Below, piece by piece: positions 1-64,000 of a stretch of 64,000 nt of DNA. Source of the stretch: Anadara kagoshimensis (Eukaryota; Mollusca; Bivalvia; Arcoida; Arcidae); assembly GCA_021292105.1 (NCBI GenBank), contig CM037869.1:39378655-39442654 (forward strand), read 5' to 3'. Made by a program: the position numbers and the translations under genes. The notes under the pieces are model-generated. The model ran no database searches. It saw only the letters and a program-made list of their open reading frames with translations, and was not told the origin of the DNA. The stretch's first letter is position 1. Each line of letters opens with the position of its first letter.

Positions 1-345
1 GTTTTCTCGCCAAGCACTCAGCATTACAAAATGAAAGTCAAGGTTCTTTGGGATGGGAACTTAAAATAAACGAGGTCCTGTGTCACATCAGCTGTATATA
101 ATGCCTTCAGCCAAACATGCAGGCAAAACTTCTACACCTTTGTCTATAGCGGGCAATGTCTCGATATAAGTGAAATATTCTTGACTGGGATGTTTAACAC
201 CATTACTCAACTCAACTCAACATCAGCTGTATAATGCCTTCAGCCCAACACAGGCAAAATTTCTACACCTTTGTCTATAGCTGGCAGTGTCTTGATATAA
301 GTGAAATATTCTTGACTGGGATGTTTAACAACATTACTCAACTCC
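1..345 (+). repeat. tRNA-derived SINE (family 1), truncated, 3' half duplicated
   Basis: It begins inside the element (CCAAGCACTCAGCATTACAA) and runs to the tail CTTGACTGGGATGTTTAACA with CCATTACTCAACTC near 215. Bases 221-345 repeat the last ~125 bp. The family is defined by complete copies at 11904-12243 and 54283-54620. Those have a tRNA-like head (B box GGTTCGAACC) and a body containing CTATAGCTGGCGAC and GATATAAGTGAAATATTC. It may belong to the V-SINE type common in molluscs; that is not proven. Confidence 0.75.
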
Positions 346-1318
346 TTATTAAACTTAATGAACTCCTATACTAGCATATCATATCTCCTATACTATCATA
401 TTTTGATATCTGACTTGTTATTAAATGTTTAGTTAAGTTGATAAAAGAAGTTAATATAAGTCTGATATAAACATGAAGTTTTAATGTTACGCTTAATGAA
501 CAAACATTTAACATGTCTGTAATCGTAACGCTGATTGAACACTTTAACCTAAAATTAAATATGGTTTAATTAAATATTTTAATAACTGATTTAAGCTTCT
601 TTTAGGCTCTGGTTTCACAATCATTCCTTAACCAAGATTTTTTCCTTAACTGAAATTTAGCAAATTTTGACAACTGTAAATAAACATTTTTAACTAAACT
701 TGCGTGTTTTTATACATATGTTATAAGCCTGAAGTGATCTGTAAAATGACACCTTAAATTCCTGTACTTCTTTATAATGAACAAATTCATGACCACATTT
801 GTTTAGTCGCTATAAAAGGGTTTGGTGATACTGGTAAATTGAGAGAGTGAGTGAGTTATTGTTTAAAGCCGCATCAGCATTATTGCAGCTGGTAAATTGA
901 GAGAGATTTATGTTATGTTTTTAAATCATAACAAAATAGATATTGAGAGTGGGGCTTCAAAATAGTATATAGATAAATATCCGTCACTGATATTGAGGAG
1001 GTCAGTTCATGGTTGTTTGGGAAACCAGAGTTCCCAGAGAAAATGACAGAACTTCTACAAGTGAACTGACAAATTTTCTCACATTAGAATCTGTCCTGAG
1101 TGGGATTTGAACCTTAACATTGAAAAAGCATGCTCTTTAGGCACTGAGGCTCCTCCAATCATCCAATGCTAAGGGATACTGGGTAACTTAAAATTCATGG
1201 CTTATTCATTATCTCTTTGATGCTTATGGTGACAATTTATGAAACAACTCCAGTTTCACAGTTAAACCTTAACTCAAATCTGGAAAATTTGAAATGTTAA
1301 TAATTTGGTGAATAAGTT

Positions 1319-1651
1319 ACATTTGGCGGGAAACAATATCAGGACCGCATTGTGTGTGCAGGACAGTGAATTACCACACACTGTTCACATTTCTATGTTG
1401 ATTGCGTCACTGATAACACCATTTACGTCACAATGTCTTCGGTTTTCCGGGAAGCATATTTCTTAGAAATTCATGTGTAAACAGTAAAAATTTATTTAGA
1501 TCTTACAATTTAAGATTGAAATTATAAGATCTAGATACATCTTTTGATTGATGTTATCAGTGACGTAATCAACAATGAAATGTGAACAGTCTGTGGCAAT
1601 TCACTGCCCCGCAGACACGAAGCGGTCCTGATACTGTTTCCCGCCATATGT
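1319..1651. repeat. Foldback element with ~105-bp inverted arms
   Basis: Left arm ACATTTGGCGGGAAACAATA and on to TGATTGCGTCACTGATAACA pairs with the right arm ending GGAAACAG...CCCGCCATATGT read in reverse, with about 85-90 percent identity. The ~125-bp spacer is A+T-rich. Confidence 0.7.
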
Positions 1652-1690
1652 ATCTCATTGTTAAGATATTAGGAATTTAAGGTGTCATTT

Positions 1691-2065
1691 CAGGGATTCA
1701 TCAAGGGCCTATTAAGGGCCGAATTAATTCGGCCCCATTCCCAATGAAAAAAAAACATTGATTTTTCCCCAAAATTGGCTAAAAAAATTCCCAATTAGAA
1801 AATTGTGTTGTTTTTAAACGAAAAGGAAATTAAATTTTGTGAAACCCCCCAAATCAGCAAAATCAAATAAAAGATTCTAGATTATTTTAAAACAGCATAT
1901 ATAAAGGAAGATGAAGATACTGCTTCTACATCAAAGGCTTCTGATGTTGTGAGAAAACCGACTTCTGACATGATGTAAAAATTTTCCCAAAATGAGCAAA
2001 AATTTTATAGTTTTTCCCAATTTTTAGTCTAGTGCCTTTTCCTAAAAGACCCTGATAAATTCCTG
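1691..2065. mobile_element. CAGGG-ended MITE with CATTT target duplication
   Basis: Ends are CAGGGATTCATCAAGGGCC and, inverted, CAGGAATTTATCAGGGTC. CATTT flanks both sides (1686-1690 and 2066-2070). An empty site exists in a duplicated copy of the flank at 3788-3798, where CATTTTGAAAATCAC is uninterrupted. A second copy is at 11192-11503. Confidence 0.7.
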
Positions 2066-2205
2066 CATTTTGAAGATCACTTCCAGCTTATAACATCTGC
2101 ATTTACCGGTAGATTCATCATAAATTTACATCTAAAGTTTCAACAGAGTGAGAGATTGCCAAAATTTGCAAAATTTAGGTTACGAAACATTTTAGTTAAG
2201 GTGAG

Positions 2206-2517
2206 TGAGTAATGGTGTTTAACGTCCCAGTCAAGAATATTTCACTTATATCGAGACGTCGCCAGCTATAGGCGAAGGTGCAGAAATTTTGCCTGTGCGT
2301 TGCGCTGATGGCATTATACAGCAGGGTTCTTAAGCGTGCCAAGCCCACCGTGACACGGGACCTCGTTTATTTTAAGTTCCCATCCCAAAGAACCGTGACT
2401 TTCATTTCATAATGCCGAGTGCTTGGCGAAAGAACAGTCACTACCCACTTTCAAGTCTTGGATCAGACCCAGTCGGGGTTCGAACCCACGACCTCCCACT
2501 TAGGGAGCGAGCACTCT
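2206..2517 (-). repeat. tRNA-derived SINE (family 1), near complete
   Basis: Minus orientation. The tail GGTGTTTAACGTCCCAGTCA is at the left and the tRNA-like head with GGGGTTCGAACCCACGACC at the right. The last bases of the head are missing. Confidence 0.8.
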
Positions 2518-2562
2518 ACATTTTAGTTAAAGGAATGATTGTGAAACTGGAGCCTGGTCAAA

Positions 2563-3767
2563 ACTTTTAACCATAGGAGTGTTATGTAGTTAACAACAAA
2601 GGAATGCTGTTTATAGAATTTATATTCAATTTTTTTATTCCAATTTTTGTTCAAACTAAGCACTCATTTAAATACTCCATTAAATGATTATATGTTCCTC
2701 TGAGAAGCTTTGACCTTTGATATTGCTTCATAATGGCCAAAAAATGGAACCAAACTAACAGTCTAAATTGAGGGTTTTGTATTTAGAGTTTTTTCAAAAT
2801 TGTGTACATTGGTCTGTTTTGGATAATTGCTGTGAATTTGAACAAGACCTTCACAAATAAAAATGTTTAATAAAGAATACATACATACTTACATAGAAGG
2901 CATACAATTAGTCATTTTTGCATTCAAAAAAAAAAATGTTTGTTCATTTTTCATAAAAAAAAATTGAAAAAAATTAAAAATATTTATAAATGGAATACTG
3001 GTTGTTGTTAAATATTATAGAATACCTACATAGAAGGCATACATTTACTGATTTAGTGGTTTTCATATTTGAAAAGTGTTTTTTGTATTTTTGTATTTTC
3101 TTTTCAAATATGTTTGTTCATTTTTCATAAAAAATCAAATTTAAAATTTAAAAATAAGTTATTGAATATGAGTAGTTATTTAAATATGAACTCTTTCAAA
3201 ACAAGTATTTGTTCATTTTTCACAAAAAATTTAAAAATAAATTATTGAATACTGGAAGTTGTTTAAGATTGGACTCTCTACATTAAGTTTAAAAGACTTC
3301 TGAAAAGAATTTCTATAATTATTTTCAAGTGTTGATATAGATATGGTAAATATATACTAATTGAAATGTTTACTAACTCATTTATACACACATTTATTTA
3401 AAGTTGTACTTTAATACTACCAGTGATTGTGGGAAGAAAAAAAAAATGTTAGTGACAAAATGAGCCTGAACCCCGTATTGTAAACAAATTGTTTGTACTG
3501 TAAATTTTGTTTGGGCTATTTAATTCAATTGTGTCTTGTTTAGGAGAACATACCATATACATTTTAGCTGCTGGTATTCAGGTAAGTAAATGTTAAAAGG
3601 AATTTTAAAGCTAAGCTAGATGAAAAAAGTGTAATTTTCACATTATTTTTAATGAAATCCACGAGCATTATTTCAGGAATTTGAAATTTCAACTATTATC
3701 ATTAACAGAGGAAAATCTGAAATAATTGTAAATACCGGTACATAAATGTTAATAATTTGATGAATTG
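2563..3767. other. A+T-rich intergenic DNA with imperfect direct repeats
   Basis: No coding signal on either strand. Bases ~2930-3240 hold three imperfect copies of a ~120-bp unit containing TTTGTTCATTTTTCA and TTATTGAATACTGG. Confidence 0.5.
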
Positions 3768-4078
3768 TTAAGATATTAGGAATTTAAGGTGTCATTTTGA
3801 AAATCACTTCCAGCTTATAACATCTGCATTTACCGGTAGTTTCATCATAAATTTACATCTAAAGTTTCAACAGAGTGAGAGATTGCCAAAATTTGCAAAA
3901 TTTAGGTTACGAAACATTTTAGTTAAGGTGAGTGAGTAATGGTGTTTAATGTCCCAGTCAAGAATATTTCACTTATATTGAGACGTCGCCAGCTATAGAC
4001 AAAGGTGTAGAAATTTTGTCTGAAGGCATTATACAGCAGAATTCTTTATCGTGCCATGCCTGATGTGACACTGGATTC
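3768..4078. repeat. Duplicated flank plus SINE tail
   Basis: Bases ~3797-4040 repeat ~2066-2310 almost exactly, including the junction GTTAAGGTGAGTGAGTAATG between MITE B and a family-1 SINE. The SINE part (~3928-4078, minus) is truncated. Confidence 0.7.
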
Positions 4079-4169
4079 TATCAAAACTTTTTGTTTTGTT
4101 ACATGGTACAAATTTAAATTTATTCATTCATTTTTTTGATTAATTATAAGTTGAGTCTGTTTAAATTTC

Positions 4170-4660
4170 AGGTAAGATCAAGTTTTTGATTTCTCACACA
4201 TGTGACCAGGGAATCTATCCATTTTACCAGTGCTAGATTTCCCTGTCTCGCCTGGTTGAGACAGATCACACAAACAATCGCCCGCATTAATTGGATCTCT
4301 CTGACTTTTAAATCTGATTCCATGAAAAAATGAAGGGCATTCTGGATGAGACATAAACAATTACAGACTAAATTGATGACGTCATAATCATTTTATGCCA
4401 AAATGTCAACAAAATTCGATGACGTCATTTTCAGAAGGCAAGGATGGTGGCATGAAAAATGAACATTTGATGCAAATATTTGTTTTTAAATCACGTTTAT
4501 ATGTTGCAAATGTGTGAGAAAAAGAATCTTACACCAGTTACAGGGTAAGACAGAGATATCTCAAACTCGGATGAATATTTCAATGTTCAGAACACTGGAC
4601 ATCCTCATTTGAGACATCTCTGTCTTATACTGTGACTGGTGTAAGATTCTATTAGTATGA
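4170..4660. repeat. Inverted-repeat element (family D)
   Basis: The core 4523-4650 is a hairpin: GAATCTTACACCAGTTACAG at the left pairs with CTGTGACTGGTGTAAGATTC at the right. The flank 4178-4500 resembles 51240-51545, next to another copy. Two perfect CRE palindromes (TGACGTCA) lie at 4377 and 4420. Confidence 0.65.
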
Positions 4661-5194
4661 TACATTAGATAGTATAGGTATTAAAAGTTTTAAAGGGACA
4701 CTGAAGTCTAGCCAATTTGATCAAAATATGAAAATTTATGTTAAATTATTATTATATTGAAAATTTCACCTTTTTATTCGCCGAAATAAAAAAGATATAG
4801 AAGTTTAAAAAATCAAAATTCGTAACCTCAGGCCATTTTTGAACTCTTCAATCGGGAGGTACGAAAACAAGTTGTGACGTCATGTGTGAACAACCACTCT
4901 TCCTAACTACTGTTTATATATCTATTGAAGTGTCGCATCTTACGAGTTGGTTACTAATCCATATTATTAGAAATGGCGCATTATCTTTTTGATTTTGAGT
5001 CAGAATATTAGGGAACTGAAAGTAAACCAGAGAATTTATTCAAATCGGATTCATGCGAAGTTATAGATAATGATCATCGTTTGTAGGTTTGGGACATATA
5101 ATGAAACTGCCGAGCAATGAACACAGAGGGAATGCATTTGCTGCACAGAAATCGTACAGATCAAAGACAAAATTAAAAATTGCAATTTATTTAA

Positions 5195-5386
5195 AAATGT
5201 ATAATCGACAGCTTTGACCTTGAGATCGTGCATTTCAACCAAGAAGTTTTGCGATTAGCAACGATTGTAAGAAACAACATAAGACGAGGAGACATTACAC
5301 CATGGCCAGTCATGAAAAAAAAAAAAACATTTACGGTTGATGAGAATAAAGTTTTTATTATTATTATTATTATAGTCACCTGTAAT
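5195..5386 (+). pseudogene. Possible decayed coding fragment inside the TTAA element
   Basis: A 60-codon open stretch includes SFDLEIVHFNQEVLRLATIV then RNNIRRGDITPWPVM, before running into lysine and isoleucine codons from simple sequence. The first part reads like real protein and loosely resembles a Leu-Ala-rich segment in P2X7-like proteins of invertebrates. I cannot confirm this. No start or exon structure is visible. Confidence 0.25.
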
Positions 5387-5817
5387 TAAACCCTCAATAT
5401 TGACTGACTAGTTGTATATCGGAGTGTACCCAATCCACTTAACTAACGAGACAGGTATACCGACACTTCCTGTATATTTACCAACCCTTTAACTGCAACA
5501 GTAGTTGTGTATTTACACACCTTATTTTAAGATGTTGATAATCTCGTAATTCATAAATATCTATAATTTTTAGAGAATTTTTAAAAACATCATTTTTCAC
5601 AATAATTATTTCAGACTTTTACTTATATTTATTTATAATAAATACGTATATAGAATAAATAAATAAATAAATAAATAGGTTCTTCCAGAAAATGATGTTA
5701 ATATGCATTAAAATATATTAATGATGATAATAATTATATATGAAAAAAGAATAACAAGCATTTGTAAATCAGAAGAGGGGATAGCTACTTTTGATGTACT
5801 AACAGGAAAGGGGAAAA

Positions 5818-6110
5818 TGCAGCTGCTACACCGGGACTCGAGCCCGGGAGCTTCCTAATACTAGCGGGACGTTCTACCGATTGAGCTACACGGACCGCCA
5901 AATTCCTCCCATCTTTTTTCTATTCAACTCCCTTGAATCGAAACCAGCGGGTTCCACCCCTGGGACCAACTTGTTGGTCAGCCAATGCCCAGGGTCGGAT
6001 GATTCCCCAAATGTAACAGCGGCGTAACCGAACTCGAACCCGGGACCTTCACAATACATGTACTAACATACGCTCTACCGATTGGGCCACCTGACCACCT
6101 ATTGAGCCCT
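5818..6110 (-). repeat. Dimeric tRNA-like repeat
   Basis: Two tRNA-like blocks in the same orientation, about 190 bp apart. Read on the minus strand, the first has TAGCTCAATCGGTAGAAC and GGCTCGAGTCCC, the second CCCAATCGGTAGAGCG and GGGTTCGAGTTC: A-box and B-box-like pairs. The arms do not fold into a clean cloverleaf by eye, so a SINE head is more likely than a functional tRNA pair. Confidence 0.5.
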
Positions 6111-7982
6111 TTCCGCCACACAATTGTTATGAGCCAAGAATTTAATGTCACTTTTTTATTTTAATTTTTAATGCGTTTCGTCATCAGATCACCTACTGGT
6201 TACACAATAAACAGGAGAGTTATTTCATCCTGTGTATAGTTTGGAAAATAAGAGATGCGTTTCTTTCAGAAGTTATAAGTTGTAATTGTTTCCCAATTTC
6301 TTTATATATGTGTACCATTGAAACCGGGAAATAAGCTGTCCTTTTAAATCTAATGAAAATTGGACAATACATTCTCTTTAGTTTATACATGTATTAATTA
6401 TTTGTAGTTACATTTAAGTATCTTCACATCTCACAATAATTTCACTTATATCAAGATGTCACCAGTCATGTCAATAATTATAAGTTGGGTTGTATTATAT
6501 ATCTCAAGATTATTTTATTTATATCAAGATGACGCTAGCTATAATTATTGCTTGAATTGTATAATCCATGTCCTGATAATTCCATTTATATCTGAATATG
6601 TTATAACTTGTAAGGCAAAATCGTAGTCAAGATAATTTCATTTATATCAAGATGTGAAACAGACGAAGTAACAGAAATTATGAAATGATATGGTGAACAC
6701 AAACAGCAGTATAACATAGTAAATAATATACCGTGGATATTGTACTTTATTTTAGTTTTTTTAAGAGATTTTCATGAAATTTGCAGCCAAGTCTACTTTA
6801 AAACGTCATTATATGGAAATTCATTTAAAAGTAAATTTATACAATTTTAAAGGACGGGCCTGTACGGACTCTCGCCGTCAGCATTCAAATTTGTCCTGAA
6901 CTAGATCACACTGTTACAGACATAATTTTTCTTCGCATCAATGACATGAGAAGCGGGGGGGGGGGGATTAATTATTTTTTTTTAGAGTTTTTGATGTTTA
7001 AAATTGAACTAACGAATAGGAATATTTCATTAATTTAAATCATTTTAATTTCATACCGCCAGTCACGACAGTCGACCCATCAATTTATACATTCGTAAAT
7101 CAATATTGAAATATTTAATATTTTTTAATGCATCTTTCCAAAATTCCAAATTAATTATACTTACATTTAATATGGGATATCGTGAAGACTTTATCACTTA
7201 ATTTATTTACACCTATCAATCTTCAGATCTATGTTGTATATTGTAAGGTAGATCTACCTCTTGATTACCGGCGATGGAATGTCTAATAAACAGGATCTAA
7301 AGGTACTGTAGGTTACTGATAATCTCTTAATTACCTGTATGCGAGAAAGGGATGTAAATTCTACTTTCTAAGAAATTGGGATCTTATTGATTTATCGTGA
7401 AAAAATAAAAGAATATTTTATCATTTTAGGTTAGTTGATGCATAGATCATTGTGCACATGTTTTAGCCAATATTGGTCATTATTAAATTTAAAATAAGTC
7501 TAAATAGAGACAAATTCTAAGTTATCATAATTTTTTAATTATTTTTACAATCAACGGTCGCACACAAAACCATATTTAAACAATATTTTTAACAACTTTT
7601 ACACTATACTGTAACCACACTATTGATAGCATGGCGAGGTTTGTTCACACATGACGTCACAGCGTGTTCTTCTCACCTCCAACACAGAAGAGCTGCGGCG
7701 ATGATTTTCAGCAATTTTCAAATAGCGAAATATATATCTTAATGGAATAATTTTTTATTTTTTTGAATTTTATTATTAATATTGTACTTATAACTATCGA
7801 TTTTGGTCATAATCCCCTAGACTTCAGTGTCCCTTTAAACACGATACTTGTGTTATTTACAATTTACAAAAGTGTAACATAAACAATTTAATGATGGAGT
7901 TCAAATTCTCAAAATACATTAAAGGTCAAACAGACAGGTCAGTGTTGTTTGCCTATATCACTTGTTAAGGGGAATAATACCC

Positions 7983-8245
7983 TGGCCCTGGTTTCACAAT
8001 CATTCCTTAGCTAAGATTTTCCTTAACTTAAATCTTGCAAAATTTCAAATCTTTATAATTTTTTTAATTTTCATGATATTGAGAAATTTAAGGTGTTATT
8101 TTTCAGATCACTTTTAGATTAAACCATTTGCATTTAGTTTTGACAAAAATATTCACCAGTAATTCCAAAAAGTGATAACCAAAATTTGCTAAATTTCAGT
8201 GAAGGAAAATCTTAGCTAAGGAATGATTGTGAAACTGGGGCCTGG
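7983..8245. mobile_element. MITE B, complete copy
   Basis: Inverted ends of about 45 bp: CCCTGGTTTCACAATCATTC then CTTAGCTAAGATTTTCCTTA at the left, and the same sequence inverted at the right with few differences. The central ~170 bp is A+T-rich and non-coding. Confidence 0.7.
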
Positions 8246-8842
8246 TCGGTGATTTGAAACCAATCATGTTTATTTTTTTTCTGGTATTGCTTTGTCCTAT
8301 ATAGCTATGGTTATATACAATTTATGCTTTTGATTTACAGACATTAAAGGTCAAACAGACAGGTCAATGTTGTTTGCCTATACCACTTGTTAAATTTAAT
8401 ACTCTGGTAGATTATTTGAATTAAATTGTCATGTATCATGTTTATGTTTTTTCCTGGTATTATGTCACCCCTATATTTAGCTATAGTTACATATATAGGT
8501 AAACAACTTGACCTTTCACTAGGATTATTCAAATTGGAGGATCAACCCAACAAATGGGTAGTGTTGCAGTTACAGTTGATATATAAACAATGCATGTTTC
8601 CCACAATCTAGACAAAATAAACACCTGTATTGCCTATACGTAAATGTACTGGTCCGTACTAAATATTTAAATTAAAGGTCAAGCGGACAGGTCGATGTTG
8701 TATGTCTAGGCAGTTTATGGTTTTGATATACCGGTACACAGAAATTTATACTGGTAGTCTCTCTCTGTGTATATATATATAGCGTTTAAATTGTATTGAT
8801 TTTTTGATGACATTTAGATTTTCATTTCTTGATTTCATGCAG
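8246..8842. other. PARG 5' flank or untranslated region
   Basis: It contains copies of a short motif, AAAGGTCAAACAGACAGG then TCAATGTTGT (8345 and, diverged, 8675; also 7920, 30940 and 37620). No ORF, TATA box or CpG-rich stretch stands out. A candidate splice acceptor ends at 8842. Confidence 0.4.
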
Positions 8843-8940
8843 GTGGACGAGGACTTAAATATTAAAGCACTGGTAACTGTAGAACTGATGTGGGATGTGG
8901 CAGCAGAGCACAGCCGCACCACAAAAACAAACTGATTACA

Positions 8941-9295
8941 ATGAAGGATACCTTTAACTATGTGGAATTTCCATGTGAGAAATCTACGTGGCCGCAAGTC
9001 CGGGAATTATTGGAAGATTTAAAAAACATAGCTCAGCATCAGAATTGTAATTTAGAGGAACTAGCCAAAGCTCATCAAGTTGTCGTCAACATCAACTTGC
9101 AAACAGAACACCGTGGAGCGATAGACTATGGAAGTTCAACTTTATATGGTTTAGTGAAATATTTGAAGAAATATGCTTCCAAGGAAGAGAGACGGCTTTT
9201 TCTACAATCAACATTTCCAGCTATCATCGACCTCGCTTTGGAAATCCCCAATGTAATCCCATTTGATGGCTTAATGTTTAGTAGACAGCAATGTG
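8941..9295 (+). CDS. PARG: PARG coding exon 1
   Basis: It encodes residues 1-118 plus one base. This is the mostly helical accessory part that precedes the PARG macrodomain, ending with FDGLMFSRQQC. The donor is GTGAGT at 9296. The exon seems to start before the ATG, since a possible acceptor (CATGCAG) ends at 8842, so an untranslated first exon probably lies upstream. Confidence 0.85.
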
Positions 9296-9315
9296 GTGAG
9301 TAAAAAATTTATGTA

Positions 9316-9346
<31 letters not shown>

Positions 9347-12300
9347 CTAATGTTTTTAGAAAAATTTTGGTTGGCAGGTAGGCAATTTTTGGTAAAACAA
9401 ATTTTACATTGACCATTTATTTCATTGTGCCAACACCATTCTTACGAAACAAGATGCAATAATATCATGTGACAGCTAACGCAAAATCTGCCATTAGACT
9501 TGACTTGTCTCTATGAAAGTTTTTTGTGGATTTTGAAAAAATTCTGCTTTGACATTACTGATTACATCATCAGATTAAATTTTGTATATTTTTTTTGCTG
9601 TCAACCTGACATTCCATCTGTCCTTCTTGTTCTGTATTTGTCATGTTTGGGTTTTGTAAACTGTGCATTTGTTTTCTGATAGTTCTTGTTTAATTAAATT
9701 CCTCTGTGGCTAACTGGTCTAAAGTGACTCCTTACAGATCACACCACTGTGATAATTCAGTTGGTAGAGTGATCCCTTTGTAAGTGGCCGGTCATGGGTT
9801 TGAACTTTGACCGGGTCTGACTCAAGACTTGAAAGTGGGTAGTGACTGTTCTTTCACCAAGCACTCTGCATAACAAAATGAAAGTCATAGTTCTTTAAGA
9901 TGGTTATGGTAGGCTTGGCACGAAAAAGAACCCTGCTGTATAATACCATCAGCACAAGCAAAATTTCTGCAACTTCATCTATATCTGGTGACATCTCATT
10001 ATAAGTAAAATATTCTCAAATGGGACATTAAACACCATTACTCAACTCCTTACAGTGCTCCAGATAGAGCGCGTAACTGCGTAATTACGCAAATATTTTG
10101 GACATCAAAGTATTAAATAAAAAATCCATGCGTTTTAGAACGCAAAACTAAAAGCTGGTTAAGAATAAAATGCCACTTTGGTGCGTATTCACGGTAAACC
10201 GTTCTGATAGACAAGCGAGAAAACTCAAATATACATATGAAACCTGAGAAGTCAGTCACTAGTGTAAAGTGTGTAAAGGGGAGATAATTAGTAACAGGTC
10301 TCCTGTTTTGCTGTAGAGCAAATAATGCATAGCAAAGCACATCAAACTGACATGCTAATTAACGCATCCCGTCTATGAGGAAAAATTACTTCTCAACGTG
10401 GAGCAAAAATGCGAAATTTAAAGAAGATGAACATCAGTTATCGATGTTCAAGTTTGTCAACCAAACATACCAAAGCAGCCAAGAGAGATCATAGAATCTT
10501 TTGATTCAAAAATCAATCACGACAAGTACTGACAGTGAACTTTGTAAAGAGCATAGATCAGTCTCTGAAAAAACATTGGCAAAATGGTGCAATAAATTTC
10601 CATGACTCACTATTTTCTGAAATAAAAACTAAAAACTTGCTGCTGAAATGCACATTGTGTACAGACTATAAAACGGACAGTCTATGGGCTCAAGAGGGGT
10701 CTTCAAACATTCAGTTAAGTGGTATCGATGGGCATTCAAACAGTCAGGAACATTTGATCGCCAAGCATAATTCTAATTTAAAATAAATATTGCTGATTTT
10801 CAAGAACTGATTTAACCATATTAAGCATTGCAACAGAAATCTGTGCTTCATGAAGAATTATGCCTCAAAAATTATCTGGAGCACTGTCCTTACAGATCAC
10901 ACACAGTACCTCTCAACACTTACGCTCAAACCCCTCTCTGTCACATCTTTATGCGAGAAAGTCGGTTCACTTGCTGAAGGTTAGGTTTTCTCCAGTCACT
11001 CTGGTTTCCTCTGCCATCCCAGATCTTGCCAATTGACATAAGCTAAAGAATGTGGACTGGGACTCTGGTTCCCTCCACCATCCCAGATCTGGCCACCTTT
11101 ACGTAAGCTGAAGAATCTTGACTGGGATGTAAAACACCATTGCTCTACAACACTCTAGTTGTAATGATACTGATGATTTAACATATCATTTCAGGGATTT
11201 ATCAAGGGCCTATTTAGGGCCGAAATTCGGCCCCATTCCCAATGGAAAAACATTGTTTTTTTCCCAAAATGGGCTGAGAAAATTCCCAATTAGAAAATCG
11301 TACCAGATACATAGCTGAAGTCTGGTCATAAATGTGGCTGCTTTTCTCAATCTTCAATCAACTCAATACACTAAAAGCATTAGATTTAATCATTAATGGC
11401 ATAAAAAATGATGTCATAGTTTTCCCAAAATGAGCAAAAAGTTGATAGTTTTTCCCAATTTTTAGTTTAGGGCCTTTTCCCAAAAGACCCTGATAAATCC
11501 CTGCATTTATATTGCCAACAAAATTATACATGTACTATAATTATTGAACATTTATGGGAATATTTGATATTATGGAACAGACAGAACAGTTTTGTTACTA
11601 AGTTACTAACATTGATATTACTACTGCGGATAGTCCTGATTTATCATTCATTTTAGCTTAACGGCGTAAAAAGTATTAATCTAGAATATGCATATGATTT
11701 AAATGGTTTCACAATTTTGAATGCCTGTTTGTATAGAAACAGGACATATAATGATTAGGTGTTTTCTGCCTGTCTTTATCTGTCTATCCATCTGTTTGTA
11801 ATAGTTTGTCAGGTTTACTCCTTCATCACTGTTGAAGATATTTTATTAAACATGGTATGTACATAAATACCAAAATATGACATTGTTTATGCCAGAAGAG
11901 GAGTTGAGTTGAGTAATGGTGTTTAATGTCCCAGTCAAGAATATTTCACTTATATTGAGACGTCGCCAGCTATAGGCGAAGGTGAAGAAATTTTGCCGGT
12001 GCGTTGCGCTGATGGCATTATACAGCAGGGTTCTCTAGTGTGCCAAGCCCACCGTGACACGGGACCTCATTTATTTTAAGTTCCCATCCGAAAGAACCGT
12101 GACTTTCATTTTGTAATGCCGAGTGCTTGGCGAAAGAACAGTCACTACCCACTTTCAAGTCTTGGGTCAGACCTGGCCGGGGATTAAACCCACGACCTTC
12201 CACTTACAAAGCGAGCACTCTACCAACTGAGCTACTGCAGTGGTATGCCAGAAGAGGAGGTAACTCTGCAAATTTCTCACAGAGTTGTGCCCCTTTTGAA

Positions 12301-15300
12301 ATTTCAGTCATGTTATTTCTTATACCGTCTATTCCTCACACACTACTGAACTAAACAGGACATATTATTATATGACTTACTTGACTTAATCCTTTGCACC
12401 CCTGGAGGGGCATAGGGCCTCGACAATAGCTCTCCATCTGTCCCGGTCATGTGCAGCTCGTTTGGCCTCTCTCCATGACATTAAGATCAACCTCAGATCG
12501 TTGTCTAATGTTCTCTGCCATGTTGTTACTGGGCGGCCTCTCTTCCTCTTTCTCTGTGGATTCCAGTCCAGAGCATGCTTCGTGATGTTTCCCTGTTCTT
12601 GTCTTAGGATGTGCCCTATCCATCGCCATATTCTTTTCTTTATTGTGTCTGGTAATGGTTTTTGATGTGTCTTTCTCCACAGGTCCTGTTTTGATATTTT
12701 CTCAGGCCATCTGATTTTTAAGAGCTGTTTGAGACATTTGTGAACAAAAACTATTATTATATGACTGAGTGTTTTGTTTCTCTCTGATTGGTCAATTTCA
12801 ATGGTACATATAGCAATATACAATAAAAAATGCCTAAAAAAGTCGATAAATAGTTGGCGGACCACTTAAACGCTATAAATAGTAACAAAAAGTTGGCAGA
12901 CCACTTTTCGATCAAAAATAGTAAAGGAACTTCCCGTAAATTATGACATCATAATTAAAAACGTCAAAAGATAGCATGTGATGACTTCATTGACAAAGTT
13001 TTGGCAAATTACAAAAATGAAATGTCGGATGACGAGCAGCTTAAACGTTTGCATCTGTGGAAATCTCAGAATTGGAGACAATTTTGACATCAAAAGATGC
13101 CGTGGACACAAAAAAGTTAACAGAGAGTGCTATTAAACTAACAAGAAATTATTTAAAAGAGCTTTTAAAACAAACCGGCTTTACCGACCTGATGAACGTC
13201 TCCCGTCGATCATTTTGCTAGGTACACTAAAATTGGATTTTTTAAATGTCATTTTGAAGTGTCATATATAGAGGATCTTAGACGAGTGGGGGTTAAATAT
13301 GAAATTTATTAAACGAGTTTAATAATTAAATATGCCACGAGCCTTGGCGAGTGGCATATTTAATTATTGAACGAGTTTAATATATTTCATATTAAACCCT
13401 CACGAGTCTAAGATTCTATATATCACATAACTCAAAATACCGAGACACATGACATGTACATATTATTTGATGCCATATAGAAACAGACGATTTCTATCTA
13501 GGTCAGACAAATCACCTCTAAATTAACTGCGCAAGTAAGAATATAGTTCTATTTAGTTATAGTAAAAGTAAATTAATCACCTAGAAAAAAAGACATAATC
13601 AGTATGTAAGTTTAAATCATACTATTTTTCAGAATGCATCAAAATTATTTTTCAAAGAATCAGAAAGTCTTCAGAAGTCTAAAAATAAACAACAGACTGA
13701 CACAGTTTTCATATGATGTCATTAGGCACGACCACTACGTAAATCAGAAGCGTGATAACTGATTACGTCACAATCAAGTGATATTACATGGGTACCTGTG
13801 TAATACGAAAAATATTACACCGTTTTATTCCATCAATAAACAGGAGGGTTATGTGTTATAATAAAATAATTACTGTCTTTTGATATATAACATTTTATAT
13901 TTTTATATTTTCAGTAAGCCAGACTGAATTGAGTCGTAGTTGTATTGCCTCCATCTTAGCATGTGCCTTTCTGTGTCTGTTTGAGAAACGGGATAAACCA
14001 TGGAAGACTGGCTCATATTTCAACATCATCAATTTTGACAAATTTTTTGTTAATTTACCAAGGTATGATTACTGTCAATTGGTAAATTTTCGTGATCGTT
14101 TTATATTGGCGTGAATTTGCGAGTGAAACGAGTCGCGAAAATAAAAGATTCGCGAAAAATAAACAGTAATTAAAATTATAACTACAGAGTCACGAAAATT
14201 AAAAGACGCGAATAGATATTAAAGTGCGTTCATGCGAAAATTAGATGACGCGAAAATTTCCCAATCTACAGTATATGATTATATCCAGGCCTCTCGTTGG
14301 AATTTATTTTGGGCCATTATTGGGGTCCCATTCAGAATTAAAAATGATATGGTTTTTAATTGATTTTTCACAATTTTAATGCTCTAGAAAGGTAAAAATC
14401 ACTGTCCGTTCACCTATAGCTGCTGCTGGTGCCATCTCAATATAAGTGAAACCGGTACAGAAAAACCCTAATTTAACAAATCAGTTGATTGTACTCTTTA
14501 AAATAAATATGTTTACAGTATTGATTAATTGTTTGAAATAGAATTTATGTCTCAGTCAAGAATCTATTACTTTTTAGCTCACCTGGCCTAAAGGCCATGT
14601 GAGCTTTTGCCATCACTCACTCGGCGTCCGTCGTCCGTCAGTCCGTCAGTCTGTCAGTCCGTCAGTCTGTCAGTCAGTCCGTCTGTAAACTTTTCACATT
14701 TTGGCTATCTCCTCTGAAACCCCTGAACCAATTTTAACCAAACTTTACAGGAATGATGTATAGAAGGTTCTGTACTTAGATTGCCGAAATTATTTTGATC
14801 CGCCAAAAAACATGGCTGCCAGCGCAGAAGATAGTTTAACATTGGACCCTATGGGAAAAATGCATTTTTGACTATTTCCTCAGAAATGATTGAAGCAAAT
14901 TTAACCAAACTTTACAGGAATGGTGTAAGGAAGGTCCTTTACCTAGATTGCCAAAATTTTTCTGATCCGTCGAAAAACATGGCCGCCAGCGCAGATGATA
15001 GTTTAACATAGGACTTTATGGGAAAAGCATATATTTGCTATCTTCTTTGAAACCGCTGAGCCAATTTGAACCAAACTTTACAGGAATAATGTATGCAAGG
15101 TCAGTTACTAAGATTGCCTAAATTTTTCTGATCCGCCAAAAAAAATTGCCGCCAGGGCCAAACAAAGTTTAACATTGGGCCCTATGGGAAAACGCACATT
15201 TTGGCTATCTCCTCTGAAACGACTGAAGCGAATTCAATTTAACTTTACAGGAATAATGTATGGAAGGTCTTTTGCAAAGATTGCCGAAATTTTTCGGGTC

Positions 15301-18300
15301 CGCCTAAAAATACGGCTGCCAGCGGGGAACATAGTTTAACATTGGACCCTATGGGAAAAACACATTTTGGCTATCTCCTCTGAAACTATTGAATCAAACT
15401 TAACTAAACTTTAGAGGAATGATGTATTGGAGGTTCTTTGCATAGATTGCCAAAATTTTTCTGATTGGCCAAAAAACATGGCTGCCAGAGCAAAAGGTAG
15501 TTTAACATGGGACCCTATGGAAAAAATGCATTTTGGCTATCTCCTCAGAAATGACTGAAGCGAATTTAACCAAACTTTACAGTAATGATGTATAGAAGGT
15601 CCTTCACTTAGATTGCCAAAATTTTTCTGATCCACCAAAAAACATGGCCGCCAGAGCAGAAGATAGTTTAACATTGGACCCTATGGGAAAAGCATATATA
15701 TGCTATTTCCTCTGAAGCTTGGGAAGCAAATTGAACCAAACTTTACAGGAATGATGTATAGAAGGTCTTTTACATAGACTGCCAAAATTTTCCTGATTGG
15801 CCAAAAAACATGGCTGCCAGTGGAGAATATTGTTTCACATTGGACCCTATGGGAAAAACATATATTTGCTATTTCCTTTGGAGCTACTAAAGCAAATTGA
15901 ATCAAACTTTACAGGAATGATGTTTGGATGGTTCTTTACTTAGATTGTGGACATTTTTTTGATCCGCCAAAAAAGATCGCTGCCAGCACAGAACATAGTT
16001 TAACCTATCCCTATGGGAATAGCATATATTTGTTATCTCCTCAAAAGCTACTGAAGCAAATTGAACCAAACTTTATGGGAATGATGTATGGAAGGTCCTT
16101 TACTTAGATTGACAAATTCAAATTGCCTGTTTCATTTACAATAAAGGCAAAACACTTTCAAAATCTCGGAAGCTGAAATTTCATTGGACAATAAATGTTA
16201 CAACAATGGCTTATTCACATATGCCCCTAAAAGGTGTTTCCTCAGATCTCCCACTCTGCACCTATATCGAAAAAACTGTGAATGGTACATATAGTTCTAC
16301 AGTGATTTCCTTAGCCATTCTGTCTGATATAAACAGTGCATTTGTTCATCACTGGAATACAAATTTGCTTTAAAAGCATTTTAGTCAGGTGAGCGATACA
16401 GGCTCAGCCACACTGAGCCTCTGGTATTGAGATGTAACCAGCAATACTGTCTACCTGTAGTTGCTTTTATTCACTTGGGACTTAATTTAGCTATATTTGT
16501 GGTTTGACTGAACAGCACAGAATTAAATATCAAGTGAAAATTTTCAAGTAACATTCATTGAAGTTAGATTTAGATAATCAGGACAGAAAATTATTATTCC
16601 TGGCCACTTCACCCGGAAATTTTATACCTGTAAAAATGAGGGTCCAGTGTTGGAGCCGCGAAATTTTATCCCCACAGAATTAAACAACTATACAGTGTTC
16701 TTAAACATACCATGCCTACTACTGTGATACAGGGCATCAGTTTTTAAGGTCTCTTCCGAAAGGACATGTTACTTTCATTTTTGAATACTGAGTGCTTGGT
16801 TAGAGGACAGTCGCTACCTATTTTCAAGTCTTGGTCAGACCCTGAATGGGCTTTTTGAATACTGATTGCTTGGTGAGAGGACAGTCACTATCTATTTTCA
16901 AGTCTTGGTCAGACCCTGGATGGGCTTTGAACCCCAACAACATCCCACATACTGTTTACAGTAGTTCAGTGTCATTTTCAGTCACCTGTTTCGATAAAAA
17001 AATTACATGTTACTTGATAGTCATATAAAATTACTTATAATCTTATGTCTTATTTTTCAGTCCTTCTCAGAATGCCAAGATAAGATGTATTTTGAGTTAT
17101 TTTGAACAAGTAGCGGAGAAGAGACATGAACTTCATGGAAATGTTATATTTATACGCCAGGTGAGTAGGGCTGGGACGAATCAGACACCTCGAATCGAAT
17201 CAAGTTCGAATCAAAACACCTTGGTTTGAATAATTTCGATTCGAATCAAGAAAAATTAATTACTACATGTTTTGTAATGTACTTTTATTCTTATTATCAC
17301 ATGTGACATCATTCTTACGACCACCAAGTAACAACACCTTTATAACAAAAAAGATACCTTTATTTAAGGCAAAACAAAATCAAAATATCAACAAAAAATA
17401 ACAAAAATTGATTGTTCAACACTACATAAGATTCTAGTGTGAAAAAGTGTGTTGTCAACAAAAAATAACAAAAATTGATTGTTCAACACTACATAAGATT
17501 CTAGTGTGAAAAAGTGTGTTGGTTTGCTTCCTAAAAGTCTGTGGTTTTTCAGGCACTCTGGTTTCCTCCACCATCAATAAACTGACCACTTCAGTATAAG
17601 TTAAAAAAAATTGACTTAAGCATAAAACTCCCATTACTTCCCACTTCACATAAGAATTGGTTTTTACAAAAAATGCTTATATTTTAGATGTATAAAATTC
17701 TAGTTTTCTTGTGTGTTACACTACTTTGTTTAATTTTTCGTTTCAGGTCATTCCACCGTGTGAGCTTCCTTCAATGGACACTTGGTTAAACTGTCGATCT
17801 GAGTTATGCCCCTTGATAGCCCATCGGGAAGGTTTAATAGAAGATGCAGGATTTGAAGCTATTCATGTAAGTATCACTCGTTGATTAAATTGTTTCAGTA
17901 AATTATTTCATCAGTGCTGCAGCAAGAAGTTTTTAACACATTAAGATTTATTTATCAACTATTTTGTAGGAAAAAAATTGCATAAGGGGGCAGGCTGTTA
18001 ACAAGGAATTTTAATTTGAAATTTTAACAGACGGATACTAATTCATTATTTGAAAATATCTTATGAATTTTGCATTGGAATATATCATGCCGAATGCTTC
18101 AGGGTCCTTTGAAAGATACCTTAAAAAAGTTAAACTAATGTCACATTTCTCTTAAAAACAAATTCGAGAGATATTTTGGTTTCGAGGTGTTGAACTAAAA
18201 TTCATGTGGAGATTCATTTGAGATCATTTGCTTTTAAATACATGTAATTGGTTAAGAAAAAATTAACATTTTCAATTATTTCCTTTTGCTTAATTTACTA

Positions 18301-21300
18301 CCAAATAAAGATAGTTTCTCCTGGGGAAAAACGGCTAAAATTTCCAATTATCAAAATAAATAAGTTGACCTTACCCACAAAATAAAATTCAAATATTGCC
18401 ACAATATTATAAAATGATATCTTTGCAATGAGGAACTTGTCTATTGCAAAGCATGTTATAATGCAGTTTGCTGTATTTCAGATCTTCATTTTTCCAAATC
18501 GTAAAAGATGAAACCGAATCACTGAGTATGATTTATCTTAAAAACAAATTTGTAAGAAGTTGTGGGTTTGAGGTAGAGTGGTGAAAAGGGAGATAACTGG
18601 ATGTTTTTAATTGATATAAGGGAGATAACTTGCTGTACATTTGTTTATAGATTGATTTTGCTAACAGATACATTGGTGGTGGAGTTTTAGGAAGTGGAAG
18701 AGTTCAGGTTAGTTTAAGATGGAATGCTATGTGTAGGTATGAGTTATGTCCCTTACAGGGATTCTGAAAATCAAGACTGTTGGGACATTGTTGTCCCCCG
18801 CCGCAACGCGGAGTGGAGACATAGAAATGCCGGGCATCCGTCCTTGGGTCTGTGTGTCTGTGCGTCCTTGTTTCCGTCCGTCACACTTTTTTGTTAGCGC
18901 TCTCATGCCTACAAATTTTAACGGATTTTCATGAAATTTATACCAAATGTTTATACCACTAATATCTTGGTCAAGTTCGCAAATCAGCATTGGTCGATAC
19001 TTTTTGTTGGAGTTATGGGACTTTGACCACAATAATGACTCTGTTTTATCCAAAACTTGACCTTGTAAGCGCTCTCATGCCTACAAATTTTGACGGATTT
19101 TCATTAAATTTATACCAAATGTTTATACCACTAATACCTTGGTCAAGTTTGAAAATCAGCATTGGTCGATACTTTTTGTTGGAGTTATGGGACTTTGACC
19201 ACAATAATGACTCTGTTTTATCCAAAACTTGACCTTGTAAGCGCTCTCATGCCTACAAATTTTGACGGATTTTCATTAAATTTATACCAAATGTTTATAC
19301 CACTAATACCTTGGTTAAGTTTGAAAATCAGCATTGGTCGATACTTTTTGTTGGAGTTATGGGACTTTGACCACAATAATGACTCTGTTTTATTCAAAAC
19401 TTGACCTTGTAAGCGCTCTCATGCCTACAAATTTTGATGGGTTTTCATAAAATTTATACCAAATGTTTATACTACTAATACCTTGGTCAAGTTCGCAAAT
19501 CAGCATTGGTCGATACTTTTTGTTGGAGTTATGGGACTTTGACCACAATAATGACTCTGTTTTATCCAAAACTTGACCTTGTAAGCACTCTCATGCCTAC
19601 AAATTTCGACGGATTTTCATTAAATTTATACCAAATGTTTATACCACTAATACCTTGGTCATGTTTGAAAATCAGCTTTGATCGATACTTTTTGTTGGAG
19701 TTATGGGACTTTGACCACAATAATGACTCTGTTTTATTCAAAACTTGACCTTGTAAGCGCTCTCATGCCTACAAATTTTGACGGATTTTCATTAAATTTA
19801 TACCAAATGTTTATACTACTAATACCTTGGTCAAGTTCGCAAATCAGCATTGGTCGATACTTTTTGTTGGAGTTATGGGACTTTGACCACAATAATGACT
19901 CTGTTTTATTCAAAACTTGACCTTGTAAGCGCTCTCATGCCTACAAATTTTGATGGGTTTTTATTAAATTTATACCAAATGTTTATACCACTAATACCTT
20001 GGTCAAGTTCGAAAATTGGCAATAGTTGATACTTTTTTGTTGGAGTTATGGGACTTTGACCACAATAATGACTCTGTTTTATCTAAAACTTGACCTTGTA
20101 AGCGCTCTCATGACTACAAATTTTGATGGATTTTCATTAAATTTATACCAAATGTTAATACTACTAATATCTTGGTCAAGTTCGTAAATCAGCCTTGGTT
20201 GATACTTTTTGTTGGAGTTATGGGACTTATGAATTATGGAGTTATACAGTATACTAGTATACTGCTTTCCCGGCGGGGGACCCAGGAATTCTATTCTTGT
20301 TGAAATTTATTTGTGGATTTCTGTTAAGTATGTGCAGCAGTATTGAGCTCCATGATAAATGTTGTACATAATTATAACAAAAATGCTTTCATTCATGAAG
20401 CAAACGGTCACAATTTTCGGACGTTATATTCTCAGTATGTCACAAAATCAAATAAGTACAGTTCATCCTGCCTTAAAGGCCATCTTTATTGAAGGGCCAC
20501 TTGCTTATAAAGTCCAGTAGAATTGTATCTCAATTGTTCTTTATTCATATTATTTGAACCTGTATATAAAGGCCACCTACCCATAAAGGCTGCTTTTACT
20601 GGTTCCTTTGGGTGGCCTTTATGGACAGGTTTGACTGTATAATGAGACTTGTATTTACAAATAGAATGAATAAATATTTATTTTATGATTTCTATAGGAG
20701 GAGATAAAGTTTACAGTTTGTCCGGAGTTGATAGCGTCCATGTTGTTTATGGAATGTATGGAACACAATGAGGCCATTGTTATCAAGGGATATGAACAGT
20801 ATACCCTTACCTCGGGGTATGCAGCCAGTCTACAGTATGTCGGGCCATACAAAGATCCAGCAATGGTAAGTTTACCATAAACTGCTACTGTAAATATTTA
20901 TTTTTGCAGTGTACTTATTTTTGCTTATTTCGTGGTCACTTGTTTTCTGTGAAAATTAATACCTATCTATCTTTCTATCTATCTATTTATCTATCCTCTT
21001 TGCTCCTAGCACAGATCTCTCCACTTCATCCTATTTAAAGCAACTATCTTAGCAGTCCTCCAACTTGGCCAGCCCATATCATGTCTTTCCTTTTCAGTTG
21101 TTCTTCTCAAGGTCTCTCTTATTCTCCCTCTTCTTTTAACTTCTGGCGCCCAGGTCAATGCCAAAATTAATACCGAGGGAAAATTATGATATGCTTATTG
21201 TTTTATAGTGCAGATTTAAAAAAAAACGCGAAAATTTAACTAAGCAGATATGATTTAATTTCATATACTTCAAAAATACGTGCGAAATTAAAATGTTTAC

Positions 21301-24300
21301 AGTAAATGGGTTTTGCCAGTATTCAATACAATAATTGATCATTATCCCCCCAAAAAAACCAGTTTGTTGTTTTAGAAATGTTTAAATCATATATTGTATA
21401 ATGTTGTTTTTACTGGAAAATATCAACCTCTATATCCATTGAAATTTTGTCATACCTTGCCTTTCAAATTTCAAATTTCCATCCTTCCGTCCATCCGAAA
21501 TTCTTCTCTGCGCATATTATCTAAAACTATGAAGAACTATTTTACAAAACTTGGTGCAAAGAATCAACATACATTGTACATGTAAGATGCACATATCGTT
21601 AATCTGAGTTGGTTTGCTTATTTTCCTAGGAGTTATGGCCTTTAAGTGCAAATCACAAAAAATAACTTGCTGGTGGGGATCCTAATTCACTGAATTTGCT
21701 TGTTTGTTTTATGATATTTTATAGAACATTGATGTTAAAAAAGTCTGTCCCGAGCCATTAGGCCCATCAGGCCGGAGCTTATCCCGGTTTCGGTGGCGTT
21801 AAGCATCTGAGAGTACAAGACTCTCCCCTGAATGGGACGCCGGTCCATCGCAGGGTTAACCCCCAGCATTTTGCTGGTACTCATTTATTTTTCAGCTGAG
21901 TGAACTGGAACAACGTGAAATTAAGTGTCTTGCTCAAGGACACAACACATCGCCCGGTCCAGGGATCGAACCCACGACCTTCGAATCATGAGTCCAACGC
22001 CTTAACCACTAGGCCATGCGCTTCCACGAACATTGATTTAGCCTAATTAAAGTTCATCATTGTACAGTAAAACCTGGATTTGTTACTACCATTAGTTCAG
22101 TAAAATTTGGGAATTATAAAGGCATTTGGCATTACAGTAAAGTTGCTTTTATTCACTGGGGATTTTATTTCGTTATATTTGTGGTTTGACTTTATTAGGG
22201 CGAAATTAAATACAAAATAATTATTTTCATGTAGCATTCATTTAACATTGACTGAGATAATCCATATAGAAAATTGTTAACATTGACCACTGCATTGCAA
22301 AATTTTATACCCCTGAATAAGTTCAAGCGTCTGAACCGCAAAATTTATTTCCGGAAGAATTAAACAAATATACAGTATTTATTAAATTCATTTGTTTAAT
22401 TCACATGATTCTAATTTACATGTACAAAAAATACATGTATAAGGCATTTACACGGATTTTAATTGCTTGAAATTACTACTGATTAAAGGTCATTTTCCCT
22501 TGGGAAAAATGACTAAAATTTCCCAATTTGTCCAATAAAATTCCCAAAACAACACTAAAGAAATTAAATCTAGTTTTCCTTACCCACAAAATACCAGATA
22601 GTACCATAACAGGGCTCACACTGGGTCAAAATTTTGTGTCGCAGATGTGACTGAACGCAGTCTAGGGGGGTGGGGGGGCATGCTCCCCGGAAATTTTTTT
22701 AAATCATGGTGTAAAATACTGCATTTTCCAAGCATTTAGGCTGTTTGTACATTTTATTTCAGGTACTTCTGATTAGATGAACTTTAGCATACAACTGTGC
22801 AGTCACTATATTATGATAATATAGTGACTTTGTAGTAAAGATACTAGCTATTGCCTGCATATCATAATGCAGTTTGCTAGATCTCAGAAGTTCAAATTTT
22901 CAAATCTTAAAGGCAGAAGGTAGGTTTTAAAAAAATGAAACAAAATCACTGATTTATTTCTTTAATTACTAGTTTGATATAGATGGAAACTTAAGGAGCA
23001 CAATCTGTGCTATAGACGCCATATCATACAAGAAGAACAGTGACATCCAGTATAGGGACTCCAACTGTCTGAGGGATTTAAATAAAGCATACGTCGGCTT
23101 CTGTGTCAGAGTTGATACTTGTTCTGTACCCATGGATATGTATAGTTACCATGACAACAACCAATCAAAGACCAGAAAAGATGATTCAGCTAGTGATGAG
23201 GAATTCCTGACTGCTGATGAAGGGGGGTTTGAAGACGAAGAAGGTGAAGGTATGCATGTACACATTTTTGAGTGAGTGGGGTTGGGCTTTTGTATTACGC
23301 TAGCCAGCTTAGTGTATGGAATACAGAGGAATAATATTGTTTTATGTCCCAGTCAAGAGTATTTCACTTATATCGAGATGTTACCAGCGAAGTGAAGTGG
23401 CAGAAATCTTAACCATTGCAGTTTACTCGAGGCATTTGTTTTTAAGGTCTCTTTCAAAGAACCCCATGACTTTCATTTCTAAATGCAGTGTTTGGGGAAA
23501 GAACAGTCACTCTCTATTTTCTCAATACTGGACACAGAGACATCATACTTATCAACAATACTGTGATGATGGCCATAAAACTTTTTGAGGATCTTAATAA
23601 GCCTAGCCATGCAATATCCCATAATATATTTATTAGGAATTATTTTCTGCTTATTCATCTAAATTTTATTTATTTTTTCAGTCATCAACAGTATTTATAA
23701 TCTTGCTGAGGGGCTAGTAGTGGAAATAATGTCATCTGCCTTGTTAGAAGCTTGTAGTTTACTGTGTCAGAAATCTGGAGATGATAATAAGGCTTCAGAA
23801 AATGGGTTAGAATCTGAAAACTATGGTGAATGCGATGGCATGGATTATTTGGATGTAGATGTGCAGGAATGGTATAACAGATTCCGACGACGAAGTTCAA
23901 ATTTAAGTGATATAACATCAAGGAGAAGTAGTTGTGAAATACTTTCCCGTAGAAGCAGTTGTAGCCGATATAGTTCAGACTTCAGCTCAGAATTCGAAGA
24001 ATTTTACGATAATTTTCAAAAACGGGAGCAGTTGTTTGTTAATCCGACAATTAAAGAAGAGGTTTGTAGTCCTACGATTAACGAGTTTGCGTCCAGTCTC
24101 GTGGCCAGCATTTTACAGGAAGGAACGTTCGAAGCAGCCCATGCTAGTTCAGGTCTGCAAAAGTTTTACGACAACATTCCAGTGGAAAAAGTTGCCAGAC
24201 CAAAAGCAAGAAAAGCTTCTGAAGAAAATGAATTTAAGACTTTACAAACAGTTGATCCTAAAAATTTAGATAGAGACTTTAGACAATCTCTTGATGATAA

Positions 24301-27300
24301 TGATGAGGATGTGGACAATGATGATGATGATGCCCATAACATTTCTCTGCCATCAAATGAATTGGATAATGATACTGACATTAAAAACCGTGAAGTTAAA
24401 TCGTTCGTGGATTCTGTCATAACAAAATCGGTAGATACAATTTGTACAGAAACAGCTGAAAAATTCGCTGATCAATTGTTGGCCATGATTTTCCCGGCTG
24501 CAGTTGACATTGTGCGGAACTCTGTGAAAGAGCAGTGTTCAAACATTCCAGAAAGGAGCACGGTAGATAATTCTAAAAGTCAAATGAATGACAAAAGTCA
24601 GGAAAATATTTGGAAATCAAAAGCAGAGTTTGATATTAAAGATGAAAAACAAAGTAATAAGACTAGATCAAAAAGTGATGTTGATTCTCATGGAGTACAG
24701 GGTGTGGCAACAAATATTGCCAGTCAAATTGTCGGCACGGCAATGGGCTCTGTCAAAAATGCACGAAAATCTTCAGAAAATGAGGAATCAACAACTGAAA
24801 ACATTTCTTCTATGGCAAGTTTTGAAACAAGTTCAACTGCTGATAAAACAGCATTAACAAGCTTGCCTGCTGATGACCATAATAAGAATTCTATTGATGA
24901 AGAAAATCTTGAGAAAGGTGTATCATCGGACAGTTTGGCCGGTGGTGATGGGTACAAACAAACTGCTGAAAAATTGGTGCAACAAATATTTACCTCAGTG
25001 TCAGAAAAATTGTCCAATGAATACCAGGACAGTCAAGTAAAGAAGGCAGAATCTATGCAGGTAGAAACACAGGACAAAGGAGAGGTTACAAAGAAAGAAA
25101 ATGGTGCTGAAGAAAGTCGCCATGACGATTTTAATCAGAGCAAAGAAATTCCCAAAGTGATACTAACTGCAGAACAAAATACAAATAAAAGCGAACAAGA
25201 ATTATTTTATGAGAAAATTGCCGAGAGACTCATTCACGGTGCTTTTAATACGGATCAAACTAGCTCAAAACTTTCGGAAAATAATGCAAAGTGTTTGAAA
25301 AATTCCAGGGAGGTAATTCCCGATACAGAGCCAGTCAAACATCCAAAACCTGTTTTAATGTCAAAATTCCATTCTGATGACAAAGTGACTTTTAATATTC
25401 AAAACTGTTGTGGAGGAGTTGGAACTTTAAATAAGGGGGAAGGTACTCGGAAGGTTACGTCTTTTGCGAATTCTCTGTCACGGGATCTTCTGACAAACGC
25501 TTTTGTGGAGGTCCAGAGAAATTATAACGGAGGAAACTACTACAGAAGAAGCAGCGAGCCCCTTCAGTTGTCCAATCAGGCAGCTTTAGGCTTAAAAGAT
25601 TTATCAGAAGAAATGGGATCTGGAAGGGATAGAAAAGCGAAAAGTCGGGCAGACGAGGACATTGGATCTTTTGTGGAAGAACTCGCTCGTCATGGAGGTT
25701 CTGTCGGGGAATTCGGATCCAAGTTTAGTAGAACTACCTATGGTTTTAGGGATCCAACTCTTTCAAGGTATGTTGATATAAGTTAGAAAACCATTCCTGA
25801 GAACTTGAATTGTCATCAGCTACTCACTTGTCATGAAGGCTCATTGAAGTTTGGTAGAGCTATTTACTGTTATCGGGATCCAACACTTTCTTAATCTACC
25901 CCTAGGGAATAATACCTAAATTTTCCCAATTTATCCACTTAAATTCCAAAAACAACAGTCATATAATATATACTGTACATTGTGTACTAGGAAATTAAAT
26001 ATGCATGTTGTTGTTCGTACACACAAAATTTCAGATTTTTTTTCCACCATATAACATCTGTTGCCAGCATGTCATAATGCAGGTTGCTTAATTTGTTATC
26101 AGAAATTCAATTTTCCCAATCTTAAGGTAGTTTAAATTGTAATAAAATAACTGAACATGCCTTGTGCAAATTTCATAATACCAGTAGTTTATTCAATGAG
26201 GTAATAAATTCAATATTATTATATTAACACAATTGTGTGTGTGATTATTTCTATTGTATAATCTCAGAAAAATTTTAGTTTCGTAAACAGAAAATTTTGT
26301 TCCTTACTCATATTACTATAGGACATACAGTATAGACCTGTCAAAAGTTTAACATTAAACTTGTTCCTTTCACACAATTTTGATTACACACGTGGTGGGT
26401 GTAGCTAGTAGCTAAACAGGAGGTGCTTACCCTTCCGGAGCACCCGGCCTCACTTCCCTGGTGGAAGTTCATGTGTTAAACCTAACTTGTCAGTTTTTAT
26501 TTTGCTTCTGGATTGTGATTCGGACATGGATTAATATGTTTGTTTTTTATTAACCTAACAAGCACAGACTCCTCCTTAGTTATATCTTAACAGCTTCTAA
26601 GCAGGTGTTACTATCTCTGCAACTTTCCACTAACTATCCATTTTTCTGCCACTCAACAGCTGACCTTTTACATCTTTTTTATAATTATTAAGCTTTGGAC
26701 AGGGTTGTACTGTGTTTCAGCAATACGCACAAATTATTACAGTTGAAAGATGATGCCATTTTCATGTTACAATGATATCAATAATCAAGGAAAACAGTGA
26801 TATAACACTAGTGTAATGTGATATTCATTACATTAATTTTGGGGACAGATCATGACTGGAACCTGACACTACTCCTCCACTTTTGACATGTATGTGTACT
26901 TCCATTCCTGGTAGCCAATATTGCCATTGGCTGGTAAATTCTGAGAAATTTATTCAAAAAGTGAAATTTTAGAATATGGATAAAAAAATTGAAAAATTTA
27001 TTCAAAAAGTGAAATTTTAGAATATGGCTAGAAAAATTTGAGAAATTTATTCAAAAAGTGAAATTTTAGAATATGGCTAGAAAAATTTGAGAAATGTATT
27101 CAAAAAGTGAAATTTTAGAATATTTTTGAAAAAATATTTCAAAAAGTCCTGATGAAGGCCACCCCATATAACCTACAGCAAAAACTCACCATATCCATGA
27201 TATCTGAAGATGTTGGTGTTCATCCTAATTACTACTAAGATGTAAAATCTTGAAATGTTGATTCTTGCAAAATTCACAGAAATTTTGGGATTTACAGTAC

Positions 27301-30300
27301 AGTCAAGCATTCCTTAAAGGTCACCTGTATACTGTAAACGTATTTATTTTCGCAGTGTCCTAACTATCACTTATTTTGCGGTCATTTGTGTTGCGCGAAA
27401 ATAATTACAAAGCGGAAATTATATTTTACTTTTTATGTTATTGAGCATATTTCAAAAACACGAAAATTTAACTACGTGGATATGTCTAAATATCCTATAC
27501 TGCGAAAATAAATACACATGAAATTAAATACATTTACAGTATAAGAACCACCTGCTTTTAAAAGCCTGTAAATTTTAATCCCAAATTGGTTTTTATTCAT
27601 GTTATTTGAACCTGTATATAAGTACCACCTGCCCATAAAGGCCATGTTTACTGTTTCCCTTGGCCCAAGGGGTGGCCTTTATAGACAGGTTTGACTGTAC
27701 TTCAATTTTACCAGTTTTAAAGCAGAAGGCATTAAAAATATTACAAAATCACTGCTGTATTTGTTCTTGATATTTTTCAGATTTGCTGAAGAGTTGATGA
27801 GAAGCCAATGCAAAGTTCCAGAGTTCGTCTTTATCGATTCCACAAACATGAGTACCAGTGGATCATCGTCACGATCTCGGCAGAGTAGTATTAGCGGATT
27901 CAAGGACAATATTCTTGCTAGTTTTGAGGACGAGTTACTAAACTCGAGTTTTGGTCGAACTTCTAGTAGAGGTAGTAGAAAAAGAAGTAAAAAATTCAAA
28001 CAAGTTTCTATACAAAAGAATGCAAATTTAGAAAACTCTTTAGATATTAAAGACGGAAAATATTCCGCCAAAGGGTGGCGTGGTATGTCTTTTGATAGTG
28101 AGGCTTCGGGATTTTCATGGCGATCCTTCCAGTCATCATCGCCAAGCAGTTTTGAAGAAATTTCTGATTATGCTGAAAGGTTAGCTCAGAACATTCTTGA
28201 AGAATCGTTAAAAACAGTATTTAGGGACCAATTATGTCCATCTACTACTTGCCAGTCTCCTTCTAAACCCCGAGTGAAAACCCTTGATGAGTATGCTGCA
28301 GACTTAGCCAATAATATTGTTTTAGAATCTCTTTTGAAAGTAGCCACTCAGAATCGTAAACTCTCATCTAATAGTAATGGGAATGCCGGTGATCTGAAGG
28401 ACAAAAACAATAAGACGAGACAGGATAGCACGAGGACCGATGGAACTTCTAGTTCTGGGACTAATCATGGGACAAGATCCCAAAGTTTGTCTGACGACTT
28501 TACTGATGCGTTTGATATTCCTTATGCAAGAATTGAACAGTTTGCCCAGAATGTTGCCTCAGATGTTATAAAAAATTCAGCCATGGTGTTTAAACGAGAA
28601 AAACAGTGTGAACTGAAGGTAAGTTATATGCTATATGATTTAATGATCTTTTTGTCTCCTTTATATAGCATATTAGCATACCAGTCGTGGTTGTTGTTTG
28701 GTTTGTGTAAGCAAGACATTGGTTTAAGATTTTGAAATGCAGCTTTTATTTTATTGCCTACCATTCAAAGTAAAAAGGATTTTGAATTCAAACATCAGTC
28801 CTTTTGTCTGTCTAGACAATTCTTGTCCAGAGTAATTCTCCAAAACTATGAAACACTATTTCACAAAAACTTGGTGCAAAGCATCAACATTGATAGGAGA
28901 TGAACATAAGCTGGTTTGTTCAATTACCTGGAAGTTATGGCCCTTTGAATCACAAAAATTAGGGGATTCTTACTATTTACTGAATGTTCTTGTTCAGGCA
29001 AAGACTTGCAATCTACTATCTACAGACCAAGGGTTCAAAATTATGTTTTGTAATGGAAGGTCTGGGACCTTATGCCTTTATTTTTGACGGGTTCCACAGA
29101 AAGTTTTGTAAGTCCAATATTGCCAATGTTATCAAATAGAAAAATTAGTTTTATCCTGGTATAATATGACAGGTCCATCAGACTTTAACAGTTAAAATAC
29201 TGTATAGGGGGGATTTTTGTGTGGGCAAATTTTCATTTATTTTGCGCTTCCTGCGGAAATAATCCCCTTTACGATATCAAGGGTGCCAATGTGAAATCAA
29301 TAGGTACCCGGCCTCAGACACTGAGACTGATTAATCCCTACAGATATCTTGTATTAATTAACTGCTTAATTAGCTGTTTGGTACTTTGTTCAATTCAATG
29401 TTTATATACTATCTGAGCATTGCTATTTGTAATTTTCAAAGTAAAGTTTTTTTGTACAATGAACCAATTACATGTACTTCATTTTAAGAAGAAATACTGA
29501 AGACCAATATCGAGCATTGTAATTTTCAAAGTAAAGTTTTAATTACCATTATTTTATTTTAAGAAAAAATATGGAAGACCAATATCGACAGGAAACTGGG
29601 GATGTGGTGCTTTCCGTGGTGATCCATGTCTCAAGTCTATGCTTCAGTGGATAGCGGCGTCCTACGCTGGAGTACCATATGTCCTCTTCTACACATTTCA
29701 ACACCCAAGTCTATTTAAGGTAGAGTACCTGGTATTTCAAATATTGTTGTTATACCCCACATAGTGATGACAGAAGAGTCAAATATTTCTGTAGATTAGT
29801 GCAGTTCAAGTACTGACTGATTTTGACTTTACTGGGATGACCTAAATTAATTTATTAAGTCTATTAAGTCCTTTCAGCATTTTAAAACTTTGAAAAAAAT
29901 CGGTTACCATTGTAAACAACCATGCAAAAATATGTTTTGGTGTATTAAAGGAGTTATAATGCATGGATTAGTTTGAAATCAGGATTTTTAGTAACAGCTC
30001 TGTCCATTGAATAAATGAATTATTTATTTGTACTTGTCCCATTGAAAATCTACAAAATATTTGTGTTTTTGTAATCTCTGAAATAGTGTAAACAAACAAT
30101 AGGGTAGTGATATGTTTGTGGCATAGTGGCCCTGGGAGGTAGAACTAAAAGTTGTTTTTAGAGCATGCTTGAACAAAGCACATCATGAAACTTACTTGCA
30201 CATTTCATGCATACATGAACCTGTTCTTAGATTATTCCTTAGATCTTGTAACAAATACCCTAAAACTTGCTGATGCTTCCTTAAACAAATACCAGTACCC

Positions 30301-30666
30301 CAGATCGTATGATCAGCAATTCTGGAAATTTTTAGGTGCGAAATTTACAAGAGTAGAAGCTTTTTTTAACAAAAATTTAGCCTGAAAATTACCTGCTTAA
30401 ATTACACAAGTGCGCAAATTACATGGGTTTTTACGGTACATTACATCAACTAGATATATTATACATGTACATCTAAGTGTTATTTTCTGTTTCAGCTTCA
30501 GCAGGTGGTTGATACCATTGCTATGAGGGGGTGGAATGTTGGTCAATTGATGCAGGCTGTTAGGAGATATTGTCTTGCCAAAATGGAGAAGAAAACAAAA
30601 TTAGAAGAAATGCCGATTGACTTGTTTGACCATTTGCTGTTTGGTGACTTTGAAGACATAACTTGA
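8941..30666 (+). CDS. PARG: Poly(ADP-ribose) glycohydrolase (PARG) with a ~1,000-residue AKAP-like insert
   Basis: PARG removes poly(ADP-ribose) chains by hydrolysing ribose-ribose bonds. Eleven coding exons join with consistent phases: 8941-9295, 13915-14062, 17061-17160, 17747-17866, 18651-18707, 20698-20865, 22973-23249, 23682-25767, 27781-28618, 29564-29719, 30496-30666. They give 1,491 residues. The catalytic loop is at residues 250-262 (GGGVLGSGRVQEE). E261 and E262 align with human E755/E756, D243 with D737 and Y301 with the clasp Y795. The C-terminal motif TGNWGCGAF is near residue 1392. In known PARGs LNKAYxGF lies close to TGNWGCG; here about 1,025 residues separate them (about 361-1388). 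The start is the ATG at 8941: the frame is stopped at 8863 with no ATG between. The long N-terminal regulatory region of vertebrate PARG is absent unless it lies in upstream exons I cannot see. Family assignment is very secure; enzyme activity is inferred. Confidence 0.93.
10053..10886 (+). mobile_element. hAT-like DNA transposon remnant, 834 bp
   Basis: Inverted ends CAGTGCTCCAGATA; TCCTTA(CA) is duplicated on both sides. The CAGTG end and a 6-8 bp duplication fit the hAT superfamily. It carries one short coding remnant (10535-10786) and no full transposase. Confidence 0.65.
10535..10786 (+). pseudogene. hAT transposase N-terminal zinc-finger remnant
   Basis: About 83 codons encode CTLCTDYKTDSLWAQEGSSN and later GHSNSQEHLIAKHN. 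The spacing C-x2-C ... W ... G-x-x-N ... H-x5-H is that of the TTF/BED-like zinc finger at the start of hAT transposases and of ZNF862-like host proteins. The rest of the transposase is absent and there is no strong ATG. Confidence 0.5.
10903..11160 (+). repeat. SINE-like fragment, tail duplicated
   Basis: It contains two copies of CTCTGGTTTCCTC then CCATCCCAGATCT, each followed by a CTGGGA-type tail, ending with AATCTTGACTGGGATGTAAA. The tail is shared with family 1. Confidence 0.5.
11192..11503. mobile_element. CAGGG-ended MITE, second copy
   Basis: Ends CAGGGATTTATCAAGGGCC and, inverted, CAGGGATTTATCAGGGTC, flanked by CATTT on both sides (11187-11191 and 11504-11508). Interior motifs such as TTTTTCCCAATTTTTAGT match 1691-2065. 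Confidence 0.75.
11904..12243 (-). mobile_element. tRNA-derived SINE (family 1), complete, with 16-bp target duplication
   Basis: A perfect duplication TATGCCAGAAGAGGAG lies at 11888-11903 and 12244-12259. Read on the minus strand it runs from CCACTGCAGTAGCTCAGTTG (A box) through a B-box region to the tail ATTACTCAACTCAAC. Length 340 bp. It is among the youngest insertions in the window. Confidence 0.85.
12378..12751 (-). mobile_element. 5'-truncated non-LTR retrotransposon, 15-bp target duplication
   Basis: The duplication TATTATTATATGACT lies at 12363-12377 and 12752-12766. The minus strand of 12386-12739 encodes the end of a LINE reverse-transcriptase protein: IRWPEKISKQDLW, RRIW-like RIWRWIGHILRQ, KRKRGRPVTTWQRTLDNDL, and RDRWRAIVEALCPSRGAKD before the stop. 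The frame is open, so the insertion is recent. Only the last ~120 codons are present. Confidence 0.85.
12767..13914. other. PARG intron 1, distal part, with a long palindrome
   Basis: It is non-coding. The main structure is a near-perfect palindrome at about 13264-13422: TAGACGAGTGGGGGTTAAAT at the left pairs with ATTAAACCCTCACGAGTCTA at the right around GCCACGAGCC. A broken second inverted repeat and A+T-rich DNA fill the rest. Confidence 0.6.
13915..14062 (+). CDS. PARG: PARG coding exon 2
   Basis: The acceptor TTTTCAG ends at 13914 and the donor GTATGA starts at 14063. The exon encodes SQTELSRSCIASILACAFLC and following residues, matching the PARG helix with consensus SQEQIASLLANAFFC. It completes the split codon of exon 1 (phase 1) and leaves two bases. 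Confidence 0.9.
14571..16427 (+). mobile_element. Satellite-core cassette 1 (Helentron/Pearl-like), 9 x ~166 bp
   Basis: Left end TTTTTAGCTCACCTGGCC then TAAAGGCCATGTGAGCT, a terminal hairpin, followed by a CCGTCAGT-rich tract. The core is about nine tandem units of 165-167 bp, anchored by CAAACTTTACAGGAATGATG at 14740, 14907, 15073 and so on to 16068. The right end TCAGGTGAGCGATACAGGCT includes a second hairpin, GGCTCAGCCACACTGAGCC. The same ends occur inverted at 34926-37125. No coding potential. The structure resembles non-autonomous rolling-circle elements with internal satellites known from bivalves and flies. Confidence 0.7.
16437..16700. mobile_element. MITE E
   Basis: It begins GTTGCTTTTATTCACTTGGG and ends GAATTAAACAACTATACAGT. 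It aligns along its length with 22133-22378, which has the complete end TACAGTAAAGTTGCTTTTAT. Confidence 0.55.
16700..16945 (-). repeat. SINE (family 1) fragment, internally duplicated
   Basis: Two tandem copies of TTTTCAAGTCTTGGTCAGAC and its flank (~16779-16855 and ~16853-16932) derive from the head-proximal part of the SINE. Confidence 0.55.
17061..17160 (+). CDS. PARG: PARG coding exon 3
   Basis: It lies between acceptor TTTTTCAG and donor GTGAGT. It encodes SPSQNAKIRCILSYFEQVAE and on to VIFIRQ, equivalent to the PARG segment with the LKTLxCYFRRVTE motif. It ends in phase 0. Confidence 0.9.
17170..17280. repeat. TTCGAATC-rich inverted repeat
   Basis: Repeated TTCGATTCGAATC-type words form an imperfect palindrome just inside PARG intron 3. 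Confidence 0.4.
17388..17521. repeat. Perfect 67-bp tandem duplication
   Basis: TCAACAAAAAATAACAAAAA through AGTGTGAAAAAGTGTGTTG occurs twice with no difference (17388-17454 and 17455-17521). Confidence 0.85.
17747..17866 (+). CDS. PARG: PARG coding exon 4
   Basis: Forty codons in phase 0, encoding VIPPCELPSMDTWLNC and on to EDAGFEAIH. This is the segment just before the catalytic loop. The donor is GTAAGT. Confidence 0.9.
17867..18650. other. PARG intron 4 with degenerate repeat F
   Basis: A+T-rich. About 18315-18530 resembles parts of introns 6 and 8: GGGAAAAACGGCTAAAATTT, CTTACCCACAAAATAAAATT and CATGTTATAATGCAGTTTGC. No exon seen. Confidence 0.4.
18651..18707 (+). CDS. PARG: PARG coding exon 5 (catalytic GGG loop)
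   Basis: A 57-base exon encoding IDFANRYIGGGVLGSGRVQ, the PARG signature loop including the aspartate equivalent to human D737. The exon boundary falls exactly before the two catalytic glutamates, which open exon 6. Acceptor TTTATAG, donor GTTAGT. Confidence 0.95.
18793..20281 (+). mobile_element. Satellite-core cassette 2, 8 x 172 bp, 11-bp inverted ends
   Basis: GTCCCCCGCCG at 18793-18803 is a perfect inverse of CGGCGGGGGAC at 20271-20281. Inside are eight units of 172 bp (starts 18897, 19069, 19241, 19413, 19585, 19757, 19929, 20102), each containing GCGCTCTCATGCCTACAAAT and GGAGTTATGGGACTTTGACC. Units 2-6 are nearly identical. Short 80-codon open frames recur because of the repeat and are not genes. 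Confidence 0.75.
20457..20640. mobile_element. pogo-like MITE
   Basis: Inverted ends TACAGTTCATCCTGCCTTAA and, inverted, TACAGTCAAACCTGTCCATA; interior GGTGGCCTTTATGGACAGG. TA-flanked TACAGTnnAACCT ends are typical of Tc1/mariner-pogo MITEs. A second copy is 27298-27700. Confidence 0.6.
20698..20865 (+). CDS. PARG: PARG coding exon 6 (catalytic glutamates)
   Basis: It starts with EEIKFTVCPELIASMLFMEC. The first two codons are the catalytic glutamate pair (261-262). It also encodes GYEQYTLTSGYA, whose last tyrosine (301) aligns with the substrate-clasp Y795 of human PARG; the tyrosine at human 792 is a threonine here. The donor is GTAAGT. Confidence 0.95.
20884..21305. mobile_element. MITE G interrupted by a LINE
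   Basis: The left end ACTGTAAATATTTATTTTTG and the right end AAATTAAAATGTTTACAGTA are inverted. The element is split by a LINE piece at 20963-21162. Related copies are at 27330-27541 and, more diverged, 14065-14275. Confidence 0.6.
20963..21162 (-). mobile_element. 5'-truncated LINE with (GATA)n tail and 11-bp target duplication
   Basis: AAAATTAATAC lies at 20952-20962 and 21163-21173. The minus strand of 21006-21152 encodes a LINE C-terminus (VKRRGRIRETLRRTTEKERH, then NRMKWRDLC and stop). It is followed by GAGGATAGATAAATAGATAG, a GATA-type 3' tail. Confidence 0.75.
21306..21733. other. PARG intron 6: diverged repeat
   Basis: About 21400-21700 resembles 28800-29000 in intron 9 (AAACTATGAAGAACTATTTT, ACAAAACTTGGTGCAAAGAA, GGAGTTATGGCC), a copy of another satellite-type unit. 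Not coding. Confidence 0.4.
21734..22027 (-). mobile_element. tRNA-derived SINE (family 2) with 10-bp target duplication
   Basis: GAACATTGAT is at 21724-21733 and 22028-22037. Read on the minus strand it starts GTGGAAGCGCATGGCCTAGT, has the B box GGGTTCGATCCC and a body with TTGAGCAAGACACTTAATTT, and ends near GGCCTAATGGCTCGGGACAG. A near-identical copy lies at 63681-63984 on the plus strand. Confidence 0.85.
22133..22378. mobile_element. MITE E, complete copy
   Basis: TACAGTAAAGTTGCTTTTAT at the left; AATTAAACAAATATACAGTA at the right. About 246 bp, aligned with 16437-16700. Confidence 0.6.
22490..22972. repeat. Degenerate repeat F in PARG intron 6
   Basis: It contains CCCTTGGGAAAAATGACTAA, TTACCCACAAAATACCAGAT and ATATCATAATGCAGTTTGCT, shared in order with introns 4 and 8. 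It ends next to the exon 7 acceptor. Confidence 0.45.
22973..23249 (+). CDS. PARG: PARG coding exon 7, entry into the insert
   Basis: It encodes ICAIDAISY and RDLNKAYVGFC (ending at residue 360), standard PARG catalytic-domain sequence. It then departs from the family into a charged tail rich in Asp, Glu and Ser, ending near residue 408. The boundary between conserved fold and insert is therefore inside this exon, just after GFC. It ends in phase 1. Confidence 0.9.
23250..23681 (-). repeat. PARG intron 7 with SINE fragment
   Basis: Most of this 432-bp intron is a diverged family-1 SINE piece (~23336-23530, minus): TATGTCCCAGTCAAGAGTAT to GGAAAGAACAGTCACTC. The remainder is A+T-rich before the acceptor. 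Confidence 0.6.
23682..25767 (+). CDS. PARG: PARG coding exon 8: giant exon with AKAP-like helices
   Basis: This exon of 2,086 bases encodes residues 409-1103, with no similarity to the PARG fold. It holds low-complexity acidic and Ser-rich linkers and repeated amphipathic helices with pattern A-xx-LV-xx-IL-xx-A. They lie at about 417-428, 545-556, 651-662, 671-682, 751-762, 837-848, 922-933 and 1004-1015; a weaker FVEEL helix lies near 1071. RRSS occurs at 478-481, 489-492, 498-501 and 1030-1033, fitting the PKA RRxS consensus. There is no stop over the whole exon. Reading through its donor (AG|GTATGT at 25768) would stop after nine more codons. Confidence 0.88.
25768..27780. other. PARG intron 8: repeat-filled
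   Basis: 25895-26160 is a copy of repeat F. About 26385-26560 resembles 34690-34870 (GTGTAGCTAG ... CTGGCCTCACTTCCCTGG). About 26900-27150 is MITE A-derived with a ~56-bp unit (ATTCAAAAAGTGAAATTTTA) repeated four times. 27298-27700 is a nested pair of MITEs. No coding exon found. Confidence 0.55.
27298..27700. mobile_element. pogo-like MITE with MITE G nested in it
   Basis: Outer ends TACAGTCAAGCATTCCTTAA and, inverted, TACAGTCAAACCTGTCTATA match 20457-20640. Inside, 27330-27541 (TACTGTAAACGTATTTATTT to ACATTTACAGTA) sits at a TA. The flanks CACCTGTA and AAGAACCACC join smoothly when it is removed. Confidence 0.65.
27781..28618 (+). CDS. PARG: PARG coding exon 9: second insert exon
   Basis: It encodes residues 1104-1383. 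It opens with RFAEELMRSQ, continuing a helix begun in exon 8, then a Ser/Arg-rich linker. Three of the clearest AKAP-type helices follow: YAERLAQNILEESLKTV (1234-1250), YAADLANNIVLESLLKV (1275-1291) and FAQNVASDVIKNSAMVF (1358-1374). It ends with CELK before donor GTAAGT, in phase 0. Skipping exon 8, exon 9 or both would break the frame, because their lengths sum to a non-multiple of three. Confidence 0.88.
28619..29563. other. PARG intron 9
   Basis: 28800-29000 resembles 21400-21700. About 29205-29290 holds TTTTGTGTGGGCAAATTTTC, a piece of the repeat better seen at 31535-31740. A ~60-bp stretch around 29430 (ATTTTCAAAGTAAAGTTTT) is repeated at 29520, just before the exon 10 acceptor. Confidence 0.4.
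29564..29719 (+). CDS. PARG: PARG coding exon 10: return to catalytic domain
   Basis: It encodes GRPISTGNWGCGAFRGDP and following residues, including YVLFYTFQHPSLFK. This matches the PARG C-terminal motif TGNWGCGAFGGD and the strand DVVYFTFGD. The acceptor (AAG at 29561-29563) lies after a T-rich tract; the donor is GTAGAG, weaker than the others. Confidence 0.92.
29720..30495. other. PARG intron 10
   Basis: A+T-rich, no recognisable element beyond weak similarity of 30330-30440 to the GCGAAATTTAC-type MITEs. No exon seen. Confidence 0.4.
30496..30666 (+). CDS. PARG: PARG coding exon 11 with stop
   Basis: The last exon encodes LQQVVDTIAMRGWNVGQLMQ and on to FDHLLFGDFEDIT, then TGA at 30664. 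It corresponds to the PARG C-terminal helix region (LTVGDVYKLLLRYY in vertebrates). The acceptor is TGTTTCAG. Confidence 0.92.
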   Translation, partial: LQQVVDTIAMRGWNVGQLMQAVRRYCLAKMEKKTKLEEMPIDLFDHLLFGDFEDIT

Positions 30667-30754
30667 CCGTCGCTCTGCTCTCCAACCTGTCTTCTGTAGT
30701 TGTGACTGTGTTGTTGATTTGTTTGTTTATTTTTTAATTTTGAGATTAACTAAA

Positions 30755-30910
30755 AGTGGTAGGGAAATCACATGAACTATTTATGTTAGTGAATCACATG
30801 ATGTAATCATGGTTTGAAATCACATGATCTATTCAAGGTATGGAATCACATGATCTAATCATGGTAGTAAGTCACATGATCTAATCATTTTATGGAATCA
30901 CATGATCAAA
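30755..30910 (+). repeat. TCACATGA tandem motif in PARG 3' region
   Basis: Six units of ~22-27 bp, each with AATCACATGA or AGTCACATGA and often TCTAATCAT. They begin about 90 bases after the PARG stop, so probably lie in its 3' UTR. TCACATGA is an E-box of the M-box (MITF/TFE) type. Confidence 0.65.
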
Positions 30911-32178
30911 ATATTTAAGGTAATTTACAAAGCTTGAAAGGTCAAACGGACAGGTCAATGTTGTTTACCTATACAAATGTTAATGGTAAATCCCATTCTT
31001 TGTATATTGAAAAAAAATTGAAATTGTGACAGTACAAGGGAGATAACTCATTATCCTGCAGCTTTTCCCCGCTACTGTATGTGGTTTTATTTATAACATG
31101 TGTTTTCTGATGTGAGTGCTAACTTTTGTTTTTGTCCTTTGACAGTTCATTAATATTTTTATTCGATCAGTATTCTAGTTTTTTGCTGTGTGTGCTTTTG
31201 TAACAGTTTATTTGATCTCCCATGAAATATTTCCCTAGGATAATATTTTCTTATGAGATTTGCTCCATCCATGGATAATATTTTACGGAATATGCCATGG
31301 TGTTTATTCCACTTGATAGGGTTTACAATGAAATTGTCTCCCCCCCCGGACACACTTTCACCTAGATAAAATTATCGGTTATGCTATCAATATGTGCTGG
31401 CTTGTCTTTCAAGCTTTTGCTGCTGCTTTCTCATTGTTTTGAATTACTAAGTTTCAGATGTACGCATTGTTTCTATCAAACATGATCTTGAACTTTGAAC
31501 CATATTCTAGATTTTGCTCAAATGTTTATTGACTGTAGAGGGGGGAATTTTCGCGTGGGTAAAATTTTCGCTTATTTTGCGCTAAAGAAATTACCACAAA
31601 AATTTTTCCCACGCGAAAATGTCTACCATACAGGTATATATATATACAATATACACCCACTTATATTGGTAACGCGAACATTACACCCACACGAAATGTG
31701 AGATTTCAGAAATTGCGAAATTTTCACCCTCCCCAGTGTCCAGCCTTTGGGTTTAAGCATATTGGAAATACACATACTGACAGTGTTCAGTCTAGAACTT
31801 TTCAGAGGGGGCTTTTTTCCAAAAATTCTGTCTAAAACATCATGAGTAAGTTGTTCAAAGCTTGATTAGTTTAATCAATTAATTAGTAAAAATTTGAATT
31901 TTGCATAATTTTAGATATACATGTATTATGAAAATGGTATGGAAAATGTCGGGAAAAAATGAATATGAACTATTGCACACTGTTATAAAACTATTGATTT
32001 AATATTAAACTATTGATTTTTATTGACATTTTGACTTTCTTTTAGTCATTAATTTAACTAATCAAGCTTCAAACAACTTGGTGCAGAACATCAATATTTT
32101 TGCGTTTAGGTCATGTTAAATATGGCCCGCAAAGACCTTAACAATGGGGTCAATGGCCCCTTAAAGAATGAACACATA
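30911..32178. other. Intergenic or PARG 3' UTR, A+T-rich
   Basis: It contains a MITE-like block at 31535-31740 (GGGGGGAATTTTCGCGTGGG) and an inverted repeat of ~35 bp (AAGCTTGATTAGTTTAATCA at 31859 with its inverse near 32055). No gene seen. Confidence 0.4.
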
Positions 32179-32368
32179 TACAGTAAAACCTCGATTCATC
32201 GCCACCATTTGTTCAGTCAAATTTTGGCGTTATAAAGGGGTTGGCGATAAATTGGGGGAGGTGGATAAAGAAAAACATAATCAAAATGGATTTTGGGACT
32301 TCAAAATAGTGTGGCGATAAGCGAGGTGGCAAAGTAATCGAGGGGTATTATAACAAGGTTTTACTGTA
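32179..32368. mobile_element. pogo-like MITE
   Basis: Inverted ends TACAGTAAAACCTCGATTCA and TACAGTAAAACCTTGTTATA. Interior TTGGGACTTCAAAATAG recurs at 60290-60445 and ~795-970. Confidence 0.65.
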
Positions 32369-33769
32369 CTAACTTGCCCACAACACTAACTTTTGTTTTG
32401 CCTTTCACTTGTTATGTTTACTGTCTTTATTAAGTTGTTTTTTTTGTTGTAGCTTTCTTGTAATGAGTTTTGTCTTTGAATCATATTTTGTACCACAGTT
32501 TTGTTTTTTCACATTTTTATGCTGAGTTTGTTGCATCTTAATTGCTACTTTCTCTTCCTGTAATCTTGGTTGGTTTTACTTGATTTTGGCCTATGACAAA
32601 CTATTTTTTCATGTACGATTTATCAGAATGTTCGTATTGAATTGTATTGACTCGTAGTTACTTGTACTCACTCCTGCCAAAAATCGGCCGAGTGGTATAA
32701 AAATAATGAGCATGCCCATTCTTTGAAATGTCGTAGCCAGCTGTTTAAAAGGAGTAAGTATGTGTTAATACAAGTATCTACTCAAAAAGTTGATACGAGT
32801 TACTGCGAGTTAACATGAATTATAAGAGTTAAAACGAGTAATTCAATTTTCATCAAATAAACTGTAGACGAAATATCCTTGTTAATAGAAGGTCAATTTG
32901 TTTTGTGTAAATCCAGCATTAAATTGGGTAATTTGAGAAAATTTGAATTTTGTTAATAATAGAAACTAGATTATAACATGCTATCAGTAGCTAGGATTCT
33001 TAATGCAACAATGTAATATGTTAGCAATATCTGAAAAATTTAGCAATATTTGAAATGGTATGGGTCAAAACAGTATTGACAACTGGATTTGAATTATCCA
33101 GTTGAATTGTGTTTACAATTTATTTTGGGAATTATAATGAACAAATTGGAAAATTTTAGTCATTTTTCCCCTGTGGAATTGATTTCATATGTACTTTCTT
33201 CTTGTAAAATGCTTTAATTCTCAATTGGGGATATTTTCGCATTGACCAATTTTTTTAAAATTAACCACACACGAAAATAACCACATTTACAGTAACGATC
33301 TATAATATCCAGCCACAAATGAAATGATGATTGTCAGAAATTAGCGTCTACATATGGACTGTAGGCCAATGAGCTGACCCCACAAATGAAACAACTTTGA
33401 TATTGGACCACGTCCATGAAAAAGACTGCTTACAAACATATAATGTTTAATTTTAATGTTGATATGACTTATTTGTGATGTGTGAGGTTGCATGTTGTAT
33501 AAATGTGTGTAAAGGGTCTGTAAGCCTGGTCTTAAGATCTATGTCATGATTTGGTAACCCCACCTCCCCAATATGAAAATGTTCCCAGATGTTTTTCCCC
33601 ACACCGTGGGATTGGAATATTTCTACAGATTGTCAACTTTATTATGTTTTGTTATATTTCGATACCTAAATATTGTGATCCTGTGGTTAAAAACGCTATA
33701 TATGCAACTAAAAATCCCTATATTAAAAATCCAATAATATAGCAGCCTGTCAAAAAACAGTCCAACCGG
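32369..33769. other. A+T-rich intergenic DNA
   Basis: No gene or complete element. A fragment of repeat F lies near 33120-33190. AATAAA is at 32856. Confidence 0.35.
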
Positions 33770-34050
33770 CCTTAAAGCCACCTCTATGTAAGGGTCACCT
33801 GCTTATAAAGGTCACATGACAACTCACAAACCCCTGGTCACATGATGGCAAAAGTTATAAACCCCTAGTCACATGAAAAGACAACTGGTCACATGACCAA
33901 ACTTACAAACCCCTGGTCACATGACCAAACTTACAAACCCCTTGTCACATGACAAGACATTGACTGGTCACATGACCAAACTTACAAACCCCTGATCACA
34001 TGACCAAACTTGCTAACCCCTGATCACATGACCAGACTTACAGATCCTGT
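33770..34050 (+). repeat. GTCACATGA minisatellite, nine units
   Basis: Units of ~25-30 bp with consensus GGTCACATGACCAAACTTAC then AAACCCCT, with nine occurrences of TCACATGA. The same core word is repeated at 30755-30910. Confidence 0.75.
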
Positions 34051-34079
34051 TACTGTCATGCTATGATGTATTGGATTTA

Positions 34080-34085
34080 AATAAA
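34080..34085 (+). terminator. Possible distal PARG poly(A) signal
   Basis: AATAAA followed within 30 bases by GTTGACGTTTTCTCGG and a T-rich tract, a good poly(A)-site layout. It is 3.4 kb after the PARG stop; AATAAA at 32856 is an alternative. I saw no AATAAA closer to the stop. Confidence 0.25.
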
Positions 34086-34925
34086 TCTAATCAAAAGTTG
34101 ACGTTTTCTCGGATTTATTTTTTCTCCAAAGATTTTCGGCAATATTCAGGCTTACCCTGGTAGTCTCTCCTGTTTTGGTAGAAATGTTAGGACTGGGCCA
34201 ATTGCTTCCAAAGAAAGTTTTCTACATTGGGACCAAAGCATTTCTCAAAAAGGATGCCTTCTGTTTTGAATTGTGTAAGAGTTGAGTAATGGTGTTTATG
34301 CCCCAGTCAGCATTTTTTCCTTTTTATGAAGCGGTCACCTGGTGGAGGAAACCTGAGAAGACCACTTACTGTAAGCAAACAAACTTTCTCACTCTAGATT
34401 CTGTCACCAGTGGGATTCAAACCCAGGCAGTGGAAGCAGTCTTTGTCTCCTGTTTTGGTAGTAATGCTAGGACCAGACCAAGTTCTCACAAGAATACTTC
34501 CTATGTTGGGACCAGAGAATATGCTCAAAAATTTTAGGACCCGTTTGGTATATCAATATACATGTAGATTAATCTGTCCAGATTTTTATGCTAAGAATTA
34601 TTGAAGGACTTTGTATGTCTCCGCGTAATAATTGACCAATAATCCTATCTTCAACTTGTTACATATCCCTATTTTCCAATATGAAGTGAAATAATTTCAC
34701 CCCTGAAGGGTGTAGCTAGCTAGATAGAAAATGCTTACTTTTCCAGAGGCACTGGCCTCACTTCCCTGGTTCACATGTTTAACCAATAAATGCCCAGTTC
34801 TTGCAATTTTTACTTTGCTTTTTGGATTGTGGTTTGGACATGGACTGGCATGTTTGTTTGATACTTCAATTGAAATAAAAGATAAGCCATGTGTTTTCAA
34901 TCTTTCAGGAAGTTAAATGACAAAA
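34086..34925. other. Repeat fragments, no gene
   Basis: 34275-34540 contains a SINE-tail fragment (GAGTTGAGTAATGGTGTTTA) and a second SINE-like piece (GTGGAGGAAACC ... GTGGGATTCAAACCCAGGC). 34690-34870 is a copy of the repeat at 26385-26560. Confidence 0.45.
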
Positions 34926-37125
34926 ATAACAAGAGGCCCATGGGCCTGATACGCTCACCTGATAACTAATGGCTAGCTGATAGATTTAAAAAAAAACATA
35001 AATACTAAACCCCAATGGCTTTTTTTTTTACATCATGATAACCGTTGTATCAATACCTACAACATTCTAGTATACATGCCTATACAAAATGTTTATAGTT
35101 TTCGAGATAATTAACCATTTCCGTATTGTTTCGCATCTGTGACCTTGACCTTTGAACCCATGACCTTTTTCTATACATCAAAATGATCATTGTATCAATA
35201 CCTACAACATTCTAATATACATGCCTATACAAAAAGTTTATAGTTTTCGAGATAATTAACCATTTCGGTATTGTTTCGCATCTGTGACCTTGACCTTTGA
35301 ACCCATGACCTTTTTCTATACATCAGAATGATCATTGTATCAATACTTACAACATTCTAATATACAAGCCTATACAAAAAGTTTATAGTTTTTGAGATAA
35401 TTAACAACTTCGGTATTGTTTCACATCTGTGACCTTGACCTTTGAACCCATGACCTTTTTCTATACATCAAAATGATCATTGTATCAATACCTACAACAT
35501 TCTAATATACATGCATATACAAAATGTTTATAGTTTTCGAGATAATTAACCATTTCCGTATTGTTTCGCATCTGTGACCTTGACCTTTGAACCCATGACC
35601 TTTTTCTATACATCAAAATGATCGTTGTATCAATACCTACAACATTCTCATATACATGCCTATACAAAAAGTTTATAGTTTTTGAGATAATTAACCATTT
35701 CGGTATTGTTTCGCATCTGTGACCTTGACCTTTGAACCCATGACCATTTTCTATACATCAAATGATCGTTGTATCAATACCTACAACATTCTAATATACA
35801 TGCCTATACAAAATGTTTATAGTTTTCGAGATAATTAACCATTTCGGTATTGTTTCACATCTGTGACCTTGACCTTTGATTCCATGACCTTTTTCTATAC
35901 ATCAAAATGATTGTTGTATCAATACCTACAACATTCTAATATACATGCCTACACAAAATGTTTATAGTTTTCGAGATAATTAACCATTTCCGTATTGTTT
36001 CGCATCTGTGACCTTGACCTTTGAACCCATGGCCTTTTTCTATACATCAAAATGATCGTTGTATCAATACCTACAACATTCTAATATACATGCATATACA
36101 AAATGTTTATAGTTTTCGAGATAATTAACCATTTCAGTATTGTTTCGCATCTGTGACCTTGACCTTTGAACCCATGACCTTTTTCTATACATCAAAATGA
36201 TCGTTGTATCAATACCTACAACATTCTGATATACATGCTTATACAAAAAGTTTAAAGTTTTCGAGATAATTAACCATTTCTGTATTGTTTCACATCTGTG
36301 ACCTTGACCTTTGAACCCATGACCTTTTTCTATACATCAAAATGATCGTTGTATCAATACCTACAACATTCTAATATACATGCCTATACAAAATGTTTAT
36401 AGTTTTCAAGATAATTAACCATTTCGGTATTGTTTCGCATCTGTGACCTTGACCTTTGAACCCATGACCTTTTTCTATACATCAAAATGATCGTTGTATC
36501 AATACCTACAACATTCTAATATACATGCCTATACAAAAAGTTTATAGTTTTCGAGATAATAATTATAATCAGAGGTAAAAAAAATTAGGTCACGACCTTC
36601 ACAATTGACCTTGACCTCATTTTGAAGATACTAACAAGAAGATGTCAAAACTGAAAACCCCATGTCATTATCTGGTCAAATAGTCAAGTTATAACAATTT
36701 GAAGCTATTTTACGATTTTTTCAAAATTAAACGCAAAAACGCGTAACCTATTTTTTATCCGAATTTTACAAAATGAACAAACTATAGGCTTAAGACCCTA
36801 GAGAAGCCAAATATCACATCAGATTTTTTCTCCAATCAGTACTTTCAGAGAAGAAGATTTTTTAAGATTTTTGCACCCCTAGGTCACCTTGACCTAGTTA
36901 TGGTAGCCATGGCAACGCCACGAACAAATCTGAATTGCACCAGCCCATATATACTTCTGACAAAGTTTCATTAAAAACTGTCCAGTAGTTTCAGAGGAGA
37001 AGTCGAAAATAGGTGTTAACGACGCACACACGCACACACGCACACACGCACACACGCACACACGCACATACACACGCTGCGCTATGCCATAAGCTCACAT
37101 GACCTTCGGTCAGGTGAGCTAAAAA
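34926..37125 (-). mobile_element. Satellite-core cassette 3, ~10 x 145 bp, same ends as cassette 1
   Basis: Read on the minus strand it starts TTTTTAGCTCACCTGACC with the hairpin partner GGTCATGTGAGCT, then a GTGTGTGCG tract and ~450 bp of unique sequence. An array of 145-bp units follows (anchor GTGACCTTGACCTTTGAACC on the plus strand at 35139, 35284, 35429, 35574 and on to ~36444). The other end is TCAGGTGAGCGTATCAGGCC then CATGGGCCTCTTGTTATT. Ends match 14571-16427; the satellite is unrelated. Confidence 0.72.
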
Positions 37126-37855
37126 CATCTTCTAAACCTTCACATGTTTATTAAAAGTTTGAAATCAAATCAAATTCATAAAATATAAAAGTTAAAAGAA
37201 CACCAGCTCTTCAAGCAACAAATTATTATCACAAATTATGGTATATAAATATCAGAATGGAAATTCAGTGGAACCTGTTTAAACACACCTGCAGAACTGT
37301 TTGGATTATGCCATGCATTCACTTTATACAGATTTAACAAACAAAATAATGGTACAATGCATGCAAGGCAAACAAAATTGACAAGTTCACTTGACTTATT
37401 ACGGATCAATACAATAATATTTGGGAAACCAATATGGAAAAGTATTTTATTTCCTCTACATCATGGGGAAACACAAGTGGAATCAATGGACGAGTAGTTA
37501 AGCTTGAAAGGAAAATATTAATCTACCCTAAAGTTACAATGTAGGTTAAGTTTGTGCAATGTGTATGCATTGACTACGAATCCCAACACTACCCATGTAT
37601 TGGATGGATTCTCCTTTATGAAGGGTCAAGTGGCCAGGTCAATCTTGTCTGCCTATAATGTAGCTCATTTCAGAACTTCAGACAGGGTTTATTCAGGGTT
37701 CATTTTTCACATGTTTCGTTGAAGTTCAGTTACAACAAGTTTCAGTTTTTTACAGGTTCCAATGTATATAAATAATAATAACATGTTAAATAAAAGCAAA
37801 CCAAATAAATAATTTTTAAGTACATGTGTACTGAAAATAGCAATATTGCTGATGA
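37126..37855. other. A+T-rich intergenic DNA
   Basis: No gene or complete repeat; a copy of the GGTCAA...CCAGGTCAAT motif lies near 37620. Confidence 0.35.
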
Positions 37856-37859
37856 GTGT

Positions 37860-38470
37860 AAACTTTCAGTGTTGATATCAACATCATTTGGCTGTGTTGA
37901 CAAAACTTTCAGTGTTGATATCAACATCATTTGGCTGTGTTGACAAAACTTTCAGTGTTGATATCAACATCATTTGGCTGTGTTAACGGAAACTTTCAGT
38001 GTTGATATCAACATCATTTGGCTGTGTTGACAAAGCTTTCAGTGTTGATATCAACATCATTTGGCTGTGTTGACAAAGCTTTCAGTGTTGATATCAACAT
38101 CATTTGGCTGTGTTAACGGAAACTTTCAGTGTTGATATCAACATCATTTGGCTGTGTTAACAAAACTTTCAGTGTTGATATCAACATCATTTGGCTGTGT
38201 TAATGGAAACTTTCAGTGTTGATATCAACATCATTTGGCTGTGTTGACAAAACTTTCAGTGTTGATATCAACATCATTTGGCTGTGTTAACAAAACTTTC
38301 AGTGTTGATATCAACATCATTTGGCTGTGTTAACAAAACTTTCAGTGTTGATATCAACATCATTTGGCTGTGTTGACAAAACTTTCAGTGTTGATATCAA
38401 CATCATTTGGCTGTGTTGACAAAGCTTTCAGTGTTGATATCAACATCATATGGCTGCGTTGACAGAAACT
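37860..38470. repeat. 43-bp minisatellite with palindromic core
   Basis: About 14 units of ACTTTCAGTGTTGATATCAA then CATCATTTGGCTGTGTTGAC, mostly 43 bp with a few 45-bp units carrying GGA. Each contains the perfect 14-bp palindrome TGTTGATATCAACA. Confidence 0.85.
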
Positions 38471-39529
38471 TTCCCATCCTTTAATGGCAATGGATATCTA
38501 AAATGAATGCATGGATTCTGAATTCCATGGTAGATTTATTTCTGACAATTTTTAACAAAATAAATATACATTGGGTATTTCTACTTAAATTTGGGCCAAG
38601 AAAAATTAATTCTGTGTATCCACTTTCACTCCTCAACAAAAATGGGTGGTACATAACATATAGGTAATGATATTTTAATTTTTTTTTATATTACCTCTAT
38701 ATAGCAGAATTAGGAAAGGCTTCCATTTGTATCCTCCACTACAATTTCAATTTGACTGAAAAAGCCTAAAAATGACAGAATCAAGTCATTTTGACCATTT
38801 CTGTGAAAAACATTTTTTTTCAAAATTTTACATAGTATTTCATGGATGGGGGCACAAAAGGAAGTCTCACCCAGAATTCATGGGAATAAAAAGATATTTA
38901 GGTAATACCAAACAACAGAGTAGTCATGCAAAGTGGAAACACAAAATTTATTTTTCTAGGCCTATTGGCAAGGAGCACACCCAAACAATGCACCATGTAA
39001 TAATATGAACAAAAAATAAAATTTATCATGACAATTATTCCGACCTATTGGTACTGGTCATATGTAAGTGATGGAAAAACCAATACACACAGCTGAAATA
39101 GAAATGAAAGCACTTGGAAGAGATCAAAAGAGTGTGGAATGTGGTAAAGAATCCCAACCAAAACGGAGCAAGATGGAAAGAGTTTTTGCCAACTAAGGAT
39201 GCTAGTATGTTGCTGATAAATTAACACCTATGTTACATTTCCGGGTACAGCTATTTCAGCAAATTTGTGAAAGAATACCAACCAAAATGGAGCAAGATGG
39301 AAAGAGTTTTTGCCAACTAAGGATGCTAGTATGTTGCTGATAAATTACACCTATGTTACATTTCCGGGTACAGCTATTTCAGCAAATTTGTGAAAAAATA
39401 CTTTAAAAAGGACTATATTTTCACAAATTTTGGAAATGTTGTTACTAGTAATTTTAAATTTGTGGAAACCTAGCAAAATGTGATTAATTAACAAATATGT
39501 CAGTGGGACTGGCACCATACCAGGTACAG
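38471..39529. repeat. Intergenic DNA with a 124-bp tandem duplication
   Basis: About 39150-39395 holds two copies of a 124-bp unit (GGAGCAAGATGGAAAGAGTT; CATTTCCGGGTACAGCTATT). The last copy runs into a fragment of MITE A (~39375-39475). Confidence 0.55.
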
Positions 39530-39790
39530 CTATGGGCGGACATAGACGAGTGGTACTGTCACTGACTTTTGAGGTCAAGGGTTGTGGGTTCGAAATGCAC
39601 TTGGGACTTGGAAATTTTCTGAGATGATTTTTATCTCCTGCCCATACTAGAGCTGTAAATAGATTGTTACTCAGTAGGCTTTCGGATGAGACTCAAAACT
39701 GAATTCCCGTGTTTCGGTGCACGCTAAAACAAACCTGTAGAGTTGGAAAGAGTAGGCCGCTACAGAGGGCACTTACAATTAGAAGCCATT
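39530..39790 (+). repeat. tRNA-derived SINE (family 3), single diverged copy
   Basis: B-box-like GTGGGTTCGAAATGC after GTGGTACTGTCACTGAC. The tail contains CGGATGAGACTCAAAACTGA and CCCGTGTTTCGGTGCACGCT, a conserved tail type in marine-invertebrate SINEs. Confidence 0.55.
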
Positions 39791-40212
39791 GAAACAGACT
39801 TAACAATATTAACCAATAAATAAAAAGATATGACAAAATGTTAAAAATGTCAGAAGCAAGTCTTCAAACAAAACCCATCAAAATTACTTATATTTTAAAA
39901 CCATAAGTACATGTACATAAAATGTAACAACAATGCAAATTAAGAAGAAAAATAGAACAACCATAATAATAAATGGCCACATAAAATTCACTACCTTTGT
40001 CACACACCAGTATCTGTCTGAGCAGGACATGAACCTAAGAGGCGAGAAGCATGCAGTGCCATGCACTGTGATCTGTAAGCTGGGGCTTTAAACCACTGGG
40101 CCACCGAGACAATAAATATGAGCATTTTAATATTTGTCGGTATTCAGCATTAATTCAGAATAAAAATAATGACAATCGCCATGATTGAAACTAAATGATA
40201 TAAATGGTAGTC

Positions 40213-40428
40213 AATGGAGTTTGCTAGCAAGGAAGTGTACCACGTGATATCCAATAATGTTTCTGCGAAACAATTATTTCCATTGGAGACGGAACCACTT
40301 CAGTTCACATTTTCCCGTAAAAACAACATTACAGTAACTATTGACATAAACGTTTTCAAAAACATTCTGCACAAACATTATGGGGCATTGAGTACATGTA
40401 TGTACACTGGTGAACTCCATTGAAATAA
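40213..40428. mobile_element. MITE C
   Basis: Inverted ends AATGGAGTTTGCTAGCAAGG and AATGGAGTTCACCAGTGTAC. The family also occurs at 52374-52556, 58925-59140 and 63352-63546, with GTACCACGTGAT and CGTTTGTGC subterminal motifs. Confidence 0.65.
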
Positions 40429-40605
40429 TGACAATCGCCATGAAAACTAAATGGTAGTCAATGGAAATGTACAGAAAGTGTTGCCATGACACATACATGC
40501 TAACAAATAAGAACAAACTGACCATATGTCATTGTCTAAAAAAAATTAAAATCTATTAAAATAGCCACAGGTAAAAATTTTGTCTTTTGTTACTCAGGGC
40601 TTCCA

Positions 40606-40778
40606 CTATGTTTCCATTCCTGGTAGCCAAAATGGCCATTGGCTACTAATTTCTGAGGAATTCTTTCAAAAAGTAACCTATTTTAGCAAATTTGTGGAAA
40701 AATACTTTAAAAAGGACTATATTTTCCACAAATTTTTGAAATTTGGCTACTAATTATTTTAAATTTATGGAAACCTAG
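40606..40778. mobile_element. MITE A, 173 bp, 6-bp target duplication
   Basis: Ends CTATGTTTCCA and, inverted, CTAGGTTTCCA; CTTCCA on both sides (40600-40605 and 40779-40784). Interior contains GGTAGCCAAAATGGCCATTG and AGGACTATATTTTCCACAAA. Confidence 0.75.
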
Positions 40779-40784
40779 CTTCCA

Positions 40785-41089
40785 TGTGACCTTTGCGTTT
40801 TGGGGCAAAAAAAACTTTCTTCAAAATCTTGTATGTCAAACTATATAAAAGAAAATGTTTTTTTTTCCCCTAATACCAGTAGTCAAAAATCAAATTTTCA
40901 AGTCAAAAATCTACTAAGTCTCAAGCATCTAATGTAGCACTTGTAGTTTTAAAATACTAGTATGCACATATGCATTTTCTTGTTAATAAAGAAGCCCGAT
41001 TGTGAACTCACTACAAGTCACTAGACACAAAAAAATGCTTAAATAAGTTTGTTTACATAAAAATGACAAATACATGTACTGCCAACAGT
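40785..41089. other. WDR53 3' flank
   Basis: A+T-rich; it should hold the WDR53 3' UTR on the minus strand. I saw no AATAAA in the proper orientation. Confidence 0.3.
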
Positions 41090-42155
41090 TTATCCCTGTA
41101 AATCAAGAATTGTGAGGTTAGAAGTCTGATCGCCTATAACTAACTTTTGTTGTCCATTCACCTTAAATGGCTTCATCCAGTTGATTTTTCCAGTGTGTTG
41201 AATTTCTTGAATTTTACAAACTTCAGAAATATTCTCGTTTCGCACTTCATGAGGATTTGAATGTCCGTTTGAGGCTCCATTTGACGCACCATTTGATGTA
41301 CCATTTGAATGTGATCCACCATTTTGAGAAGTGTCGTCTGCTTGGTTGGATTTTGCCAAATCCATAATACAATGCAGCAGTCATTACCTCCTGACACTAG
41401 AGAGCTCTCATTTAAGAAATGAACTTGTGAAGCACCCTGTGAATGAGCATGAAGACTAAATAACTCGCTAATATTTTTTCTACTCATGTCAAAAATAGCC
41501 ACAATACCATTTTCTAAGCCCCTGCCAGATAATGGCCATCCACTGATGTCGCTAAGTTATGAATAAATGGCGGATTGACCATATATGCCCCAACATCTGA
41601 ATTAGTATTTTGTAGTTCTTGCATATTATATTGGTTCAGACATTTTGGCCGTGAAAAGTCCCAATGTATAAGTTTGCAATCCAATCCTCCGGTTACAACT
41701 TCCCATGGCTTTCTGGGTCTAAACAAACAGATGCACATATATTTGTATGTTTGTGTCGCAGAGTTTTATACACTTTTTTATCTTTCAAGTCTAAAAATTT
41801 TAATTTCTCCAGAATCGTCACAAGCGGCAAGAAATTTCTCTTTTTCATCAACGACAATCTGATTGATTTCTTCTTGATTCACATTGTAATCTTCAACCGC
41901 TTCCGAAAAATTCCTCAAATCGAAAATTTTTATCTTATCATCAAATGATGCATAAATCAAGAATTCATTTTCTTTTGATGTGACCACTGATGTACAATCC
42001 GTGTCCTGGATGGTGGTTTTATTTATAAAACTGGAATTCGAATTCCATACACAAAGTTCTCCATTTTCTCCACCCGACACAATTTTGGATCCATCATGAG
42101 AGACGTCCACACAAAGGACCGACCCAGTATGACCTTCCCTTAATACCGCAGACAT
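41090..42155 (-). CDS. WDR53: WDR53-like WD-repeat protein, frame broken by four 1-bp indels
   Basis: WDR53 is a WD40 propeller reported as a DDB1-CUL4 substrate adaptor. The minus strand carries the whole protein in order, from MSAVLREGHTGSVLCVDVSH to VIGDQTSNLTILDLQG. Recognisable segments include EINQIVVDEKEKFLAACDDS, TNICASVC with FRPRKPWEVV, and VHFLNESSLVSGGNDC; a WDxR-like FDLR is at residues 78-81. An Asn/Ser/Gly-rich linker precedes the last blade. Frame breaks lie at about 41783-41785 (one extra A in the coding strand), 41721-41723 (one T missing), 41519-41522 (one G missing) and 41362-41363 (one G missing). Allowing for these, the length is about 355 codons against about 358 in human. 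A splice acceptor (TTTCTGTTTCAG) sits four bases before the ATG, so a spliced 5' UTR is likely and a processed retrocopy unlikely. It is either a very recent pseudogene or an intact gene with sequence errors. Confidence 0.88.
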
Positions 42156-42158
42156 GGT

Positions 42159-43170
42159 TCTGAAACAGAAATTTCACCAGTTATTTCAGAATTTATGTAA
42201 AATTAGTAATTTGGTGATTGACTTGGATAGGTTGATCATCAAATAATTTATAACTTTTTTGTAATGATAGTGACCGAATAAATATTGTGAATGTTATAAA
42301 TACTATGACTAAAGATAATACTGTATATTGCTTTATTTTCACGGTGTCAAATTTTCGCGGTTTGACGATGACTAGTGTATTCGCGGTGTCATATTTTCGC
42401 ATCTAATCCGATTCAAGGAAAACGACTCTAGTAAGATTAATGGGCTGGTAATACCAGGTGGTTTAATTTTCGCGGGAATACACTTGACCGCGAATATAGC
42501 GAAAATAAAACCACAGCGAAATACTTGTATAAGCATTATACAGTAGTATAATTTAGTAACACAAGATGAAAATATGCCACAAATTCCCTCAGTTTAACTT
42601 AACCACAGCCTAAATTTCTAATTCATCACTTATGAGTTCAGTGGAGTAATGGAGTTTTATGACCCAGTCAAGATAAAACTTACAATTACATTGAGGTGTT
42701 CAGTTCAATCATGGTAGAGAAATGCGGAGTGCCCAGAGAAAACCATCACTTCTAGGTTTCCATAAATTTAAAATAATCAGTAGCCAAATTTTCAAAATTT
42801 GTGAAAATATAGTCCTTTTTTTAAGTATTTTTCACAACTTTGCTAAAATAGGTTATTTTTTGATAGAATTCCTCAGAAATTAGTAGCCAATGGCAATTTT
42901 GGCTACCAGGAATGGAAACATAGTAACATAGCCACTTTTAGCAAGCGAATCAACAAACTTTCTCACACTAGCATCTGTGCATTATGGGATTCAATCCTAG
43001 GTGGTGGAAGTTGCATTGTGATTATTAAATGTGTGCTTCAGACTACTTGACCATCATGGCCCCTCACTGACCAATGGACCAGCACTCAAACCCAGAACCT
43101 ACTGCATGTTAAGCAAGTTCTCTAAATTGGAAGCAAAACATGACAGAGAATAAACATAACAAGGAGAGAG
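42159..43170. other. WDR53 upstream (5' UTR intron) with repeats
   Basis: 42310-42540 is a TTTTCGCGGTTTGACG-type MITE-like block. 42640-43020 is a diverged SINE-like fragment into which MITE A (42752-42931) was inserted. No coding exon. Confidence 0.45.
42752..42931. mobile_element. MITE A, third copy
   Basis: CTAGGTTTCCATAAATTTAA at the left and TACCAGGAATGGAAACATAG near the right end. Flanks TCACTT and CCACTT suggest a 6-bp target duplication with one change, if the right end includes a duplicated AACATAG. Confidence 0.6.
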
Positions 43171-43173
43171 CGA

Positions 43174-43490
43174 GAGAGTTCAGTAATAGTGTTTAATGTC
43201 CCAGTCAAGAATTTTTCACTTACATCGAGACATCGCCTGCTATAGGCAAAGGTGCAGAAATTTTGCCTTTGCATTGGGCTGATGGCATTATACAGCAGGG
43301 TTCTTTATGGTGCCAAGCCTACCATGACACATGACCTCTTTTATTTTAAGTTCCCATGCTAAAGAAACAAGAATTTCATTTCATAATGCAAAGTGCTTGG
43401 CAAATGAACAGTCACTCCCAACTGGCAAGCTGGCCGGGGTTCGAACCATACAGAGCGAGCACTCACCACTGAGCTACCATAGTGGTAGAG
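43174..43490 (-). repeat. tRNA-derived SINE (family 1)
   Basis: The tail AGTTCAGTAATAGTGTTTAA is at the left; the head with GGCCGGGGTTCGAACC and CCACTGAGCTACCATAGTGG at the right. An A/G-rich stretch (AGAGAGATAGAGAGG) follows. Confidence 0.75.
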
Positions 43491-43864
43491 AGATAGAGAG
43501 GAGTATGTGTAAAGAGAACTGAGAAGTGGAAAGAGATTAGAACTTGATAAGGATAGAAAGAATGGAAACATGGACATGGAATTAATATGATAGACAGAAA
43601 ATGATCAAAAAGATAAAAAGAAAACAAAATGAGATGGAATCACATGATGGAGACCAGATTTTGTGGATGAAAAGAAAGTGAAGAAATAGAAGAATGACAA
43701 CATGATCAGACTGCATTATTATGGAGAAATAAAACATGATGCAGAGAGCGATAATAACCTTATTTTCTGCTTATTTTACCACACACCATGCTTAGCTCAT
43801 TCCTTCTTTGGTTATCTGGGGTTTACGCTTTGGAGTAACGAAAAAGATAGAGAATGTCGAAGAA

Positions 43865-43997
43865 CTTAGAAACTCAAAAAGTAGAAGTTTCAAAATTTAC
43901 CGCTAGAGGGCGTATGCCAGTATAGGCTCTGTGAATAGCGAAACATTTCTGTACGGGTCAACTTGGGGTCATGAACGGGAAGTGAAGTGGTTTCAAC
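43865..43997. promoter_or_regulatory. Probable shared WDR53/AMMECR1 promoter region
   Basis: This is the 5' flank of AMMECR1, in the 1.8-kb gap between two divergent genes. It lacks the repeats that fill the rest of the gap and is less A+T-rich. CCGCTAGAGGGCGT at 43900-43913 fits most of the CTCF core consensus. WDR53 needs an upstream untranslated exon, which may start here. That both genes start here is inference. Confidence 0.4.
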
Positions 43998-54986
<10,989 letters not shown>

Positions 54987-55440
54987 TGTTGGCATCGTAC
55001 AGTTGATCTCGGCAGCATCCTTCATTTCAAACAGACTTGACTAATTCCGTAGTGTATACGTCATCAATTCCACATTTATCCATGTGTGTATGTTTTGTGT
55101 GTATGTAGGTGCGAGCGATGGACGATTAATTTTTGTAAGCGAGGGATTTTTTTATTCATCAATATTTTGTTGCTAAATCTATATATAACAATATGATTTA
55201 ATGTGGTAATGTTTTATTTTTTAATATTTTATTTATTTTATTTTTTTTTTGTTGTTGATAATTTGTTAAAATGAAAAGTATTTGAGTTTTAATACTATCT
55301 ACTTGTCCGACTTAAAAAAAACAAAATTTTTGAAAATTCCCTTCTTTGCTGTTTGAATTTAGTTTGCAGTAAAAAACCTTTCATTAATTATTTGAAGAAT
55401 GAGTTTTCAGCTTTTTGAATGTGTTTTCATTTTATTTTCA

Positions 55441-55446
55441 AATAAA
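55441..55446 (+). terminator. Candidate AMMECR1 poly(A) signal
   Basis: AATAAA lies 455 bases after the AMMECR1 stop and is followed by a T/G-rich stretch. Another AATAAA is near 55931. The first is favoured by distance only. Confidence 0.5.
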
Positions 55447-56945
55447 TCTGGGTTTTTTTCTCTACTTAAATCTTTCAGTACTGTCAGTACTTTGATTCTT
55501 ATGTGTGTTTTGATATATGGTGTTATGGAAATACTTTATATGTGAGGGGAATTTCTGGTATCTTTCATAATTTTTTTAATTTTTTTTTTTTTGATTCGTT
55601 TTGGGATTAGAAATGTCATTTAAAGTCATAGCTCGCCTGTATTAAAGCTCAGTGTCTGAACCCTATATGCCATTCTCAAGTCATATTGCCACATTCTATC
55701 ATCAGTTTTTGAAAATTTTGAGGGCCCTTAGCAAAGTTAAGATTTGTTACTTTTTAGTAATTTTATTAATTTTCTTTTTCTAATTTTTATCTAGTCACCC
55801 CCAACATAAGTTCGGGCGGCTTTATCCTTTTTTTTTTTATTTTCCTTCATTTTTCATTGTTTTTCAGAAAGTCTTTTATGGATTTATATTTGGCTTAAAA
55901 TTTAATTTGTAGTTTTAAATTTATTTTTATAATAAAAAGTCACTGTCAGTTTAGAGACAGAGTTCAAATAATGAGGCTCAAAAACATTTTCTAAACTTTC
56001 ATTATACTGGTCAAGTACCAGTAGGTGTAGTTTATGGCCTATCTCTAGATATTAGTATATAATCGTAAAACCTTCCACCCCTGCTGATGGTATGACCAAA
56101 ATGTCAAAAACGGGTTTTTCCATTGTAAGTGTAAGGGTGACAGATTTATGATAAAGGGAGATAATTATTTCTTTTTCCACCATTTTATTTTGATCATTAA
56201 CCAAAATTTATATCAAAACTTGGCTATTTCATTTTAAATGTAAGGGGAGATAATTGTTTCTGTTTTCTGCATTTTGATTAGATATTAATTAGACATTAAT
56301 TAAGGTTTCTGGCCTTTTGTTTTGTTGTATTTTGTTACTTTTATACAAATTTTAATTAAGAATTTAATTAATTTGACACATCAGGCAAAATCCATACTTA
56401 TGGTCCTTTCAATGAATACTAAAGACTGTCATTGCTACCCAAACTGTGTCAGATATGACATATCCCGGGACTCACTTGTATGGGGTTCATAATTGGAATT
56501 TCCAAGTGTGACCTGCACATTCTGGGTCAGTTGAGAGCTCTGATATGTTTAAATTTAAACAATTTTAAAATTATTAGTTGTTATATTTTCAAAAAAATTT
56601 TCTTTTTAAAAAAGAATTTGGGAAAATAGGCTACTTTTTGAAAGAATTTCTAAGAAATTAGTAGTAGCCAGTCAATGGTGATTTTTTTTCACAAATTTGA
56701 AAATTTGGCCACTAATAATTTTAAATTTTGTGGAAACCGAGAAATAAATGTGGTCTTGTCTTGATGCATCACAATTAGTATTATTTTTTATGTTTTAATT
56801 AACAAGTGCTACATCTGTGGAGAGAAAAAAATCAAAATGGGATAGTTGGTATCAATAATGGTTTATTAGAATAGATCATGCTCCGTATTTGACCACATAA
56901 TGTCTTTGTGCAAAGTCATTTTGAAGCAGCTAGGTCACAAGTGGA
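55447..56945. other. A+T-rich 3' flank of AMMECR1
   Basis: No gene. About 56620-56750 is a rearranged MITE A fragment. GGGAGATAATTATTTC-type words occur at 56156 and 56224. Confidence 0.35.
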
Positions 56946-57152
56946 ATTGACGGATCACTGGGCACGCCCACTATGTTCCGACAAAGGGTCAACATGCTTG
57001 AATTACACGCAAAAAGAATGAAAACTCTGCCTGAATTGTGTGGTTTAATGACGCCACTGACACTAGAACGTCATTAGTTTACGTGACGCTGCTTTGGTAC
57101 CGTGATGGCGTCCAGTGTCGAAACATTATGGGCATGGCCGGCAATGCGTCAA
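56946..57152. mobile_element. MITE with ~40-bp inverted ends
   Basis: ATTGACGGATCACTGGGCAC then GCCCACTATGTTCCGACA at the left pairs with TGTCGAAACATTATGGGCAT then the rest of the right end in inverse. Confidence 0.55.
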
Positions 57153-57339
57153 TTTTATACACAGGGGGGAGTAGATTATTTGTCAGACATCATCCTTGAT
57201 ACTAATTTAATTGTCAAGATGTATCTCTAAAATAAAAAATTTAAAATTAAAAATAAAATAAAATTATATCTTTTTCAAAATCTTTGTCACAAACTACCGG
57301 TACATGTATTTGGTGCTGAGTACACATCCCAAATTACTT

Positions 57340-57675
57340 GGCCTCAGTTTCACATTCAATTCGTAACTATCAGTTTCACATTCAATTCGTAACTATCAGT
57401 TTCACATTCAATTCGTAACTAAGATTTTTCCTTATTTTAAATCTGGCAAATTTTGACAACTAACTAAAATTTCCCTTAACTTTAAATAAGGAAAATTTTG
57501 ACAATATTTTATGGTAATACAAATACAAAGTTACCTAGAATATAGATGTAATGAGCTTGATCTTCAAATTGTCACTTTAAATATAAAATTTTGAAAACAA
57601 ACAAAATTACAAAATTATTAAGCTTTCATACATGTATGTGGCATATTTTAGTTAAGAATGAGTGTCAAACCGGGA
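57340..57675. mobile_element. MITE B copy with triplicated end
   Basis: The left end CAGTTTCACATTCAATTCG then TAACTAT is present three times in tandem. The right end is GAATGAGTGTCAAACCGGGA. Confidence 0.6.
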
Positions 57676-57954
57676 CGTGCTGCAGTTGAAGAACACATAA
57701 AACAAAAGTATTATTAGATTTCTAATATTTTCACATTTTAATTGGCATCAATATAAATTCTAAAAAGAGTAAAATTGAATCTCATGATATTTATATGTCT
57801 GGACATCCCTAAAACTCCTGTAGTATGGTCTAAAATCAAAAGAAATGGGTAATGCTACTGTAGATATAGGGGTGAAAATGTCTTTATTTTTTGTATCATT
57901 TATAGATCATTGCTTTTATTCATCTTTGTTGGCTGATGTGATTGACTTTTGTTG

Positions 57955-58510
57955 AGAAATTTAGCACTTATCAAGAAGGGAACATTTTAAATGGGGTTTC
58001 ACTGTATCTCATGGCTTCAGGGAAGGTACATTTTAAATGGGGTTCACAATATCTCATGGCTTCAGGGAGGATCCATTTTAAATGGGGTTCACTTTATCTC
58101 ATGGTTTCACGGAGGGAACATTTCAAATGGGGTTCACTTTATCTCATGGCTTCAGGTAGGGTACAGTTTAAATGGGGTTCACTATATCTCATGGCTTCAA
58201 GGAGGGTACATTTTAAATGGGGTTCACTTTATCTCATGGCTTCAGGAAGGGAACATTTCAAATGGGGTTCACTTTATCTCATGGCTTCAGGGAGGGAACA
58301 TTTCAAATGGGGTTCACTATATCTCATGGCTTCAGGGAGGGTACATTTTAAATGGGGTTCATTATATCTCATGGCTTCAGGGAAGGAACATTTCAAATGG
58401 GGTTCACTATATCTCATGGCTTCAGGGAGGGTATATTTTAAATGGGGTTCACTATATTTCATGGCTTCAGGGAGGGTATATTTTAAATAGGGTTCACCGC
58501 TTCTCATGGC
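57955..58510. repeat. 45-bp minisatellite, about 12 units
   Basis: Unit TCATGGCTTCAGGGAGGGTA then CATTTTAAATGGGGTTCACT. Since 45 is a multiple of three and the unit has no stop in several frames, long open frames occur on both strands (57942-58490, 57991-58599, 58274-58615). None is likely to be a gene. Confidence 0.85.
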
Positions 58511-58924
58511 TTCATTTTCAAACAGAAACATTTTTAACCAAAAGTGCATTAATATTTTCGAGAAATGGATTTGCCAGCATACTATGTGATACCTCATAAT
58601 ATTTGTGCAGAACAATTACTTCCAATGAATACGAACATGTTGACATTTTTCTGAAAAAGCAGAACTGTTCTGGGAAATTGTGATGTAATTTTTTCTATAT
58701 CTTGCCACATAAATTTGGCTTAAAGTTGATGTAATCCTGAATCTGTAAAAGTGACATTATTCCAAGAAATTAAAATGTAAATTTTCTATATCTTTTCACA
58801 CAAATGTGGCTTTAGTTCAAATGACATTATTTAGCAAAGTTTTGACGTAAAAAAATGTCCGATATTGTTCCATGCAAAAGTTAAGAGGTATTGATCACAT
58901 GATACGATAAGGGAATCTCATAAT

Positions 58925-59140
58925 AACATACCGTAAATGGGGTTTGCCGCTGTACCACGTGATCCATACCTCTTAACGTTTGTGCGAAACTGTTTTGGAA
59001 AATGTCAACGTCACAGATTCCCGGTATGACATCATTTTCGCAGGAAAACATCGTTTCATGTTATTCCATATCCATTGTAAATAAGTGTTCCGCACAAACG
59101 TTAGAGGGTATCACGTGGTACAGTGGCAAACCCCAATTGA
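58925..59140. mobile_element. MITE C, best-preserved copy
   Basis: AAATGGGGTTTGCCGCTGTA then CCACGTGATCC at the left; ATCACGTGGTACAGTGGCAA then ACCCCAATT at the right. A half copy lies at 58560-58620. Confidence 0.7.
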
Positions 59141-59854
59141 GGGTATATAAATCATATGATAGAACTATTCTGGAACAATAGTGTTTTGATATATTGATAG
59201 GGATTTTTTCTCTTAAGACAAGATGATAACATTTTTCCTTTTGGCATGGCTAGCTATTTTTCCGTTAAAAATTACACAAAAAAATGAAAAATTAAATATT
59301 TGGACAGACACCAAATATATTAAAATTCAAATACAACAGAAAAAAATGTTCAACTTTTTTTCAGAATTCTTCAAAATTTAACTTGCTATCAAAAAAAGTT
59401 TTGGATCGGTTGCCATGACATTTGGCAGAATTTGAAGTTTCTGGAATAGTTCTTAAAAACTCAGGGACCAGAAAAAAATTAACGGCAAGCATGATCATTT
59501 TGTAAATAAATTAAATATTTACTTGCATTTAGAGATTACAGAAATACACTTTTTTCAATTGAATGTCGGGTTTCATAAGTTTAGAAATGTGAAAAAGAAT
59601 TGAATTTTATAGAATGCAATATAATATTTATGTTTCACGAAATTATTTCATTTTCTTTTAATTTGTGATAGCTTCAATGCTTCATTATATTTAAGTCTCA
59701 AGGTTTTTATTTGTCCCAAAAAAAATATCTACATGTATTTAAGATATAAACAAAACTCTGATATTAAGTTATTTCAATACACTATAACCAAGATATTTTT
59801 AAATATACCTATGCATAAATAGCTATATGCTCATATTTCTTGTGCTTAAAATTG

Positions 59855-60065
59855 TTTATCCAATCATTTTCATCCTTTTCTAAATCATAAAATGTTGTAC
59901 CCCAATCATATTTGTTCTTTCTGTTAAATATTTTTGTCCAATCACATTTGTTCTTTCAAAGGTTGATTAAATACTTTATCCAATCAGATTTTGTTTTACT
60001 GTATATTTTATCCAATCAGATTTATTCATTCATTTTATCAAGAATTTATCCAATCAGGTTTTTTA
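59855..60065. repeat. CCAATCA repeat, ~40-bp spacing
   Basis: Six occurrences of CCAATCA followed by TTTGTTCTTT or GATTT-type sequence, in an A+T-rich region. The word is the CCAAT-box core; no promoter is otherwise evident. Confidence 0.5.
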
Positions 60066-60289
60066 TTTCTCAGTTTTTTTTCACAATTTCTGAAATTACT
60101 TTTTTCTGTTGACCGATATTAGATTTGTCACATTAAGTCATTATAATTTTTATTTGTTGCTTGCTTTTCTTTGAACTTTGGTTATGTTAATTTTAGTTAG
60201 TGTTTTTCATGGATCATTTTTGCAAACCTTCAAACCAGTTTTATTTCAGTAATTTTGATTTTTCAATTTTTTTAATAATTTCAAATAAA

Positions 60290-60450
60290 TATACTGTAAA
60301 ACATTGATACATTGCCACCATTTGTTCTGTCAGATTTTTGGTGTCATAACACATGAAAAACACATAGAAAAAATGGTTTTTGGGACTTCAAAATGGTTCA
60401 GCGATTAGTGAGGTGGCAAAATTATTGAGGGGCATTTAAAGAATTTTTTT
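60290..60450. mobile_element. pogo-like MITE, diverged
   Basis: TACTGTAAAACATTGATACA at the left; GGTGGCAAAATTATTGAGGG near the right; aligned with 32179-32368. Confidence 0.5.
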
Positions 60451-61590
60451 TAATATTTTTATTATTTTTAATGACACATAACATGCTTTAATCATACAAC
60501 AAAAAGAACACAGTATACAAATACTAACAGAAAGACAAATAAAGACATTTCTTAACACAGTTATATATGGTTTATACATAAAGGGAGATAATTCACATAT
60601 TTTGGGTGTTTATCAGGTTATATTAATTAATCCCACATATGTATATGGTAGAAATTAATAATGCCTTCTACATATCTAATGGTAGTCTTAAATATTCATT
60701 ATGTAAAAATTAAAATTGGATACACAAATGGTTAATTGCTTATTTAAATAGTATTTAACTGAACTGTACCTCCAGAAAAAGTTCAGCCCATGATTACTTT
60801 AAAGGGGTTTCTTCTTAATTAAACTTGGTACATGACCTGCTCGTAAAAGCTGGAAAGGTTTTGTTCAGGAATCAATGATGATTGATATAATTTTTGGGAC
60901 CATTCCATATTTCCATTATTTATGAAGAAACCACCTGTACAGGCTAACAAAGGGAAACATAAAAACTAAAATTAATTGATCAATAAACTTTCCAACTGGT
61001 CTTTATCAACAGGTGCCCCTTTTACAGTGGTTACTGAGCAGGTGCCCCTTTTACAGAGGTACCCAAGCAGTTGCCCTTTTTACAGAGGTATCCAGCAAGA
61101 GAGCTTGAAAAATAGAACTCCAGCTAATTAAAACCCTGCATATTTAGACTTCTTGGCTGGTTAAAATTTTGTAAACCTCCAAAAACCAGGCCATGGAAAA
61201 TCCTTGTTTGAAAATGCAATATGTATACAACCATGTAAAAATTTATGACATCAATGTTTTTATTTTGGATAGGTGATTAATTAACTAGTTTCATGTTCTT
61301 TCTTGTAATAATGGATAGAAACTGCCATTTTATGTTCATGAAGTGTCGCATGTTATGTTCCTGTGTGAAAGCTATTATATTATTGAAACACTATTATGAT
61401 GATTTGTTTGTGCATGAGTATGAATATGTTGTACAAGTTACCTAAAATTTATAGGTTTACCTGTGGAGTGTTTAACTAGATTTAAGAAGCATATGTATCT
61501 CTCACACACACACCACACACACACACTAGAATTTTGCCTGTTGACTGTTTTAATATTCATTTAAGAAGCATATGTGAAAACTCATGTATC

Positions 61591-61626
<36 letters not shown>

Positions 61627-63351
61627 ATTTTCATTAATATTGCAATGCCATTTCATAAACATTTACACACACACACAGTTTGCATGAATGTTGCAAAGCC
61701 ACTTGATAAACATTCACATACACACACCTTTCTTGATTTTATAAATTCTGAATTTGTAATTTTAACAACTTTTGTAGATGTAACCTTGTGATATGATACC
61801 ATACAGATATGCAATAATAAAACATGGATAAACAAAATTGTCTCTAAATAAAGGATGACCTTGAACTTCATGATAAACTAATTGGGTTCACTAGAAAATA
61901 TGACCTTGACCTAAACAAATGTGGTTTTAAGAAAAGATGACCTTGACTTTAACAAATGTGGTTTTCAAGAAAAGATGACCTTGAACTGCTGTTTTCGTAT
62001 GTTTAAGAGTAAATAAACGCAACAATTAGATTTTAAATTTGCCTTCCATCACCAGTAACAGAAACCTTCGTTTTTTGGTGAATCAATACAAACGCAACAA
62101 GGGTAGATTTTAAAATTTAAAAAAATTCATTGCAATTGAAAAACCACTGCTTCCATGGTGAATTAATTCAAGCGCAACAAGGGTAGAGATTTTTAAACAA
62201 TTTTAAATAAAATGGAAAAACCTTCATTCCATGGCTCATTGAATTTACACTTGATTAGAAAATTTTAAAACTTTTATCAAAATGGATAAACCTTCGTTTC
62301 CATGTTGAATCATTAATATAAGCGCAACAAGATTAATTATTTTAAAACTTTAACCAAAATGGATACAACTCCGTTTCCATGGTGATACAGTAGTCTAGAT
62401 TTTAAGATAGTGAAATGTTTTTATGTGATGGAGATGTTACCTGTTATTATTGTGTATTTTATAATAGTTATAGCTGTTGGATATATATGTTATTGTAGAG
62501 GATAAGTGGGCATGTCTTATAATCGGATAACTGTTATAGTTCATGAACTTTGACCTTGGTGCTTGACCTTAATTTGCATATCTAATAGATCTTGTTGTGA
62601 ATTTGAATATTAATGTGGGACATCAACTTTGAACTTGGTATTTGACCTTAAATGGAATATCTTATAGGTCATATTGTGAATATGAATATTAAACTGGCTT
62701 ATCAATTTTGACCTAATTGTTTGACCTTAATTTGCATATCCAATAGGTCATGATGTGAAACTGACTTTGTTTTAAAACTTGGTAGCTGAAATTGCCTTTA
62801 AATGCATATTTCTGAGAAATGAAATTACATATATGTATATTTATACAAATGAATAGGTAATAATTTTTAAAAAAAATTCTTGGCTTTTAAAAAATCTTTA
62901 AAAAATGTGCCAATTTAGATACTAGTTCATCTTTGAACCCTGATTTACTGAAATGTGACCAAATAAAGTTGTAATGTTTATGAAAAGGCAAAAATAAAAA
63001 TGCAAATAATTTTCAAATTTTAATACCTGCAGAGTAAGGTTAAATAACGAGGTCAAACATTTTGAACTGTATATATGTACAAATGCATGATAACATTTCA
63101 CATAATATACAGTATACACATGTATTAGTCTACTTTCTCTTTATAATTATATAGATGAAAATATAGAATTTGTGTTTGGAATAATGAGATAGGAGGAACA
63201 TGGCAGATACATTCCCATATATATGCCTTAAGTACTACATCATGTCTAGTACATTTTTGGAAGAAGAATCTTGTATGCGGTAATATTTACTATCTTAATT
63301 CAGGAGCTGTGGGACCCTGCTTATATCAGTATATGTTTAAGGCCTCTCTAT
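60451..63351. other. A+T-rich DNA with simple tandem repeats
   Basis: No gene recognised. About 61010-61100 has three ~30-bp units of GGTGCCCCTTTTACAG. CA repeats lie at 61503-61528, 61592-61624 and 61663-61677. About 62030-62390 has four to five ~80-bp units with AAGCGCAACAAG and CTTCGTTTCCATGG. About 62550-62760 has three ~80-bp units with TTGACCTTAATTTGCATATC. Confidence 0.5.
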
Positions 63352-63546
63352 CAATGAGGTTCACTGCTGTACCACGCGATACCCTCTCAGATATGTGCAG
63401 TACAGTTATTATTTCCAGTGGATATGAAATCATATCAGTTATCAGTTTTTCCTTAAAAAGGACGTTATTCTGGGAATTCGCAGCATTAACGTTTTGCAAA
63501 CCTTTAGGTATGTTGATTATGTGGTGCAGTGGCGAACTCCATTTTG
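63352..63546. mobile_element. MITE C
   Basis: CAATGAGGTTCACTGCTGTA then CCACGCGATACC at the left; GTGGTGCAGTGGCGAACTCC then ATTTTG at the right. Confidence 0.65.
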
Positions 63547-63680
63547 AAGAACCTTGTTCAATATTTATTATCTGAAGGTTAAATCCTAAAGCAGTAGCAC
63601 TCTTGTTTATCAGACTGTCCAAGTGAGATGTCTCAATTTCACTCTCAACAAACACATGGTATGATAACCTCTCATGAAAG

Positions 63681-63984
63681 TTGTGGAAGCGCGTGGCCTA
63701 GTGGTTAAGGCGTTGGACTCATGATTCGAAGGTCGTGGGTTCGATCCCTGGACCGTGCGATGTGTTGAGTCCTTGAGCAAGACACTTAATTTCACGTTGT
63801 TCTAGTTCACTCAGCTGAAAAATAAATGAGTACCAGCAAAATGCTGGGGGTTAACCCTGCGATGGACCGGCGTCCTATTCAGGGGAGAGTCTTGTACTCT
63901 CAGTCGCTTAACGCCACCGAAACCAGGATAAGCTCCGGCCTGATGGGCCTAATGGCTCAGGACAGACTTTAACTTTTAACTTAA
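63681..63984 (+). mobile_element. tRNA-derived SINE (family 2), complete, 8-bp target duplication
   Basis: CATGAAAG is at 63673-63680 and 63985-63992. The head GCGTGGCCTAGTGGTTAAGG (A box) and GGGTTCGATCCC (B box) resemble a tRNA. The body and tail match 21734-22027 in the opposite orientation. Confidence 0.85.
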
Positions 63985-64000
63985 CATGAAAGGTACAGGA

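Follow-up and report, generated by a model that had tools for sequence, protein, structure and literature searches.

How can a PARG carry some thousand residues in the middle of its catalytic domain, and what would such a protein do? An earlier note on this DNA had described a PARG gene split in this way by an array of AKAP-like helices. In the window, the whole stretch of 64,000 nucleotides analyzed here, we found 11 exons on the forward strand, from 8941-9295 through 30496-30666 (Table 1). Their borders are GT-AG and their phases compatible throughout, so that a single open protein of 1,491 residues results. The exon borders given earlier are correct. Judged from the sequence, the product is likely a PARG, probably active, with an AKAP11/SPHKAP-like scaffold body in a surface loop just before TGNWGCG, which shares descent with the lineage of the vertebrate AKAP3, AKAP4, AKAP11 and SPHKAP and has kept the whole catalytic domain.

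The split catalytic domain

In the Pfam scan of the whole protein, PARG_cat_C matched in two stretches (6.6e-69, 232 bits; cut-off 26.3) and PARG_cat_N was found as well (2.2e-23, 83 bits; cut-off 25.6). The signatures GGG, QEE and TGNWGCG are all intact, with GGGVLGSGRVQEE and TGNWGCGAF present. We take GGG-x6-8-QEE and the TGNWGCGAF loop to be the PARG signature and presume the roles of the residues likewise; the enzyme is probably an active PARG. LNKAYVGFC comprises residues 352-360 and TGNWGCG begins at residue 1392. The 1,031 residues counted in between, compared with about 1,025 in the earlier note, bear out the claimed split; in PDB alignments the same gap measures 11 residues in 8adj and 13 in 3uek and 4fc2. 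Structure models were of low confidence (pLDDT 38 and 35).

LNKAYVGFC shares exon 7 with the FFAT-like EFLTADE, and in exon 10 TGNWGCGAF is joined by the AKAP-type LQWIAAS. As PARG and AKAP features lie within the same exons, the hybrid nature of the gene does not depend on splicing alone.

Table 1. Coordinates of exons and motifs of the split PARG gene
Feature	Position	Strand	Basis or remark
Exon 1, PARG	8941..9295	+	start is first in-frame ATG; acceptor at 8843, so additional 5' exon possible
Exon 2, PARG helical domain	13915..14062	+	PARG_cat_N match
Exon 3, PARG	17061..17160	+	GT-AG, phase
Exon 4, PARG	17747..17866	+	GT-AG, phase
Exon 5, PARG	18651..18707	+	IDFANRYIGGGVLGSGRVQ, GGG signature; conserved in PDB alignments
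Exon 6, PARG	20698..20865	+	EEIKF (completes QEE) and GYEQYTLTSGYA; PDB alignments
Exon 7	22973..23249	+	LNKAYVGFC at 23078-23104, then acidic linker absent from solved PARGs
FFAT-like EFLTADE, residues 393-399	23201..23221	+	SPHKAP DFLTASE, AKAP11 DFVTA-E
Exon 8, insert, residues 410-1103	23682..25767	+	eight AKAP-type helices, one degenerate
Helix h1 LAEGLVVEIMSSALLEA, residues 416-432	23702..23752	+	profile scans
RRSS cluster (PKA-type R-R-x-S)	23885..23962	+	site pattern
Helix h2 FASSLVASILQEGTFEA, residues 544-560	24086..24136	+	profile scans
Helix h3 FVDSVITKSVDTICTET, residues 650-666, degenerate	24404..24454	+	profile scans
Helix h4 FADQLLAMIFPAAVDIV, residues 670-686	24464..24514	+	profile scans
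Helix h5 VATNIASQIVGTAMGSV, residues 750-766	24704..24754	+	profile scans
Helix h6 TAEKLVQQIFTSVSEKL, residues 836-852	24962..25012	+	profile scans
Helix h7 FYEKIAERLIHGAFNTD, residues 917-933	25205..25255	+	profile scans
Helix h8 FANSLSRDLLTNAFVEV, residues 1003-1019	25463..25513	+	profile scans
Exon 9, insert, residues 1105-1383	27781..28618	+	three AKAP-type helices; SmAKAP is top Pfam match
Helix h9 YAERLAQNILEESLKTV, residues 1234-1250	28169..28219	+	top score with known-AKAP-helix profile
Helix h10 YAADLANNIVLESLLKV, residues 1275-1291	28292..28342	+	profile scans
Helix h11 FAQNVASDVIKNSAMVF, residues 1358-1374	28541..28591	+	profile scans
Exon 10	29564..29719	+	PARG-type TGNWGCGAF loop (29588-29614), then AKAP-type LKSMLQWIAAS (29630-29662)
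Exon 11	30496..30666	+	AKAP-type tail, LFDHLL, up to stop codon

Helix array, FFAT-like motif and tail

Motif enrichment and profile scans identified an amphipathic helix of AKAP spacing (14-18 residues) repeated along the insert. The 12-position motif proposed earlier had 11 matches in the 975-residue insert (shuffle mean 0.34, maximum 3 in 2,000 shuffles) and none in the 460-residue PARG part. At 413 and 417 the motif picks up the same helix in two registers, and therefore ten helices match. Nine of the eleven positions listed in the earlier note were exact and the one at 922 matches one turn earlier (918), but 651 had no match and poor profile scores. A profile of ten known AKAP helices, three of which were confirmed in PDB entries or a publication, found 11 insert windows at 4 bits or above. 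The same profile yielded 0.72 windows per 1,000 residues in 98 E. coli open frames, and none of 382 overlapping E. coli pieces of 975 residues reached 11 windows (best 3).

Nine of 959 insert windows passed the 1-per-1,000 threshold with an RI/dual profile and six passed with an RII profile as well; helix h9 scored 17.3 with the former and 5.9 with the latter. Overall, RI/dual-type and AKAP_110-family profiles fitted the insert helices better than the RII-type profile. When exon 9 was scanned alone, SmAKAP came out as the top Pfam model, with its match (E 0.002, 19.5 bits, below the cut-off of 27) on helix h9 at residue 1234. Exon 8 scanned alone had no Pfam match, and AKAP_110 matched neither of these two exons. 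Scanned singly, one of the ten helices matched an AKAP model (SmAKAP, 0.09), and a profile of ten helices searched against the PDB found no AKAP. From these profiles, the insert helices would probably dock PKA, with RI more likely than RII.

The FFAT-like motif, with its core EFLTA-E and an acidic flank, precedes the array. It fits the family motif DF[LV]TA-E, as given for AKAP11 and SPHKAP in two papers (PMC3261905; PMC12696101), save for E in place of D at the first position. The pattern [DE]F[LV]TAxE occurred in none of 5,000 shuffles, having been picked after the sequence was seen, and a broad FFAT pattern was present in 1,356 of 5,000. The protein may bind VAP through this motif. Moreover, R[RK]x[ST] sites are enriched, with 10 matches (two overlap) against 1.3 expected (0 of 3,000 shuffles).

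For the 89 residues after TGNWGCG, AKAP_110 was the best Pfam model (E 6.1e-5; 22.0 bits, below the cut-off of 25), matched at positions 610-671 of 690, with PARG_cat_C behind it (5.4e-4). Among control PARG C-termini, 8adj had no match to AKAP_110 and 3uek an E of 0.36. Alignment scores of the tail were 128 for SPHKAP, 98 for AKAP3 and 100 for AKAP4 compared with 47 and 48 for two PARGs; the AKAP sequences used in this and all other alignments were provisional versions, not database records. AKAP_110 was not listed in the whole-protein scan. Since the tail stays below the cut-off, we propose that it resembles AKAP_110 and shares descent with it, and do not count it as a member of the Pfam family. 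The earlier note named a lack of AKAP-type helices in profiles as a refutation, and this is touched in part by the whole-protein scan, in which no AKAP model rose above its cut-off. The note's proposal of a multivalent PKA scaffold gains support from the AKAP-like tail, the FFAT-like motif and the SmAKAP match; the RII type that it invoked fits less well than RI/dual.

In the proposed mechanism the two PARG halves would fold together and about 1,000 residues, presumably mostly disordered, would form an arm tethered to them. Along it, each of ten or eleven short amphipathic helices could dock one PKA regulatory-subunit dimer, RI being likelier than RII. At the base of the arm the FFAT-like motif would bind ER VAP once T396 is phosphorylated, and docked PKA would phosphorylate R-R/K-x-S/T sites along the arm. 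PAR removal would thereby be placed within a cAMP/PKA assembly.

Origin of the split enzyme

A study from 2024 reported that the C-termini of AKAP3, AKAP4, AKAP11 and SPHKAP derive from PARG and that the N-terminal part was lost (PMC11377751). As this link is already published, the insert is better read as an AKAP body than as a random insertion. By sequence, no convincing alignment was obtained between the insert and the provisional AKAP sequences (Smith-Waterman P against shuffles 0.034 for AKAP3, 0.077 for SPHKAP, 0.39 for the AKAP4 body, 0.45 for the AKAP4 N part and 0.55 for the AKAP11 N part). The N half of the locus protein was collinear with provisional SPHKAP 1-230 (score 74; 0 of 1,000 shuffles in each direction). 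Comparisons of the N half with AKAP11 (P 0.3) and AKAP4 (about 0.08) (FFAT part left out) were non-significant, as were those of two ordinary PARGs with SPHKAP (P 0.67 and 0.17). A profile-profile comparison of the N half gave a probability of 1.1% when the window sequence was included and 0.2% when it was left out. SPHKAP may retain a degenerate N-terminal PARG half, and the locus looks like the undegraded form, in which both PARG halves flank the AKAP body.

Convergence would mean an ordinary PARG with a disordered insert of its own, whose helices look like those of AKAPs because amphipathic helices with this spacing evolve easily. Its partners might then be others, either proteins with an RIIa domain, ropporin for example, or unrelated ones. 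The poor alignment of the insert and the single helix matched by an AKAP model speak for it. We consider it unlikely, given that the tail is AKAP-type despite lying outside the insert, that, as in SPHKAP and AKAP11, an FFAT-like motif comes before the helices, and that the PARG origin of these C-termini was published independently (PMC11377751). Equally improbable is a late, non-ancestral chimera, formed when a separate AKAP11/SPHKAP-type gene entered or recombined with PARG in this lineage. Domain fusion is common, and a lamprey PARG_homolog, g7740, with PARG_cat and AKAP_110 is tabled as cyclostome-specific domain shuffling (PMC11788884, Table 3), absent from outgroups including a limpet. 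This label, in a survey which took in the limpet and nine other invertebrates (PMC11788884), speaks against an old origin of the domain pair. The survey's whole-protein Pfam approach would probably miss the present gene, as our whole-protein scan did for AKAP_110. A chimera is at odds with the PARG-type C-terminus that the four AKAPs already have (PMC11377751), with the collinearity to SPHKAP and with the mixed content of exons 7 and 10.

Exons 8 and 9 are both large and intron-flanked in a gene model drawn from genomic sequence alone, and could belong to another gene within a PARG intron, unjoined to the PARG mRNA. We regard this as very improbable. GT-AG borders are in phase on either side, a helix motif begins upstream of the first Met of exon 8, and the AKAP-like features of exons 7 and 10 reside on PARG exons. 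Skipping exons 8 and 9 (2,924 nt) shifts the frame. The donor in use scored +4.2, and between LNKAYVGFC and 23300 no in-frame donor to exon 10 scored above -2.6. Upstream of exon 10, its reading frame stays open only as far back as 29543. The insert exons sit in open frames of 707 and 346 codons, and the longest in the shuffled window had 216 (30 shuffles, one strand). Codon usage was non-discriminating, as its correlation with the PARG exons was 0.70 for the insert read in frame and intron sequence reached 0.71.

Our preferred reading, common descent with the vertebrate AKAPs, can be taken further: AKAP3, AKAP4, AKAP11 and SPHKAP would be degenerate PARGs throughout, from one bifunctional early-animal PARG split by a PKA-RI/VAP scaffold. 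SPHKAP and AKAP11 would keep both macro-fold halves, their catalytic residues lost, around the same insert, and the locus would be a living copy with the enzyme working. We see this extension as evenly balanced. If it is true, a single protein once combined PAR erasure with type-I PKA anchoring. The locus also predicts that binding of ADP-ribose or PAR may persist in the vertebrate AKAPs, a suggestion made in the 2024 paper too (PMC11377751). Should database sequences bear out the SPHKAP comparison, the published view of a lost N-terminal PARG part would be corrected. The locus looks like a link between PARG and the human scaffolds AKAP3, AKAP4, AKAP11 and SPHKAP. AKAP11 is associated with bipolar disorder and schizophrenia, SPHKAP with neurons and beta cells, and AKAP3/4 with sperm. 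For this medically important family a concrete origin is offered in a PARG with an AKAP insert opening up the loop at its active site, and PAR removal and cAMP signaling are predicted to be joined on one polypeptide in some living animals.

Comparison with known systems

The helix of the RI-specific smAKAP (PDB 5hvz) is in register with locus helix h9 ISDYAERLAQNILEESLKTV, and smAKAP is the top Pfam match of exon 9; it is, however, a small membrane protein with a single helix (PMC13025221). Lamprey g7740 has the same Pfam domain pair in one gene, compared by its table entry (PMC11788884). Canonical PARGs (8adj, 3uek, 4fc2) are alignable over residues 75-360 (8adj) or 70-360 and in the TGNWGCG loop. 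They differ in their loop of 11-13 residues, against 1,031 here, and the post-loop tails of 8adj and 4fc2 score low against that of the locus protein.

AKAP3 and AKAP4 (Pfam AKAP_110) are sperm fibrous-sheath AKAPs. Similar to them, the tail matches the end of AKAP_110, and the AKAP4 helix YANQVASDMM resembles FAQNVASDVI at the locus; the provisional AKAP3 and AKAP4 sequences lack PARG catalytic signatures and their body is not convincingly alignable with the insert. SPHKAP (SKIP) and AKAP11 (AKAP220) are type-I/dual PKA anchoring proteins. They share with the locus protein an FFAT-type motif followed by a long region with FAxxLAxxIV-type helices, and R-R-x-S sites. The SPHKAP tail, which we take to be LQWIAAS..P..F...VG......LFDWLL, has a counterpart at the locus with LQWIAAS and LFDHLL. 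By one pattern the insert has six helices compared with three in the provisional SPHKAP sequence, two in AKAP3 and three in AKAP4. For SPHKAP, the FFAT motif and RI anchoring are described as experimentally shown in two papers (PMC10460453; PMC12696101). Its provisional sequence lacks GGG, QEE and TGNWGCG, whereas the locus carries a complete PARG domain.

PARG catalytic domain in two stretches

The PARG gene consists of 11 exons whose internal borders are all GT-AG with compatible phases, and its product comprises 1,491 residues. In this protein both PARG domains score above the Pfam cut-off, the macro domain as two stretches, and the DFAN, GGGVLGSGRVQEE, EQY..tsGYA and TGNWGCGAF signatures can be aligned with those of solved PARGs. 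The earlier note had described a PARG divided by a long insertion, which was confirmed: 1,031 residues lie between LNKAYVGFC (352-360) and TGNWGCG (1392), compared with 11 in 8adj and 13 each in 3uek and 4fc2. The insert proper, encoded by exons 8 and 9 (residues 409-1383), contains 14% S and 7-9% each of D, E, K and N.

We rejected the reading that exons 8 and 9 form a nested gene and consider it highly improbable, as omission of these exons breaks the PARG frame and we see no other donor that would restore it. For the same reasons an ordinary PARG is probably not made by this gene. Codon usage as a coding test of the insert exons was uninformative and did not discriminate. Relatives of the PARG protein were searched in bacterial and archaeal contigs (33 pattern matches, none confirmed) and, with a PARG alignment, in viral contigs (96 matches, none confirmed).

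Features of the window are listed in the table. The long frames at 49277-50256 derive from a repeat and show that open frames alone are no proof in this window.

Features of the window and their coordinates
Feature	Position	Strand	Details
PARG gene	8941-30666	+	ATG to end of stop codon
Open frame in PARG intron	12386-12865	-	159 codons; no Pfam match at 0.01; RWIGHILRQ...GRPVTTW, resembles the end of a retrotransposon polymerase
Tandem array in PARG intron	14704-16116		166-bp unit
Tandem array in PARG intron	18891-20228		172-bp unit
Tandem array	35021-36560		145-bp unit
WD40-repeat gene in pieces	41090-42173	-	MSAVLREGHTGSVLCVDVSHDGSKIVSGG...; piece 41778-42170 matches WD40 (Pfam, 2.6e-14); resembles WDR53
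Weak tRNA match	47864-47933	-	30.6 bits, just over Rfam cut-off; possibly a tRNA-derived repeat
Tandem repeat	49277-50256		26-bp unit x37, 92% matches; leaves open three frames of 291, 330 and 386 codons on the - strand
Weak tRNA match	63689-63758	+	33.5 bits, just over Rfam cut-off; possibly a tRNA-derived repeat

Array of AKAP-like helices in the insert

The repeated amphipathic pattern noticed in the insert held up, its 11 matches representing ten helices in 975 residues; 2,000 shuffles of the insert gave a mean of 0.34 and a maximum of 3, and the PARG part contained none. A hand alignment of eleven helices (h1-h11, h3 being degenerate) follows I/V/L-xx-F/Y-A-xx-L-A/V-xx-I-L/V-xx-A/S-L/F-xx-V; mean hydropathy ranges from 1.35 to 4.0 at its paired positions and from -2.9 to +0.1 at those in between. 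Eleven insert windows reached at least 4 bits with a profile built from ten known AKAP helices. The background, 98 E. coli open frames no shorter than 200 residues (39,111 residues in total), gave 0.72 windows per 1,000, and the highest count among 382 overlapping pieces of 975 residues was three. The helix at 1234 (h9) scored 16.3 with this profile, within the 7.3-30.1 that the known helices obtain in leave-one-out scoring.

Profiles were also made by subtype. With the RI/dual profile, 9 of 959 insert windows exceeded the 1-per-1,000 level, against a mean of 0.64 and a maximum of 4 in shuffles; the AKAP_110-family helix profile likewise had 9 of 959 above threshold (shuffles: mean 1.3, maximum 5). 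The RII-type profile scored seven of the eleven helices negatively, its threshold still being passed by 6 of 959 windows (shuffles: mean 0.86, maximum 5). A preference of the helices for PKA RI is a lead, because the RI helix set has three members only. The best Pfam match of exon 9 alone was SmAKAP, an RI-specific AKAP, on h9 (E 0.002; 19.5 bits, below the cut-off of 27); exon 8 alone had no match. When ten single helices were submitted to Pfam, one matched an AKAP model (E 0.09), and no AKAP model reached its curated cut-off anywhere on the window protein. A PDB search with one helix yielded no match and one with a ten-helix profile four, none of them an AKAP. Alignment-free structure prediction for exons 8 and 9 gave weak models (pLDDT 35 and 38), in which all eleven helices fall within predicted helices, as do other stretches.

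Similarity to AKAPs outside the helix array

The tail after TGNWGCGAF reads LKSMLQWIAASYAGVPYVLFYTF...WNVGQLMQAVRRYC...LFDHLL. Its best Pfam model is AKAP_110 (6.1e-5), at 22.0 bits below the membership cut-off of 25, followed by PARG_cat_C (5.4e-4); of the control PARG C-termini, 8adj did not match AKAP_110 and 3uek reached 9.5 bits. The tail aligned with SPHKAP, AKAP3 and AKAP4 at scores of 128, 98 and 100, and with the 8adj and 4fc2 PARGs at 47 and 48. In a single BLASTP comparison with the AKAP4 C-terminus it was 37% identical over 68 residues (E 8e-12). A PDB search with the tail alone returned three matches, E 0.79 or worse, none of them a PARG. As for the identity of the AKAP sequences used in all these comparisons, AKAP3, much of AKAP4 and the tail of SPHKAP are recognised by Pfam, and the SPHKAP and AKAP11 N-termini are confirmed through their FFAT motifs only.

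Past LNKAYVGFC, exon 7 encodes an acidic stretch containing EFLTADE (393-399). According to the respective papers, the FFAT motif of SPHKAP is DFLTASE (PMC12696101), AKAP11 carries DFVTA-E plus EFFDS-D (PMC3261905), and co-localisation of SPHKAP with VAP requires the F and T of its motif (PMC10460453). The pattern [DE]F[LV]TAxE, picked after the match was seen, was absent from all 5,000 shuffles; a broad FFAT pattern occurred in 1,356 of 5,000.

Residues 201-408 aligned with SPHKAP 1-230 at a score of 74. When either sequence was shuffled 1,000 times no shuffle reached this score, nor did any of 146 and 130 E. coli pieces. Without the FFAT part the score was 63 (1 and 0 of 1,000 shuffles). Pairings include QEEIKFTVCPEL with QQKLVNVSPDLP, NEAIVIKG with NEIVVLSG, and NCLRDLNKAYVGF with NCIIFEINKFLIGL. 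AKAP11 can be aligned over the span between LNK/LSK and the FFAT motif with a single gap of one residue, although weakly (15 of 500 shuffles reach the score). The 8adj and 4fc2 PARGs showed nothing significant against SPHKAP 1-230, nor did the N half against AKAP11 and AKAP4 with the FFAT part removed, nor profile-profile comparison of two- and three-sequence N-half alignments. The insert gave no convincing alignment with the AKAPs. The N-half similarity to SPHKAP is, in our view, a good lead that falls short of proof.

Possible function and origin

The idea of a multivalent scaffold for PKA regulatory subunits is supported by the sequence in a changed form: the insert most likely represents an AKAP11/SPHKAP-like protein body, and RI-type PKA would be the likelier partner. 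The split point lies in a loop adjoining the TGNWGCG loop, which contacts the ADP-ribose diphosphate. If a disordered arm exits and returns at this place, the two PARG halves may still be able to fold, and the arm could offer up to eleven candidate docking helices plus a possible VAP hook. The protein might thus concentrate type-I PKA, possibly more strongly with a longer array, and combine this with PAR erasure in a single assembly, which might be located at the ER. In the arm, ten R-R/K-x-S/T matches were counted against 1.3 expected, a number reached by none of 3,000 shuffles; a PP1 docking motif (KVTF at 976) is not significant (one found, 0.30 expected).

The tail, the FFAT-like motif and the N half, all outside the array, point to one family. 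Pure convergence was rejected and appears unlikely to us, as the AKAP-type tail lies outside the insert and the FFAT-like motif precedes the array. A late fusion of an AKAP11/SPHKAP-type gene with a PARG gene in this lineage has a similarly small chance. It would fit a 2024 survey of 22 animals, including a limpet and other invertebrates, in which the combination of PARG_cat and AKAP_110, carried by a PARG homologue of the lamprey, is listed as one of the domain pairs specific to cyclostomes (PMC11788884); the pair was not found in the limpet or those other invertebrates, which counts against an old origin. A whole-protein Pfam scan of the survey's kind misses AKAP_110 in this protein too. We are fairly confident that the locus encodes an intact PARG around an AKAP11/SPHKAP-like body, sharing common descent with AKAP3, AKAP4, AKAP11 and SPHKAP. 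Whether these four are degenerate PARGs throughout, this locus being a living copy of the ancestral form, we judge evenly balanced.

In their available text, neither PMC11377751, which derives the C-termini of these AKAPs from PARG and regards the N-terminal part as lost, nor PMC11788884 mentions an intact PARG with an AKAP body splitting it, and searches of open-licence literature for PARG with AKAP, AKAP11 or SPHKAP listed no further relevant title. The link between PARG and AKAPs at the C-terminus is already known; new here is the undegraded split enzyme.
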